Below are positions 1 to 64,000 of a stretch of 64,000 nt of DNA, piece by piece. The position numbers and the translations under genes are program-made. Position 1 is the first letter of the stretch; every line of letters begins with the position of its first letter. The stretch is from Streptosporangium sp. NBC_01495. Its GTDB lineage: Bacteria > Actinomycetota > Actinomycetes > Streptosporangiales > Streptosporangiaceae. The notes under the pieces were generated by a model that did not search any database, was not told the origin of the DNA, and was given only the letters and a program-made list of their open reading frames with translations. The stretch spans positions 1,550,001 through 1,614,000 of the forward strand of contig NZ_CP109430.1 in assembly GCF_036250735.1 (NCBI RefSeq). Reading direction: 5' to 3'.

Positions 1-2
1 AA

Positions 3-977
3 TCCATGGCCAGGGTGGACATGACGTTCCGCACCCAGCAGACCGGCAACACGGTCATCGCCGAGACGCGCATCGGCAAGCAGTCATGGGAGGACACGGC
101 GTTCGACCTCTCGCGTCCGGTGCGGCGCACGCCCTTCACCAGGGCCGACTACATCACGGCCGATCCCGGCGTCAAATGGTCCGCGTCGGTCATCACACCG
201 GAGCCGCACTACAACGCCCAATGGCAGCCACCGGCGATCTCCAGGACCATGCTCGCGGCGCCGGACGTACGCTCCTACCGGCCAGGCGAGCGGACCACAC
301 TCGACTGGTTGAAGCAGCCGATCCTCCCGGGCGTCCCGCTGAACGACCCGATACGCAGGCAGGGCAACCTGGTCTCGATCAACCTGCAGGGCTTCGCGGA
401 CGCCCACGGCAACATGGGGCCCGCCCGGACCGAGCCGATCGAGAACGGCACGAAGACCGACTTCCGCGTCTACCAGGGTGACACCCTGCTCGCCGGGACC
501 AACGAGGAAGCCATCGGCACCATCGCGATCCCCGAGGCCGCCGCGACCTACCGGATGGAGTATGACCTGGAGATGCGCGCCCCCTGGGCGAAACTGTCCA
601 CCCGGACGAGGTCGGTGTGGACGTTCGGCTCGCAGCGCCCCGGCGGTGCCGCGACCACGGTGCTCCCGCTGCTGTTCGCCGACTACGACATCCCGTCCGA
701 CCTGCGCAACAGGAGCTCGTCCGACAAGCTCGGGCTGCGGGTGTACCACCAGAAGGGGGCCGCGACGAGCGCGATCAACGACGTGTCCCTGGAGGTTTCC
801 TACGACGACGGCGCGACCTGGCGTGCCGCCGAGCGGCTCCGCGCCAAGGGCGGCAACGCCTACGAGGCCACCCTCGGCCGCGGCACCGGTGACCACGTCT
901 CGCTTCGCGTCAAGGCCGCGGACGGCACGGGCGGCACGCTGACCCAGGAGGTGATCCGCGCCTACGCCAGGCGCTGA
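3..977 (+). CDS. C-terminal part of a secreted subtilisin-like (S8) serine peptidase, 5' end outside window
   Basis: The frame is open to the left edge, so this is the 3' part of a longer gene; the ATG at 6 is probably internal. About 323 residues are visible. No catalytic Asp/His/Ser motif of S8 peptidases is present, which fits a C-terminal accessory region. The last ~90 residues form a beta-rich module (VSYDDGATWRAAERL, then VSLRVKAADGTGG, ending EVIRAYARR) of the kind that closes large secreted actinobacterial S8 peptidases. The family call rests on resemblance of this tail and not on catalytic residues. A strong hairpin follows about 75 bp after the stop and would end the transcript. Confidence 0.6.
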   Translation, partial: SMARVDMTFRTQQTGNTVIAETRIGKQSWEDTAFDLSRPVRRTPFTRADYITADPGVKWSASVITPEPHYNAQWQPPAISRTMLAAPDVRSYRPGERTTLDWLKQPILPGVPLNDPIRRQGNLVSINLQGFADAHGNMGPARTEPIENGTKTDFRVYQGDTLLAGTNEEAIGTIAIPEAAATYRMEYDLEMRAPWAKLSTRTRSVWTFGSQRPGGAATTVLPLLFADYDIPSDLRNRSSSDKLGLRVYHQKGAATSAINDVSLEVSYDDGATWRAAERLRAKGGNAYEATLGRGTGDHVSLRVKAADGTGGTLTQEVIRAYARR

Positions 978-1282
978 CGGCGCACGCAGCCGTCCCCGGA
1001 CGGCAAAGCACCGAAAGCCGTCCCGGACGTGCGAAACACCGAACCGGGATCCGGGCGGGCCCCGACCGAGGCCCGCCCGGCTCCCGGGAGCCGGGCGGCT
1101 CTCACCGCGCTCAGCCGCAGTGGACGCCTTCCGCCTTCTTGAGACCGAACCACCTTCTTGAGGCCGAACTCGCCGAAGCCCTGTATGGCGATGCGCGTGT
1201 TCCGGGCGGCACCGCGATGGGTCACGAAGGTCCTTGACCTCGGCGCGAAAGTGGGATCGGGCAAGGGATTCGGCGTGCCGGG
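978..1282. other. Intergenic region between convergent genes
   Basis: About 305 bp holding the terminator at 1051-1080. A short minus-strand stretch near 1150-1210 reads RIAIQGFGEFG, faintly like a dinucleotide-binding glycine motif, but it has no supported start or extent. No gene is called. Confidence 0.5.
1051..1080 (+). terminator. Rho-independent-type hairpin after the peptidase gene
   Basis: An 11-bp perfect G+C-only stem (CCGGGCGGGCC / GGCCCGCCCGG) encloses an 8-nt loop. There is no T-run, as is usual for actinobacterial terminators. It lies between convergent genes and could serve both. Confidence 0.6.
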
Positions 1283-1822
1283 TCAGTCATCGATGGTGGA
1301 GGGCGGCGTTCCCAGCGCCTGCAATGCGGGCCAGAAGTCGTCGGGAATCGTGGTGAGGCGCAACTTCTCGAGCTGAGCGATCCGTTCCGGCCGGCTCACG
1401 CCGACCACCGTGGAGTGGATCAGCGGGCAGCGCAGTGAGAAGTGCAACGCCGTCGTGGGTAGCTCGATCGACCACGAATGGCACAACTCCCGGGCGCGGT
1501 CGACCCAGGCCGGCAACTCCGGCGACGCCTCACAGTAGGCATAGCGGGTGCCGTCGCCGGCAAGGAGCCCGCCGCCGAACGGGGCGGCGTTGAAGATGCC
1601 CATACCGTGCGCCGCCGCCTCGGCTATCAATTCCTCCGCGCGCCGGTCGATGAGGGTGTAGCGATTGTGGGTGAGCAGCACGTCGAACGCGCCGCTGGTC
1701 ACGTACCGGGTCATCAGCTTGATTTCGCCGGCGGCGATGCCGATGGCGCCGATCAGACCTTGTTCGCGCAGCTCGATCAGGCCCTGGACCGCCCCGCCGG
1801 GGACTTCACCGGCGAGCCCGTC
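1283..1822 (-). pseudogene. Truncated aldo/keto reductase (C-terminal half)
   Basis: Downstream of about position 1822 on the minus strand the translation matches the C-terminal half of aldose-dehydrogenase-type aldo/keto reductases: LIELREQGLIGAIGI, then NRYTLIDRRAEELIAEAA, NAAPFGGGLL, and the cofactor-end segment STVVGVSRPERIAQ. About 180 residues remain against a usual length of about 320. The N-terminal half with the catalytic Asp/Tyr/Lys is missing. Upstream codons in the same frame (to 2029) read as low-complexity Arg/Pro/Gly sequence, not an AKR N-terminus. It is therefore most likely a decayed gene, unlikely to be active. Confidence 0.75.
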
Positions 1823-2331
1823 GCACGCGTCCACCTCCCGGTGCGGGTGCCGCTCGGCTTCCACGGGAGCTGGCTGCCCGACCTGTGACGGCCGCGAGAC
1901 CGGCCGGTTGAAGGAGAACGGCGCATTCGCTCTGTGGCTCATCGCGCGGAACGTTCTTCTGTTCCCGTGCGGGTTCTGTCGAGTGCCCGTCACCGGGGGT
2001 TCACGGGGGCGGATCCCGGGTGGCGGCACGAGACCACAGTCGGGGTGGTGCCGACGCGCGCCGTCCGCGACCGTGGAGGAGACATCGCGATGCGTACGAG
2101 ATCTGCCATGGTCGTGTCCGGGTACCAGAACTTCCGCGGCTCCCGTGCGGTCGGCGCGACCGAGTACCCGGGGGTGGGGCGCGGCCGCAGTCGCCCGCGG
2201 AATCTGGGGCCGTCCTATGAGGTTGAAGGTTTTGACCAGGTAGACCAGCAGAGAAGCACCAAAGTTTAAAAGAAGAGTTCAGCGATACGGTTGAAGGTGT
2301 TGCCAGGGTCATCGAAGAGACAGGAGCCGCC
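1823..2331. other. Intergenic region upstream of the esterase gene
   Basis: About 510 bp. The last 120 bp are more A+T-rich (TTTAAAAGAAGAG near 2265) and probably hold the promoter of the gene at 2332; I cannot assign -35/-10 boxes firmly. The motif GGTTGAAGGT occurs twice (about 2221 and 2289). No gene supported. Confidence 0.4.
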
Positions 2332-3630
2332 ATGGCCGCTGACGCACCGGTCCGAGACGACGCGTGGGCCTTCGCCGGTGAAAACGCCGCCGATCTCGGC
2401 GCCGCGATCACGAGACTCCTCCGGTCGCTCCCCGCCAGGCCCCGCCTGCTCGGCCTGGGCGAGGCCATGCACGGTGAGGAGACGCTTCCCCGGCTGCGAA
2501 ACGAGGTCTTCCGGCATCTCGTCGAGCACGAGGGCTACCGGTCGATCGCGCTCGAGAGCGACTGCCTCGCGGGCCTGACCGTCGACGCGTACGTCACCGA
2601 GGGGGTGGGAGAGCTCGACGACGTCGTGCGCCGCGGCCTCAGTCACGGATCCGGCGAGCTGGAGTCGAGCCGCGAGCTCGTGCGGTGGATGAGGGAGCAC
2701 AACCAGGATCGTCCCGCGTCGGACAGGGTCCGGTTCTTCGGGTTCGACGGTCCGTTCGAGATGACCGGCCCGGACAGCCCCAGGCGGGCCCTCACCGCGC
2801 TGCACGGCTACCTCGCGGCCCATGTGGAGATCGAGCTTCTCCCGTACACCGTGGGCACCATCGATCACCTGGTCGGCTCCGACGACCGATGGAGCGATCC
2901 CGCGGTGACCATGGATCCCTCCCTGTCCGTGGGACTGTCCGCCGACGCCGGAGAACTGCGCCTCATCGCGGACGACCTTCTGGCGTTGCTCACCGCGGAG
3001 TCACCGCGCCTGATCCGCGCGACGTCGCGTGAGGACTGGTGGCGGGCGAACCTGCACGGGCGTACCGCGACCGGGTTGCTCCGCTACCACGCCGTGATGG
3101 CCGACACGTCCGAGGCGCGCATGGTGCGGCTCATGGGCCTCCGGGACGCGATGATGGCCGACAACCTGCTGGCCATCGCGGAGCGGGAGCGCCAGGCGCG
3201 GCGCGGACCGACGCTGGTCCACGCCCACAACCGCCACCTCCAGCGAGACGAGAGCCTCTGGCTGCTACCGCCGGGCTGGGGGCCGCTGGAAGGCCGGACG
3301 CTGAAGTGGTGGAGCGCCGGCGCGGTCGTCGCCGCGCGGCTGGGCGACGAGTACGCCTTCGTGGCCTCGGCCCTGGGAGCCGCGACGCACCAGGGGCTCG
3401 ACGCTCCGGAGCCGGACACCCTGGAGGGAATCCTGTCCACCCTGCCGGGAAACCGCTACGTCGTCGACTCGGCGAGCCTGGCCGGGGCTCTCGGCGCCAC
3501 GGGGACCGAACCGGCCCCGCGCACCGGTACGTCGGCCAATCACAGCTACTTCCCGCTGGACCCCGGCCAACTGCGCGAGACCGACGGACTCCTCTTCGTC
3601 AAGCACGTCGCTCCCGGACCGGACTCATGA
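2332..3630 (+). CDS. Erythromycin esterase-like hydrolase
   Basis: This 432-aa protein belongs to the erythromycin esterase family, whose studied members (EreA, EreB, EreC) hydrolyse the macrolide lactone ring; many environmental homologues have other or unknown substrates. The family's first catalytic block is visible as GLGEAMHGEE, with Glu44, His47 and Glu49. A second conserved Glu follows near residue 75 (ALESD), and a His-rich block VHAHNRHLQR lies near residues 297-306. These correspond to the Glu/His/Glu/His set described for EreC. Length matches the family (about 400-450). The ATG is preceded by GGAG about 7 nt upstream. No signal peptide or membrane segment is seen. The gene stands alone; macrolide inactivation is inferred from family only. 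Confidence 0.82.
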   Translation: MAADAPVRDDAWAFAGENAADLGAAITRLLRSLPARPRLLGLGEAMHGEETLPRLRNEVFRHLVEHEGYRSIALESDCLAGLTVDAYVTEGVGELDDVVRRGLSHGSGELESSRELVRWMREHNQDRPASDRVRFFGFDGPFEMTGPDSPRRALTALHGYLAAHVEIELLPYTVGTIDHLVGSDDRWSDPAVTMDPSLSVGLSADAGELRLIADDLLALLTAESPRLIRATSREDWWRANLHGRTATGLLRYHAVMADTSEARMVRLMGLRDAMMADNLLAIAERERQARRGPTLVHAHNRHLQRDESLWLLPPGWGPLEGRTLKWWSAGAVVAARLGDEYAFVASALGAATHQGLDAPEPDTLEGILSTLPGNRYVVDSASLAGALGATGTEPAPRTGTSANHSYFPLDPGQLRETDGLLFVKHVAPGPDS

Positions 3631-3637
3631 CTCGCCG

Positions 3638-3745
3638 TTGACGCTGGGAGGTGACTGCCTGGCCGACATCGCGATGCTGCGCTCCCAACCAGAACTGTTC
3701 GGCCCGATCGCCTTCGATCCGACCGTCTCCCGAATCAACGCCACC
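3638..3745 (+). pseudogene. Fragment of an IS1380-family transposase
   Basis: A short frame reads LGGDCLADIAMLRSQPELFG then FDPTVSR. This is the very characteristic N-terminal signature of IS1380-family transposases (LGGDCLADIA...LFG...DPTVSR). Only about 35 residues survive; there is no start region and no DDE domain. It is a relic left by deletion, directly abutting the esterase gene and a CRISPR remnant. Confidence 0.75.
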
Positions 3746-3785
3746 GTCTTGGCCCTGATCGCGTATGTGAGGCTCAACGCGGTCC

Positions 3786-3874
3786 ACGGGCCATCCTCGC
3801 GCGGGGATGGTCCGGACGAGACCGGTAAGGGGCACTACGTCCTGACGTCGGCCCCGCACCTGCGGGGATAGGCC
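3786..3874 (+). CRISPR. Degenerate type I-E-like CRISPR remnant (two repeats, one spacer)
   Basis: The second repeat, GTCGGCCCCGCACCTGCGGG then GATAGGCC at 3847-3874, matches the common actinomycete type I-E repeat (GTCGGCCCCGCACCTGCGGG followed by GATGGTCC) except near the 3' end. A first, more degenerate copy ends in CGCGCGGGGATGGTCC at 3813. Taking 28-nt repeats, the spacer is 33 nt (3814-3846), giving the 61-nt period normal for I-E arrays. No cas genes lie in the window. An orphan or eroded array end is the likeliest reading. Confidence 0.55.
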
Positions 3875-4154
3875 CTGGCACCAAGAGAGCCATTCGAAAA
3901 CTCCATCGGGCACCAGTCGTTGAAGGAACGCATCCATGATCGATCTAACGATGAATCCCATCCCTCGCTAACATGGGGAGCACATCGACCCGCTGTAGGC
4001 CGACGACGAGGCCGCAGGATCATTGCCGCGGGCGCGGGGCCGACCGCCTGGTCCGACAGATCTGGCAAAGCTTAAATTTTGCAGACGCATACCTGTTGTC
4101 GGAGTTTGATTACTTGGTCCGGATTGTGGAATTCAATAATGAGGTTGACCTCCC

Positions 4155-4208
4155 GTAACAACACGAAGGGCTCCGCCGGAATCCCGGCGGAGCCCTTCGT
4201 GTTGTTAC
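4155..4208. terminator. Perfect 25-bp palindromic hairpin, likely bidirectional terminator
   Basis: The left arm 4155-4179 and right arm 4184-4208 are exact reverse complements across 25 bp, with the 4-nt loop AATC. The core is GAAGGGCTCCGCCGG. It lies just beyond the stop (4223-4225) of the disrupted minus-strand frame and can terminate it. A+T pairs at the outer stem (GTAACAACAC / GTGTTGTTAC) provide a short U-rich tail in either direction. Confidence 0.75.
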
Positions 4209-4222
4209 GGTCGTTTGCCCGC

Positions 4223-4595
4223 TTAATTGCCGTAATTAGCAGTCAGGGTTGCGGCATACTCCTCCGGGACGGGCCGCCCGCCGAAAGGCATCGGAAGATA
4301 TGACTTCAACGCGCCTGCCACGTCCAGGAAGGGCCCAAACCGTTCACACCATTCACTGCGCGCGGTCGCGTCGGGGAACCCCTGGAATACCGCCACCTCG
4401 GGGTCCCTTTCACCCCAGCACCCCCACTTTCCGGATGCTCCGGTCAGCGCGACGACGTTCGCCGAGATCGCTATCGACCCCAGGGCATCGCCGTTCGGTT
4501 CGAAGCCGATCGCGGCCCAGTAGTCGTCCTCACTTGCCTTGGCGGACAGAGACAGAGCCGGGTACCCCAGCCCCTCGGGGAGATGGAAATCGTCA
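4223..4595 (-). pseudogene. Hypothetical protein, 5' part cut off by IS5-family insertion
   Basis: Reading the minus strand from the IS edge gives about 123 codons of good actinobacterial coding sequence: DDFHLPEGLGYPALSLSA, WAAIGFEPNGDALGSIAISA, GASGKWGCWGERDPEV, WCERFGPFLDV, ending EEYAATLTANYGN-stop. I do not recognise the family; the Trp/acidic-rich style resembles small SMI1/immunity-type proteins but this is only an impression. The 5' end is lost where an IS element begins at 4596. Beyond the element (7660 onward) no clean in-frame continuation is seen, partly because of a 14-bp tandem repeat. Confidence 0.6.
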
Positions 4596-5196
4596 CAGTG
4601 AACCTTTTTCGTGCGCCCAGCAGAACGGAGGTGGGGCTACGTGAGTAGCTGATCTTCGTGTTCGTAAGCTCGTCGTCGCTTGCCGGTGTGAGTCCGGTCC
4701 GGGTAGCTGCCAGGAGGCCCGGTAGCAGGCTGGCGGTTTCGTCTGGAAACGGGCGGGGTCGAAGCCCAGCGTCAAAGGCCCTGTAAGAGGGGGAGCGAGG
4801 ATGCGGTCCGTAGCATGAAGCGAAGCCTGCGGCGTCGTTACTCAGCCTGCTTTCGGGTGGGACAAGGGAGAGCCGAGCCCTTCGAAATCGGGGTGAAGGC
4901 CATGGAAGCGGCGAAGAGCCTGGAAATTGCAGCCGTCAAGGACTCCCCGGCGTATGGGGCGCGGAACGTATCGATAGTGACGACGGGAACTGGGGAGGCC
5001 TTTCCCGGCCCGGTGACCTGCGGAAGTGTCATCGGAGCGTGGTGTCCTATAACCGATGACCTCGGGAAGTGGATGGCCGGCCGGGTGGGCGTCGGAGGTG
5101 GCCGTAGTACCGCTTGAGCCGACCGGACAACACAACCGGCGGTGAGGGAAGGGCCACTACTTCGTCGATGCGCAGCGTCTTGAAGGAGGAGGCCCG

Positions 5197-6576
5197 GTGA
5201 GTGCCGGTCAGGCTAGTCCCGCCGCTTTGGGATCACGTCCGCGTGATCCGGTCCGTGCCTTGCAGCATGTGCTCTACCGGGCGGCCAAGGCCGATCCCGG
5301 ACGCAGGTTCCACGCGCTGATGGACAAGGTCTTCCGCAGAGACGTCCTGCAGCGCGCGTGGGTCGCGGTGCGCAATAACAACGGCGCACCCGGCATCGAC
5401 AGGACCACTCTGGCCGAGGTCGAGGAGTACGGCGTTGACCGGCTCCTCGGCGAGCTGGCCGGCGAACTGAAGACGCGGCGGTATCGGCCGCTGGCCGCTC
5501 GGCGGGTGATGATCTCGAAGCCGGGTAGCGCCTGTGAGCAGAGACCGTTGTCGATTCCCTCAGTTCGTGACCGCATCGTGCAGGCCGCTGTGAAGATCGT
5601 GCTCGAGCCGGTCTTCGAGGCTGACATGGCCGACTGTTCGTTCGGGTTTCGCCCGCGACGGTCGCCGCACGACGCTCTGCAGGTGCTCATCGATGAGCAG
5701 CGGCGGGGGCGGCGGTGGGTGGTCGAGACGGACATCGCCAACTGTTTCACGGCGATTCCGCATGAGGAGTTGATGCACGCGATCGAGGAACGCGTCAGTG
5801 ACCGGTCCGTGCTCAAGCTGCTGCGTGTGATCTTGCGCGCGGGAGTCATGCAGGACGGACAGGTCCGGCGAAAGGTCACTGGAACGTCTCAGGGTTCCCC
5901 GCTTTCACCGTTGCTCTGCAACGTCTATCTGCACCGGCTCGATCGGGAATGGGACGAAAGTGATGGGACGCTGGTGCGGTTCGCCGACGACCTGATCGTC
6001 ATGTGCTGGTCGCAGAGCCAGGCCGAACGGGCGCTCGCGCGTCTGACCGGCCTGCTGGCCGACCTCGGCCTGGAGCCGAAGGCGGCTAAGACCCGCATCG
6101 TGCACCTGCAGGTCGGGGGCGAGGGCCTGGACTTTCTTGGCTTTCATCACCGGTTGGTGCGCTCGCGGGGCGATCGGGGCAGGGCGAAGGTGGCGTTCCT
6201 CGCGCGCTGGCCCGCGGACAAGGCCATGCGGTATGCCCGTGACCGGATTCGGGAAATCACCGACCGGCGCAGGCTCCTGTTGCGGCCGGAGACCATTACG
6301 GAGGATCTGAACGCCTTCCTTCGCGGCTGGGCTGCGTACTTCAAGTACGGGCATTCGGCCCAGCGTCTCAGCAAGATCAGGCGGTATGCGCAACAGCGGC
6401 TGGCGCGGTTCGTCAGCAAGAAGCACCGGCGCAGCACGGCGTTCGGCTGGTGGGTGATGGTCTGCTCCCGGCCGATCGACCTGGGCCTGATCAGCTTGTA
6501 TGGAATCGTCGTCGCACCCAGGGCAGGCAAGCCCTGGCGGGAGAGACCGAATGCCGGCGGTGAACGACGTCGGTGA
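5197..6576 (+). CDS. Group II intron reverse transcriptase/maturase
   Basis: The 459-aa protein starts at GTG 5197 behind a strong GAAGGAGGAGG Shine-Dalgarno. Reverse transcriptase blocks are in order: GAPGIDRTTL, RPLSIPSVRDRIVQ, SFGFRPRRSPHDAL, VETDIANCFTAI, GTSQGSPLSPLLCN, and the catalytic LVRFADDLIVM (FADD instead of the commoner YADD). LDFLGFHHR follows. A maturase (X) domain with NAFLRGWAAYFKYGHS comes next. There is no C-terminal HNH endonuclease, so retrohoming would need another nick source. In this family the protein binds intron RNA, promotes splicing and copies the intron into DNA. The stop codon overlaps the start of domain V by two bases. Confidence 0.93.
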   Translation: MSAGQASPAALGSRPRDPVRALQHVLYRAAKADPGRRFHALMDKVFRRDVLQRAWVAVRNNNGAPGIDRTTLAEVEEYGVDRLLGELAGELKTRRYRPLAARRVMISKPGSACEQRPLSIPSVRDRIVQAAVKIVLEPVFEADMADCSFGFRPRRSPHDALQVLIDEQRRGRRWVVETDIANCFTAIPHEELMHAIEERVSDRSVLKLLRVILRAGVMQDGQVRRKVTGTSQGSPLSPLLCNVYLHRLDREWDESDGTLVRFADDLIVMCWSQSQAERALARLTGLLADLGLEPKAAKTRIVHLQVGGEGLDFLGFHHRLVRSRGDRGRAKVAFLARWPADKAMRYARDRIREITDRRRLLLRPETITEDLNAFLRGWAAYFKYGHSAQRLSKIRRYAQQRLARFVSKKHRRSTAFGWWVMVCSRPIDLGLISLYGIVVAPRAGKPWRERPNAGGERRR

Positions 6577-6608
6577 GCCGTGTGCGGGAGAACCGCATGC
6601 ACGGTTCG
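6575..6608 (+). ncRNA. Group II intron domain V
   Basis: GAGCCGTGTGCGGGAGAACC followed by GCATGCACGGTTCG is the standard 34-nt domain V hairpin. GAGCCGTGTGCGG pairs with CCGCATGCACGGTTC through a two-part stem; the catalytic AGC triad is at 6576-6578 and the cap loop is GAGA-like. It follows the maturase stop directly. Confidence 0.88.
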
Positions 6609-6867
6609 AAGCGGCGGGAGCTGGAAACGGAGCGACCTGGCCACGGTCATCGGGGAGAGCACAGCCGACCGGGAAACCGGCGGAATACAGGCCCCGAGCC
6701 CTACCGCCAGGCCACGCCACCGCGCCAGCTCCCGACCCTACATCCCCTGGGGGCGAACTGCTGGTCACAGCATGATCGCAAGGCCGGTATTCGCCTGACG
6801 ATGTAGAGAAACCCCTGGTAGACGGGTTGATCACCACAACCAGATCCGTCACAACCAGGGGCTTCGG

Positions 6868-7640
6868 ATGCTGTTCTATCGTGCTGCCGTCGATTTGTCG
6901 CGTTCAACGCTGAACTACGTCGCCGGGCTGATCCGCCGGCACCGCAAGGCGATGAAGTCGATCTGGCGACGGCTCAATGCAGGGCAGCAAGCGCTGCTGG
7001 TGCTGGTCTACCTGCGCAAGGGCGAGACGTTCGAGGAGCTTGGGGCCGGTTTCGGGGTGTCGACGGCGACCGCGTGGCGGTACGTGGAAGAGGCCGTGAT
7101 GCTGCTGTCGGCGCGCTCGCCCAAACTCCGACAGGCGCTGCGCAAGGCGAAGAGCGACGGGCTGCACTACCTGGTGCTGGATGGCACGCTGATCCACACC
7201 GACCGGGTGAAAGCCGATCGGCCGTACTTCTCCGGCAAGCACCGCGTGCACGGAATGAACGTGCAGGTCATCGCCTCGCCGGACGGGACGATCCTGTGGA
7301 CCTCTGGAGCCCTGCCGGGCAAGGCCCATGATCTGGCGCCGCCCGCATCTGGGGTATCCTGCGCGCGCTGGAGCAGGCCGCAATCATCACCCTGGCCGAC
7401 AAGGCGTATCAGGGAGCCGAGGGCCCGCTTGCCACGCCGTACAAGGGCAAGAACAAGCCCGCGTCACAGAAACAGGCCAACCGCTCCCACGCCCGCCTCC
7501 GCGGACCCGGCGAACGCGCCAACGCCCAGCTGAAGAGCTGGAAAATCCTCCGGAAGCTACGTTGTAGCCCTTCCAAGGCCGGTCACCTGTGCAAGGCCAT
7601 CGCCGTCCTTCAAAACCACCGCGTCGCACAGGCCGCCTGA
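6868..7640 (+). pseudogene. IS5-family DDE transposase, frameshifted
   Basis: The first frame (6868 to about 7336) reads RLNAGQQALLVLVYLRKGET, a helix-turn-helix segment FGVSTATAWRYVEEAV, then the first catalytic block LVLDGTLIHTDRV and WTSGALPGKAHDL. The protein continues only in another frame as ARIWGILRALEQA, LADKAYQGAEG (second Asp), and GERANAQLKSWKILRKL (catalytic Glu), ending at 7640. Restoring one G in CTGGCGCCGCC (about 7336-7342) would rebuild a single frame of about 257 aa. No slippery A/T heptamer sits at the junction, so a mutation is likelier than programmed frameshifting. Confidence 0.85.
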
Positions 7641-7659
7641 GGATGAAAAAGGTTCACTG

Positions 7660-8435
7660 ACGCAGCGCACCCCGGCCGCCGCCGAACCTGGCGGGGGTGA
7701 CGATCAGGGGGTGACGATCAGGGGGTGACGATCGTCCGCTTCGGTGTGCGGAAGAGAAATCCGTACAGGTTGCTGGACGCTTCGGATTCCCGACACGTTC
7801 CCTGGACTCTCCGTGAGGCCTGCGCGAGCCCCGCCACCCGCTGTGATTTTGCCGGTTGATCGATCGACTCTCAACACCACCCATCAACCACGTGGTGGTT
7901 CGCCGTAGCTCCAGGAGTTCCAGCCCAGACGCCCATCGTTGATCAGGCCGGCCCGGCTCCGCTATGCCAGGTCCTCGCCGCCCTCGACTCCGGCGGGCCC
8001 AGGTCGTGCCGTGAAGCCGTATCGCGAATGCCGAAAGTCGCATCTCGGGATCACTGAAAAGCCTTTTATCGGTTGATGTAACTAAATATAGTGAACGACT
8101 ATAATAAATGGCGTTAAAGTGTTAATTGGGTATCGCAACCTGGCGACTTTTCGGTAATGCTTCGATATTCTTGGCCCGTGTCGCCTGTGGAAAGTTATAT
8201 TGACGCTGACTGGACGGAGTGGGGCGCCGGTTGAATCGCGGTCGCCGGAGGGCGGCCGGCCGGGAGTCATGGAAGCGGATATGCGGATTGACTAACCCGC
8301 GCTTCATGGATATTGACCGCACCTGTCGTTTTCCGGATCAGTCGGGGGCTTCATCCTGCCCCCACCCACCAGGATTTCTCGCCTGGAGCCAGAGTGACGT
8401 CACCACACGACCAACGCCTGAATCCGCGGACCGCC
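7660..8435. other. Intergenic region with an A+T-rich block
   Basis: About 775 bp between the IS and the next gene. It contains the 14-bp tandem repeat and an unusually A+T-rich stretch at about 8058-8215 (TAACTAAATATAGTGAACGA, TATAATAAATGGCG), against 70% or more G+C around it. That block may carry promoters or mark an integration scar. A minus-strand frame at 7654-8043 has poor codon character and is not called. Confidence 0.45.
7693..7734. repeat. Three tandem copies of a 14-bp unit
   Basis: GGGGGTGACGATCA occurs at 7693-7706 and 7707-7720, and again at 7721-7734 with a final G. Because 14 is not a multiple of three, copy-number change would shift any frame crossing it. It lies just outside the IS right end. 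Confidence 0.85.
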
Positions 8436-8873
8436 ATGCACCCGTCGAGCCGCGAGCGCGCGACGCCGCGCCGCGCGCCGGGAGCGGCGCTGGCGGTCAT
8501 GCTGGTGATGTCGCTGGTGGCGGTCCTGGGAGTCATCCTATTCCGCGTTCCCACCGGATCCTCGCCGAGCGGCGGCACGGTCACCTCCGGGGCGTCCCCG
8601 GCGGTCCGGACGGCGTTTCCCGGTAACGCGGTCACCACGTCTTCCGGTAACGCGGTCATCACGCCGCCCGGTGACCGGTTCACCGCGCCTCCCTGCGGGG
8701 AGCCGTGCGAGTTCGAGGACGAACGTCTCGACGACAGGGACGACCTCTCCGACATCGCGCCGGGCGGGTTCCGGCAACCGGCGTCGGGTGCCGTCGCCGG
8801 GCTTCACCGGACCCGGCCGTCCCAGACGAGTCCGGAGGCGGGCAGGGCCCGCGGTCCACCTGTGCGCACCTGA
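8436..8873 (+). CDS. Small single-pass membrane protein of unknown function
   Basis: The 145-aa frame starting at ATG 8436 has a basic N-terminus (MHPSSRERATPRRAPG), one membrane helix around residues 15-36 (ALAVMLVMSLVAVLGVILF), and a Gly/Ser/Thr/Pro-rich exported tail. The tail contains a repeated GNAVTT/GNAVIT motif, one CGEPC pair of cysteines and an acidic patch (EDERLDDRDDLSDI). An in-frame upstream extension to 8313 exists but looks non-coding. It precedes the SulP gene by 87 bp on the same strand, so co-transcription with the carbon-uptake operon is possible. No family recognised. Confidence 0.5.
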   Translation: MHPSSRERATPRRAPGAALAVMLVMSLVAVLGVILFRVPTGSSPSGGTVTSGASPAVRTAFPGNAVTTSSGNAVITPPGDRFTAPPCGEPCEFEDERLDDRDDLSDIAPGGFRQPASGAVAGLHRTRPSQTSPEAGRARGPPVRT

Positions 8874-8960
8874 CGCCTGTTCCCAGGCGTCCCTCAGCGC
8901 ACCGCCTCCGGCCGGACACGGCCGGAGTGGACCATCCCTGCCCATGTGAGGACCACGCTC

Positions 8961-10576
<1,616 letters not shown>

Positions 10577-10580
<4 letters not shown>

Positions 10581-13500
10581 ACCATACGAACGTGGTCACC
10601 TATCCGGCCCGCGAGGGCCGCCGGCCGTGCGTGGCGGACCTGGTGGAGCGGGCGGCGAGGCTGCTGCCCGAGCAGGCGCCCCTGCAGGCGTTCGTCCACC
10701 ACAACACCCTGCACGCGTTCGAGCACCTGCCCTTCGAGGACGCCGTCGTCCACGCGGCGCGGCTGTTCGGCACCGAGCCCTTCCTGAGCGAGGCCGCCTT
10801 CCACGATCACCTCGGCTCGGGGCGGATCCTGCCGGGCGATCTCGACGCGGTCGTCGAACCCGGGGGCGCCGGAGACGACGTCCCGCTCGTGCCGGGCGGC
10901 CCGACGAGCCGCGAGTTCCGCGCCATCCGGCTCCGGCACCTGCTCGACCTCCCTCGGGGCCACGCCCTGCGCTGGCTGCTGCACGAGACGCCCCAGCGGA
11001 CCCGCTTCACCGCCCACCTCGGCACGCGCCGCCGCGCCGAGCTGTTGCGGCAGGCCAGGCGGGACTGGACCGGGCGGGCGGTGCCGGAACCGGACGCGCG
11101 GGCGCTGGGCGAGCAGCTGCTCGGGCGGCTCTGGGACCGGCTGGAAGGGGCGGCGCCGGCCGTACGGCACGCCGGGCGCGCGTCGCCGCGCCCGCGTGAC
11201 CTCATCCTCGCCGCCACCGGGCGGGACACCGACGACCTCGTCCACCCGCTGCTGATCCGGCTGTCCGCGGCGTTCCTGGATCAGGGGGTCGCCTACTGGC
11301 CGATGCCGGAACGCGACAGGGGCCTCCTGTGCGCCTTCCGGCACCTCTACGGCCGGGCGGGCGGCCCGCCCGACGGATTTCTCCGAGGCCTCGCCCCCGA
11401 ACTGGGACGGCAGGAGGCCGAGTCGTGGACGGCCGAGCGGACCGTCGGGTGGGCCCTGGCGGAACTCGCCGTGCCCGAAGGCGACTGGGGGGCCGTGATC
11501 CAGGCGACCCTGCTGTCGCTGCGCGGGTGGGCGGGCATGACACACCGGTTCGAGCGGTGGCCCGACCGTTCGCCGGTCGAGGCGCGTCCCGCGCGGCTGG
11601 TCGACTACCTGGCGGTGCAGCTCGTCCTCGACGCGTACGCGGCACGCCACGTGGTGGCGGAGCACCTCGGCGCGCACGCCACGCTCGCCGGCCTCGACGC
11701 GTTCCCCGGCCTGGACGCGTTCCCCGGCCTGGACGCGGGCTCCAGCCCGGACGACCTTCCCGGCCAGGACCGGTTTCTCGATTCGAGCCGTTTTCCCGGC
11801 CTGGGCGGCGGCGGGGAGCCCGCCGCGCGGGCCAGGTCTGGCCTGGAACTGGTGTACGAGGCGTTCCTCCTGGCCCAGGTGATGCCGGTCGACACGGCGG
11901 TGTTCGCCGACGCGGGGCACGCGGCGGCCTGGCTGGCGGCGGTCGGGTCCTGCGACGCGCTCGAACGGCGCCGCCTGCTGCACCTCGCCTACGAGCGGCG
12001 CCATCGGATCGGGGTGCTCGACGCGCTCGCCGCACATCACCGGGTCGCCGCGCGGCGATCCTCGCCCCCTCCCCGCTTCCAGGCCGTGTTCTGCATCGAC
12101 GAGCGGGAGGAGTCGCTGCGCCGGCACCTGGAGGAGCACTTCCCGGGGGCCGAGACCTTCGGCTACGCCGGTTTCTTCGGGGTCGCCATGGTCTACCGGG
12201 GGCTGGAGGACGTGCGCGCCCGCCCGCTGTGCCCGGTCGGCGTCACACCCCGGCACCTGGTCGTGGAGAAGGTCGTGGGGGAGCCGGTGCGGACCCCGCC
12301 GGGCCCCGCGCCCCGGCACCCGGTCGCGGAAGAGCTCGCGGAGGAGCCGGTGGAGGCAGTGGAGCCGGTGGAGCCGGTGGAGCCGGTGGAGCGAGCGGAG
12401 CTAATGGAGCCAGTGGAGCCGGTGGAGCCGGTGGACGCCGCACGGTCCCGCCGGCACGCGGCCTCACGTCGCCGCTGGGCCTCATGGAGCCGGCTGGTCG
12501 CGGTGGGGAGCAGAACCCTCGTACGGGGGAGTGCGATCACCCTCGGCACGGGCCTCGCCCACCTGCTCGTCCTGGCCGGCCGCTGCCTCTTCCCCCTGGC
12601 GTCCCACCGCTGGTCCCGGCGTCTCGGCCACGGCAGGGACGCCGGGTCCGGCACCCGCCTGGCCCTCGAACGGATCACGGCCGAGGTACGCGGCGACGGC
12701 CTGCTCCCCGGCTACTCGGTACCGGAGATGGCCGACGTGGTGTCGGGCGTCCTGCGGGTGACGGGCCTCGGACGGAGCCCGTGCCCCGTGGTACTGATCG
12801 TGGGCCACGGCTCCTCCAGCCTCAACAACCCGCACGAGTCCGCGCACGACTGCGGTGCCACCGGCGGCGGACGCGGCGGTCCGAACGCCCGCGCGTTCGC
12901 CGCCATGGCCAACCACCCCGGGGTGCGCGCGAACCTTCGCGACCGGGGGATCGACGTCCCGGAGGACACGTGGTTCGTGGGCGCCTACCACGACACCTGC
13001 GACGACTCGATGACCTACTACGACGAGGACCTGGTGCCGGAGCGGTGCCGGACGGAGGCGGGCGGGGCGCGCGAGGCCCTGGCCGCCGCGTGCGCCCTGG
13101 CCGCACACGAGCGGTCCCGCCGCTTCGAGTCCGCGCCCGCCGGTCTCACGCCCGGCACCGCGCCGGCCCATGTCGAGACCCGTACCGTGGACCTCGGGCA
13201 GCCCCGGCCCGAGTACGGGCACGCCACGAACGCGGCGTGCGTGGTGGGGCGGCGGTCACGCACCCGCGGCCTCTTCCTCGACCGGCGGGCCTTCCTCGTC
13301 TCCTACGACCCGGGCGGCGACCCCTCGGGGGAACTCCTGGCCGGTCTGCTCCTCGCGGCCGGGCCGGTCTGCGCCGGCATCAACCTGGAGTACTACTTCA
13401 GCCACGTGGACCCGGCCGGTCACGGCTGCGGGACGAAGTTGCCGCACAACATCGTGGGCCTGCTCGGTGTGATGGACGGGCACGCCTCCGACCTGCGGAC

Positions 13501-13909
13501 CGGGCTTCCATGGCAGATGGTCGAGATCCACGAGCCGGTACGCCTGCTGCTGGTCGTCGAGGCCGAGCCCGAGCTCCTGGTGGCGATCCTGCGCGCGCAC
13601 CCCGGCCTGAACCGGCTCGCGGCGAACGGCTGGATTCAGCTCGTGGCGTGGAGCTCGGACTCCGAGGCGATGCACGTCTTCCGCGACGGCGCCTTCCGGC
13701 CCCACACTCCCGAGACCACCGCGTTTCCCGTCGTGGACCGCTCCGCGCACTTCTACGCGGGCGAGCGCGGGCACCTGGGCGGCGCCCACGTGATGGCCGC
13801 GTTCGGGCAGACACCACCCGGCGTATCGGATATGTCGGGCCTGTCTGGGACCTCCGGTGCCGGACACGAGCTCGCGGGTCGCGGGTCGCGAGCCGGGGAG
13901 CCGTCGTGA
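10577..13909 (+). CDS. dabA: DabA-like inorganic carbon transporter subunit (DUF2309/UPF0753)
   Basis: The protein is 1110 aa and in the DUF2309 family. DabA is the soluble, carbonic-anhydrase-like zinc subunit of the DAB dissolved-inorganic-carbon accumulator and works with membrane subunit DabB. The zinc-site residues are all present: Cys506 and Asp508 in VFCIDERE, His744 in VGHGSSSLNNP, and Cys759 in HDCGATGG. The 15-residue His-Cys spacing equals that of Halothiobacillus DabA. Other family marks are AFVHHNTLHAFE near residue 35 and CAGINLEYYFSHVD, CGTKLPHNIVGLLGVMDG near the C-terminus. It is longer than usual because of a Glu-Pro-Val repeat insert between the two zinc-site halves. The start overlaps the SulP stop and its stop overlaps dabB (GTGA). 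The upstream extension of this frame is a shadow of SulP. Confidence 0.92.
12346..12434 (+). repeat. GAGCCGGTG triplet-type repeat inside dabA
   Basis: Imperfect 9-bp units (GAGCCGGTG) run through this stretch and encode EPVEAVEPVEPVEPVERAEL and a second EPV block. The unit length preserves frame. The segment is a low-complexity acidic/proline linker, absent from ordinary DUF2309 proteins and probably variable between strains. Confidence 0.8.
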
Positions 13910-15249
13910 GCGTCGCGGCGGACCGGTTCCTGCTGATCGCGGTCGCCGGGCTGCCGCTCGGCGCGTTCCTGCTCCTCGCGGCCCTCGCCCTGCGGCGTCG
14001 CGGGGGAGCCGAGCGGATCGTCTCGACGGTCGTCACGGCGGCCTTCGGGCTCGCGACGGCGTGCGCGCTCGTGCTCGCCCTCACCGTGACGACCGGCGGC
14101 GACCGGGCCCTGGAGGTGTCGGCGGGCGCCTGGTTCGGCGAGGGAGACCACCGGTTCCCCCTGGTGCTCGTGGGCGACCGGCTGTCGCTTCCCTTCGCCG
14201 CGCTCACCGCGCTCCTGGTGGGCCTCGTCGGCGTCTTCTCCCGGCGCTACCTGCACAGGGAACCGGGATACTTGCGGTTCTACCTGCTCCTGGCCCTGTT
14301 CGGCACGGGCGTCGAGATCGTCGCCCTGGCGGGCGGCCTGGAGCTCGCCTTCGTGGGCTGGGAACTCGCCGGCCTGGCCTCGGCGCTGCTGATCGCGTTC
14401 TTCCACGAGCGCAGGAAGCCCGTGGAGCACGCGCTGCGCGCGTTCCTGACCTACCGGGCCTGCGACGTGGGGCTGCCGGCCGCCGTCGTATGGCTGCACC
14501 GCACCACCGGCGGGTCCACCGTCACCGGTGTCCTGCATGACGGCGGGTGGGCGGGTTTCGAGGCGCCCGCCGCCGGCGGGGACGCCGCCCTGATCGGGAT
14601 CCTGCTGCTGTGGGCGGCGATGGGGAAGGCCGCCCAGGTGCCCCTGGGAGGATGGCTGCCCCGCGCCATGGAGGGGCCGACCCCGTCGAGCGCCCTCTTC
14701 TACGGCGCGATCTCCGTCAGCCTGGGTCCGTACCTGCTGCTGCGCACCGAGTCCGTCTGGGCGCAGGCACCGGCGGCGCGGACGGCGATCGTCGCCGTCG
14801 GCGCGTTGACCGCCGTCCACGTCACCCTGAGCGGGCGGGTGCAGACCGACATCAAGAGCGCGCTGGCCTACGCGTCGATGACCCAGATAGGGATGATCAT
14901 GGCCGAGATCGGGCTCGGGCTGCGCTATCTCGCGCTGGCACACCTGGTCGCGCACGCGGCGTCGCGCAGCGCGCAGATCCTGCGGTCGCCGAGCCTCATC
15001 CACGACCACCACCACCTGGAGCGGCTGACCGGCGGCCCGCTGCCCCGCACCGGAAGGCATCTGGACCGCCTGGTTCCCCGGGCGGCGCAGGCGTGGCTGT
15101 ACCGGTACGCGCTGGAAAGAGGCTACTTCGACGCCTGGCTGCGCGATCACCTGGTCGGCGGGCTCACCCGCCTGATCCGGCGGGCCGACGCGCTGGACGA
15201 CCGCTGGGCGCGGCGGCTGAGCACCGGGCGAGGAGGGCGGCAGTCGTGA
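13906..15249 (+). CDS. dabB: DabB-like proton-conducting membrane subunit (NuoL/MrpA type)
   Basis: The 447-aa protein starts at GTG 13906 and overlaps dabA by 4 bp. It carries the Proton_antipo_M signatures of complex-I antiporter-like subunits: LAFVGWELAGLASALLIAFF with the conserved membrane Glu, GKAAQVPLGGWLPRAMEGPT with the conserved Lys, and TDIKSALAYASMTQIG. A His pair follows in LAHLVAHAASR. In DAB systems this subunit couples a cation gradient to bicarbonate/CO2 capture by DabA. It is shorter than NuoL (about 600 aa) but in the DabB range. A soluble tail (RTGRHLDRLVPRAAQAWLYR onward) could contact DabA. Confidence 0.88.
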   Translation: MSVAADRFLLIAVAGLPLGAFLLLAALALRRRGGAERIVSTVVTAAFGLATACALVLALTVTTGGDRALEVSAGAWFGEGDHRFPLVLVGDRLSLPFAALTALLVGLVGVFSRRYLHREPGYLRFYLLLALFGTGVEIVALAGGLELAFVGWELAGLASALLIAFFHERRKPVEHALRAFLTYRACDVGLPAAVVWLHRTTGGSTVTGVLHDGGWAGFEAPAAGGDAALIGILLLWAAMGKAAQVPLGGWLPRAMEGPTPSSALFYGAISVSLGPYLLLRTESVWAQAPAARTAIVAVGALTAVHVTLSGRVQTDIKSALAYASMTQIGMIMAEIGLGLRYLALAHLVAHAASRSAQILRSPSLIHDHHHLERLTGGPLPRTGRHLDRLVPRAAQAWLYRYALERGYFDAWLRDHLVGGLTRLIRRADALDDRWARRLSTGRGGRQS

Positions 15250-16550
15250 TCGCACTGGTCCCGTCGCTGGTGACGGCCCTGTTCCTGGCCGCGTCCGTCG
15301 TCGTCGCCCGGATCGCCGATCGGCGGCTCGCGCGCCGCGTCGCGGTGGCCTGCGCCACGGCCGCCACGGCCGTCACGGCGCTGTCGGCCGCACCGCCCCT
15401 AGCCGGCATGCTCGCCCCGGCCACCGGGGGGCAGGTGCGGGGCCTGCTCGTGGCGGCCGTGCCGGGCGGCACCGGGCGGCTCGCGGGCACCCTGGCGTGC
15501 GTGGCCGGCCTGCTGGTGGTCGCGATGAGCCCGCTCGCCTCGCACCCGCCGGCGACCCTGGCCCGGATACTGCGGCTGCTGGCCGTCTCGTCGGGTTTCG
15601 CGGCCTTCAGGAACGACGGGGTGACGGTCGCGCTGTGGGCGTTCTCGGCCTGGATCGTCTGGGCCGAACTACGCGATCACGACAGCGGTGACGGGCTCGG
15701 CCGCCTGTTCGCCGCCTACCAGGTGCCCGGGGTCGTGCTCTTCGGCGCGGGCACCGCCCTGACGGCGTCCGGCCGGGAGACGGCGGGAGCGGTCCTCGTC
15801 GTCCTCGGCGTCGCGATCAGGCTCGCCCTCCTGCCCGCGCACGGCTGGTACCCCAGGTTCGTGGAGCGGGCGCCGATGGGGCTGGTGGTCGCGTTCGGCA
15901 TCGCGCCCGCCGGTGTGATCACCCATCTCGACCTGCTGTCCACGCGGCTGCCCGCGTCGCTCGCGTACGGGGTCGCGCTGCTCGGCGCCCTGACCGCCGC
16001 CGCGGCCTCGGTGTTCGCGGTGGTGCAGGAGCGGGCCAGGCGGGCGCTGGCCTTCCTGGCGATGAGCCAGGCCGGGCTCATCGCGTTCGGGCTCGGCGCC
16101 GGCTCGCCGGTCGCGAGGTCCGGGGCAGTGCTGACCTGGCAGGCGTCGGCCCTCGCCCTGTCGGGACTCGCCATGGCCCTGGCCGCGCTGGAAGCCCGGC
16201 GAGGGCCACTGTCACTGGTGGCGCCCGGCGGCGACTTCACCCGGACCCCGAGGCTGGCCGTGGCGTTCCTGCTGTGCGGCCTCGCCGCGGTCGGCTTCCC
16301 GCCGTCCCTCGGGTTCGCCGGCGGCCACCTGCTGGTCCACGGCTCGGCCGCCGGGTTCCTACCGGTCTGGCTCGCGCTCCTCGGGACCGTCGCCATCAAT
16401 GGGATGACCGTGATGAGATGCTTTTTCATGCTTTTTACGGGCAGTCGCGTGCACTGCGGTGAACGTGATCTCGTCCCGCTTGAGGCGTACGCGCTCACGG
16501 TCGTCATCGGCGCGTCGCTGCTCGGCGCCGTTCTCCCGATGACCCCGTGA
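15246..16550 (+). CDS. Second complex-I-like membrane subunit (NuoN/NuoM-like)
   Basis: This 434-aa polytopic protein starts at GTG 15246, overlapping dabB by 4 bp. Antiporter-like features are present but more degenerate: ALLPAHGWYPRFVERAPMG (equivalent of the PLGGWLPRAMEGPT loop) and RRALAFLAMSQAGLIAFGLG. A distinctive GFPPSLGFAGGHLLVHG is reminiscent of the GFSGKD loop of NuoN/NuoM. Together with dabB it may make a two-subunit proton channel for DabA. Classic DAB operons have only dabA and dabB, so the extra subunit is notable. Exact family assignment needs a profile search. Confidence 0.78.
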   Translation: MIALVPSLVTALFLAASVVVARIADRRLARRVAVACATAATAVTALSAAPPLAGMLAPATGGQVRGLLVAAVPGGTGRLAGTLACVAGLLVVAMSPLASHPPATLARILRLLAVSSGFAAFRNDGVTVALWAFSAWIVWAELRDHDSGDGLGRLFAAYQVPGVVLFGAGTALTASGRETAGAVLVVLGVAIRLALLPAHGWYPRFVERAPMGLVVAFGIAPAGVITHLDLLSTRLPASLAYGVALLGALTAAAASVFAVVQERARRALAFLAMSQAGLIAFGLGAGSPVARSGAVLTWQASALALSGLAMALAALEARRGPLSLVAPGGDFTRTPRLAVAFLLCGLAAVGFPPSLGFAGGHLLVHGSAAGFLPVWLALLGTVAINGMTVMRCFFMLFTGSRVHCGERDLVPLEAYALTVVIGASLLGAVLPMTP

Positions 16551-17016
16551 ACGATGGGAAGGGCGGAGCGGAGGCGAGGTCGCCATGATCGCCGCGCGGC
16601 CCGCGCGCCCGAGCTGGAGCGATAGGGCCGTCGTCATACTCCGGCCTTCAAATGCGGATGCTTACGCACGCGATCTGTCACGCGGAGGACGGAGCTTCGG
16701 AAGAAACCATGGATTGCAGGTGCCAGTTGCGCCACCAGCGTTGCAGCGGTGCGCAGGGGGTCAGCCAGCTGCGGACCTGTCATCTCGGGCGGGCTCCGTA
16801 CGGGATCACCCTGCTCAGGGGCGAAGCGGATACGCGGCTGGAGCGGAGCGAGCTCGGTGCCGGATCCAGGCTTCGTCTGTCGTTGACACGTCGAACCCCG
16901 GTCGCCGTCGGCGGAAAAATCGGTTTCCCGCCCAGGCCGGTCTCAGTACACTCGCCACTGATCACGCGCTGCCGCGACACCGCGGCGCGCGCCTTGACCA
17001 GTGAGGGGAGCAGGCC
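16551..17016. other. Intergenic region downstream of the dab operon
   Basis: No convincing gene. Frames at 16585-17004 and 16652-17065 are open but with weak codon bias and no family. A TTGACA-like hexamer occurs at about 16883, without a good -10 box at the expected distance. Confidence 0.4.
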
Positions 17017-17124
17017 GTGCGTTGTCGCACCGCTGTGGTCATCCCCCCGTCACGCTACGACGTGATCCTGGTGTCTTCGTTGGTGCCCGACGCCGGCCGC
17101 GCGGCCCGCGTCGAATGCCCGTGA
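17017..17124 (+). CDS. Possible 35-aa leader peptide upstream of the EF-G-like gene
   Basis: A GTG start at 17017 is preceded by GAGGGGAG (17003-17010), a strong Shine-Dalgarno with 6-nt spacing. The frame encodes VRCRTAVVIPPSRYDVILVS and ends with a TGA at 17122-17124. It is 150 bp upstream of the EF-G paralogue and followed by two hairpins, the layout of ribosome-stalling attenuators. The peptide itself matches no known leader. Evidence is the RBS and position only. Confidence 0.35.
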   Translation: MRCRTAVVIPPSRYDVILVSSLVPDAGRAARVECP

Positions 17125-17160
17125 CGAACGCCTGACCCCTGCCTGCCCGGTATAGGGCAT

Positions 17161-17216
17161 CTCCCTACGCGGTCGCACCGCGTGAGGGGTCTCTTCACGA
17201 CCTGACCTCGGGTCGT
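17161..17216 (+). promoter_or_regulatory. Two hairpins in the leader of the EF-G-like gene
   Basis: Hairpin 1 (about 17162-17190) pairs CCCTACGCGG with CCGCGTGAGGGG around TCGCA, with one mismatch and one G-T pair. Hairpin 2 (17198-17216) pairs ACGACC with GGTCGT. They lie between the putative leader peptide and the GTG at 17275 and could act in transcription attenuation or translation control. Confidence 0.35.
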
Positions 17217-17274
17217 CTCGTCTCGTCCGGGAATCGCGCCGTCCTGTCCGGATCATTCCGAAGGGCCATGGGCC

Positions 17275-19389
17275 GTGCGTACCGACCTGCACCGTCATAT
17301 CACCGACTCGCTGACCGGCGTCCGCAACCTGGGCATCCTCGCCCACGTCGACGCGGGCAAGACCACCATCACCGAACGGATCCTGTACGTCACCGGCGCC
17401 ACCTACAAGCGTGGCGAGGTGCACGACGGGACGACCGTCACCGACTTCGACTCCCAGGAGCGTGACCGTGGAATAACCATCTTCGCCGCGGCGGTGAGCT
17501 GCGCATGGGACGGCCACCGCGTCCATCTGATCGACACACCCGGCCACGTCGACTTCTCCGACGAGGTGGAGCGCTCGCTGCGGGTGCTCGACGGCGCGAT
17601 CGCGGTGTTCGACGCCGTCGCGGGCGTCGAACCGCAGAGCGAGTCGGTGTGGCGGCAGGCCGACCGGCACGGGGTGCCGCGGATCGCCTTCGTCAACAAG
17701 CTCGACCGCGCCGGTGCCGACCTCGACGCGGCGGTCGCGTCGATCCGCGAGCGGTTGCGCGTGGTCCCGCTGGTGGTCCAGCTGCCGATCGGGCGGGAGA
17801 ACGGGTTCACCGGCGTGGTGGACCTGCTGCGCATGCGGTCGCTGGTGTGGGCCGGAGGCCGCGACACGTTCGAGGAGGGGCCGGTGCCGGACGCCCTGCT
17901 GGAGGAGGCGCGCCGGCGCCGCCGGCTGCTCGAGGAGGCGGTGGCCGAATTGCACCCGATCGCGCTGGAGGAGTTCTGCGCGGAACCGGAGATCTCCGCG
18001 CCGACCCTCGCCGCCGCACTGCGCGACCTGACCCGTACGGGTGAGGGCGTGGTGGTGCTGTGCGGATCGGCCTACCGCGACCGGGGGATCGAGCCGCTGC
18101 TGGACGCCGTCGTGGCCTACCTGCCCTCACCGCTGGACGTGCCGCCGGTACGCGGCACCCAGGACGGCTCCCGGGACGGCACGGTGCGGGAGCGGGCGGC
18201 CGACCCGGCGGCGCCGTTCGCCGCGCTGGTGTTCAAGGTGAGTTCGACCGCCACCGGGCGGCTGTCCTACCTGCGCGTTTACTCGGGGACGATCCGGAAG
18301 GGAGACACGGTGCTGGACGCGGGCGCGCGGCGTACCGAGCGGATCGGCCGGATCCTGCGGGTACAGGCCGACCGGAACACGGAGGTGGACCTGGCGGTGG
18401 CCGGGGACATCGTCGCGGTGGTCGGGCTGAAGGCGGCTCGTACCGGGGCCACCCTGTGCGAGCCCTCGGCGCCGTTGGTCCTCGAACCGCCGACCGTGGC
18501 CGACCCGGTGGTCTCCGTCGCGGTCGAGGCCCGCAGGAGCGTCGACGCCGGCCGGTTGGTGTCGGCGCTGGCGCGGCTGGTCGAGGAGGATCCCTCGCTG
18601 GTGGTACGGACCGACCCCGAGACCGGTCAGACGGTGCTGTCGGGGATGGGTGAGCTGCATCTGGAGGTCGCGGTGGAGAAGATCCGTCGTACCCACGGGC
18701 TGGACGTCGGGGTCGGGCGGCCTCAGGTGGCCTACCGGGAGACGGTCGGACGCGGGGTGTCCGGGTTGCTGTACCGGCACGTCAAGCAGGACGGCGGCGC
18801 CGGCCAGTTCGCCCACGTCGTCCTCGACGTGGAACCACTGGAGGGCGCCCCGGACACCACCGCTGACGGCGGTGCGGCGGGCTTCGTGTTCCGCTCGGCC
18901 GTTGTCGGCGGGCGGGTGCCGAAGGAGTACGTCCGGGCGGTCGAGGCCGGCTGCCGGGACGCGCTGGCCGAGGGTCCCCTCGGAGGGCATCCGGTGACCG
19001 GCCTGCGGGTCACGCTGACCGACGGGGCCACCCATCCCAAGGACTCCTCGGAGATGGCGTTCCGCACGGCCGGCCGGTTCGCGCTGCGGGAGGCGCTGCG
19101 GGCCAGCGCGATGGTGCTGCTGGAACCGGTGGTCGAGGTCACGGCCACCGTGCCCGACGACGCCGCCGGCGGGGTGCTGGGCGATCTGTCGGCACGGCGC
19201 GGCCGGGTCTCCGGCTCGACCGCGCGGGCGGGGACGGTGGTGATCACCGCGACCGTGCCGCTGGCCGAGTTGTTCGGCTACGCGACCCGGCTGCGCAGCC
19301 GGACCCAGGGCCGGGGAACCTTCACCACCCGGGCCACCGGGTACGCCCCGGTGCCGGGCGCGGTCTCCGACGGGACGCCGCCCCGGTAG
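17275..19389 (+). CDS. EF-G-like translation GTPase (FusA paralogue)
   Basis: The 704-aa protein has the full EF-G/TetM architecture. The G domain has AHVDAGKTT (G1), DRGITI (G2), DTPGHVDF (G3) and NKLDRAG (G4). Domain II lies near residues 310-390, domain III carries GMGELHLEV, domain IV carries VGGRVPKEYVRAVEAG, and domain V carries VLGDLSARRG ending RSRTQGRGTF. Translocation-type details (EVHDGTTVTDFDSQERDRGI; DSSEMAFRTAGRFAL) favour EF-G over TetM. The usual rpsL-rpsG-fusA-tuf context is absent, so it is a second copy. Actinomycete EF-G paralogues can be stress- or antibiotic-linked. GTG 17275 fits the conserved N-terminus. Its 3' end is partly duplicated downstream. Confidence 0.85.
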   Translation: MRTDLHRHITDSLTGVRNLGILAHVDAGKTTITERILYVTGATYKRGEVHDGTTVTDFDSQERDRGITIFAAAVSCAWDGHRVHLIDTPGHVDFSDEVERSLRVLDGAIAVFDAVAGVEPQSESVWRQADRHGVPRIAFVNKLDRAGADLDAAVASIRERLRVVPLVVQLPIGRENGFTGVVDLLRMRSLVWAGGRDTFEEGPVPDALLEEARRRRRLLEEAVAELHPIALEEFCAEPEISAPTLAAALRDLTRTGEGVVVLCGSAYRDRGIEPLLDAVVAYLPSPLDVPPVRGTQDGSRDGTVRERAADPAAPFAALVFKVSSTATGRLSYLRVYSGTIRKGDTVLDAGARRTERIGRILRVQADRNTEVDLAVAGDIVAVVGLKAARTGATLCEPSAPLVLEPPTVADPVVSVAVEARRSVDAGRLVSALARLVEEDPSLVVRTDPETGQTVLSGMGELHLEVAVEKIRRTHGLDVGVGRPQVAYRETVGRGVSGLLYRHVKQDGGAGQFAHVVLDVEPLEGAPDTTADGGAAGFVFRSAVVGGRVPKEYVRAVEAGCRDALAEGPLGGHPVTGLRVTLTDGATHPKDSSEMAFRTAGRFALREALRASAMVLLEPVVEVTATVPDDAAGGVLGDLSARRGRVSGSTARAGTVVITATVPLAELFGYATRLRSRTQGRGTFTTRATGYAPVPGAVSDGTPPR

Positions 19390-19456
19390 AAGGGGAACCT
19401 TCACCACCTGGGCCACCGGGTACGCCCCGGTGCCCGACGGGACGTCGCCCCGGTAG
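19315..19456 (+). repeat. Tandem partial duplication of the 3' end of the EF-G-like gene
   Basis: The segment 19315-19389 (from GGAACCTTCACCACC through the TAG stop) is repeated at 19394-19456, with a C-to-T change, an internal deletion of about 12 bp and a further substitution. Both copies contain GGGCCACCGGGTACGCCCCG and end CGCCCCGGTAG. The second copy is non-coding. Confidence 0.85.
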
Positions 19457-19462
19457 AAACCG

Positions 19463-19494
19463 GCGATGGTCCCGCCTCCGGGCGGGACCATCGC
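19463..19494 (+). terminator. Terminator hairpin after the EF-G-like gene
   Basis: A perfect 14-bp stem (GCGATGGTCCCGCC / GGCGGGACCATCGC) with loop TCCG. It lies between convergent genes and can serve both strands. Confidence 0.75.
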
Positions 19495-19571
19495 TCGGCG
19501 CCCCGCCGGCCGACCGTCCGGGTAAGACCCGCGCTAACGGCAACGGTTCCGGGAAGGCCCGCGCGAGCGGT

Positions 19572-20321
19572 TTATCGGTCTCTCGGGTTCGTGGGATCGG
19601 GTGAGCAGCCGTGGGTCACGAAGTAGATCTCCATGGAGACCGACCCGTTCGGGGCGGCGAGGTCGTGGAAGTTCCGGGTCACGGCCGCCCCGAAGACGCG
19701 CGGGTACGCCTCGCGAATGACCGTGTTGACCCGGGTGGCCAGGCGGACGCCCTCCCCGGCGCCGTCGCCGGTGCCGAAGGTCAGGACCATGCCGGCGTGC
19801 CGTCCGGCCAGGCGGTCCCCGTACTTACGCAGCTCCTGGCGTACCCGCGCGGCCAGCACGCCGTCACCGGCGCCGGGGGCGACCCGGAACGAGATCGTGG
19901 TCGGTTCCGCCCGGACGCCTCCGACGAGATCGGCGCAGGGGCGGGGCCGGGCGGGGCTTTCCTTCCCCGGGGAATCCTCGCTCTTCTCCCGTTCCTTCCG
20001 CTCCTTCGGTGGGGACTCCTCCGCCGGGAGCTTTTCCTCCGTCGGCTTTTCCTCCGGGAGCTTCTCCCCCCGAGGTTTTTCGGCCTCGGGCTTTTCCGTC
20101 CTGGGTTTTTCCGTCTCGGGTTTTTCCGCCGGAGGCCGGGTGGTCTCCGGCAGGGACCGGACGGTGTCCAGCCGGAGCCTGGTGGTGTCCGCCGCGGCTT
20201 CGGCGGGCGAGGGAGGCGGCGCCTGCGTTCCCAACATGATGATCGTGAGCCCGAGCAGCAGGTCGGCGAAGAGCAAACCGGCCAGCAGGGTCGAGGTGGG
20301 GGTTCTTCGCCGGGCAGTCAC
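19572..20321 (-). CDS. Single-pass membrane protein with MotB/ExbD-like helix and charged linker
   Basis: The 249-aa protein starts at GTG 20321, overlapping the upstream gene by 4 bp. It has a short basic N-terminus and one membrane helix at about residues 11-31 (LLAGLLFADLLLGLTIIMLG) containing an Asp, reminiscent of the proton-carrying Asp in MotB/ExbD/TolR (for example FVDxMxxLLIIF). A long Glu/Lys/Pro repeat (EKPETEKPRTEKPEAEKP) fills residues 65-120, then a folded exported domain of about 115 residues starts at CADLVGGVRAEPTTI, with a Cys near each end. That layout matches a stator subunit with an extracytoplasmic domain. Family not recognised; the analogy is structural inference. Confidence 0.6.
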   Translation of the reverse strand: MTARRRTPTSTLLAGLLFADLLLGLTIIMLGTQAPPPSPAEAAADTTRLRLDTVRSLPETTRPPAEKPETEKPRTEKPEAEKPRGEKLPEEKPTEEKLPAEESPPKERKEREKSEDSPGKESPARPRPCADLVGGVRAEPTTISFRVAPGAGDGVLAARVRQELRKYGDRLAGRHAGMVLTFGTGDGAGEGVRLATRVNTVIREAYPRVFGAAVTRNFHDLAAPNGSVSMEIYFVTHGCSPDPTNPRDR

Positions 20322-21226
20322 CGCGGGGTCCGGATTTTCTGGGAGGCGTCCTGGACCTTGATCACGGTCGAGGCCCGCGCCACGACCGCGGCGAGGTCGT
20401 CACAGGTGTTGTTGATGGCCGCGAGGTGCCCGCTGAGGAGTTCGACGGCGTCGCGTACGTCGATCGCGCTGCCGGCCAGCGCGTCCGTGGTCTTCCGGGT
20501 GGCCTCCAGGGTGAGGGTGAGCGCCTCGACCAGCTCGGTGTGCACCTTGCGCGCGGTGGTCCCGACGAAGCCGATGTCGGCCGCCGTCCTGCTGAGCTCG
20601 GCCCCGAACCGCTCCGGGGAGGAGAGCCGTACCTGGCCGAGTACGAGGCTCGCCTCGGTCAGCGCCCCGCGAAGCCGGACGCGAAGGGCACGGAGCGCCC
20701 GCTCCGAGGCATCCTCCCTGCTGTTCCGCGCGATGTTCTCGTACACGGTCCAGCAGATGAGGCAGAAGATGGCCGCGAGGGTGCAGAGCGCGATGTTGCC
20801 GAACTCGAACAACCGGGGCAGCCTGCCGTCGAAGCCCTGCTGCCACATCTCCAGGAAAGGCCGTCGGGCCGCGTCCACCCCGCCGTCGTCGAGGACGTCG
20901 CCGTAGGCGCCGGTGGCCATCATCAACCCGAGCCAGGTGATGAGGATCGGTACGAAGACGAGGGCCGGGCCGACGGCGGCGCCGAGCCCCCGGCGCCATC
21001 GCGGTCTCCTCGGCGAGGAGGTGGTATCCACCGGTTCGTCGTCCACGAGGATGCTGTCGTCGGGAGCGAAGGCGGCGAACAGGTCGACCTCGCACCAGCG
21101 TCCGGCTCTCCCGGGATCGGTGATCGCGTTCGCGAGGTCGTTCAGCTGGTCCCGGCGGGCCGCCAGATGAGGATGATCGGCGAGCTCGCGGAGCTCGCCG
21201 GCGAGCTCCGAGTCCGTCACGGACAA
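20318..21226 (-). CDS. Two-helix membrane protein with long C-terminal helical domain, partner of the next gene
   Basis: About 302 aa. The soluble N-domain (about 95 residues) includes LRELADHPHLAARRDQLNDL. Two membrane helices follow (GPALVFVPILITWLGLMM and IALCTLAAIFCLICWTVY), then a ~120-residue helical region ending VELLSGHLAAINNTCDDLAA. This resembles MotA/ExbB/ZorA-type partners, which combine membrane helices with long cytoplasmic helices, although two helices is fewer than usual. The TTG at 21226 has AGAGG 7 nt upstream; the GTG at 21220 is the alternative start. No ZorC/D/E or flagellar genes are nearby. Confidence 0.6.
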   Translation of the reverse strand: MSVTDSELAGELRELADHPHLAARRDQLNDLANAITDPGRAGRWCEVDLFAAFAPDDSILVDDEPVDTTSSPRRPRWRRGLGAAVGPALVFVPILITWLGLMMATGAYGDVLDDGGVDAARRPFLEMWQQGFDGRLPRLFEFGNIALCTLAAIFCLICWTVYENIARNSREDASERALRALRVRLRGALTEASLVLGQVRLSSPERFGAELSRTAADIGFVGTTARKVHTELVEALTLTLEATRKTTDALAGSAIDVRDAVELLSGHLAAINNTCDDLAAVVARASTVIKVQDASQKIRTPR

Positions 21227-21627
21227 CCGACATCCTCTCCTCGATGGTGTCCTCGGTGGTGCCGAGCGCCTTTTCGGCAATCCGGATGGACCGGTTCATG
21301 GCTCATGGAAGCCATGATCATTTTTGCACAGGACGCGCGTACCGGCGGACGAGGCGAGGTGGCGAGCGGGCGGGCTCACCGGTTCGCGGTCACGGGGATC
21401 GGCCGATCCCGGCGGCGCGGGGCCGGGCAGGGTGCTTCCGGCAGGTTCGGACCGAACGGGCCAGGGCGGTGGCCATACCGTCGGTCAGGGCTCGGAGGCC
21501 AGGGCACCGTGCGATGAACGGCGCGGTCAGGCCCAGCGGTCAGATCCATCGGAACGGAGGCGTGGAGAACTCGATTCGCGGCATCGGGTGAAAAGGGGTG
21601 ACCGGACCGAGGAAACGGAGTTCACGC
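21227..21627. other. Divergent intergenic region
   Basis: About 400 bp between the minus-strand membrane pair and the sigma factor gene. Both promoters should lie here. Open frames are shadows; no clear -10/-35 boxes or repeats are seen. Confidence 0.4.
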
Positions 21628-22218
21628 TTGAGTGTGGAGACAGATCTGGACGACGCGGAGGTGATCAAGCGTGCCCGGCGTGATTCCGCCGCTTTCTCGG
21701 TGCTGTTCGACCGACATGCCCCCGCCCTGCACCGTTACGTGACGCGGCGCCTGGGGGACTCGATGGCCGACGACATCGTGGCCGAGACGTTCCTCACCGC
21801 CTTCCGGCGGCTCGGGCGCTACGACACCGGTTACCGCAATGCCCGCCCCTGGCTGTACGGCATCGCCGCCAACCTCATCGGCAAGCACCACCGTGCCGAG
21901 GTCAGAGCGTACCTCTCGCTGGCCAGGACCGGGGTGGACGAGGTGGCCGAGAGCTACGCAGACCGGGTGGAGGCCCGGGTGACGGCCTCGGCGGCGCAGC
22001 GCGATCTGGTGAGGGCACTCGCCGTGTTGTCGTCGAAGGATCGCGAGGTGCTGTTGATGATCGCCTGGGCGGATCTCAGCTACGAGGAGACGGCGCGGGC
22101 ACTCGGTGTCCCCATCGGCACGGTGCGCTCGCGCCTGCACCGTGCCAGGAGAAAGACCCGTGAGGCCCTGGGCGGGGTCGATCCGTCCGCTATCTCGGAG
22201 GAGACCGGCCGTGGATGA
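21628..22218 (+). CDS. ECF-type RNA polymerase sigma factor
   Basis: About 196 aa. Region 2 reads FSVLFDRHAPALHRYVTRRL then DDIVAETFLTAFRRLGRYD and ARPWLYGIAANLI. Region 4 is a helix-turn-helix: LSSKDREVLLMIAWADLSYE followed by ETARALGVPIGTVRSRLHRA. There is no long region 3, which defines the extracytoplasmic-function group. The TTG at 21628 has GGAG 7 nt upstream; GTG 21598 with AAGGGG is an alternative. Its stop lies inside the next gene (8-bp overlap), so the two are translationally coupled and the downstream membrane protein probably controls or is controlled by it. Confidence 0.88.
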   Translation: MSVETDLDDAEVIKRARRDSAAFSVLFDRHAPALHRYVTRRLGDSMADDIVAETFLTAFRRLGRYDTGYRNARPWLYGIAANLIGKHHRAEVRAYLSLARTGVDEVAESYADRVEARVTASAAQRDLVRALAVLSSKDREVLLMIAWADLSYEETARALGVPIGTVRSRLHRARRKTREALGGVDPSAISEETGRG

Positions 22219-23206
22219 CCTGAAGTCGCTGAGAGCTCTGCGGGCGGACGCGCCCGAGCCCGACGCCGACCGCCTGCGCGCGCTGCGGGCGCGTTCCCTG
22301 CGCCGCCGCCACCGGTTTCGGCCCGTGCTCTCGCTGTCGATGGCGATGGCGGCGACCGTCGCGGTGATCGCGGCGGTGGTTGTGGTGGTGAACAACGACG
22401 AGCGGTCGGCCGCCCGGCCGCCCGTCACCGTGGAGGCGACACCGGTGAGCGCGGAGGTCATGCTGCGGCAGGCGGCGCTGACGGCCGAGAAGCGCCGGCC
22501 CGACCGCACCCCGCCTCGTCCCGACCAGTGGCTGTACCGCAAGAGCGTTGGCATACAGCCCGCCGACGGCGCGGTCGATGTCCAGGAGCACTGGACGCGC
22601 TACGACGGCACCAGGCAGGCGACCCGGCTGGACTCAGGCCCGGTGGAGACGCGGACCATCGAGCCGGACCCGGGTAACGACGACCTGTCCCCCCGGCAGT
22701 ACGCGGCCAGGCTGGCCAGGTTGCCCACCGACCCGGACAGGCTGCTCGCCCACGTCAAGGGCGACCTGCACTGGAGGGACAAGCCGGACGAGGAGCGTGG
22801 TCTCGACGAGCCCCCGGACGCACGGGCGTTTCGAGTGCTGTCGCTCTACCTCGGCCAGGAGGTCTCCATGCCGCCCAAGCTGGAGGCCGCTATCTTCCGC
22901 GCTCTCGCCAGGATTCCGGGCGTCCGGGTGGACCTCGGCGTACGTGACGCGGCGGGCAGGGCAGGCATGGGCATCGCCTACGAGGTCGGTGCTCCGGGCT
23001 TCGGCACGCAGCGCGACGAGAACGGTCAGGTCACCCAGCGGTCCTACGTCATCCTCGACAGCACGACCTATCGCTATCTCGGCTCGCGGACGGATTACCT
23101 GCAGGACTACCTCATCAAGGGCGAGGTGGCCTTCCCGAAGGGGGGCGTCTTCGCGACCGCCGAGGTAGCGGCGGGAGTCGTCGATGAACCCGGACAGATC
23201 CCTTAG
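22211..23206 (+). CDS. CU044_5270-family membrane protein, likely sigma-factor partner
   Basis: This 331-aa protein has an N-terminal cytoplasmic segment (VDDLKSLRALRADAPEPDAD), one membrane helix at about residues 38-60 (MAMAATVAVIAAVVVVV), and an exported domain. The domain includes the family-typical PRPDQWLYRKSVG, a SPRQYAARLARLPTDPDRLL block, and FRALARIPGVRVDLGVRDAAGR ... AYEV. Proteins of this actinobacterial family are regularly encoded directly after ECF sigma factors and are thought to act as anti-sigma-like or sensor proteins. The mechanism here is inferred from topology and coupling. Confidence 0.8.
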   Translation: MDDLKSLRALRADAPEPDADRLRALRARSLRRRHRFRPVLSLSMAMAATVAVIAAVVVVVNNDERSAARPPVTVEATPVSAEVMLRQAALTAEKRRPDRTPPRPDQWLYRKSVGIQPADGAVDVQEHWTRYDGTRQATRLDSGPVETRTIEPDPGNDDLSPRQYAARLARLPTDPDRLLAHVKGDLHWRDKPDEERGLDEPPDARAFRVLSLYLGQEVSMPPKLEAAIFRALARIPGVRVDLGVRDAAGRAGMGIAYEVGAPGFGTQRDENGQVTQRSYVILDSTTYRYLGSRTDYLQDYLIKGEVAFPKGGVFATAEVAAGVVDEPGQIP

Positions 23207-23392
23207 GTATCCGGAACGGTGCGCTCGCGGTCCTCGCCTTCTCTCGGACCGATCCAGGGAAGGGCCGCTTCGCCTGCAGCGTCACCACGAACCCCTGGCC
23301 GTGACCGTCCGCTGCCACCTTTCCTTGGGACTACGTCAGATGCGGCAGGGCGACGATCTTTCCGCCTCACCGCCTCGTAGCCCTGCCGGAGG

Positions 23393-25024
23393 TTATTCGA
23401 GCAGGTCGCAGAGGTCGGGGCCCAGGTCGTCGCCGACCATGCGCAGGGCGGTCTCGGCGCGTGAGGCGAGGGCGATGGGGGAGATCCCGGTGACCAGGTG
23501 GGCGTGGGTGAGGCGGTCCAGGGCCGCTCCGACCAGCGGGGCGGTCACGCGGAGGGTGGCGGGGAGCGCGACGCCCCCGGTGGAGCCGCCGTGCAGCACG
23601 ATGTTGCGGCAGCGGTACAGGCGCCGAAGGGAGACCTCCACGTAGAAGCGGACCCGGTCGAGCACGCGCCTTTGGTCGGCGAGTAGCTCGCGCAGGCGCA
23701 GGATGGCGGCGACGTCGCTGCCGGTCCGCCAGGAGCGCACGAGGGGGAGGGAGCTCCGGCTTCTCAGCTCGGCGGCGATCACCGCTGCCCGGCCCCGGTT
23801 CGACTCGCACGCTTCGAGGCGGGCGGTGAGGTTGTCGTCCTTCACCTCCCGGATCCGATAGGAGAGCGCGGTGAGTTCGGCGCGTGGCCAGGAAGCGGCG
23901 ACGAGGGCGGCGGCGCGGGCGGCGGCCACCGCTTTCTCCCGCTCGTCAGGGTCGCGGGCCTCGGTGAGCAACGATTCCAGGGCTGCCCAGCCTCCGGCGA
24001 TCGCGGGTGCGAGCGGCCCTTGGTTGAGCGCGGAGGCGATTTCCAGGGCGTCGTCGAGTGTGCTCCTGGACTGCTCACCGAAGCGTTGCGTCTCCCCGCC
24101 GACCACGTAGAGCTGACGTTCGGCGGCCAGCGACAGCACCTGGGCCCCCCGAGCGGGCGGCTGTAATGGGACGGGCTTGCTCTCTCCGATGACGTAGGCC
24201 TCGCCGAGAGGGAGGACCGGCCCGCTCGCGGCGAACCTGGCTCGGGCCTGCATCCGCTCGACCAGGTCGGAGACGATCTCCACCGCACGGGTGGAGTCTC
24301 GCGCCTCCACGGTGAAGACCAGCGAGCCCACGATCCGCTCCGGGGGTTTGAGGCCCGCCTCCGCGATCAGCATCTGGGTTTCGGCTATCGTCCGCCAGTG
24401 CGGCAGGTGTCCGGCCAGTTCGTCGTACCTGTGCAGGGCGTGGAACGGGACGACGACGTGTCGGTCGCGTGGCGGTGTGGCGATCAGGGTCGCCGCCTCC
24501 GAGAGCAGGTCTGTGGCCGAGAGGTTCTGGCGCCCGTCGCGGAGCCAGCGTTGCAGACCGGAGAGGCTGTGCCCGCTGTCGAGCAGGTGGGAGGCGACGG
24601 CCCTGGCGACCCGCTCGGGGGCGGGTGGGGCGTCGATCGCGACGCAGGTGGCCCAGCGGTCCAGGTAGCCAGGGCGGGCGATGTCGATGAGGTGGCGCAG
24701 TTTGCGGCGGCCGTCACTGGCCAGCGTCAGGGTGGTTTTGACGCATTCCTGCAGTTTGCGCCGGTAGGTCCCGGACCCCATCGCAGGGTCGTTGCCGAGA
24801 AGCCGCTCCATGGTGTGGCGCTGCCAGTCGACCGCGCCCTGTGACAGCACCCTACGGTCGACCCAGATGCCCGCTTCGTGCAGCTCCTCCAAGGCGAGGA
24901 GGGAGCTCAGGTCCCACAGGCGGCGGGTCCACGGGGTGGTGACGCTGCTGAAGTCGAGCAGTCGGGTGGTGACGTGCCGTGAGTAGGCGGACCGGGGGTC
25001 ACGCCCGATGGGGATCGCGTTCAT
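23393..25024 (-). CDS. Protein of unknown function with C-terminal HEPN-type R-x4-H motif
   Basis: The protein is 543 aa from the ATG at 25024; an in-frame extension to 25123 crosses a terminator hairpin and is rejected. It is soluble and largely helical. Near the C-terminus (residues about 473-478) is YRCRNIVLHGGS, an R-N-x-x-x-H pattern typical of the catalytic motif of HEPN RNases, preceded by a long helix (RVRFYVEVSLRRLYR). The N-terminal part (LDFSSVTTPWTRRLWDLSSL) is unrecognised. HEPN proteins are common toxin or abortive-infection effectors. It is divergent from the BREX operon, so a defence role is plausible. Alternatively it is a HEPN-fold protein without RNase activity. Confidence 0.6.
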   Translation of the reverse strand: MNAIPIGRDPRSAYSRHVTTRLLDFSSVTTPWTRRLWDLSSLLALEELHEAGIWVDRRVLSQGAVDWQRHTMERLLGNDPAMGSGTYRRKLQECVKTTLTLASDGRRKLRHLIDIARPGYLDRWATCVAIDAPPAPERVARAVASHLLDSGHSLSGLQRWLRDGRQNLSATDLLSEAATLIATPPRDRHVVVPFHALHRYDELAGHLPHWRTIAETQMLIAEAGLKPPERIVGSLVFTVEARDSTRAVEIVSDLVERMQARARFAASGPVLPLGEAYVIGESKPVPLQPPARGAQVLSLAAERQLYVVGGETQRFGEQSRSTLDDALEIASALNQGPLAPAIAGGWAALESLLTEARDPDEREKAVAAARAAALVAASWPRAELTALSYRIREVKDDNLTARLEACESNRGRAAVIAAELRSRSSLPLVRSWRTGSDVAAILRLRELLADQRRVLDRVRFYVEVSLRRLYRCRNIVLHGGSTGGVALPATLRVTAPLVGAALDRLTHAHLVTGISPIALASRAETALRMVGDDLGPDLCDLLE

Positions 25025-25069
25025 GGCGGCGTGGCCTCGGGTGGGGGAGGAAAAGAAGGGGGAAGAAAA

Positions 25070-25097
25070 GAGGGCGCGGTCCGAAGACCGCGCCCTC
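25070..25097 (-). terminator. Strong intrinsic terminator/attenuator upstream of the HEPN-motif gene
   Basis: On the minus strand a perfect 12-bp stem (GAGGGCGCGGTC / GACCGCGCCCTC) with loop TTCG is followed by TTTTCTTCC, a textbook intrinsic terminator for leftward transcription. A smaller hairpin (GGGGCTTCTTGCCCC) sits just before it. It lies only about 45 bp before the ATG at 25024. It either ends leftward readthrough from the region at 25100-25600 or acts as an attenuator for the gene. Confidence 0.7.
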
Positions 25098-25678
25098 GGG
25101 GGCAAGAAGCCCCGGGTAAGCATGTGTTCGCTTTCGCGACTCCTCGAATATACCCGGTGTTGCAGCGATCGATCGCAATTTTTCGGAAAGCCTCGACTGC
25201 TCTTTGAGCGCTCGGAAGCTGTGAAGTGGACATTCTCTCGCGATCTTTGCCTACCAGCACCCAGGACGACCGCCTATCCGACCTGGGGATATGTCATCGG
25301 CATCGGGCGTTCTGTGAGGGTCGCACCTGCTGCGACGAGGACACCGGTCGGGTCTATCTCCCAGTGCACGACTTCGCCCAACCAGACAGGAGGCAACTTT
25401 CACCTTTTGTCATGTGAAGTCCTGATTTCAGGTTAAATGTCCGCTTGTCTGTAACGTCACCCAAAATTTGACCGTTCTTGACTCAAGGAATCAGCGACCG
25501 CGTCGACCCGGCGGCCCCGCCGGAGCCATGGTCTGACACAAAGTTTGCGACGATACGCTTCACAACGCTTTCTAGTTAAAAGTTTTCAAACGTCATTCCC
25601 ATGGATACGATCTGGCCGGAGAGTTCGGCTTCGGATCAGCGGCCGATGAGACGTAGCGGTGACAGGCGGAGTTGGTGC
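25098..25678. other. Divergent promoter region of the HEPN-motif gene and the BREX operon
   Basis: About 580 bp, distinctly more A+T-rich than neighbours at about 25420-25600 (GATTTCAGGTTAAATGTCCG, CAAAATTTGACCG, AGTTAAAAGTTTTCAAACG). Possible -35-like TTGAC elements are at about 25468 and 25478, the second inside a small palindrome CTTGACTCAAG. No gene is supported. Regulatory proteins could bind here, but no operator can be assigned. Confidence 0.45.
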
Positions 25679-28600
25679 ATGCGCGAAGGCCGGTGGGAAA
25701 CAGTCACCGAGTCCGAATTCGACCACGAACGCCGCGGTCTGGAAGCCGTACGTGAAAAACTGCCCGATGCCGAGCCCTGGCGAGCCTGGTCGAATTTCAC
25801 CTTCACCGCTCACGCCGGTCACGTGCGAGAGGTCGACCTGCTGGTCATCGGTCCTGGTGGCGTGCACATGGTCGAGCTCAAGGACTGGCACGGCAGCGTA
25901 GCGGCCGAAAACGGCACCTGGGTGCAGACTGGCCCAAATGGTCGCCGTATCCCGCACGGTAACCCGCTCCACCTCGTGGACAAGAAGGCGAAAGAGCTGA
26001 GCGGGCTGCTCAAGCGGAACGGCAAACGCGTGTGGGTCGGCGCGGCCGTCTGCTTCACCGACTCCTCGCTGCGCGTGCGCCTGCCCGCCAACGACCAGAA
26101 CGGCGTCTACACGATAGACGAGCTCGTGAACATGCTGCGGCGGCCCGCGAGCGACGAGCGGCGGCGGATCACCCCCACTGATTCCCGGGAGATCAAAACC
26201 GCGCTGGAACGGATCGGTATTCGGCGCAGTGATGCCGAATTTAAGGTCGGCCCGTATCTCCTGGAGCGTAAGTCCTTTGATACCGGTCCGACCTGGGCCG
26301 ACTATCTTGCCCGGCACAGCGAGTTGCCCGAGCCGGCCCGCGTCCGTATTTATCTTCGGGAGCGAGGCTCGGACGCCACTGTCCGTAAGTCGGTGGAGAA
26401 CGCCGCTCGGCGCGAGGCGGCTGTGCTGCGCAAGTTCCGCCACCCCGGTGTCGTCCATTTGAAGCAGTACGACCCCTCCGGACACTCGGCCGGTCCCGCT
26501 CTCATCTTCGACTACCATCCGCAAACCCTGCGCCTCGACGAATACCTGGTTCAGTACGGAGACAAACTAGACATTCTTGGTCGAATGGCAATGGTGCGGC
26601 AGCTCGCCGAGACGATGCGCTCCGCGCACTCCAGCCGCATCCACCACCGTGCGCTGGCCGCCCGATCCGTGCACGTGATCCCCCGTAATCGAGGGCGCGA
26701 GGGCCGGAGCGTCGGTGAGGAGGCCGCCTGGCTCGCCCCGCACCTGCAGATATCGGACTGGCAGATCGCCACGCAGCGCAGCGGCGGTGCCCAGTCGCAG
26801 GGTTCGTCCAGGTTCGCTCCGACCAGCCTGTCGGCGATCCATCTGGCGGAGGGGGCGGACCCCTATCTCGCTCCCGAGCTGACGGCGGTGAACCCGGACC
26901 TGATCGCCCTCGACGTGTACGGGCTCGGCGTGCTCACCTATCTCCTGGCGACGGGTAGAGCTCCGGCCGCTAGTCAGGCCGAGTTGCTGGCTCGGCTGGA
27001 GGCCGGGGAGGGACTGCGGCCCAGTGCGATCGTGGACGGCCTGTCGGAGGACATCGACGAGCTGGTGCAGGCCGCGACCGCCTACCGGCCCGCGCAGCGG
27101 CTCGCCACGGTCGACGAGTTCCTGGAGATGCTGGAATGCGTCGAGGACTCGCTGACCTCCCCTGCCACCGGCCCGGCCGACGTCGATGTGGCACCGGTGC
27201 CGGAGAAGGACCCCCTGGAGGCCGTCGCGGGTGACGTGCTGGCTGATCGGTGGGAGGTACGGCGCAGGCTGGGCACCGGCTCGACGAGCCGTGCCTTCCT
27301 TGTACGGGACCTGCGGGCCGACCCCACGGCGCGCGGTGCCCGCACTCTCGCGGTGTTGAAGGTGGCTCTCTCCGACAGCCGCGGCGAAGTCCTGGCCCGA
27401 GAGGCCGAGGTGATGGGGCAGCTGCGTGCCGACTCGCGCGTCATCCGGCTGGTCGAGCCGGAGCCGCTGGCCATCGGCGGCCGTACGGTCCTGGCCCTGG
27501 AGTACGTCGGCGACGAGCGGGATCCGGACGAGCACGCGGAGCCGGGCACCGGCACGCGCCGCCGGGCGGAGACCGTGGCGCGGCAGTTGCGTGAGAGCGG
27601 CAGGCTCCAGGTCGACCAGCTGGAGGCGTACGGCGAGTACCTGTTCGGGGCGGTCGACTTCCTGGAGGGCGAGGGGGTCTGGCACCGCGACATCAAACCG
27701 GACAACATCGCGATCCGGGTGCGACCCAACCGCACCCGCGAGCTGGTGCTGATCGACTTCTCGCTGGCCGGATACCCCGTGCAGGAGACGGACGCCGGCA
27801 CGGACGGTTATCTCGATCCGTTCATCGGTACGCTGACGCGCTCGGTGTACGACGCGCACGCCGAACGGTACGCGGTCGCGGTCACCCTGCACGAGATGGC
27901 CTCGGCCGAGCTGCCCAGGTGGGGCGACGGCAGGGTGTCACCCCGCCAGACGGACGCCACGGAATGGCCGGTCCCGACCATCGCCGCCGACGCGTTCGAT
28001 CCGGCCGTCCGGGACGGGCTCGTCGGCTTCTTCAAGAAGACCCTGCACCGTGACGTCGCGCAGCGCTTCGGCGAGCTCAAGCCGATGCGGGACGCCTGGA
28101 AGAGGATCTTCCTGGAGATGACGGAGACGGCGCCGTCCGGACCCCGCGCCTCCCGGCATTCGGCACCGGCCGATCCCGAGCGGGCCGGTTCGGCGGACGT
28201 CACCCCGGCGATCGCCGATGCCGAGCCCGAGTCCGTCGAGCAGCAGCGCGATCGGCTCGCCGCGGAGGTCACCCGTGACACCCACCTGTCGACCGCCGGT
28301 CTGACCCCGGCGGCGGAGTCGTTCCTGTACGGGCTGGACGTGACGACGGTGGGCGGGCTGCTGGACTACAGCCAGCGCAACCTCGTCAACGCACCCGGCC
28401 TCGGTGCCAAGACCCGCAACGAGATCCAGCGCCGCCAGCGTGAATGGGGCGAGCGCCTTCAGCAGGCCCCCGTCTCCCTGCTCACCGCCGAGGGCCGCCG
28501 TGCCGCCGAGGAGGAGTTGAAACAGCTCGGCGCCGCGGAGTCCGCGCTGGTGAACGTCCTCGTCGCCGGTGAGGGCGCGGACGGCCTTCCACGGCGCACC

Positions 28601-30325
28601 CTGCGCTCCGTCAGCCTCGACACCCTCGCCACGCTGCTGGTGCCGGAGCTGAAGAAGAGCGAGTCGAACCGCAACGAGGTCGAGATGGTGCGGCTGCTGC
28701 TGCGCCTGCCCGACGAACGAGGCGAGCTCCCTGACATCGACGTCTGGCCGAAGCAACGGAGGATCGCCACCACGCTGAGTCTCAGCAGTGGCCGCATAAC
28801 GCAGATGCTGAAGACCCAGCGGACGCGCTGGAAGAAGCTCCCGGCGGTGCGGGCGCTGCGGCAGGAGATCCTGGAGTTGCTGGCCGGGTTCGGCCGGGTC
28901 GCCTCCGCGGCCGAGATCGCCGACGCGTTGACGGTACGGCGTGGCACTCGGTTGCAGGGATACGAGCAACGCCGCGCGATCGCCCTGGCCGCCGTACGGG
29001 CCATGGTGGAGATCGAGCAGCTCGTCCCCGAGGAGAGCGAGTTCCGGCACGCTGCCAACCGTGAGGCCAAGGACGAGGCGACGGGCGCGGGCCTGCTGGC
29101 ACTGGAGGTCGGGGAGAACGACGCGCCCGACACCCCGTCCGCGCCCGGCCTGCTGGACTACGCGCACCGCCTGGGGCAGGCCGCCGACCGTCTCGCCGAG
29201 CTCGACACGTTGCCGACCGCGACGACCGTGCTGACCGAGCTGGGGGCGATCCCTCCGCCGCCCGGCACGATCGAGTGGGACGAGCGGCGCATGGTCGAGC
29301 TCGCCGTCACCGCCTCCGGAAACGCCGCCGCCACACCTCGGCTGGAGATCTACTCCCGGGACCTGCCCCTTGTGCGAGCCCTGCGGCTCACCCAGGCGGG
29401 GTTGGTACGGCTGATCCCCGGCGTGCCCGAAGGACGGCAGCCGGGTCTGACCGGTGAGGACGTTCATGAGCGGCTACGAGCGCGTTTCCCCGAGCTGACG
29501 GACGGCCGAGGCGGACGCGAGTTGCCCGTCGGAGGCGTGCTGACCAAAGCACTTCGCGACGCGGGCTTCGACCTCACCCTGTCCACCCGGGACGACACCC
29601 GGACCTCGCGCTACCTGCCCACGCGTATGGACATCGCCTCCAGCTACCTGACCGTGCGCGCCTGGCGTCACACCACGCACGGCAGCGAGGTCACCAGGTA
29701 CGCCGACGACCCCCAGATCGCGGGCGCGGTGCGCGCGGAGGAACGGCTCTCCGCCTCGGTGCGACGGGACGGGTTCCGGGTGCTGACCGTGCGGACGGGA
29801 CTGAGCAGGGAAGCGGTCACCGAACTCGCGGGGGAGGCCGGGAGGTTCGAGGCCGAGACGGTCTCGGTGACCGAGCTCTTCCTCCAGGTCATGCACGAGC
29901 TCGTGCCGCCGGGCACGAAACCGACCTGGGACACCATCCTGCGCGCGGACACCGCCGAACCCGGTACGAGGGCGGCGCTGAAGTTCGCCGAGTACGCCCG
30001 TACGGCCTGGGGGCGGATCGAGCCGAAGGTGAGCGATCTACTGGAGACGGGCGTGGGCCCGGTGCTGCTGATCGACGCCGGGGCGTTCGCCCGGTACGAC
30101 GCGATGGGCGTCCTGGACCGGTTGGCGGCCGTGGCACGGCAGGGCAGGCGCGGCCTGTGGCTGCTCTGCCCGCAGGGAGACCCGGCCCGCGAGCCGAGGC
30201 TGGGCACGGTCGCCGTGCCCTACCAGGCGGGCCTGGGCGAATGGATCCAGCTTCCGGACTCGTGGGTGAGCAACACCCACCGGGCCGGCGAGAAGACTCA
30301 GAAGGCGTTGGGAGACATCAGGTGA
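25679..30325 (+). CDS. pglW: PglW: NERD plus Ser/Thr kinase protein of type 2 BREX
   Basis: The protein is 1548 aa from ATG 25679, chosen because GGCGGAG lies about 7 nt upstream; the frame is open from 25601. An N-terminal NERD nuclease-like domain (residues about 10-115) has EVDLLVIGPGGVHMVELKDW with the D and ExK residues. A degenerate kinase-like domain (about 210-500) lacks a clear HRD. An intact second kinase follows: glycine loop LGTGSTSRAF, Lys in LAVLKVAL, catalytic HRDIKPDN near residue 669, and DFS for DFG. A helix-hairpin-helix module like the RNA polymerase alpha C-domain lies near 885-925 (VNAPGLGAKTRNEI). PglW is the signature protein of Pgl/type 2 BREX. Its stop overlaps pglX by 4 bp (GTGA). 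Confidence 0.93.
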   Translation: MREGRWETVTESEFDHERRGLEAVREKLPDAEPWRAWSNFTFTAHAGHVREVDLLVIGPGGVHMVELKDWHGSVAAENGTWVQTGPNGRRIPHGNPLHLVDKKAKELSGLLKRNGKRVWVGAAVCFTDSSLRVRLPANDQNGVYTIDELVNMLRRPASDERRRITPTDSREIKTALERIGIRRSDAEFKVGPYLLERKSFDTGPTWADYLARHSELPEPARVRIYLRERGSDATVRKSVENAARREAAVLRKFRHPGVVHLKQYDPSGHSAGPALIFDYHPQTLRLDEYLVQYGDKLDILGRMAMVRQLAETMRSAHSSRIHHRALAARSVHVIPRNRGREGRSVGEEAAWLAPHLQISDWQIATQRSGGAQSQGSSRFAPTSLSAIHLAEGADPYLAPELTAVNPDLIALDVYGLGVLTYLLATGRAPAASQAELLARLEAGEGLRPSAIVDGLSEDIDELVQAATAYRPAQRLATVDEFLEMLECVEDSLTSPATGPADVDVAPVPEKDPLEAVAGDVLADRWEVRRRLGTGSTSRAFLVRDLRADPTARGARTLAVLKVALSDSRGEVLAREAEVMGQLRADSRVIRLVEPEPLAIGGRTVLALEYVGDERDPDEHAEPGTGTRRRAETVARQLRESGRLQVDQLEAYGEYLFGAVDFLEGEGVWHRDIKPDNIAIRVRPNRTRELVLIDFSLAGYPVQETDAGTDGYLDPFIGTLTRSVYDAHAERYAVAVTLHEMASAELPRWGDGRVSPRQTDATEWPVPTIAADAFDPAVRDGLVGFFKKTLHRDVAQRFGELKPMRDAWKRIFLEMTETAPSGPRASRHSAPADPERAGSADVTPAIADAEPESVEQQRDRLAAEVTRDTHLSTAGLTPAAESFLYGLDVTTVGGLLDYSQRNLVNAPGLGAKTRNEIQRRQREWGERLQQAPVSLLTAEGRRAAEEELKQLGAAESALVNVLVAGEGADGLPRRTLRSVSLDTLATLLVPELKKSESNRNEVEMVRLLLRLPDERGELPDIDVWPKQRRIATTLSLSSGRITQMLKTQRTRWKKLPAVRALRQEILELLAGFGRVASAAEIADALTVRRGTRLQGYEQRRAIALAAVRAMVEIEQLVPEESEFRHAANREAKDEATGAGLLALEVGENDAPDTPSAPGLLDYAHRLGQAADRLAELDTLPTATTVLTELGAIPPPPGTIEWDERRMVELAVTASGNAAATPRLEIYSRDLPLVRALRLTQAGLVRLIPGVPEGRQPGLTGEDVHERLRARFPELTDGRGGRELPVGGVLTKALRDAGFDLTLSTRDDTRTSRYLPTRMDIASSYLTVRAWRHTTHGSEVTRYADDPQIAGAVRAEERLSASVRRDGFRVLTVRTGLSREAVTELAGEAGRFEAETVSVTELFLQVMHELVPPGTKPTWDTILRADTAEPGTRAALKFAEYARTAWGRIEPKVSDLLETGVGPVLLIDAGAFARYDAMGVLDRLAAVARQGRRGLWLLCPQGDPAREPRLGTVAVPYQAGLGEWIQLPDSWVSNTHRAGEKTQKALGDIR

Positions 30326-33300
30326 TCGACCGCAAGGCGTTGCTGAACGACCTGAAGCAGCAGGTCAAGACGGTTGAGGTCGATCTCGCCAAGCAGGTCA
30401 AGGCTGTGCCGGAGGTCGGGACACGGCTGCGCGCCGAGTACGACCAGGCGCGCAAGCTGGGACGTACGGCGGCGACGTGGACCTCCTGGCTCGACGAGCG
30501 CGTCACGCAGGTCGCGGTGGCGTGGGTGCTGGGCACGGTCTTCGTACGCTTCTGCGAGGACAACGAGCTGATCGCCGAGCCCTACCTGACGGCACCGGAC
30601 ACCGAGCGCCGTGACCTGGCCCAGGCTCGCTACGAGTCATACGTCGAGGAGGACCCTGACCCGACGTATCGCGGGTGGTTGGAACGTGCCTTCGCCGAGC
30701 TGGGCGAGGGCCAGGCGGGCAGGCTGTTGTTCAACCCGGTGCACAACCCGCTCTTCCAGATCCCGCTCTCGCACGACGGGGCCCGCCTGCTGGTCGAGTT
30801 CTGGCGCGAGCGGGACGGGGCGGGCATGCTCGTCCACGACTTCACCGACCGGCTGAACGAGGAGGGTACGGAAGGCTGGGACACCCGTTTCCTGGGAGAT
30901 CTGTACCAGGACCTGTCCGAGGCCGCGCGCAAGACGTACGCGCTGCTGCAGACCCCGGAGTTCGTGGAGGAGTTCATCCTCGACCGGGCGATGGACCCGG
31001 CGGTGCGGGAGTTCGGCCACGAAGAACTGAAGATGATCGACCCGACGTGTGGGTCGGGCCACTTCGTGCTGGGCGCGTTCCGGCGGCTGGTGCGGCTCTG
31101 GGCCGAGCGCGACCCCGGCCGCGACCGGCACGAGCGGGTGGCGGCCGCCCTGGACTCGGTGCACGGGGTGGACCTGAACCCGTTCGCGGTGGCGATCGCG
31201 CGCTTCCGCCTGCTGGTCGCCGCGATGGCCGCCTCGGGGGTACGGACGATGACGGAGGCGGCCAAGTACGACTGGCCGATCCACTTGGCGGTGGGCGACT
31301 CACTGATCAAGGAGCGGCAGCTTGAATTGAAGCTGGGGGATGAGGTGGCGCATGATCCTCTGGCGGAGTTCGCGTATGCCACAGAGGACGTGCACGAGCA
31401 CCCAGGCATCCTGGAGCAGGGGCGATATCACGTAGTGGTCGGTAATCCGCCGTATATCGCGGTTGCCGATGAGAGTCTTAACAAGATTTACCGAGAATTG
31501 TATAACGCCTGTGCGGGAGGTTATGCATTGTCGGTTCCGTTTGCTCAGCGATTCTTTGAGCTAGCTAAACAGGGCGATAGTGACGGACGGGGTTATGGTG
31601 TAATCGGTCAAATCACAGCGAACTCTTTCATGAAGAGAGAGTTTGGTGTGAAGCTGATAGAAGAGTTCTTTGCGCACAAGGTAGAGCTGACTGAAATTGT
31701 CGATACCTCGGGTGCTTATATTCCTGGACACGCGACGCCGACAGTTATTCTCATTGGTACGCGACGCTTGGGGAAAAAGTGTTCGGAGAACGTTCGCACA
31801 GTCCGAAGTATCCAGGGCGAGCCACTTGCGCCGGAAGATGGTAAGGATGGATTAGTCTGGCGGGCGATTACAGATCAGATCGACAGGCCGGGGTCAGTCA
31901 GTCAATGGGTTTCGGTAGACGACCTTGGGCGCGAGCGATATTTTGGTAAGCAGCCATGGATTCTGGTCGACGGCGGCCTGGAAATGGTGGAACAGCTCCA
32001 ATCCGTATCGGCTAAGCCGTTATCTCACTCAGTTGATGCAATTGGCCGTACCACGAAATCTGGCGCCGACGATATTTTTTTCCTTCCCGATGGGGCGACT
32101 GCTAATCGTCTGAAGTTAAAAGATTCAGTCCGTGACCTCGTAATTGGTGCGAACGTGCGTGATTATGAGATCGTAGACACGATCACTTTGTGCAATCCGT
32201 ATACAGACAGCAAAGGTGAAGAGCCTATGCTGGAGTCATCGCCTCTGGTTGAGCGGTACCTGTGGCTAGCGCGCGAGACGCTTCGGCGGCGCAAGCTGTT
32301 CGGTAAAACAATTGTTGCTCACGGGCGCCCTTGGTACTCGCATCTTGAGTGTTACCCTAAAAAACTTGCGACGCCTACTGGTATTACATTTCCATTTGTT
32401 GCCACCCATAATCATTTCGTTCTCGATCGCAATTCTCGCCTGTTTGGCAGCACTGCGCCAGTGATTAAACTGCGCGAAGGGGCGGACGAGAAGGAGTATT
32501 TGCAACTGCTAGGGCTGCTAAATAGTTCGACGGCTGCTTTCTGGCTAAAGATGGTGAGTCAGTCGAAGGGGAACGGTGGTATTGGTGGCGGTATCTCAGA
32601 TGAGCTCTGGGAGCACCGATTTGAGTTCACTGGCACCAAACTAGAGGAGTTTCCTCTTTCGGATGAGTATCCCGCCAACCTTGGTGCGACCTTGGACGCC
32701 CTCGTCCATAAGCTCGCTGTGGTCAGTCCCTCCGCTATCGCCGCAGCTGGAACCATTACTGCCGCCATGCTGCGTGAGGCCAAGGTCACCTGGGAGTCCG
32801 TGCGCGCCCGGATGATCGCTCTACAGGAGGAGTTGGACTGGCAGGTCTATTCGCTCTATAAATTACACGGGGAGGAACTGCGGATTTCTGATGATGTCGA
32901 CATTCCCAAGCTGGCTCTCGGGGAGCGTGCTTTTGAGATTGTGCTTGCTCGCCGAGTGGCCAGGGGTGAGGCGCCAGATGAATGGTTCAAGCGGCATGGT
33001 TCCACCCCAATCACAGAGATTCCCGTCCACTGGCCCGAGCTGTATAAGCAGATCGTCCAGAAGCGCATCGATGCCATCGAGTCCTCCCGCGCCATCGGAA
33101 TGATCGAGCGCCCCGAGTACAAGCGCCGTTGGGCCACCGAGGGTTGGGACGCGCTCCAGGAGAAGGCGCTCCGGTCCTGGCTGCTGGACCGGATCGAGGC
33201 CCGTGAGCACTGGTACGACGAGAACGGGCAGCCCGCACTCGTCACGCTCGCTCGGCTGGCCGACGGCCTCTCCCGTGACGAGGACTTCGTCTCTGTCGCG

Positions 33301-33924
33301 GCCCTCTACGCCCCCCGCAGGGAGCTGGTGGCCGTGGTCGCCGACCTGCTCGCCGAGGAGCACGTCCCGTTCCTCGCCGCCCTGCGCTACAAGCCTTCCG
33401 GCCTGAAGAAGCGAGCCGACTGGGAGCACGTCTGGGACCTGCAGCGCCAGGAGGATGCCGCCCAGGACGAGCCTGCCAAGCGGAAGATCCGGGACTCGAT
33501 CCCCGTGCCGCCGAAGTACGCCTCGGCCGACTTCGTCAAGGCCTCTTACTGGCGGGCGCGCGGCAAGCTCGACGTGCCCAAGGAGCGGTTCATCTCCTAC
33601 TCCGCGACTGTCTCCGGCGCCCCCGACCTGTACGGCTGGGCGGGCTGGGACCACCGGGAGCAGGCACAGGCGCTCGCCACGTACTTCACCAACCAGCCCC
33701 TCTCCAGCGAGGAGATCACCCCGTTCCTCGCGGGCCTGCTGGAGCTGCAGCCGTGGCTGCAGCAGTGGCACCACGAGTTCGACGCCATGTACAGCGGATC
33801 TCCCGCGGCCTTCTTCGCGAGCTACCGGCAGCAGATCCAGGGTGAGCACGGTCTGACCGATGAAGCCCTGCGGGACTGGAAACCGGTCGCGGCCACTCGC
33901 GGACGCCGTACCGCCAAGAAGTAG
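30322..33924 (+). CDS. pglX: PglX/BrxX: N6-adenine DNA methyltransferase of BREX
   Basis: The 1200-aa protein starts at GTG 30322. SAM-binding motif I is DPTCGSGHF (residue about 239) and catalytic motif IV is NPPY (about residue 375). These define an N6-adenine methyltransferase of the type IIG-like BREX class. A long C-terminal region carries target recognition and BREX contacts. In BREX this enzyme marks host DNA and is needed for phage exclusion. The stretch of about 31430-32700, spanning motif IV and the recognition region, is far lower in G+C than the rest of the gene (28/60 at 32101-32160 against 50/60 at 31081-31140), suggesting replacement by transfer. No long G-tract of the type that switches S. 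coelicolor pglX is seen. Confidence 0.94.
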   Translation: MIDRKALLNDLKQQVKTVEVDLAKQVKAVPEVGTRLRAEYDQARKLGRTAATWTSWLDERVTQVAVAWVLGTVFVRFCEDNELIAEPYLTAPDTERRDLAQARYESYVEEDPDPTYRGWLERAFAELGEGQAGRLLFNPVHNPLFQIPLSHDGARLLVEFWRERDGAGMLVHDFTDRLNEEGTEGWDTRFLGDLYQDLSEAARKTYALLQTPEFVEEFILDRAMDPAVREFGHEELKMIDPTCGSGHFVLGAFRRLVRLWAERDPGRDRHERVAAALDSVHGVDLNPFAVAIARFRLLVAAMAASGVRTMTEAAKYDWPIHLAVGDSLIKERQLELKLGDEVAHDPLAEFAYATEDVHEHPGILEQGRYHVVVGNPPYIAVADESLNKIYRELYNACAGGYALSVPFAQRFFELAKQGDSDGRGYGVIGQITANSFMKREFGVKLIEEFFAHKVELTEIVDTSGAYIPGHATPTVILIGTRRLGKKCSENVRTVRSIQGEPLAPEDGKDGLVWRAITDQIDRPGSVSQWVSVDDLGRERYFGKQPWILVDGGLEMVEQLQSVSAKPLSHSVDAIGRTTKSGADDIFFLPDGATANRLKLKDSVRDLVIGANVRDYEIVDTITLCNPYTDSKGEEPMLESSPLVERYLWLARETLRRRKLFGKTIVAHGRPWYSHLECYPKKLATPTGITFPFVATHNHFVLDRNSRLFGSTAPVIKLREGADEKEYLQLLGLLNSSTAAFWLKMVSQSKGNGGIGGGISDELWEHRFEFTGTKLEEFPLSDEYPANLGATLDALVHKLAVVSPSAIAAAGTITAAMLREAKVTWESVRARMIALQEELDWQVYSLYKLHGEELRISDDVDIPKLALGERAFEIVLARRVARGEAPDEWFKRHGSTPITEIPVHWPELYKQIVQKRIDAIESSRAIGMIERPEYKRRWATEGWDALQEKALRSWLLDRIEAREHWYDENGQPALVTLARLADGLSRDEDFVSVAALYAPRRELVAVVADLLAEEHVPFLAALRYKPSGLKKRADWEHVWDLQRQEDAAQDEPAKRKIRDSIPVPPKYASADFVKASYWRARGKLDVPKERFISYSATVSGAPDLYGWAGWDHREQAQALATYFTNQPLSSEEITPFLAGLLELQPWLQQWHHEFDAMYSGSPAAFFASYRQQIQGEHGLTDEALRDWKPVAATRGRRTAKK

Positions 33925-33980
33925 CCGCAGCGAACGAGACGACGTAGACGCAGGGGAAGCGAAGGAGAGCGAGAGACCTC

Positions 33981-36900
33981 ATGACACAGCAGCCCCTCCT
34001 CCGGGATGTCATCGACATCAAGGAGTCCATCTCCACCTCGGACTTCGTGCTGAGTCTCGCCGAGGCGGTGACGCCCGAGGGGACCGAGCACGCGCTCAGG
34101 GACTACGTCGTCACGGACCGGCTGCGGAAGAACTTCGACGAGGCGCTCGACCTGATCAAGGCCGCTCTCGACGGGCGCACGTCGAAGGCCGCTTACCTGC
34201 ACGGCTCGTTCGGCTCCGGTAAGTCGCACTTCATGGCGGTGCTGTACGCGCTGCTCAGCGGAGACCCGGCGGCTCGGGCGCGTCACGAGTTCGATCCCGT
34301 CTTCACCAAGCACGAGTGGCTGGACACCGAGGGCAAGCGGTTCCTCCTCGTGCCGTACCACATGCTCGGTGCGAAAGCCCTGGAGCAGCGGGTGCTGGGC
34401 GGCTATGTCAGCCACGTCAAGAAGCTGTATCCGCAGGCGCCGATACCGCAGGTGTACCGGACGGACGCCCTGTTCACCGACATCAGGGCCATGCGTGCGC
34501 GGATGGGGGACGAGGCGGTCATCAACGGCCTCGGCTCCGAGGGCGGCAACGACGGTGGCGCTGGTGGTGACGAGGACGACGAATGGGGCGACTCGTTCGC
34601 CTGGACGCCCGAGCTGCTCGACGCGGCGCTCTCGGCCGAGGAGGCGCACGACACCGGCGACCCGCTGAACCTGGTGCACCCGACCACCCCGACCGAGCTG
34701 CGAGCCAAGCTCGTGCAGGATGCGAGCACCAACCTGCTGCCCGGATTCGCGAAGAACGCGGCCGAGGACGAGCATGGGTTCGTTTCGCTCGACGCTGGAC
34801 TGTCCGTGATCGCCGAGCATGCCAAGTCGCTGGGCTACGACGGCCTGATCCTCTTCATGGACGAGCTGATCCTGTGGCTCGCGACGCTCATCCACGACCA
34901 GAGGTTCGTGGCCCGCGAGGCCAGTAAGATCACGAACTTCGTGGAGGGCGGGGACGCCCGGCGGGCCATCCCCATCGTTTCGTTCATCGCACGCCAGCGC
35001 GACCTGCGCGAGCTGGTCGGCGAGGAGGTGTCGGGAGCGGCGGAGGCGTCGATCCAGGACACGCTGAACCTCGCCTCGGGACGGTTCGACAAGATCACAC
35101 TGGAGGACCGCAACCTTCCGCAGATCGCGTACGCCCGCCTCCTCAAGCCCAAGGAGGGCAAGGAGGCACTGATCGACGCGGCGTTCGCGCAGACCAAGAG
35201 GCTCGGCGTGCACGTCTGGGACACGCTGCTCGGGTCGGACAAGGGGATGACCGGGACGGACGAGGAGTCGTTCCGGCTGACCTACCCCTTCTCCCCGGCC
35301 TTCATGGACACCCTGGTCCACATCTCCTCCGCCCTGCAGCGCTCCCGTACGGGCCTGAAACTGATGGGGCAGCTGCTCGCCGACCACAGGAACGACCTGC
35401 GACTCGGGGACCTGGTTCCCGTGGGCGACCTGTACCCGGTGATCGCCGACGGAGGCGACAAACCCTTCGTGGACAGCCTGAAGGTGGTCTTCGAGGCCGC
35501 CGACAGGCTTTACAGGACCAAGCTCCGGCACTACCTGCTCAGCTCCTACGACGTCACCGAGGACGACGTCGAGCGGTACACGCACCGGCCCGAGACCGTC
35601 ACCGACCCGAAGCTGGCCCAGCGGTGCAAGTCGTTCGTCGGTGACAACCGTCTCGTGTGCACGCTGCTGCTGTCAGCGCTCGCGCCGAGCGTGCCCGCCC
35701 TCAGTGACCTGACGATCCGCCGGCTCGGCGCGCTCAACCACGGCTCGGTTACGGCACCGATCCCGGGCAGCGAGGTCGGCATCATCACGAGCAAGGTGGC
35801 CGAGTGGGCCGCCCGCTTCCCCGAGATCAAGGAGACCGGGACCGGCGCCACCGCGGGCGTGCGGCTGGAACTGTCCGGCGTCGACGTCGACTCGGTCATC
35901 GCCAACGCGGCCGTCAACGACAACCCCGGTAACCGGATGGCGCTCGCCAAGCGGTTGCTCGCCGACGAACTGGGTGTGGACCGGACCGAGGGAAGGCTCG
36001 GCGCCGACGACCTGAACTTTGTGTGGAGGGGCTCCGGCCGATCGGTCGAAGTGGTCTTCGGCAACATCGCCGACGAGGACGACCTGCCCGACCACGAGCT
36101 CCAGCCGCAGATCGAGGGCAAGTGGCGGCTCGTCGTCGACCTGCCCTTCGACGAGGGGGCGTACGGCCCCGTCGACGACGTCAACCGCATCCGCGCCATA
36201 CGCGAGCGGCAGCGCGAGCGCTCCCTCACGGTCGCGTGGGTGCCCACGCACCTGTCCGCCCAGCGGTTCGCGGAATTCCGCAGGCTCCTCGTCATCGACA
36301 GGGCACTCGCCGACGACAACCGGTTCGCCACGCAGTACGCGGTCCACCTCAACGCCGACAACCGGGCACGCGCCAAAGGACTGCTGGAGACCCAGCGCGC
36401 CGCTCTGCTCAAGCAGGTGAGGACCGCGTTCAAGCAGGCGTACGGCCTGGCGGACAAGAAGGCACCCGACGTCGAGCTGGGTTTCGACGACCACCTCGTG
36501 GCGCTGCCCGACGTCAGCGGCCTGAACGTCTCGTTCGCGAAGCCGATGCGCGACGCTGTCAGGGACATCGCGGGCAAGCTGCTCGCCCACCAGTTCCCCG
36601 CGCATCCCGACCTCGACCCGAAGGGCACCGGCGTCGCGGTCAGACCGGCCGACGCCAGGATCGTCTTCGGTCATGTGCGGGCGGCGGCCGAGGCACGCGA
36701 CAGGCGGGTCGAGGTCCCCGAGAAGGACCGCAGGCTGATGGAACGGGTGGCCGGGCCACTCGGGCTTGGGCAGCAGAAGGAGGCGTACTTCGAACTGTTC
36801 ACCCGCTGGGCCGACCACTTCCGGCGGACGGCGCAGATGGAGGGCGTCACCGGGGACCTGAGCCTGGTCACCCTCGTCGGCTGGATGGACAGGCCGGACA

Positions 36901-37910
36901 GGCGCGGCCTGGAGCCGTTCCTCGCCAATCTGGTCGTCGCCGCGTTCGCGGAGATGGACGACCGGGTGTGGGTGCGCGCCGGGAGCCCGCTCGATCCGGC
37001 ACCCGAGCTGTCCCAGATCAAGTCGGGTGACGCGCTGCGCAGCCAGCCGTTGCCCGACGAGGGCGACTGGAACGAGGCCCGGCTACGGTACGAGACCGTC
37101 TTCGGGGCGAAGCCGCCGGCGCTGCGGCGAGGGCGGATGGTGAACCAGTTCGCCAGGCAGATCGTCGAGTCCGCTCGCGCCTACCAGGAGCAGGCGGCGG
37201 AACTGGTCCGCCAGTTGGAGGCGCGCGTCGTGTTCCTCGGCCTGGACGAGACCGACGAGGCGGGGCGTCTCGCACTCGCCCGGCGTTCGTGTGACCTGCT
37301 GAAGGAGCTGGCGACGGCAGGGCAGGGGGCGGCCGGGGCGAGCGGGGCGAAGAGGACCGTCGAGGCCCTGGCCCGCTTCGACCTCGGATCGGTGAGCGCG
37401 GACCGGTACGGAACCTCCATCAAACGGGCACACGACGTCGCGCAGGCCCTGGTCGGGGCGGCATGGGACACGCTGGAGCTCGCCGAGGGGCAGGGGGTCG
37501 AAGGCCAGGCTCTGCTGGAATCCCTGCGCGGGAGGGCGCATGCCGACCAGCGGACGGCCGATCTCATCGAGGCGCTGAGCCAGACCCGCCGTGACGTCAC
37601 CGCGCTGGTCAAGCGCAACCAGTCCTCACCTGTTCCGGTGTCACCCGTCCCGGTGGGCCCCAAGCCCGCTCCGCCGGGCCAGAGCGCGGGGGACGTGGAC
37701 CTGGACACGCCCACCAGCGACCCGCGGTTGCCCGAGAACAAGCAGGGTGGACAGGGCGCCGGAACCGGTTCCGGCGGGTCGCGCCGCTTTGGCCGCAAGC
37801 GCACGACGGCGGCGAAGGCGGTCGCAGACCTGCAGACGGAACTGGCCGATCTGGTGGCCAGGGAACCGAATGTCACCATCGAGATCACCTGGCAGATTGC
37901 GGACCGATGA
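33981..37910 (+). CDS. pglY: PglY: large BREX ATPase (BrxC/PglY family)
   Basis: This 1309-aa protein starts at ATG 33981, 56 bp after pglX, behind a purine-rich GGAGAGCGAGAG. A P-loop is near residues 75-83 ([18 protein letters not shown]), followed by the Walker-B-like [13 protein letters not shown] near residue 290. The middle and C-terminal parts are helical, with coiled-coil-like stretches ([16 protein letters not shown]). A Pro-rich linker ([15 protein letters not shown]) precedes a basic tail. PglY is essential in the S. coelicolor Pgl system and belongs to the BrxC-like ATPases. Its stop overlaps pglZ by 4 bp. Confidence 0.92.
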
Positions 37911-40834
37911 GCACAGCGGCCACCACAGCAGCCCCCAGCGGGGGCACGGGCGCGATGCGGCTGACCACCGCGACCGTCACCCAGTTCCTGTCGTCCCAGT
38001 CGCCGCTGGCGGAGTCCCTCACGGGCGCCGGGCGCCGCCGGGTCGTCCTGCTGCGATCCGCGCCCCAGTGGGACGGGCCTGAGGAACTGGCCTGGGGGGA
38101 GGGTAGGCGAGCCCGGGTCGCGGCGGCCCCGTCGCCGCTGGCCGTGCACGAGCTGGTGCTCGACCACTTGCCCGCGAAGGCAGGAAAGGCCGCGAAGGCC
38201 GGGAAGACCGCTGGGCCCGACGTGCTGGTGGTGCTGACCGACCGGGAACAGACCGAACTCGACCCGTCGATCCTCGCCCGCGTGCACAGGAAGCGCATCG
38301 AGACCGTCGACGGCTGGAACGTCGTACGGGACGCGTTCGGCGCCGAGCAGGTCGACCCGCGGCTGAGAGCCGCGGGCTGGGCCGCAGAAGCGCTTCTCGA
38401 CGCCACCCCGCCAGGCGGCTGGCCGCAGCTCGCCGGTGGGGTGCTGTCCCGTCGCGCCGCGCTGTCGGCGCTCGCGCTGCGCCGCATGCGCCTCGGTCGC
38501 TACGACGCCGACGCGGAGCAGGGAATCGACCGGGCACGGGACGCCGACGGTCTCGACACGCACACCCTGCTGCGATGGTCACTCACCCCCGGCGGACCCG
38601 AGCGGCTACTCGCCCTGCGCGGGCCGGAACGTGCCGGGCTCTCGGCGTTCCTCGGCGAGGAGGACCAGGCAGGGCTCACCGGGCGGGCACTGCTCGCGCT
38701 GGTGGCGGCCGAACACGGAGCGGACGCGGTGCCGTTCGGGCTGGTGTGCGCGGCCCTGTGGCTACACGCGGAGGCCGACGTCCAGGCGTACCGGTCGAGA
38801 GGACGGGCCGAGCGGTGGTTCGGGGAGGAGCCCCCCGCGGTCGGTGACGCTCTGGACGTGCTGGTGGCCACCTTCGGCCGGTCCTGCGAGGAGTTCGTCA
38901 CCGCGTTGCTCGAGGCGAGCCGTGTCGACGGGGACGAGGAGGCGGCGCGCGAGGCGTGGCGCATTGCCAGCACGGTGCTGGATCGCGCGGGGGCCCTGGC
39001 GCGGCAGTTCGGGGCCGAGGCGGCGGTGGAGGCCAGTCCGGTGCTCGCGGCCGGTCTGGAGGCACGGTTCGCGAAGGCCGGGCTGGTTCTGGCCGGGGAT
39101 GACTCTCACAAGATCGCGAAGGCCGTACGAACTCTGAGCGCGCATCACATGGCCGCCGATCCGGACGTGCGGGTACGGATCGAGCGAGCCCGGATGGGGC
39201 AGCGGCTCGCCCAGTGGCTCGCGACCGATCCGGCGACGGAGGCCGAGACAGTGGCTGCGGCGATAGAACGCCACAGCGCCGAGACCGGCTGGGTGGATCA
39301 GGCGCTGGAGCACATCGAGGCGGGCGGCGACCCGAACGCTGTGCTGAAGGCCGCGTACGACACGCTGGGCGGGCGGGTCCGCAGGCGACGGCGTGAGATC
39401 GACCGGTCCTTCGCCAGGGTGCTCGCCGTGTGGACGGCGGCCGGCACGGATCCCGGCTCGATGCTGACCGTGGAGTCCTTCCTCGCGCGGGTCGTGAAAC
39501 CGGTCGTGGCCTCCAAGACGGAGCGACGGATGCTCCTGTTGCTCCTGGACGGGATGAGCGCGGCGATCGCCGCCGAGTTGGGCGAGGAACTTCGCCGGTA
39601 CTGGGCCGAATACGATCCGGTGCCGGACCTGGCGAACCGGCCACCTCGGCGGCGCGCCATGGCGGCGGCCCTCCCGACGCTGACCGCAGTCTCCCGGACC
39701 TCGCTGTTCGCCGGGAAGCTGATGAAGGGCACACAGGCCGACGAGAAGCGGCTTTTCCCCGCGCACCGGTTCTGGGGCGGGGTCGGAGCCGCCGTCTTCC
39801 ACAAGGACGATCTCCGGGGAGAGAGCGCCGGTGATCCGTTCGGACCGGCGCTGACCGATGCCCTCGCCGACGGCCGCACGCATGTCGCGGTGGTGCTGAA
39901 CACCATCGACGACCGGCTCGCCAAGGAGCAGAAGCTCGGTGATGGCGCGTGGCGGCTCGACGACGTCGGCAAGCTGCGGGAACTGCTGCGCGTGGCCGCG
40001 ACCGAGGGGATGACGGTAATCCTCACCAGTGACCACGGTCACGTTGTGGACCGCCGCGGGGTGAAGGTCGACGGCGACGGCGTCGCCTCCGCCCGGCACC
40101 GGACACCCGGCGGTCCGCTGGGTGAGACCGAGATCGCCCTGTCCGGTCCGAGGGTGGTGGGGGCGGAGGCGGGCAACGGGATCGTGGCCCTCTGGGACGC
40201 CGACTCCCGCTACACGTCGCAGAAGGCCGGCTACCACGGTGGTGCGTCGCTCGCCGAGTTCACCATCCCCGTTCTGGCGTTTCTGCCCTTCGGTGCCGAG
40301 CCCCCCAAAGGGTGGCGTGAACTTGGTGACCAGCATCCGGCGTGGTGGTCCCTGGAGGTGGAGGCCATCCGTCCTGTCCCGCCTCCTCCGCCGGTGCCCG
40401 AGCCGAAACGACGCGTCAAACCGTCGAAGGCGGCGAAAGCCCACGCTGAAACGCACGACGCGCTCTTCGACGTGGTACTGGCCCCCGGCAGGGATGACGC
40501 CCTTCTCGAGCTTCGGCCGGTCTCACCCGACGACGCCCTGGTCAGCGGACTTCTGGAGTCGGAGATCTTCCAGGCACAGGTGGGTCTGCTGGCCCGCAAG
40601 CCCCCCATAGACAAGATCGAGAAAGCGGTGGGGGCCCTGCTCGACACCGGTGCTCTCCCCGCCACCGCCCTGGCCCAGCGCGTCGGCTACCCGGCGCCCC
40701 GCGCCGACGGTTTCGCCGCCGTACTGCGCCAGCTCCTCAACTACGACGGGGTGCAGGTTCTGGAGACCCTTCCGGACGGACGCACGTTACGGCTGAACAC
40801 CGGGTTGCTTCGAGACCAGTTCGAACTGCGATAG
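37907..40834 (+). CDS. pglZ: PglZ: alkaline-phosphatase-superfamily protein of BREX
   Basis: The 975-aa protein starts at ATG 37907 (ATGA overlap with pglY). The PglZ domain is visible through metal-site blocks of the alkaline phosphatase superfamily: [16 protein letters not shown] (residues about 540-555) and [12 protein letters not shown] (about 704-715). Downstream is a [20 protein letters not shown] segment. The N-terminal ~500 residues are helical. The C-terminal ~90 residues look like a winged-helix module. PglZ is the protein shared by all BREX types; its catalytic role is debated. It is followed by brxD after 19 bp. Confidence 0.93.
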
Positions 40835-40853
40835 CCGCCACGATGGAAAACTG

Positions 40854-42188
40854 GTGGGTGTGAGTACCGCTCGATCGTCTCGTCCGACACAGGTCAGCGT
40901 GGCACGCCGCCGCGCCGTGATCGACGCGCTGCGGCGCGGCGCCGTACCCGAGAGCGGCCTCGACCTGCTCGCCACCGGCCTCGACCGGTTCGAGTCGGCA
41001 CTCGACGCCGAGCTGGACGCGGTCGCCTCCGGTGCCTCGGTGTTCAAGGCCGTGCGGGGGGAGTACGGATCCGGCAAGACGTTCTTCACGCGGTGGCTGG
41101 GCGAGCGGGCCAAACGGCGCAACTTCGCCGTCGCCGAGATCCAGGTCTCCGAGACCGAGACGCCCCTGCACCGGCTGGAGACCGTCTACCGGCGGCTGAC
41201 CGAGCGGCTCACCACCGCGAGTTTCCCGCCGAGCGCGCTGCGGTCGGTGGTGGATGCGTGGTTCTACACGCTGGAGGAGGACGCGCTCGCCGCCGGAGCG
41301 GGCGAGGACGAGCTGCCCGCCAAGGTGGAGAAACTGCTGGCCGCCCGGCTCACCGAGGTGTCCCGGCACGCCCCGTCCTTCGCCACGGCACTGCGCGGTT
41401 ACCGGTCCGCGCTCGCCAAGGGTGACGAGACGACCGCAGCGGCGATCCTCGCCTGGCTCGGCGGGCAGCCGCACGTGGCCGCCGCCGCACGCCGGTTCGC
41501 GGGCGTACGCGGTGACCTCGACCACTTCGGGGCGTTCGGTTTCTTGCAGGGACTCCTGACCGTGCTGCGCGACTCAGGGCACCCGGGGCTCCTCGTCGTG
41601 CTGGACGAGGTTGAGACCCTGCAGCGCGTGCGCTCCGACGCACGTGACAAGGCGCTCAACGCGCTGCGGCAGCTCATCGACGAGGTGCACTCGGGCCGCT
41701 TTCCCGGCCTGTATCTGTTGATCACCGGAACTCCGGCGTTCTACGACGGGCAGCAGGGAGTGCAACGACTCCCACCGCTGGCCCAGCGGCTGGCGACCGA
41801 CTTCACGACGGACCCGCGCTTCGACAACCCGCGCGCGGTGCAGATCCGGCTGCCCGGTTTCACCCTGGAATCGCTGGTCGGTCTGGGAACGACTGTCCGT
41901 GATCTCTACGTCGCCGGAGCCGAGGCCCCCGACCGGGTTCAGGACCTCGCCGACGACACCTACGTCACCGAGCTGGCACGGGCAGTCGGCGGGGCACTGG
42001 GAGGCAAGGTCGGGGTGGCTCCCAGGCTGTTCCTGAAGAAGCTCGTCGGCGACGTGCTCGACCGCATCGACCAGTTCGAGGACTTCGACCCTCGGCTGCA
42101 CTACACCCTGACCGTGAAGCGCTCCGAACTCACCGACGTCGAACGGAATCTCGCCGTCACGGCCGACGACGTCGACCTGGATCTGTGA
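40854..42188 (+). CDS. brxD: BrxD: BREX ATP-binding protein
   Basis: This 444-aa P-loop ATPase has Walker A GEYGSGKTFFTRWL near residue 70 and Walker B LLVVLDEVETLQRV near residue 246, followed by a sensor-type LLITGTPAFYDG. BrxD is the ORC/Cdc6-like ATPase found downstream of pglZ in type 2 (and some other) BREX clusters, always with BrxHI. GTG 40854 or GTG 40860 could start it; neither has a clear Shine-Dalgarno, which suggests coupling to pglZ. It overlaps brxHI by one base (or 4 bp if GTG 42185 is used). Confidence 0.9.
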   Translation: MGVSTARSSRPTQVSVARRRAVIDALRRGAVPESGLDLLATGLDRFESALDAELDAVASGASVFKAVRGEYGSGKTFFTRWLGERAKRRNFAVAEIQVSETETPLHRLETVYRRLTERLTTASFPPSALRSVVDAWFYTLEEDALAAGAGEDELPAKVEKLLAARLTEVSRHAPSFATALRGYRSALAKGDETTAAAILAWLGGQPHVAAAARRFAGVRGDLDHFGAFGFLQGLLTVLRDSGHPGLLVVLDEVETLQRVRSDARDKALNALRQLIDEVHSGRFPGLYLLITGTPAFYDGQQGVQRLPPLAQRLATDFTTDPRFDNPRAVQIRLPGFTLESLVGLGTTVRDLYVAGAEAPDRVQDLADDTYVTELARAVGGALGGKVGVAPRLFLKKLVGDVLDRIDQFEDFDPRLHYTLTVKRSELTDVERNLAVTADDVDLDL

Positions 42189-44326
42189 TGACTGACTCGG
42201 CCGACCCCCTGGATCGGCTCGATCCGGTCGTCCTGCACCACATCGTGAACAGTCTCGGCTGGCTCGACCTGCGCCCCCTGCAACGGACCGCGATCGAGCC
42301 GCTGATGGACGGCGCGGACGCGGTGCTGCTCGCCCCGACCGCGGGCGGCAAGACCGAGGCGGCCTGCTTCCCGCTACTGTCGGCGATGGCACAACAGCAC
42401 TGGACCGGAACGTCGGTGCTCTACCTGTGCCCCCTCAAGGCGTTGCTCAACAATCTCCTCCCACGGATCGACGCGTACGCGCAGTGGCTCGGACGCCGGG
42501 CCGCGCTCTGGCACGGAGATGTCAGTGAATCGCGGCGGCGCCGGATCCGTACCGACCCGCCCGACATCCTGCTCACCACCCCCGAGTCGCTCGAGGCGAT
42601 GCTGATCGGCGTGAAGACCGATCACGCGCACCTGCTGGGACGCGTCCGGGCGGTGGTCGTGGACGAGGTGCACGCGTTTGCCGGAGACGACCGTGGCTGG
42701 CACCTGCTGGCCGTGCTGGAGCGGTTGGAGCGCGTGACCGGCCGTGCCATCCAGCGGATCGGTCTCTCGGCGACCGTGGGCAACCCGGCGCAGCTCCTCG
42801 ATTGGCTGCAGGGAGCTGGCCGAGGAGAACGGACCGGACAGGTGGTGGCGCCCGACCTCCCACTCGCGCCTTCCGACGGTTCCCGCCCGGCAGGGAACGT
42901 CGAACTCGACTACGTCGGTTCGCTGGACAACGCCGCGAAGCTGATCGCGGCGCTGCACCGGGGAGAGAAGCGCCTGGTGTTCTGCGACTCGCGACGGCAG
43001 GTGGAGCACCTCGGCGCGGCCCTGCGCGCCCGCGAGGTGAACGTCTTCCTCTCCCACGCCTCGCTGTCCACCGAGGAACGCACGCGGTCGGAGAGAGCCT
43101 TCTCCGAGGCCCGGGACTGCGTCATCGTCTCCACCTCGACGCTCGAACTCGGCATCGACGTGGGCGACCTGGATCGTGTCATCCAGGTCGACGCCCCCGG
43201 CAGCGTCGCGTCGTTCCTGCAACGCATCGGACGCACCGGACGGCGGTCCGACACTGTACGAAACTGTTTGTTCCTGACGACGACGAAGGAGTCGCTGCTC
43301 CAGGCCGCGGGTCTGCTGGTGCTGTGGGGACGCGGCTGGGTGGAACCGGTCGTCGCACCGCCGGAACCACGTCACCTGGTGGCGCAGCAGTTGCTCGCCG
43401 TCGCCCTCCAGCACCACCGGATCGGCGGCAGGTCGTGGCCGGAGGAGTGGAACGGGCTGGACCCCTTCGATCGTTCGGCGATCCCCATCATGCGGCACAT
43501 GATCGACAAGGGATTCCTTGACGAGGACGATGGGATGCTGTTCGTCGGGCCCGAGGCCGAGCGGCGCTTCGGACGGCGCCACTTCATGGAGCTGACCGCC
43601 TCCTTCACCGCCCCACCGCAGTTCACCGTGCTGGCCGGTCGCCAGGAGATCGGGCAGACCGACACCTCGGTGCTGACCGAGGAGAGGCAGGGACCACGCC
43701 TGCTGTTACTCGGCGGCCGGAGCTGGCGGGTGACCTTCATCGACTGGACGCGTAAGAGGGCCTTCGTCGAGCCGGCCGACGGTGGCGGTGTCGCCAAGTG
43801 GACGAGCAGCGGGATCACTGGGCTGTCATATGCCCTCACCCGGGCCATGCGAGAGGTACTTCTCGGGGCGGATCCTCCGGTGTCCCTGACCCGCCGGGCC
43901 CAGGACGGACTCGCCGAATGGCGGGAGGAGGAGGCGCCGGATGTCGTACATCCCGGGGGCACGCTGATCACCAGGGCGGGCGACGATGTGCGGTGGTGGA
44001 CGTGGGCCGGCTACCGCGCGAACGCGACGCTCGCCGCCACACTGCCGTCGATCGCCGACCCGGTGCAGCGGCCGACGGACTTCTCCGTACGGCTACGGGA
44101 GGACCTGACTCCCGATGCCTGGCGCGAGGCTCGTGCCGGCGCGGGGAACGGTGAGCTCCTGGTACTGCCGGACGTCGACCGCCGCGCCGTCCACGGGCTG
44201 AAGTTCTCGGCCGTTCTGCCGGAACGGCTCGCGGTGGCGACGGTCGCGGCTCGGCTGGCCGACTTCGAGGGGGCACGCGCCGCGCTGGCCGAGCCGATTC
44301 GCCTGCGGATCGCTACGTCCTCCTGA
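42188..44326 (+). CDS. brxHI: BrxHI: Lhr-like DEAD/DEAH-box helicase of BREX
   Basis: The 712-aa SF2 helicase has motifs in order: Q-like RPLQRTAIEPL, Walker A APTAGGKTEAACFPLL (residue about 49), TTPESLEAML, Walker B VVVDEVHAFAGD (about 158), SATVGN, STSTLELGIDVGDLDRVIQVD, and RIGRTGRR. The C-terminal part has the Lhr-type LLGGRSWRVTFIDWTRKRAF domain. In type 2 BREX it closes the operon, as here. It is compact compared with full-length Lhr (about 1500 aa), as expected for BrxHI. The next gene is convergent. Confidence 0.92.
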   Translation: MTDSADPLDRLDPVVLHHIVNSLGWLDLRPLQRTAIEPLMDGADAVLLAPTAGGKTEAACFPLLSAMAQQHWTGTSVLYLCPLKALLNNLLPRIDAYAQWLGRRAALWHGDVSESRRRRIRTDPPDILLTTPESLEAMLIGVKTDHAHLLGRVRAVVVDEVHAFAGDDRGWHLLAVLERLERVTGRAIQRIGLSATVGNPAQLLDWLQGAGRGERTGQVVAPDLPLAPSDGSRPAGNVELDYVGSLDNAAKLIAALHRGEKRLVFCDSRRQVEHLGAALRAREVNVFLSHASLSTEERTRSERAFSEARDCVIVSTSTLELGIDVGDLDRVIQVDAPGSVASFLQRIGRTGRRSDTVRNCLFLTTTKESLLQAAGLLVLWGRGWVEPVVAPPEPRHLVAQQLLAVALQHHRIGGRSWPEEWNGLDPFDRSAIPIMRHMIDKGFLDEDDGMLFVGPEAERRFGRRHFMELTASFTAPPQFTVLAGRQEIGQTDTSVLTEERQGPRLLLLGGRSWRVTFIDWTRKRAFVEPADGGGVAKWTSSGITGLSYALTRAMREVLLGADPPVSLTRRAQDGLAEWREEEAPDVVHPGGTLITRAGDDVRWWTWAGYRANATLAATLPSIADPVQRPTDFSVRLREDLTPDAWREARAGAGNGELLVLPDVDRRAVHGLKFSAVLPERLAVATVAARLADFEGARAALAEPIRLRIATSS

Positions 44327-44401
44327 GGGCGTCATCCGGAGTCCCGGCAGGCGCAGTGCTCCGGGACTCGGAGGACGACCGTATGTCTCAGGTGGAGGAC
44401 G

Positions 44402-44611
44402 TCAGGCGATGCCGTCGAAGTGGCCACTCTTGATGCCGCCGACGAAGGCCGTCCACTCGTCACGATGGAACACGAGCGTTCCGCCGTCACGGTCCTTGGT
44501 GTCGCGGACGGCGACATCGTTGCCGATGAACGCCATCTCGACGCAGCTTGCGCCTTCGCCGCTGAGGCTGCTCTTGCGCCAAGGCGCACCGGAGAGGTCA
44601 GGTTGCTGCAT
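44402..44611 (-). CDS. DUF397 protein
   Basis: This 69-aa protein matches DUF397: the WRKSSLSGEGASCVEMAFIG opening, VAVRDTKDRDGGTLVF, and the W-x-x-F block EWTAFVGGIK. It starts at ATG 44611 with AGGAAGGA upstream, 14 bp after the HTH gene. DUF397 proteins (BldB/WhiJ-associated) are small partners of DUF5753-type regulators in actinomycete development and may act like antitoxins. Confidence 0.9.
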   Translation of the reverse strand: MQQPDLSGAPWRKSSLSGEGASCVEMAFIGNDVAVRDTKDRDGGTLVFHRDEWTAFVGGIKSGHFDGIA

Positions 44612-44625
44612 CCTGCTTCCTTCCT

Positions 44626-45498
44626 CTAAAGATCTTCGCGTGGGGATGCGAGTAGCGCGACCGCGTCAGCAGGGCTGAGCGCTATCGCGCGAAGATGCTC
44701 ACACATATCGTTATACCTCCTGATATCCGTTTCCTTCTCAAGAAATAGGTCGCCGGCCATGCTGTCGATGTAGATCACGTCAGAGTTTTCCGGGGCGAAC
44801 TTCAGGACGATGAAGCTTCCCAGCATTCCGGAGTGGGCTCCAGCGGAGAATGGGATGACCTGGATGGTGATGTGCGGGCGTTGAGCCTGCTGGGCGAGAT
44901 GCGCGAGCTGATCGCGCATGATGGCATTGCTGCCGACTGTCCGATAGAGAGCAGCCTGATCGAGGATGGCCCATAGACGGAGCGGTGTATCTCCCTCCAG
45001 AAGAGCCTGTCGTTGCAGCCGGGCAGCAACACGGTCTTCGACCTGGGCCTCGGTAGCGGTTGGGGGCACAGCCCGGATCACTGCTCGCGCGTAGTCTTCG
45101 GTCTGCAGTAGGCCAGGGATGAACAGCGACTCGTAGTTGATGACTTGCTCAGCCTCGGACTCCAGGCTGATGAGGGCGGTGTACTGATCGCTGAGATTGG
45201 CCTCGAAGCTGTGCAGCCAGCCGCGCTGTCTGGCTTCCTTCTGTAACAACACCAGGTCAGCACGGCGGCTGCCGGTGACGCCGTAGAGGTCGAGCAGGGC
45301 GTTGAGTGTTCGGAGTTGGGGCTTGGTCTTGGCCGTCTCGATCCGGTAGAGCGTGGCGAGATTGAGGTCGGTCTTCTCGGTCACCTCGTTCTGGGCCAGC
45401 CCAGCCTCCTGGCGGAGGCGACGCAGCTCGGCTGCCAGACGACGCAGCCGCACCGTGGGTGGTTGACGCCGGGGCGGCGGAGGCGTGATTTCGCTCAT
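44626..45498 (-). CDS. XRE-type regulator with DUF5753 domain
   Basis: About 290 aa from ATG 45498 (GGAGAAGG 5 nt upstream; the in-frame start at 45525 is less well supported). The N-terminal helix-turn-helix reads LRRLRQEAGLAQNEVTEKTD then LNLATLYRIETAKTKP. The C-terminal DUF5753 domain has YESLFIPGLLQTEDYARAVI, FAPENSDVIYIDSMAGDLFL and the closing RYNDMCEHLRAIALSPADAV. This is the WhiJ/Scr1-like pair with the following DUF397 gene. It probably autoregulates from the intergenic region at 45499-45867. Confidence 0.9.
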   Translation of the reverse strand: MSEITPPPPRRQPPTVRLRRLAAELRRLRQEAGLAQNEVTEKTDLNLATLYRIETAKTKPQLRTLNALLDLYGVTGSRRADLVLLQKEARQRGWLHSFEANLSDQYTALISLESEAEQVINYESLFIPGLLQTEDYARAVIRAVPPTATEAQVEDRVAARLQRQALLEGDTPLRLWAILDQAALYRTVGSNAIMRDQLAHLAQQAQRPHITIQVIPFSAGAHSGMLGSFIVLKFAPENSDVIYIDSMAGDLFLEKETDIRRYNDMCEHLRAIALSPADAVALLASPREDL

Positions 45499-45867
45499 CT
45501 CGTCCTTCTCCCGCATCTTCAGCACCTCTCTGAACTAAGTGGGCAATGCAAAAGCCATGTTGCTTTTACTGAGGGTGATAGTGCATGCTCGCAGAGTTAA
45601 GTTTTCCAGGCGACACCTCCGCTGGAAGGCGAAACACGTGATTTCCCCAGACGGCCGGGCGGACGATCTTCCCTCCCGGGGCGGCCCACCCCGTACCGGG
45701 TGCCCGTCCGGCCTCAGTGGTACGACCGGCGACGCATCTGCGACGCTCCCCGGCCGTGCTTCCCGTAGGACCGGCACCGTGCCCCCGTCCCCCGTGGGGT
45801 GAGCGGCGTCCCCCGTCTGCGAACGGTGCCGGTCCTACGTCCGACGTACTGACCAGGAGCGGGTGAA
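45499..45867. other. Divergent intergenic region
   Basis: About 370 bp between the HTH regulator (leftward) and the HATPase gene (rightward). It carries the 17-bp inverted repeat at 45764-45839 and an A+T-richer block at 45540-45605 likely to contain the leftward promoter. Confidence 0.45.
45764..45839. promoter_or_regulatory. 17-bp perfect inverted repeat upstream of the HATPase gene
   Basis: CGTAGGACCGGCACCGT (45764-45780) is repeated in exact inverse at 45823-45839, separated by 42 nt that hold an inner CCCCGTGGGG hairpin. It ends 28 bp before the ATG at 45868. It could be a long leader hairpin or a looped operator for a dimeric regulator such as the adjacent HTH protein. Confidence 0.5.
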
Positions 45868-46341
45868 ATGACCGGTGTAACCACCACGGAGCACTATCTG
45901 GAACTCTCCGTCTTCCCGACCTCGCCCTACTACGCCCGCGTGCACGTCCGGCGAGTGCTTGAAGGCTGGCGGCGGGACGACCTGGTTGAGATGGCCCAGC
46001 TCGTCGTCTCCGAGCTGGTCTCCAACGCCGTCAAGGCGCACACCTCGTGCCCCGCCGACGTGGAGGCGAACCACCTCGACCCGGACCGCATCTGGATGGA
46101 CCTCTATCTGGTCGGCAAGACGGTGGTGCTCCGCGTCTGGGACGCCGCCCGCACCCCGCCCGTACTGCGCGACCCCGACCCCGACGACGAGAGCGGCCGA
46201 GGTCTCCACCTCGTCGACCTCCTCGCCACCGAGTGGGGCTACTACCGCCCCACCCCCGGCGGCAAGATCGTCTGGTGCGCTCTGGCAACCCCACCGCCAC
46301 CTCCCGAGGAGCGGGCAGGCACCACCCACCCGCACCGATGA
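45868..46341 (+). CDS. HATPase (GHKL) domain protein, anti-sigma-factor-like kinase
   Basis: This 157-aa protein has GHKL ATPase boxes: N-box MAQLVVSELVSNAVKAH, then LRVWDAARTPPVL (G1-like) and ESGRGLHLVDLLATEWG (G2 box). Such stand-alone domains in actinomycetes resemble RsbW/SpoIIAB and bind sigma or anti-anti-sigma factors. The ATG is preceded by AGGAGCGGG. It sits 12 bp before the SAH-hydrolase-like gene and is probably co-transcribed. Confidence 0.88.
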   Translation: MTGVTTTEHYLELSVFPTSPYYARVHVRRVLEGWRRDDLVEMAQLVVSELVSNAVKAHTSCPADVEANHLDPDRIWMDLYLVGKTVVLRVWDAARTPPVLRDPDPDDESGRGLHLVDLLATEWGYYRPTPGGKIVWCALATPPPPPEERAGTTHPHR

Positions 46342-46353
46342 GAGGGAACAGTC

Positions 46354-47475
46354 TTGGAAGTCTTCGAACGTGCCCGGCTGGACGCGTACTTCGCCAAGAT
46401 CGTGACTCGGTTCGTTCCCGAGGAGCGGATCACGTCCTTCCTGATCACTCATCTTCTGCCCGAACGACCCTGTTTCGTCCGCGCGGTCGCGGCGATGAGC
46501 CGCCTGCGGGCGGTTCTGCCCAAGCCCAAGTCGATCGACCCCGCCGCCCGGCGCGAGGTCGAGCAGGCCGTCCCGGTCGACGCGCTCTCCCGTGAGCTGT
46601 TCGCCGACCCCGGCACGGCCCTGGACTACTTCGAGTCCCGGGCCGCCACCGAGCCGATCGCGCTGCTGGACGTCGGCGGTTACTTCGCCCCGGCCCTGGC
46701 CGAGGTGCACGGGCGCTTCTCCGGTCGGCTTCTCGGGGTGATCGAGGACACCGAGAACGGCCACCGCCGCTACCAGGATCTCGACACGCTGCCCTGCCCG
46801 GTGGTCTCGGTCGCCCGGTCGCCGTTGAAGGACCCGGAGGATTTCCTCGTCGGCCAGTCCGTGGTCTTCTCCACCGAGGCCGTCATGCGCGGACGGGGCG
46901 ACATCCTGCACGGCCGCCCGGCCCTGGTGATCGGGTTCGGCAAGCTCGGCAGCTCGATCGCCCGGCTGCTGCACGCCAAGGGTGTCCAGGTCACCGTCTT
47001 CGACATCGACCCTGTTCGCCGTACCCAGGCGCTGTCCCAGGGGTTCGCCGTCGCCCGTGACCGGCACAGCGCGCTGACCGGAGCCGGACTCGTGCTCTGT
47101 GCGACCGGTGCCATCTCCCTGAGCGGCGAGGACTTCCCCCACCTGCGCAACGGCGCCTACGTCGCCACCGTCACCAGCAGCGAGGACGAGTTGGAACTCG
47201 GCGGACTGCTGGACGTCTACACCCGCACGATGGTCGGTGACTACATCACCCGATATCAGACGACCGGCCACTACTTCTACCTGGCCAACGGCGGAAACGC
47301 CGTCAACTTTTTGCACGGCGCCAGCGTCGGGCCGTTCATCTTCCTGGTGCAGGCCGAGATACTCGCCGGAATCGGGATGCTCACCCGCGGAGACCTCGCA
47401 CCCGGTATGCATGAGGTCTCCGCGGCCGACCGCGCCGCTGTCGCGGCGATCTGGCTCTCCTACTTCAACAGGTGA
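46354..47475 (+). CDS. S-adenosylhomocysteine hydrolase-like NAD-binding protein
   Basis: The 373-aa protein starts at TTG 46354, with GAGAGGGA 6 nt upstream. A Rossmann glycine motif (ALVIGFGKLGSSIARLLHAK) is followed by VTVFDIDPVRRTQALSQGF and a late NGGNAVNFLHGAS, as in the NAD domain of adenosylhomocysteinases. The family's usual N-terminal substrate domain is replaced by an unrelated ~150 residues with ALLDVGGYFAPAL and VIEDTENGHRRYQDL. It is therefore a paralogue and may not hydrolyse SAH. Its TGA overlaps the Nudix gene. Confidence 0.75.
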   Translation: MEVFERARLDAYFAKIVTRFVPEERITSFLITHLLPERPCFVRAVAAMSRLRAVLPKPKSIDPAARREVEQAVPVDALSRELFADPGTALDYFESRAATEPIALLDVGGYFAPALAEVHGRFSGRLLGVIEDTENGHRRYQDLDTLPCPVVSVARSPLKDPEDFLVGQSVVFSTEAVMRGRGDILHGRPALVIGFGKLGSSIARLLHAKGVQVTVFDIDPVRRTQALSQGFAVARDRHSALTGAGLVLCATGAISLSGEDFPHLRNGAYVATVTSSEDELELGGLLDVYTRTMVGDYITRYQTTGHYFYLANGGNAVNFLHGASVGPFIFLVQAEILAGIGMLTRGDLAPGMHEVSAADRAAVAAIWLSYFNR

Positions 47476-48023
47476 TCGACTTGGCCATCACGGCAGACCA
47501 CATCCGCACCGTCATCGGCGACTATCTTGACGCGTACCCCGAGGAGAAGCGGAGCCTCGCCCTCGCCCTGGAACTGCTGGACGACGGCGCGGACCTCACG
47601 ACTCGCAGGGAATTCCGCGGCCACGCGACCGCCGGTGCGATCCTCGCCGACCCCGACGGGCGGATCCTGCACATCCGTCACCTCGCCCTGGACAGGTGGC
47701 TGCTGCCCGGCGGTCACCTGGAGGCATCCGACGCCACCCTCCTGGACGCTGCCCTGCGCGAGCTCGCCGAGGAGACCGGCATCCCCGCCGCCGCCGTCAT
47801 CCCGGCCGGTAACCGTCCCATCCACATCGACATTCACCCCATTCCCGCCAACGCGGCCAAGGGCGAACCGGAGCATCGGCACATCGACTTCCGGTTCCTC
47901 CTCCGCACCGCCAACGCGGTCGGTCGACTCCAGACCGAAGAGGTAACCGCCGCAGCCTGGCGCGAGGCCGACAGCATCAGCGACCCCGTCCTGAGATTGC
48001 GCGTCACCCAGACACTTCGCTGA
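47472..48023 (+). CDS. Nudix hydrolase
   Basis: The 183-aa protein starts at GTG 47472 (GTGA overlap). The Nudix box is LPGGHLEASDATLLDAALRE followed by LAEETGI. It has the longer spacing seen in GGHxE-type Nudix proteins, with Asp in place of the first Glu and intact REL-EE-G. Substrate is unknown; coupling to the SAH-hydrolase-like gene suggests nucleotide or nucleoside metabolism. Confidence 0.88.
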   Translation: MIDLAITADHIRTVIGDYLDAYPEEKRSLALALELLDDGADLTTRREFRGHATAGAILADPDGRILHIRHLALDRWLLPGGHLEASDATLLDAALRELAEETGIPAAAVIPAGNRPIHIDIHPIPANAAKGEPEHRHIDFRFLLRTANAVGRLQTEEVTAAAWREADSISDPVLRLRVTQTLR

Positions 48024-48190
48024 GATCTTCTGGCTGGATTTCGAGTCCGCCAGATAAAAATCACGTGCTGGAAGGCGAAGTCTTAACAGAGGCGCGAGCG
48101 ACATGGACGACATCCGGGCTCAGAACATTTCCGAAAGCATTGGAGACCTGACCGGGGAAAGCGCAAGCGCCGGGCCACTGATTCAATCGT

Positions 48191-51100
48191 TTAGCCACGG
48201 ATCCTTCTGGAGCGGGGGTTCACCTGCTGGACGACCAGGAGCGGACTGCGTTCGGCGGTGAACCAGTCCGTGACGATGACCCGTGAGGGATCACCCGCAT
48301 GGGTGAGTGCCGCTTCGAGCGCGGCTTCGAGGCGAGGACTTGTCAGGTCCTCCTCACATGCCTCCAAAGGATGGCGGACCACGATGGCGTACGGTGCGCG
48401 CCGCGCCTTCATCCCCATGACTCCCATGTCCGGCAGCAGGAAGGTGCCGTCGTACAGCGCTTGCAGTCCTCCCAGCGACACCCGCTCACGTCTCACCGAC
48501 GAGGCCGTCAGGGCGAGAGGGGCGCCGGAGAGCACCGCGAACAGATCAGCACCCAGCCGCCAGTCCAGCAAGGGGTGGAACACCATGTTGTCGTAGTCCC
48601 GCAGGCAGCCGTAGCACGACGTCTCACAGGCGTCGGCGTGCGCGGGATCGGTGAGATCTGCGAGGAAGCGGGCGACGTGCCCGGTGAACTCCTCGGCGAC
48701 CTCGCCGAGATGAGTGCTGAACCCCGCGCCGTTCTCCAGCGCGTCCGCGAGAAAGGCGTACAGCGCCGTTCCATCACGATGCGGTCCCGGGTGCACGCCC
48801 GCGATGAGTTCTCGCGGGTCGACATCGAGGAACTCAGCGGCGGCGGTGCGTAGCAGGAACGCCAGTGAGTACCAGGCGGCGCGCCGCCCCTGGTGGAGAT
48901 CGGCGCGGAACCGGGGTCTGGGCAGGTCAAGGCCGAGCCGCAGCCCCTGCTCGGGATCCGTGGTCGTCCGCGGCCCGACGAACAGGAAGTCCGTGGGGAG
49001 TACGGCACCGAGCGCGGCCCGTACCGGCTCCCCGAAGCCCTTCGCCGTCGGGTCGGCGTCCTGCGGTACGACGTAACCACCCCAACTGCCGGAGGCCTTC
49101 CGGAACGCGAACCCCTCGCCGTCGTTGTCGTTGACGATGTAGCGCTTCCCCGGCCCCGAGTAGAGTTTCGCGGCGCCCCACGATGTGGGGCGCAAGGCAT
49201 CCAGATCGGTGGTGGCACGGGCGGTCACCATCCGGGCCGACCAGGAGAAGTTTCCGTCGAAGTCCCGAGGTGGGCTGGCTCGGAATCCCGCAGGCTCCCG
49301 CAGGTCCACGACGCGGAACCGCTCGGAGCCGCACAGTGGGCACGGCCCTTCCTTTCCCGGTCCCAGATGGTTGCATGCCGTGCACAGCCCGATCATCCGC
49401 TGGTTCGTGAGCGGTTCGGGAATCGGCCTGGGCTTGCCGTAGGAGTTGGGGACGAAGTCGGTGACGCCCACCACCGTGAAGACCTCGCCGTCCTTCACGA
49501 TCTCGCTTCCGGGTGCGAAGGACGACACCGCGAGTGCGAGATCCCGGTCGACGGTGGCGTCCGGTGGCCATGGGTACGAGCGGTCGGGTTGCTGCAGGTA
49601 GAGCTGTCGCACCCGGGTGGGGAACCCGAACATGGGCAGTGTCCCAAGATGTGCGAGGCGTTCGCCGAGGTCCTCGCTTTCCCCGGGAAGAGCGGCGAGC
49701 TCTCCGATACGGCCGAGGAGCCGTTCCGCCCATTCCTCATTGAATCGTTCAGGGGTGAATGCCGTGAAGGCGGTGAAGGCGGCGGCGCTCGAAACGATCA
49801 AAGCCGGGTTCTCGCGGTACCACCGGCGAATGACAGGTTCGACCTCGGGCCACTCCGCCGCGCTGCCGAACTGGCCGTGCACACCGCCGGTGCGGTCGGC
49901 GGCCAGGCCGGTGGCCGCGAACGCCATCCGGAGGGTGTCGCTCGCGACGGTCCGTTCCAGAATCTCCAAGCGGTCCAATGCGAGGTAAGGCGGGGGAACG
50001 GGATCGTTGGTCACCGCTCCCGGGTTGCGGAAGTAGTGCTCGTCGTGGCTCCGTCCCCGGCAGACGGTGAGGGCCACCGCGACCGGCGATGAGCGACGAC
50101 CCGCGCGGCCGACCCGCTGCTGATAGTTGAACCTGGTGGGTGGCATGTTCGCCATGACCACGGCGGACAGCGGTCCGATGTCGATTCCCGCCTCCATCGT
50201 GGTCGTCACCGAGAGCAGGTCCAGTTCGTGAACAAGAGGCCGCTCCCCCTCGTCGAGGAAGACCCGCTGGAACCGAGCCTGCCGTCGCTGTGCCTCCACC
50301 CGGCCGGTCTGCCCGGTCAGCTCCGCGCAGTTCAGCCGGAACGCTCCGGACGCGGTCGCGGCCTTCCACGCGTAGTAGTCGTCTTCGGCTGCTCTCAGTG
50401 GCTCCGGTTCCGCTGAGAGTCGCCCCCGGCAGCCCGTGCACACTCCGGCGTTCAAGGCGAGATGCTGTCGGCCGCACATCCCGCAGCGCCAGGCGCGATC
50501 CCCCGAGGGGCGGATCGCGACCTTCGCGGGATCGAGGAGGAAGTCGGTGACGATCCCCCGCCAGTAGGTCTCCGCCTGGTCGCGTACATCGTGGAAATCG
50601 AGGCCGTGGACTTCGGCGATCTTCTTCCAGTAACTGTTCAGCCGCTTGGGAACACCCGAGACGTAGGGGTCACGGAGATTATGGAAGCGCCGCAGCTCGG
50701 CGAGGACCCGCAGGCTGCCCTGGCCGAGCCCGGAGAGTTTCGTGTCGGTTCGCCGATCGGCGGCGTCGATCCAGCCCATCCCCAGCGATTCGAAGTCACG
50801 GTTCGAGCCGGAGAACAACGCCTCCACGGTGTTCTCCAGCAGATCGCCTTCGGCGCTCTGTACGGTACCGAGCAGCGCGTCGGAGAGTGCGGGAATGAGC
50901 CTCGGGGGCGTGACCGTCCAGTCGTAGAGAGTGTGCCAGTCGGCTCCGCCGGGCTGCTGCACGGAGGGCCGGGGACCGGCCGGGTTGACGCCGAGCGCCA
51001 TCAGCCGCCGGTGAATGACGGTCTTCGCGAGCAGGTCGAGGCGAAGTGGGGCGGTGAGCTTGGCCGCGGCGATCGCGGCGGCCTCCTCGTCCTCGTCCAG

Positions 51101-53299
51101 CCAAGCCAGGCGTAGGTCCTTCAGCGCGTCCGGATCCTTCGCGGCGAGTCGGTCGAGGTCGGCCCGGTTGCCCGAGGCTCTGGCACGGACGATGTCGTCA
51201 CCGCTGACGGTCTGCTCTTTGGTGCCCTGCAGCGCGAAGATTCGCACCAGGTCCTGGTAGTGGCGCAGGGCGAGGCCGGCGGAGAGTTTCGCGGCGTTCT
51301 GCCGACTGTCGGAGAAGACGATGAGTTTGCGGTCCGCGGCATTATCGAACTGGGTCGCGAGCTCCGTTGAGAGAACCTGGTTCACTTTCTCGAACCCGGT
51401 ACGCATGGCGCTGATGGGAGACAACTGCCGATCTGGATGAGTGAGGGGAAGGACACCGACGGTGCGGTTCCTGGTGCGCTCCCAGTCGGCGGCGCACGAG
51501 GGGCAGCGGGTCGGGAACGGGGAGAGCTTGTCGAGATCGACCCGAGGCGCACCGGTTCCCGGGGTCTTGCCGGATTCGATGTGGAAGCTCCAGCCGGTCG
51601 CGCCCTCCTCCTGGTTGGTGAGCGTGCCGGCCCGAGGGTTGAGGACGGAGCGGCGGAAGGACATGGTCACCGCGCCTTCTCCTCGCTGGAAGCTGTCGTT
51701 GTTGCCCGCCTGCTGCCGGTGAGTTCGAGGCCAGTACACGACATAGTTGTGGGCCGTGCGATCCGGCCTGGCCAGGTCCGGGATTCTCGACAGGTCCGGG
51801 GTGTCCGGAAGGAGGTGCGAGTCGAAGGCGGGACGGTCGAACGCCTCCCACGGGGCGTATCCACCGAGGAAAACGTCCCCGCAGGATCGGCAGAAGAGCA
51901 GCTCCAGCACGCGGGCATTGCACACACAGAACGTCCGTGGCCGGGCGTACATGCGGCCGATGCCCCGCCCCTCGTACGCGCCGCTGGGGATCTGAGGGCA
52001 TGCCGGATCCGAGCACGCCCACATGCCCGAGACGTTGCGGAAGAACAGGTGTGCGCGGATCTTCTCGGTGGGGGCGACCGCTGCGTCCCGCAGAGGGACC
52101 GTGCGGCCACCGCCCACCGCCAGCTTTCCCGGGATGAACTCGAATGACTTCTGGTTGACGGCGAAGAACTGCTCGGGGAAGGAGCGGTCCCGCTCAGAAT
52201 CCAGCGACGCCGATGTGGTGATGATCCGAAGCCGTTCCGGGCGGTCCATGATGCCCAGCCGTTGCCGGAGATTACGGAGGAGGTAGGCGACCTCCGTTCC
52301 GGCCGTGCCCCGGTGGATGTGCAACTCATCGACCACCAGGGTGAATCGGGCCCCCGGGGTCTCGGTGAGCCAACGCCGGGTCTCCGTGAAGAATCCTTCG
52401 TCGCGATCCCTCAGCAGCATGATGTTCAGCATCGAATGGTTGGTGATGAGCAGATCCGGCGGGGCGTGGTACATGTCCCAGCGCGACAGCATCTCGGCGC
52501 CGCCGGGCCGGGGCGCGAAATACCGGGTGTCACCGTCGGCCTTCGCCGCCTGACGGCTCCGATCCTGCGCCTCCCGAAGAAAATCCTGTAGTTGCTTGAC
52601 CGCGCCGGTCTGGTCCGGTCGGCCCAGCACCGGGGTTGCCCCGGTGTATCGGCCGAAGTAGAAGCGGTGTCCGCCCCGGTTCGCGTCGAGCCACGCCCTC
52701 GCCGCTTCGCCGTCCAGCGCCCGGCGCAATCGCACGAGCTGATCGTCGACCAGGGCGTTCGTCGGGTACAGGATCATGGCCCGTACGGCCCGCGGACGTC
52801 CCTGTTCTCCCTCTCGGTGTGGCACATACGGCGCGCCGGAATGATCCCACCAGTGCTTCACCGTCCCCGGCGTGCCGCCCCAGGACCGGGACTCCGCGAG
52901 AAGGTCCGCGATGATCGGCAACAGGAACGCCTCGGTCTTCCCCGATCCGGTTCCCGCCGTTACGACCACGTTCCGGCCGGGGGCCAGAGAGTGGATCAGT
53001 GCTTCCTCTTGATGGGTGTACAGTTCCTGACCTGGGCCGAGCAGTCCCAACTGGGCGAAGTCGGCGAGTTCCGCAGGGGCGCCGGCTAGAACTGCGGAAT
53101 CGGCGAGAGAGCGGCCTGTGGTCGTGTATTCCGGCCGCACCTCTACATAGGGCTCGGTGTACATCCCGCCCGGGGTGTCCAACAACGCCCGTCGCTCCGC
53201 CTCCAGTCGCGGATCCCGAAGCCGGAACGCCGTGTCGTAGTACCGCAGGTACGCCTCACGCAGCGCATCGAAGGTCCGCGTCACGTCGAGCCCGCTCAT
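48191..53299 (-). CDS. Large DEAH-box helicase with DUF1998-type C-terminus (DruE/DrmB-like)
   Basis: The protein is 1702 aa. SF2 motifs in order: YTHQEEALIHSL (Q/motif 0), VVTAGTGSGKTEAFLLPI (Walker A, residue about 112), LYPTNALVDDQLVRLR (Ia), VVDELHIHRGTAGTE (DEAH-like, DELH), ITTSASLDSERD (III), SVTTTMEAGIDIG (V) and QRVGRAGRRSSPVA (VI). Several zinc-ribbon-like cysteine clusters occur (LLFCRSCGDVFLGGY; CGMCGRQH..CTGC; CTACNHL..CPLCG). The C-terminus has the DUF1998 signature CETSCYGCLRDYDN. Helicases of this design are Druantia DruE and DISARM-type components, but the partner genes here do not look like DruA-D, DruH or DISARM. It overlaps the upstream gene by 4 bp. Confidence 0.88.
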   Translation of the reverse strand: MSGLDVTRTFDALREAYLRYYDTAFRLRDPRLEAERRALLDTPGGMYTEPYVEVRPEYTTTGRSLADSAVLAGAPAELADFAQLGLLGPGQELYTHQEEALIHSLAPGRNVVVTAGTGSGKTEAFLLPIIADLLAESRSWGGTPGTVKHWWDHSGAPYVPHREGEQGRPRAVRAMILYPTNALVDDQLVRLRRALDGEAARAWLDANRGGHRFYFGRYTGATPVLGRPDQTGAVKQLQDFLREAQDRSRQAAKADGDTRYFAPRPGGAEMLSRWDMYHAPPDLLITNHSMLNIMLLRDRDEGFFTETRRWLTETPGARFTLVVDELHIHRGTAGTEVAYLLRNLRQRLGIMDRPERLRIITTSASLDSERDRSFPEQFFAVNQKSFEFIPGKLAVGGGRTVPLRDAAVAPTEKIRAHLFFRNVSGMWACSDPACPQIPSGAYEGRGIGRMYARPRTFCVCNARVLELLFCRSCGDVFLGGYAPWEAFDRPAFDSHLLPDTPDLSRIPDLARPDRTAHNYVVYWPRTHRQQAGNNDSFQRGEGAVTMSFRRSVLNPRAGTLTNQEEGATGWSFHIESGKTPGTGAPRVDLDKLSPFPTRCPSCAADWERTRNRTVGVLPLTHPDRQLSPISAMRTGFEKVNQVLSTELATQFDNAADRKLIVFSDSRQNAAKLSAGLALRHYQDLVRIFALQGTKEQTVSGDDIVRARASGNRADLDRLAAKDPDALKDLRLAWLDEDEEAAAIAAAKLTAPLRLDLLAKTVIHRRLMALGVNPAGPRPSVQQPGGADWHTLYDWTVTPPRLIPALSDALLGTVQSAEGDLLENTVEALFSGSNRDFESLGMGWIDAADRRTDTKLSGLGQGSLRVLAELRRFHNLRDPYVSGVPKRLNSYWKKIAEVHGLDFHDVRDQAETYWRGIVTDFLLDPAKVAIRPSGDRAWRCGMCGRQHLALNAGVCTGCRGRLSAEPEPLRAAEDDYYAWKAATASGAFRLNCAELTGQTGRVEAQRRQARFQRVFLDEGERPLVHELDLLSVTTTMEAGIDIGPLSAVVMANMPPTRFNYQQRVGRAGRRSSPVAVALTVCRGRSHDEHYFRNPGAVTNDPVPPPYLALDRLEILERTVASDTLRMAFAATGLAADRTGGVHGQFGSAAEWPEVEPVIRRWYRENPALIVSSAAAFTAFTAFTPERFNEEWAERLLGRIGELAALPGESEDLGERLAHLGTLPMFGFPTRVRQLYLQQPDRSYPWPPDATVDRDLALAVSSFAPGSEIVKDGEVFTVVGVTDFVPNSYGKPRPIPEPLTNQRMIGLCTACNHLGPGKEGPCPLCGSERFRVVDLREPAGFRASPPRDFDGNFSWSARMVTARATTDLDALRPTSWGAAKLYSGPGKRYIVNDNDGEGFAFRKASGSWGGYVVPQDADPTAKGFGEPVRAALGAVLPTDFLFVGPRTTTDPEQGLRLGLDLPRPRFRADLHQGRRAAWYSLAFLLRTAAAEFLDVDPRELIAGVHPGPHRDGTALYAFLADALENGAGFSTHLGEVAEEFTGHVARFLADLTDPAHADACETSCYGCLRDYDNMVFHPLLDWRLGADLFAVLSGAPLALTASSVRRERVSLGGLQALYDGTFLLPDMGVMGMKARRAPYAIVVRHPLEACEEDLTSPRLEAALEAALTHAGDPSRVIVTDWFTAERSPLLVVQQVNPRSRRIRG

Positions 53300-54195
53300 C
53301 GAATCTCCAGTTTCCGGTACAGCGATGTGGCGATCTTCTCCGCGATCTGTCGCGGCACCCCGTCATAGGCCAGGCTCCCCGACACTCGCAGCGGTGGCAG
53401 ACCCGTGCACAGGATCGCTGTCTCTCTGTGGCGGCGGGGAAGTGGAGCCCGATGATCGACGGTGAGTCGTCCCGCGCTTTGCCGGGCGCCTTCGGCTTGA
53501 TCCGCTCGCCAACGGAGGGGGTGAATGGTGGAGGGCAGGGACAGATGAATTCCCTCGTCCCTGCCGACGGGATACCAGTGGCGATCGCGACGGAGAACGT
53601 ACCGGGGGATCTGTCCATGCAGAAGATATCTGTACAGCCCTGGAGGCGGAACCGGGACTGGCCGCGACTTCCTGAACTGGCCGGAGAACTTATCGAAAAC
53701 GGTCAACTCGGTGTTACGGGCAGGACCGGGCCCAGGCTGCCCGAGTTTCAGAGGAGGTAACTCGTCCGCGATCCGCTCCGCGGCGCATCGTGTGAGCTGG
53801 ACGCCGAGCGCGCTCTGTGCCTGCTCCTCATGCCCTTGGAACCACACCGTCGACGGAGGCTGAATCGAGTCCTCCTGTCGGTGCCGGCACACGACCAGCC
53901 CCGGGAGGTCCGTCCAGTTCTCCAGAGTGGGACGGGCGCCGGTGAGTAGGGTCACCTGGGTCTCACCGGGGAGGGACGTCAGGGTCAACGGCAGGGCCTG
54001 CCAGGTGCGAGTGGTCCGGTCGAGGCGGAGAAAACCCATGGCCTCCAGCAACTCGATCCATTGGGAGGCATCGCCGGGGGTGGTCCAGGAAGCCCAGGCG
54101 ATGTCGCGCCGGAGCCGGTCCAGCGGCCCTGAGCCGACCTCGGCAAGCCACGAGACGCACAGGTCCGGGTCGAATTCAATCAGACGGTCAGCCAT
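53296..54195 (-). CDS. Unknown middle gene of the DUF1998-helicase operon
   Basis: About 299 aa from ATG 54195 (an in-frame ATG at 54207 is possible); it overlaps the genes on both sides. The N-terminus could be a winged-helix-like segment (WIELLEAMGFLRLDRTTRTW then QALPLTLTSLPGE). After that come LVVCRHRQEDSIQPPSTVWF, a Pro-rich stretch, and RYVLRRDRHWYPVGRDEGIH. No catalytic motif or membrane segment seen; no family recognised. Overlaps of 8 bp upstream and 4 bp downstream show tight coupling with both neighbours, so it is probably a complex partner of the helicase. Confidence 0.65.
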   Translation of the reverse strand: MADRLIEFDPDLCVSWLAEVGSGPLDRLRRDIAWASWTTPGDASQWIELLEAMGFLRLDRTTRTWQALPLTLTSLPGETQVTLLTGARPTLENWTDLPGLVVCRHRQEDSIQPPSTVWFQGHEEQAQSALGVQLTRCAAERIADELPPLKLGQPGPGPARNTELTVFDKFSGQFRKSRPVPVPPPGLYRYLLHGQIPRYVLRRDRHWYPVGRDEGIHLSLPSTIHPLRWRADQAEGARQSAGRLTVDHRAPLPRRHRETAILCTGLPPLRVSGSLAYDGVPRQIAEKIATSLYRKLEIR

Positions 54196-54459
54196 GGCCG
54201 TGGCCATTCACCGATACTGTCTGCAGGTATCGCTTATGAACTTCCCATACTTTTTGTAGATATCGCGCCCAGAGTTTTTCGACCGGTCGATGTTCGATCA
54301 CGTACATAACTCTCCAGAATTTCCACATCTCCGGGGTAACCTGAGTGATCCGTGGTTCTTCCGGACGGAGCATCTGGGCCTTGATAGTGCCGTCCGGGCA
54401 GTCGATCACGAGCCAGACGGCGGAGTCGGGGATTTCTATCGCAGCAGGGCCACCGGTAC

Positions 54460-55916
54460 TACATCCGTAGATTTTGAGGGAGTGGGTCGCCTCGTCGGCG
54501 GTAGTGGCTGATCATGGCTTGTGCCTGGTGGTGCCGACGGAAGTTTGACCAGGCCAGGACGTGGTCGATAAGGGCGACGGCGGGCAGGATGAGGCGGGCG
54601 AAGACGCGGCGGATTTCGGCGAGGGAGGCCCGGATCAGCCGTACCGGGATCAGTGGGCTCTCTCCCGGAGCGGGTGAGCTTTTCCCGCGGGATCGGCGGG
54701 CTCGTCGTCGAGGTGGGCGTGGGTGACGGCGAGGAAGGCCAGCGCGAGCATGACGGTGGTGACGTGCCGGTGCCAGCCGTCCCACCGCCGGACCTGGTAC
54801 TCGGTGAGGCCGAGCAGGTCCTTGCCGGTCTCGTTGTTCTCTTCGACCTTCCAGCGCATTCCGGCCACTGAGATCAACTCGGGGAGCGGGGTGGCGGTGC
54901 GGGCGTGAGCGAGGAAGAACTCCACCTCGCCTGGATCGCTGATGCTGCGCCTGATCAGCAGAGTGTGGGCGTAGCCGTCGGCGGGTTGTTGTTCGGCCAG
55001 GGCGATGGCGACGGCGGCCCAGTCATAAAGGCGCATCCCCTTGACGCCCGCCCCGCACGAACGGCGTTCCCACACGCTGTTGTTGCCCATGGCCAGGAGC
55101 CGGTCCAGCACATGCCCGACCGGTTCGGCGCCGCCGCGGGCGGCCAGGAGCGGCAGGTCGACCGGCACCGCCATGACGTAGGCGACGCGCTCGGCGTGAC
55201 AGAACACCCGAAGACCCGGGTCACGGCCGTAGCCGGAGTCGGCGGTGAAGTAGCGGAACGGGGTCGCGGCAGCGATCTCCTCGCCCAGCATGTCGATGAC
55301 CTGCTGGGGTTTGGTCGCGAAGACGACCTGCTCGGGAACTCCGGCGACCCGGCGGCGCCCGAGATCGCCGGCCCAGGCCTCGGGCAGATACAGGCGGCGG
55401 TTGATGAAGGCGTGCCCGGCAGTCGAGGCGTAGGTCAGCATTGGCATGACCTGGCAGTTTTCGATCTGACCGGTCAATCCGCAGTACTGGCGGGCCACTC
55501 CGGCCGACCGGTCACCCTTCTTGATCGCGGCGGTGTCGTCGGCGATGAGCACCCCGTCCGGGCGGCCCAGATGCTCCACCACGTAGCCCCGAACGGCATC
55601 GCGCAGCAGGTCGGCGTCCCATTGGGCGCGCGACAGCAGATGCTCGATCCGGTTGGAGGTCGGGTGTCCGAGATGATCTGAGAGCTGCCAGGAGTTCTTA
55701 CGCGGTACATCGGCCAGCAGGCCGCGGACCAGATCACTGAAGACCGCCTTCGGCTCAGGTCGTTTGAACAGCGGGTCGGCGATCCTCGCGGTCAACGCCG
55801 ACAGCTCGGCATCCCAGGACACGACGTGATCGTAGGTGAGACATAAGGTCACGCGCAGACCATCACCCATCAACCCGCAATTACGCAGGCGAACCACCTA
55901 ACGATCTACCGATGCA
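54460..55916 (-). mobile_element. IS701-family insertion sequence
   Basis: 1457 bp. Terminal repeats are TACATCCGTAGAT (left, 54460) and TGCATCGGTAGAT (right, read inward on the minus strand), 11 of 13 identical. It is flanked by the 4-bp direct repeat GTAC at 54456-54459 and 55917-55920. One intact transposase gene on the minus strand. Four-bp duplications are normal for IS701. Confidence 0.9.
54650..55870 (-). CDS. IS701-family transposase
   Basis: About 406 aa from ATG 55870; the frame is open from 55897. It has the IS701 DDE blocks: VLIADDTAAIKKGDRSAGVA then RQYCGLTGQIENCQ (first Asp), FRYFTADSGYGRDPGLRVFC (second Asp), and MRWKVEENNETGKDLLGLTE (Glu region). The closing segment is WDGWHRHVTTVMLALAFLAV. 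Length and order fit a full, probably active enzyme. Confidence 0.92.
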   Translation of the reverse strand: MGDGLRVTLCLTYDHVVSWDAELSALTARIADPLFKRPEPKAVFSDLVRGLLADVPRKNSWQLSDHLGHPTSNRIEHLLSRAQWDADLLRDAVRGYVVEHLGRPDGVLIADDTAAIKKGDRSAGVARQYCGLTGQIENCQVMPMLTYASTAGHAFINRRLYLPEAWAGDLGRRRVAGVPEQVVFATKPQQVIDMLGEEIAAATPFRYFTADSGYGRDPGLRVFCHAERVAYVMAVPVDLPLLAARGGAEPVGHVLDRLLAMGNNSVWERRSCGAGVKGMRLYDWAAVAIALAEQQPADGYAHTLLIRRSISDPGEVEFFLAHARTATPLPELISVAGMRWKVEENNETGKDLLGLTEYQVRRWDGWHRHVTTVMLALAFLAVTHAHLDDEPADPAGKAHPLRERAH

Positions 55917-57688
55917 GTACCGGACAGTCCGGTGCGCCGTACGTGCCACCAGGCAGGTGGTTCCGCCGTGGCCAGGTTGGTGTGGTGGCCTTCGGCGTCG
56001 ATCGCCGTGGCTCTTTTCAGCGGGGAGTGCTCGGAATCCGCTCTGGGGGGAGCCAGGCTCTTGAGAACGCTCCTCTGTTGAGGAGCGTGCAGGTGGAAGG
56101 TCAGCTGTCCACTTTCGCTGTTGATCACATGGCGGCCGGCGGTGAGCCCTCGACCTCTGAGCTCCGTCCGTTCGCCATCGCAAAGGATGCTCTTGCCGTC
56201 AAGCCGTACGTCGCCGATCCCCACCGGCACCACCAGGTCTGGCTCGCCTCCTATGAGGTAATGCCGCCGCTCGCCAGCGCACTGGAGTCGTAGTCCACCC
56301 ATGAGCCGAGGCCGTCGTACCACCGTTCCGGCACCTTCGGTGAACTCGACGTCGGCCGCCACGAACCAGCCGTCTACAGAACTCTCCTCAGGGTCCTCCC
56401 AGGTGAGACCTGCCTCTGTCAGAAGGTCTCTGGCCTTCTTCTCGCCTGGCGCGTCGAAGAGGAGAAGTGAGGGCAGGTGGAGAGCCGCCTTTTCGACCTC
56501 TGTCCATCCTCCAAGAGGATCCTCTTGGAGGATGATCGGTTCCTTCTGGGATGAAAGGCTGACTTCCAGATGCTCGCCACGCGCGACAAGCCCGGAGGTG
56601 AGGCTCTGGCCGATTTCCGGTAGGTCGCCTGAGAGCGTGTAAAGAGAGCCTTCGCCCTCTGCGGTTACCGAGAGACGGCCACCGGGGTGTGTCAGCACGT
56701 CCCCGCCGACGCCAACAAGGCGTTCTGCCCGCCACCGCAGTGTCCAGCCGTCCCGTGGGTCGTCGGTTGCGGTGATCCGCAACGGTAGTCGGCGCAATCC
56801 GGTTGGAACCGGAGGGGGACGATCATCGGATGTGGCGAGGGCGGCCAGTAGCGGGCCGAGGAAATCGTCGAGGTCACCTTTGTCCAGGGCCGCTCGAAGA
56901 CGGGCGGAGAGACGTGACCTGTTCTTCCACATCCGTAGCCCCTGTAGGAGGGCGGTCTCGTCACGTATCGTGCACCCTTCGAAGAAGGGAGTCAGTCGCT
57001 GGCGATCGGCGGCGCAGATGAGGGCCTGCGAGCGGGCATATCCAATGAGCTTCTGCCCCCTGGAAGTGCGCAACGTGCTCACTCCCCGTGCTCCTTCACG
57101 TTCCTCCAGCCACTTGTGGAGATACGTCCAGAGGTCCCTTACTGTCCCGTAATCACGCTGGAGGTATTTCCCATGGTTGGTCTGGTGTGACCAACTCGGC
57201 GGAGGGAGTAAATCAGCCAGCCGAGCGTAGTAGTGGTGAGCACCCCTTCCGCCTTCACCACGCATTCGGGTCGCGGCCAGAACGCACACCGCGAGTAGCG
57301 GCAGGCACGGCGGTGGGTCTTCTCGTGTGGACCGTTTCCAGGTGAAGTACTCCTGGCGGATCGGCTCGTATGCGTGGCTATGCCAGTCGAGGGCTTCCTG
57401 CGCGACGGCAGCGCACAAGTCATCGATGGAATCGGTGGCCTTGGCGTCGCCGTGTAGCTGTGCGGTCTTCTCGTCGTCGACGAAGAACAGCAGTGGATGG
57501 CCGTTCTGATCGGGGCCGAAGAACTCTCGGGTAAGGCGCCTCTGCCACCAGTTATAGGAGCGCATGAGAGCTATCCGCAGTAAGTAGGCGGCACGTGATC
57601 ATCCGCTTAAGACGAATATCGGACTGATACACGTTTGGATTCAGTGAGGTCACGTCAAAACGCTCTCTGTCAGATCCGCTCATTGACT

Positions 57689-58695
57689 GAGGTGATCTCA
57701 GCGACTTTTAAATGAGTCTGCCGTGCTCGAAATGGGTGAGGACGAGTGCGGCGCGGGCGATGTCGCCGATCTTGCTGGGGCTGGCGGTGATGCGCTGCAG
57801 GGTGCGCCAGCGTTGGGTGAGCAGAGCGAAGCCGCGTTCGCCCAGGCAGCGCAGCGCACGCAACAGCATGTTGCGGGTGCGGGTGTCGACATCGAGGATG
57901 TTGCCGTCGGCCGGTTGCCGGGCGGGGGTGCGTACGCCGAGCCCGGCGCCGTCGTAGCCGGCATCAGCCAGGACCGGCAGGCCGCGGGCGCAGGCGGGAT
58001 ACAGAGCCGGCAGGACGTGGGTGCGGGCGGCGACCAGGTCGTGGATCGATCCGGGCTCGACGTCGGAGACCCACAACGGCATGCCGTCGGGGGCGAACAG
58101 CGCTTGAAGGTTGCCGCCGTGGTGGTGGGTCTTTCCCGAATACCACAGGTCGATGGGTTCGCCTTTGACGCTGGTGGTCTTCTCGCGGCAGCGGTCGGTG
58201 GCGATGACGGTGCCATCCAAGATCAGGTGGGGCAGTTCCTGGGTTTGGGCGTGGCGCAGGCACTGGTGCAGGTCGGGTGCCTGGTCGGCCAGGATCGCGA
58301 TGGCTTCGTCGAGGTAGCGGTAGGCGGTGGCGCGGGAGATGTGGTGGTCGCGGGCCAGGGCGGTGGGGTCGGTGCGGTCGCGAAACCAGCGCAGGACCAG
58401 GACGGCTTGGCCGAAGCAGGTCAGGGCTCGGGTGTCGGCGCGGGTGCCGCGCCGGCGGCGTTCGGCGGCCAGGAGGGTGGCGACATGGCGAACCAGGTCC
58501 CGGGAGACGTCGAGCGTGGCACGATAGGTGATCACGTGGAGCTTTCCGGTCGAGGATCTTGTGGTGAGACCTCTTCTACCGGGGGCTCCACGCTCATTTC
58601 AGGGACATCGCGACCTATCCCGGTTCGTACGCGTCAACGACGCTTGGCGGTATTAACACCGCAGATGCTTGACCTGTTCTCGCTGAGATCACCTC
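57689..58695 (-). mobile_element. IS5-family (ISL2-like) insertion sequence
   Basis: 1007 bp with perfect 16-bp terminal repeats GAGGTGATCTCAGCGA at each end. It is flanked by the 3-bp direct repeat ACT (57686-57688 and 58696-58698). A 3-bp ANT duplication is what the ISL2 group of IS5 produces. It carries one intact transposase and lies just upstream of the DUF1998-helicase operon. Confidence 0.88.
57708..58535 (-). CDS. IS5-family transposase
   Basis: The 275-aa DDE transposase has an N-terminal helix-turn-helix (ALARDHHISRATAYRYLDEA), first Asp in HLILDGTVIATDRC, second Asp in LPVLADAGYDGAGLG, and Glu in LRCLGERGFALLTQRW. It is intact and fills the element. It is a different lineage from the frameshifted transposase at 6868-7640. 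Confidence 0.92.
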   Translation of the reverse strand: MITYRATLDVSRDLVRHVATLLAAERRRRGTRADTRALTCFGQAVLVLRWFRDRTDPTALARDHHISRATAYRYLDEAIAILADQAPDLHQCLRHAQTQELPHLILDGTVIATDRCREKTTSVKGEPIDLWYSGKTHHHGGNLQALFAPDGMPLWVSDVEPGSIHDLVAARTHVLPALYPACARGLPVLADAGYDGAGLGVRTPARQPADGNILDVDTRTRNMLLRALRCLGERGFALLTQRWRTLQRITASPSKIGDIARAALVLTHFEHGRLI

Positions 58696-59073
58696 ACTGA
58701 ACTGAGTTGCACCGAAGAGGTCGACTAAGTCAATTGATAGCGGTAGTCGCGTGACTTCCTTGGTAAGTGACCTCATGGTGAACAGACGTGGCGAGTGGCG
58801 TTCTGGTTTACCTATGGGGCTTCTGAAGGGAAAGATCTATATGAAATATCATCACATAGAACTTTTCGAGTGATTTGAGAGGTAAGCGGCATACATGGCT
58901 ATTTCTGGCCTGATGGGTGGCCGTGTCCGGCTATAGGTCCCTCGGTGATTGAACGCGCTGCGCTTCTGGGAGGCTTGCCGCACCACATCGCCGCTCAGAA
59001 TCCCGACCTGGAAGACGAGGACGGACGCGGCCTCCATTCACCCCTGCGGGGATCGGGGCGCGGCACCGCCGAG
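58696..59073. other. Intergenic region between the IS5 element and the nuclease-helicase genes
   Basis: About 380 bp, A+T-richer at 58830-58900 (GATCTATATGAAATATCATC). This was probably the original upstream region of the operon whose first gene starts at 57565, now separated from it by the IS. No gene supported. Confidence 0.4.
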
Positions 59074-61005
59074 TCAGGTGCCGGAGCCGTTGACGAGGCC
59101 GGAGAGGAACTCCTGGGTCTCAGGGTCCGTCGAGTACAGGACCATCCCCGTCAGCCCCCTGGTGAGCAGCACCTTGTAGGTGTTGCGGATCAGGCGGTCG
59201 AACTGCTCGTGGGTGACCGACGACTTCGTCAGGTCCCTGTCCTTGCATCCCTCGCGCTCCGTGATAAGCCTGCCGCCACGGGCCAGCAGGTCAGGGCCGA
59301 TGATCACGCCGGCCCAGTCGAACTCCAGGCCCTGGGCCGTGTAGACGCAGCCGATCTGGCCGAATCCGCCGGGCGCGCTGGCCCAGATCTGGCTCGGGGG
59401 AGCGTCGCCAACCTTGGAAGGGCTGTTCGCGTTCCAGGGGCGTTCCCAGTCGCCGATCTTCACGTCAGGCTCGAGGGTCTTGTCGGGGTTCGGCTTGCTC
59501 CACGGCCAGCAGAACCCGGCGGTCATCCGGGCCGTCCAGCCCTCGGAGAGCTTGGCGGCCAGAGTGGACTCCATGTCCGCCGGGGACTCGGCGACGATCA
59601 CCTCGAAGTTCTCGTCACCGGTCCAGGGTTGTGGCCCCGCGTCGCCGTCCCACTCGCCGTCCTCGTCGCCGAGGGCGAGAAGCCGGCGCACCCACAGGTC
59701 GTAGGCGACGCTCCCGCCGCACCGCCACTGGCCCTCGAGCGAGATGTGGTGATGGCGTACGTTCAGCTGCTGCGCGTACGACTTGATCGCGGCCAGGGTG
59801 CCGACCTCGCCCGGCTTCACCACTTGGTGCTCGTCGAGGAAGAAGACGGGCACCCGGGCCGCGTTGATCAGATCCTGGATCTGCGGTCGGTCGCTGCGCT
59901 TTTTCGGGTTGAACCGGTCGAAGGACTTCAGCCGGGCACGGTGCGCCTCGTCGGCGATGAGGATGTCGGCCTCATTGGGCCCGGCGGTCGCGAAGTCGTT
60001 GAAGTACTTGAAAAGGTTCCTGAGATCCTTGTCGCTTCCGGTCACGAAGCGACGCATCGTCTCGGTGAAGGCGCGGGATCCGGTGGCGTACCAGGTGCGG
60101 TGCTTTGCGCTGGCCATGTAGTGCAACAACTCGATGGCCACGGCGGTCTTCCCGCTGCCGGGGCCGCCGGTGATGGTGACGACCCGCTTGGTGTTCGCGG
60201 CGAAGGCCCCCTCGACCGCGTGCCGTACGGTCTCGAACGCCTTCTGCTGCTGGTCGACGAGGATGAACTTGTCGCGTCCCTTGAGGACGTTCGCGGCCTT
60301 CTCCAGGAGTGGCTGGTTGGGCTGGACCCGCCCGTTGACGAGGCGTTCGGCCGCGGGGTGCCCCTCCGCGTTCTCGAACCGGTCCCTGAGATAGCCGACG
60401 AACGCGCTCCGCTCCGTCTTGGTGAACAGCCGGACGTTGCTGTCCAGGGCCAGGTCGAACAGGCCGGGGACGCTCTTCCGCGTCGCGTTGTGCAGGTAGG
60501 CCACGCCCTCTATCGCCTCGGGCTCTCCGTCCAGGGCGCTGCAGTTCTCGGCGAGCTGCTGGCAGTAGTTGGAGACCTGGGTGGCGGGATGGGTGTCGTA
60601 GTCGTTCCAGCTTCCCGGGACCACCACGAGCTTCTCGTCCTCTTCGTAGAGCTCCGCCTCGCTCCACTGCTTGAGCTCGATGACGACGAACAGGTCCTTG
60701 CTGGTGTGACGGTTGACCCCCGCGAGGACGACGTCCGCCGCGCTCTTTCTGTTGTGCGGCATAGGGAACTCGACCATCACCTCGATCCTGTCGAGTCCGG
60801 CGTCGTTCAGGTCGCGGGCGAGGGCCGAGAGGCTGTTGGTCCACGCCCGCAGCTGGCTCTTGCCGGCTGGCCTTCCCGTCTCCCGCTTCGTCGCTTCGGC
60901 GAGTGCCGCGGTGAACGCCTTCTCCATCTCGGAGGCCGGAGTGGAAAGAGCCGTGAAGAACGTCGCCGCGGAACCTCTGTAGGCGGGTCCCAGCTGCCTG
61001 GCCAT
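59074..61005 (-). CDS. Nuclease-helicase (PD-(D/E)xK-like + DUF2075), Nhi-like, copy 1
   Basis: The 643-aa protein starts at ATG 61005. The N-terminal part carries a PD-(D/E)xK-like nuclease core, ADVVLAGVNRHTS then LFVVIELKQWSEAEL (residues about 90-115). The C-terminal DUF2075/SF1 ATPase has Walker A ITGGPGSGKTAVAIELL (about 282), Walker B ADILIADEAHRARLKS (about 347), VFFLDEHQVVKPGE (motif III-like), RCGGS, GCVYTAQGLEFDWAGVIIGP (motif V-like) and NTYKVLLTRGLTGM (motif VI-like). This matches the design of Nhi, a single-protein nuclease-helicase anti-phage enzyme described in staphylococci. It is paralogous over its whole length to the adjacent gene. Confidence 0.82.
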   Translation of the reverse strand: MARQLGPAYRGSAATFFTALSTPASEMEKAFTAALAEATKRETGRPAGKSQLRAWTNSLSALARDLNDAGLDRIEVMVEFPMPHNRKSAADVVLAGVNRHTSKDLFVVIELKQWSEAELYEEDEKLVVVPGSWNDYDTHPATQVSNYCQQLAENCSALDGEPEAIEGVAYLHNATRKSVPGLFDLALDSNVRLFTKTERSAFVGYLRDRFENAEGHPAAERLVNGRVQPNQPLLEKAANVLKGRDKFILVDQQQKAFETVRHAVEGAFAANTKRVVTITGGPGSGKTAVAIELLHYMASAKHRTWYATGSRAFTETMRRFVTGSDKDLRNLFKYFNDFATAGPNEADILIADEAHRARLKSFDRFNPKKRSDRPQIQDLINAARVPVFFLDEHQVVKPGEVGTLAAIKSYAQQLNVRHHHISLEGQWRCGGSVAYDLWVRRLLALGDEDGEWDGDAGPQPWTGDENFEVIVAESPADMESTLAAKLSEGWTARMTAGFCWPWSKPNPDKTLEPDVKIGDWERPWNANSPSKVGDAPPSQIWASAPGGFGQIGCVYTAQGLEFDWAGVIIGPDLLARGGRLITEREGCKDRDLTKSSVTHEQFDRLIRNTYKVLLTRGLTGMVLYSTDPETQEFLSGLVNGSGT

Positions 61006-61075
61006 GCGTATACCCCCAGGGCACGAAGATTCGTGCGGTGTGGGGGCGTGTCCGTCGCCGGAAGCCCGTCGGGCC
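61006..61075 (-). promoter_or_regulatory. Structured leader of nuclease-helicase copy 1 (hairpin containing the RBS)
   Basis: On the minus strand CCCCCA pairs with TGGGGG around an inner stem GCACGA / TCGTGC. GGGGG ends 7 nt before the ATG and is the only Shine-Dalgarno candidate. An upstream GGCCCGACGGGCTTCCG block completes the element. The same arrangement precedes copy 2. Confidence 0.65.
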
Positions 61076-61126
61076 GCGCTGTCGGTGGTGCGAAAGTCGT
61101 CGCTTGTTTGGTGTCGCTCCGGGCCC

Positions 61127-63004
61127 TCAGGCCCGCATCAGTTCCTCGATGAACTCCTGGGTCCGTGCGTCGACGGACCAGACGTAGGTGCCGGCCATTC
61201 CGCGGGTGAGCAGGACCTTGTAGGTGTTGCGGATCAGGCGGTCGGCCTGCTCGTCGGACACGTCTCGCTTTTTGAGCTCCGGGTCCCTGCTGGCCGCCCG
61301 GACGGTGACGAGCCTGCCGTCGCGGTAGACCAGGTCCGGGCCGATGATCACGCCGTTCCAGTCGTACTCGAAGCCCTGGGCGGTGTAGACGCAGCCGACC
61401 TGCTCGAAGCCGTCGTCCTGGGTCGCCCACAGTGCGCTCGCGGGCGCGTTACCCACGGCCCGGTTGCCCTTGACGTTCCACGGACGGGACCAGCCGTCGA
61501 GCCGGATGTCGTGGACGAGCGTGTCGTCCTTTCGAGGCTCGCTCCACGGCCAGCAGAAGCCGGCGGTCATCCGGGCCGAGTAGTCCTTGTCCAGCTTCGA
61601 TCGCAGCAGGGCCTCGAGCTCCTGCGGCGAACCGGCCGCCGAGACCGCGAAGTGGTCGTCTCCGAGCCACGGCACGGGGCCGCCGGCCCGCAGGCCGAGG
61701 AGGCGCAGCACCCACTCCTCGTACGCGCGGCTGCCGCCACAGCGGTACTGCTCGTCGAGGGCGACCTCGTGAACCCGGAACCCGCGCGCTTCCGCGTGGT
61801 CCCTGATCTCGGCCACGGTGCCCATCTCGCCGGGCCGTACGACCTGGTGCTCGTCCAGCAGGAAGACGGGCACTCTGGCGGCGTCGATCAGCTCGTCGAC
61901 CTGGCGTCGATCGCTGCGCAGGCGGGCCGGGGTGTATCGGTTCTGCGAGGTCTCCCGGATCCGGTGCGCCTCGTCGCAGATGAGGACGTCGAGACCGTTG
62001 CGCTCGGCTTTCGTGAAGCTGTTGAAGTATTTGAAAAGGTTCTTCACCTTCGAGGAGCCCTTGCCCGGCACCCGGCGCAGCGTCTCGGTGAACGAGCGGG
62101 ACCCCGTGGCGTGCAGAACGTCGCGGCCCTGCCGGGACAGCTCACCCAGCAGGGACAGCGCGATGACGCTCTTGCCACTTCCCGGGCCACCACTGACGAT
62201 GACGACCTCTTTCGAGTCCGCCCTGCGCGCCCTGTCGACAGAATTCAGCACGATCTCGTACGCCAGCCGCTGCTCGTCGAGCAGCACGAACTGCTCGCGG
62301 TCCCTGATCTCCGCGGCGGCAAGTTTGAGGAGTTGTTTGGAGGGGCGGACGGCACTGGTGAGCAACTGGTCGGCCGCGCCGGCGCCCGACTCGGAGGCGA
62401 ACCGCTCGCGGAGATAGTCGAGGAAGGCTCCGCGACGGCTCTTGGTGAACATGCGGCTCTGCTCGCTCAGCACCTCCCCGTAGAGGTCCTCGACGTCGAG
62501 GTCGGCCGCGTTGTGCAGGTAGGCCACGCCCCTGACCGCTTCGCTTCGGCCCTCCACGGCGCCGACGAAGTCGGTGATGTAGTCGCAGTAGTTCTGGACC
62601 TGGAGGATCGGGTGCAGGCGAGGACCGGCCACACCTTTGACGAGCACGAGGTTGGGGTCGTCCTCGAACAGTTCGGCCTGGCTCCACTGCTTCAGCTCCA
62701 CCACCACGTACGCGTCACCGCCCGTGTGGCGGTCGACCCCGGCGAGGACCACGTCGGCGCGCTTGCTGGTCAGCGGGAGCTGGTACTCGACCAGCATCTC
62801 GACGGCGCCGAGCCCGGCGTCGACCAGATCGCGCGCCAGGACGGGAAGGCTCCGGTCCCAGGACCTGCGCTCGGCGTCGGAGGGGTTGACGCGCACGGTC
62901 CTTCGGAGGTGCTCGGCGATGACTTCGCTCAACCGCCGTTCGGGAACCGAACCATCGGTCGCCAGCATGGCCAGACTTTCGGCGGAATGCCGAAATGCCG
63001 TCAC
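61127..63004 (-). CDS. Nuclease-helicase (PD-(D/E)xK-like + DUF2075), Nhi-like, copy 2
   Basis: The protein is 625 aa from GTG 63004, placed exactly like the start of copy 1 (7 nt after GGGGG); the frame extends to 63025 but that would run through the RBS. Nuclease core: KRADVVLAGVDRHTGGDAYV then VVELKQWSQAELFEDD. ATPase: VSGGPGSGKSVIALSLLGEL, LDVLICDEAHRIRETSQNRY, VFLLDEHQVVRPGEMG, RCGGSRAYEEWVLR, CVYTAQGFEYDWNGVIIGP, NTYKVLLTRGMAGTYVW. Divergence from copy 1 is considerable outside these motifs, so the duplication is not recent. Distinct targets or dosage are possible. Confidence 0.82.
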   Translation of the reverse strand: MTAFRHSAESLAMLATDGSVPERRLSEVIAEHLRRTVRVNPSDAERRSWDRSLPVLARDLVDAGLGAVEMLVEYQLPLTSKRADVVLAGVDRHTGGDAYVVVELKQWSQAELFEDDPNLVLVKGVAGPRLHPILQVQNYCDYITDFVGAVEGRSEAVRGVAYLHNAADLDVEDLYGEVLSEQSRMFTKSRRGAFLDYLRERFASESGAGAADQLLTSAVRPSKQLLKLAAAEIRDREQFVLLDEQRLAYEIVLNSVDRARRADSKEVVIVSGGPGSGKSVIALSLLGELSRQGRDVLHATGSRSFTETLRRVPGKGSSKVKNLFKYFNSFTKAERNGLDVLICDEAHRIRETSQNRYTPARLRSDRRQVDELIDAARVPVFLLDEHQVVRPGEMGTVAEIRDHAEARGFRVHEVALDEQYRCGGSRAYEEWVLRLLGLRAGGPVPWLGDDHFAVSAAGSPQELEALLRSKLDKDYSARMTAGFCWPWSEPRKDDTLVHDIRLDGWSRPWNVKGNRAVGNAPASALWATQDDGFEQVGCVYTAQGFEYDWNGVIIGPDLVYRDGRLVTVRAASRDPELKKRDVSDEQADRLIRNTYKVLLTRGMAGTYVWSVDARTQEFIEELMRA

Positions 63005-63090
63005 GGACCTACCCCCAGGCAGCACGAGAGACTCGTGCGGTATGGGGGCGTATCCGTGCTCAGACGATGAGCGGAAGCCCGTCGGGCCGC
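63005..63090 (-). promoter_or_regulatory. Structured leader of nuclease-helicase copy 2 (hairpin containing the RBS)
   Basis: On the minus strand CCCCCA and TGGGGG again form the outer stem; the inner stem is GCACGAG / CTCGTGC with a 3-nt loop. GGGGG is 7 nt before the GTG. The GCGGCCCGACGGGCTTCCG block is conserved upstream. The region between the blocks differs from copy 1, so conservation is selective. Confidence 0.65.
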
Positions 63091-63130
63091 ATCACTATGC
63101 CAGGCACATTACAGCGATCATCCGACAAAA

Positions 63131-63487
63131 TCAGGCGAGCGGCGGGGCCTTCCTGGCCGACCCCCGGTAGGTCTCCACGTCATAGCGTCTGTCGCTTTGA
63201 TCGAGCTTGGCATGGGCGGCTTCGACGAGGTCGACGTTCAGCACATCGGCGAGCCGGGTCAGATAGATCATGACGTCGGCGAGTTCGGAGCGCAGGCGCC
63301 CGGCGGCCTCCGGGTCCTCCATAGCCCGCGCGGACTCCTCGGGAGTGAGCCACTGCAGCTCCGCGAGGAGTTCCCCGACCTCTCCTGCCAGGGCCATGGC
63401 CAGGTTCTTCGGGGTGTGGAACCGCTCCCACTCCCTGTCGTGCGCGAACCGACGCAACCTGTCGGCCAGTTCCTCAAGCTCCGTCAT
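63131..63487 (-). CDS. MazG-like nucleotide pyrophosphohydrolase
   Basis: The 118-aa all-helical protein has the MazG/dCTPase metal motif: LAMALAGEVGELLAELQWLT (ExxE) and LRSELADVMIYLTRLADVLN (ExxD). The N-terminus is RFAHDREWERFHTPKNL. Such enzymes remove non-canonical or excess (d)NTPs. It lies upstream of the nuclease-helicase pair on the same strand, with about 125 bp between; joint function is unproven. Confidence 0.9.
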   Translation of the reverse strand: MTELEELADRLRRFAHDREWERFHTPKNLAMALAGEVGELLAELQWLTPEESARAMEDPEAAGRLRSELADVMIYLTRLADVLNVDLVEAAHAKLDQSDRRYDVETYRGSARKAPPLA

Positions 63488-63764
63488 GGAAGCACGCTAC
63501 AAGCCGTGGGAAATCACAAGGGCGCGGCGCCGCCAGTACCTGTTGCTGTCCCTCAGCCCGATACCACGCGGCGGAAGGCGAAATTTCTGTCTCGCCCTAC
63601 TGCGCCTGCGTGCACATCCAGTGGGTGATGGAGGGGACTCACCCCCTGCGATGGCAGGAAATAAGGAAGAAGAAGGCGATATATCGGTGCTAGCCTTCCG
63701 GAGCCGGCCGCGGGACTCCGGTGCGACTTCCGGGACCCGCCTTTGAAGCGATGATTCGCAGCTC

Positions 63765-64000
63765 GTGCCCCCATTCCCCGGCCGGCCTCGTACATCACCC
63801 ACCCCGGAGGCGGCGATCGAAGCTCACATCGAGACCGGTGCGGATCTGATCGCCGCCGACGACGTCCTGCTGTTCGTGAACGCGGCGATCACCTCCACCG
63901 GCCAGCGTGAGTTCCACTCCGGCGCGGACGAGCAGAGCCTCTCGCTGGACTTCCTGCATCGCTACCTGCTGGGCAACTATCGCGACCTGTACGCGGCCAC
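63765..64000 (+). CDS. Start of an unidentified gene, 3' end outside window
   Basis: From GTG 63765 the frame stays open to the right edge (78 codons). It reads MPPFPGRPRTSP, then TPEAAIEAHIETGADLIAAD, DVLLFVNAAITSTGQREFHS, and SLDFLHRYLLGNYRDLYAAT. Codon usage is typical of real genes. The start has no clear Shine-Dalgarno, so another may apply. Not recognised. Confidence 0.55.
   Translation, partial: MPPFPGRPRTSPTPEAAIEAHIETGADLIAADDVLLFVNAAITSTGQREFHSGADEQSLSLDFLHRYLLGNYRDLYAA

Follow-up and report, generated by a model that had tools for sequence, protein, structure and literature searches.

The window, a stretch of 64,000 nucleotides from Streptosporangium sp. NBC_01495, carries three coupled minus-strand genes at 57565–48191, each overlapping its neighbour by a few nucleotides, as the sequence-only reading of this DNA had described. 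We name them druF, druL and druE, in the order of transcription (Table 1). The druL and druE frames overlap by 4 nt, while druL and the C-terminal piece of druF overlap by 20 nt. The size of about 299 residues given earlier for the second protein is obtained when druL is read from its second in-frame ATG.

An insertion sequence (IS) splits the first gene in two. The last 6–7 residues of the 555-residue N-terminal piece are encoded by the insertion; the C-terminal piece, which alone had no PADLOC or Pfam match, matches the DruF C-termini of five relatives by tblastn (loci L022, L028, L029, L032 and L033). Intact DruF in the nearest kin has 624–628 residues, and the 638 residues previously given for the window protein were a reconstruction. 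The operon does lie in a defence island, with BREX genes on one side and two Schlafen-group-3 helicase-domain proteins on the other. Extension of the operon by two further minus-strand open reading frames (45835–47412 and 47460–48113) was considered and rejected, because neither frame matched any family in PADLOC, Pfam or NCBIfam and both run antisense across the SAHH-like and NUDIX genes of the plus strand.

Table 1 Features of the druF–druL–druE operon and its surroundings, in positions of the window.
Feature	Position	Strand	Description	Evidence
druE	48191–53299	−	1702-aa SF2 (YprA-family) helicase with MZB/DUF1998 zinc end; intact	PADLOC DruE4 (PDLC00051), Pfam
druL	53296–54207	−	303 aa from first ATG; intact	PADLOC DruL4 (PDLC00057)
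druF, C-terminal piece	54188–54409	−	Beyond the IS	tblastn, DruF C-terminus of five relatives
IS in druF	54460–55916	−	1457 bp; transposase 54650–55897 (−)	Pfam DDE_5
druF, N-terminal piece	55898–57565	−	555 aa as read, of which ~549 are druF	PADLOC DruF4 (PDLC00052)
Second IS	57683–58701	−	Transposase 57708–58535	Pfam DDE_Tnp_4
BREX genes	25601–44326		PglW, BrxC, PglZ, BrxD, BrxHI	PADLOC
Two Schlafen-group-3 helicase-domain proteins	59074–61005 and 61127–63025	−		

Assignment of the operon to Druantia type IV

All three proteins found their best PADLOC matches in type IV models of Druantia. The helicase matched DruE4 with 2082 bits, the top score among the 23 families listed; the earlier placing of a DruE-like helicase in one defence-type operon was right. 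The N-terminal piece of DruF matched DruF4 over residues 2–500 (321 bits, E = 3e-96) and DruL matched DruL4 over residues 15–302 (176 bits, E = 3e-52). Druantia type IV was first described by Payne et al. 2021 (PMC8565338), who count 168 instances from 11 phyla; in passages of that paper it consists of DruE, DruF and DruL, the last being a hypothetical protein, and lacks DruM and DruG, which type II has. The window operon has this gene set and differs by its IS-broken druF: a DruE-type helicase, DruF and DruL are present, and neither DruM nor DruG was found at E ≤ 0.01 among the open reading frames scanned with PADLOC at 44626–48113 and 58945–63070. No cytosine methyltransferase was found in the window (tblastn, 1e-8). 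Because of the three PADLOC matches and the lack of DruM and DruG beside the operon, we assign it to type IV, and put at roughly 85% the probability that this is a predicted Druantia type IV anti-phage operon, druF–druL–druE, with a druF recently broken by an IS and a copy that is probably impaired.

The sequence-only reading had proposed an undescribed system whose two partner proteins carry no known Druantia domains. Neither part of this proposal stands, as the gene set had been named Druantia type IV in 2021 (passages of PMC8565338) and both partners match Druantia models, DruF4 and DruL4. They went unrecognized because Pfam and NCBIfam contain no family for DruF or DruL. That gap, together with the lack of solved relatives for either protein, would be expected of a genuinely new defence system with only a DruE-like helicase in common with Druantia, but the type IV models cover almost the whole of both partners, and every row of the wider sets is matched as well, the 26 of DruF by DruF models and the 25 of DruL by DruL4. 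The PADLOC matches of the window partners and of all these rows already refute such a system, which we consider highly improbable; settling that the operon is of a known kind avoids a false claim of discovery. Our search of the open-licence literature found no experiment on any Druantia type IV system.

The three genes co-occur elsewhere, as had been anticipated. With the window’s own genome included in each count, the DruL4 model matches 14 of 297 genomes from the order and 5 of 396 from the phylum, and the window DruL protein finds 2 of 16 from the genus. Apart from the window’s own, 13 genomes of the order were matched; druF, druL and druE are adjacent in 12 of these and the 13th (L034) holds a remnant. 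The gene order druF–druL–druE was found in all four further phylum genomes. It was also found in all 29 named DruF loci, apparently all from Actinomycetota, that were recovered by a contig scan with two short peptide patterns and a DruF alignment and that are no census. As nine loci are shared between the order genomes and the scan, these sets (13, 29 and 4) amount to 37 distinct loci besides the window, 36 of which have the order druF–druL–druE. One locus (L038) has a broken frame, its DruE match being limited to roughly the first 200 residues, and another (L049) is cut by the end of its contig. A pattern-limited scan of viral contigs for DruF relatives gave 132 pattern matches, none of them confirmed; tblastn found no DruL in plasmids, and DruE relatives in 88 plasmid records, eight of which were inspected, were all below 60% identity.

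The DUF1998-type C-terminus ascribed to the helicase was confirmed as a Pfam MZB (MrfA Zn-binding) domain at residues 1480–1566, and DEAD, Helicase_C and MZB were the only Pfam domains found in the protein. Within it, a C-x3-C-x2-C motif lies at 1558–1565, and each of its three cysteines is present in all 34 aligned DruE sequences; eight further cysteine pairs are conserved in 29–34 of the 34 rows, as expected of zinc modules. Of the SF2 motifs, the columns of Walker A, D-E-L-H and motif VI agree in 32–34 of the 34 rows, variable positions aside. The C-terminal ~110 residues of DruE4 show no nuclease motif in the alignment and none by Pfam. By sequence, the nearest solved chain is 9wae, a 1970-residue helicase (E = 3e-162); 9tu7, which we take to be the Druantia III helicase, is matched with E = 6e-37 and 130 bits.

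Comparison with other systems built around YprA-family helicases pointed the same way. Druantia type II (DruM–DruF–DruG–DruE) has DruE and DruF in common with the window operon, which differs in having no DruM or DruG alongside. Type III (DruH–DruE) also has a YprA-family DruE, but DruE3 models score at most 330 bits on the window helicase against 2082 for DruE4, no DruH match was found in the window operon, and the PLD nuclease domains of the type III helicase were not found by Pfam in the window DruE. According to passages of Bell et al. 2025 (PMC12458937), DISARM (DrmA/DrmB), Dpd (DpdJ), ARMADA and other systems use the same helicase family with a zinc-rich OB–CON–DUF1998 region, and this likeness, with BREX genes 3.9 kb from the operon and pglW adjoining it also in Nonomuraea harbinensis (L035; 83% identical and divergent from druF), could suggest a DISARM, Dpd or BREX-satellite operon. 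However, DrmA and DpdJ models reach at most 47 bits, compared with 2082 for DruE4, NCBIfam scores are far below their cut-offs (DpdJ, 45.5 bits against 800; DISARM_DrmAL, 13.9 against 999), and pglW was matched in only two of the 29 named loci (L035 and L047, within ~10-kb flanks). The partner genes of DISARM, Dpd and ARMADA are absent from the window operon, and we see hardly any chance that it is a DISARM, Dpd or BREX-satellite operon rather than Druantia type IV. Druantia I and II are described in parts of the same source (PMC12458937) as a fourth CoCoNuT group with inactive CnuB; we did not use this link, as the sole GTPase-like DruF match, seen in a single member, had 12.6 bits where the cut-off is 27.

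Insertion sequences and the state of this copy

The IS within druF is bordered by GTAC on both sides (54456–54459 and 55917–55920). Six full-length copies of 1457 bp, five besides the one in druF, are present in the genome and are 100% identical; each has GTAC at either end, and the sequences beyond it diverge. Because of the identical copies, the GTAC flanks and the differing sequence outside them, the IS borders can be taken as exact and the insertion as recent: druF, the first gene of the operon, is broken by a recent IS insertion. A second IS, with 22-nt terminal inverted repeats that are 91% complementary, ends upstream of druF, ~118 bp from its start, and may separate the operon from its promoter.

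Since druF is interrupted, Druantia type IV function is probably impaired in this copy. About 88% of DruF can still be read, and the broken copy might retain some function. With one IS splitting druF, another just upstream, and broken copies in other genomes too (the remnant at L034 and the frame-broken L038), the operon could be a dead relic retained by chance. Against this, druL and druE are open over their full length, the helicase motifs of druE are conserved, and the identity of the IS copies dates the hit as recent; we judge the odds of a relic to be about even. The window operon illustrates cleanly how a currently multiplying IS can strike a defence operon.

DruF and DruL as one putative split subunit

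Profile comparisons pointed to a relation between the two proteins. Among 25 DruL sequences, the window’s included, nine match model PDLC00023 and seven PDLC00016, both of which are long DruF models filed as DruF2, the type II form, and include the DruL part; the window DruL itself has no match to either at E 0.01. In the members inspected, the match falls at positions ~723–1030, the C-terminal third of the long DruF form (~1010–1030 residues). Of seven unfused DruL proteins compared in this way, five match and two (L046 and L056) do not.

Fusions of the two parts were found in several lineages. A single 1013-residue protein of Alisedimentitalea (L067) matches the DruF profile at its N-terminus and the DruL profile at its C-terminus (hhalign, 99.4% and 96.4%, respectively), and a 1061-residue open frame of Shinella (L071) has the same arrangement. 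In Actinomycetota, druF and druL form one open frame at 4 of the 37 loci: two from Nocardiopsis (L059 and L063), L026 and L085. Fusion state changes at least three times on a DruE tree of 40 rows, a provisional count since long rows (L026 and L085 among them) are possibly misplaced. Deinococcus (L064) and Calothrix (L066) have a shorter first protein, and in the second protein ~140–155 residues precede the start of the DruL match, so the cut between the two parts seems to fall elsewhere along the sequence; the extra stretch before the DruL match has no match to the DruF profile.

The canonical type II system of Agrobacterium (L070) differs. Its 837-residue DruF (PDLC00019) shares only the N-terminal domain: the DruF N-terminal domain aligns with it (88%), and only weakly with an 888-residue protein of L068 (28%); the L070 DruG gave no alignment with DruL, and the 476-residue partner protein of L068 had no DruL match. 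On these profile matches, DruL and the C-terminal third of long DruF forms are homologous, a relation that does not extend to all DruF of type II. This homology and the fusions make DruF and DruL look like one split subunit, and suggest that the two ‘unknown’ proteins of the window are two halves of one part. We found no statement in the open-licence literature that DruL is the end of DruF; the protein DruL was treated there only in Payne 2021, in passages of that paper (PMC8565338).

Conservation and predicted folds gave some indication of what this putative unit does. Positions at which a polar or charged residue is at least 90% conserved number 10 in DruF and 3 in DruL, and D186 of DruF is the sole fully invariant acidic residue in the two proteins. 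Because conserved polar residues are so few, a structural or recognition role appears likely for DruF and DruL. The winged-helix part of DruL has a median net charge of 0, which is no argument for strong DNA binding. The predicted DruL structure (pLDDT 93) had no Foldseek match at E ≤ 0.001 among PDB or viral proteins; above that threshold, short winged-helix-sized PDB matches had moderate probabilities (for example, 7kym, 0.60; 3o6b, 0.63), and a siphovirus protein was matched with a probability of 0.96 over 68 columns. DruF was modelled from a Microbispora relative (L037; mean pLDDT 80, pTM 0.45), in a prediction whose domain arrangement is not trusted, and had no PDB match at E ≤ 0.001. Sequence profiles of both proteins matched PDB chains at chance level only, and Pfam gave scattered weak matches over all DruF and DruL members.

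Methyltransferase neighbours and a proposed mechanism

The survey of neighbouring genes covered ~10 kb on each side of the 29 named loci where the contig allowed. A cytosine-5 methyltransferase was found at 13 of these loci, a Vsr endonuclease at 9, and either one at 14. Three of the four further phylum genomes have the methyltransferase and two have Vsr; totals for the 37 loci, which add these genomes and G070 (L026) and count G007, G208 and G129 as without, are 17 for the methyltransferase and 12 for Vsr. In many relatives, the absence of DruM that marks type IV is thus not strict, a DruM-like methyltransferase lying nearby. None was found in the survey for the window or for its closest relatives (L022, L035, L036 and L037).

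Methyltransferases are few per genome: the 14 whole genomes with druL hold 20 such genes in 13 genomes, pieces in one frame being counted once. Six of the 20 lie within 10 kb of druL, at 2.1–8.8 kb. As controls in the same genomes, 5 of 12 Vsr genes lie within ~10.1 kb, none of 15 HsdR genes lies within 10 kb (one is at 21 kb), and none of four PglZ genes over cut-off does so (two are at 13–16 kb). The association of the methyltransferase with druL is stronger than that of HsdR, but patchy.

These neighbours could mean that type IV is modification-dependent, with a DruM-like cytosine-5 methyltransferase, often accompanied by Vsr, marking self and the DruF/DruL unit reading the mark. The frequencies just given, the distance from druL compared with HsdR and PglZ, and DruM2 as the best PADLOC model for three of the five neighbouring methyltransferases scanned would fit this idea. 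However, the generic MTase_II was best for the other two, no methyltransferase was found at 20 of the 37 loci, the window and nearest kin included, its presence switches at least eight times on the DruE tree, and defence genes cluster in islands anyway, as the two PglZ genes at 13–16 kb from druL illustrate. We regard modification dependence as rather unlikely. Similarly doubtful, in our estimate, is the wider proposal that DruL is a detached C-terminal part of DruF and that several Druantia forms are one design, an F–L subunit with DruE, which a travelling cytosine-5 methyltransferase (and Vsr) would often accompany, setting a self-mark for F–L to read.

For the type IV operon itself, we infer a YprA-family helicase that acts on phage DNA, with a non-enzymatic DruF/DruL unit to target or gate it. 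What comparison shows directly is the family identity, the gene order, the IS in druF, the intact helicase motifs and the kinship between DruL and the final part of long DruF forms. DruE would load on 3′-single-stranded or replicating phage DNA and translocate, by analogy with Druantia III, whose DruE is described in passages of PMC13192584 as a dimeric helicase that prefers 3′-tailed DNA; the transfer is uncertain because DruE4 is distant from the type III helicase chain (130 bits). DruF and DruL would together form one non-enzymatic unit, with a helical N-terminal domain and a beta-rich middle, followed by a winged helix and a C-terminal domain in the predicted models, which might choose the DNA or gate DruE. 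As no nuclease motif was seen in the C-terminus of DruE4, phage DNA would be blocked or destroyed by the helicase itself or by nucleases from elsewhere; an inactivated Vsr domain at the DruE C-terminus is reported for types I and II (Bell et al. 2025, passages of PMC12458937 that do not mention type IV).

What is added to the description of 2021 is the relation between DruF and DruL and the methyltransferase neighbour. Experiments and structure predictions should treat DruF and DruL as one unit, for which the natural fusions can be used, and with a methyltransferase recurring nearby, it becomes possible to test directly how Druantia tells self from non-self.

Island genes beside the Druantia type IV operon

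The tandem Schlafen-group-3 helicase domain proteins of the window drew weak matches in the PADLOC library to PDC-S41, Nhi and AbiO. Planotetraspora mira has a Druantia IV operon of its own, and next to it lies one relative (64% to the second protein of the window's pair). Between BREX and druE, the S-adenosylhomocysteinase-type and NUDIX hydrolase genes overlap by 4 nt.

In Nonomuraea harbinensis, BREX pglW is divergent from druF, an arrangement that differs from that of the window; a relative of the open reading frame that the window's BREX carries at 30157-33924 likewise follows pglW there.

Features of the window and of loci with Druantia IV relatives
Feature	Location	Position	Strand
Erythromycin-esterase family protein	window	2332-3630	+
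Reverse transcriptase, group II intron type (RVT_1 + GIIM domains)	window	5197-6576	+
Elongation factor G-like protein, full-length, 704 aa, within island	window	17275-19389	+
BREX: PglW, ORF 30157-33924, BrxC, PglZ, BrxD, BrxHI	window	25601-44326	+
S-adenosylhomocysteinase-type NAD-binding protein	window	46354-47475	+
NUDIX hydrolase	window	47472-48023	+
Schlafen-group-3 helicase domain protein, 643 aa, first of pair	window	59074-61005	-
Schlafen-group-3 helicase domain protein, 632 aa, second of pair	window	61127-63025	-
Methyltransferase directly upstream of druF	L088, Actinomycetota genome	4632-6680	
Methyltransferase directly upstream of druF	L065, Nostoc plasmid	1800-3950	
655-aa protein immediately 3' of druE	L067, Alisedimentitalea	13391-15358	

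Neighbours and decay of druFLE in other loci

The methyltransferases of the actinomycetote locus L088 and the Nostoc plasmid locus L065 are related (49% identity), and both loci have the gene row methyltransferase-F-L-E. In Alisedimentitalea the 655-aa protein shows weak GajB and NERD+UvrD matches; after it come genes for a cytosine methyltransferase and an MvaI/BcnI endonuclease.

Locus L034, in another genome, consists as a whole of a Druantia IV operon remnant, namely a DruL fragment and the final ~110 residues of DruE, and is a sign of decay of the operon there.
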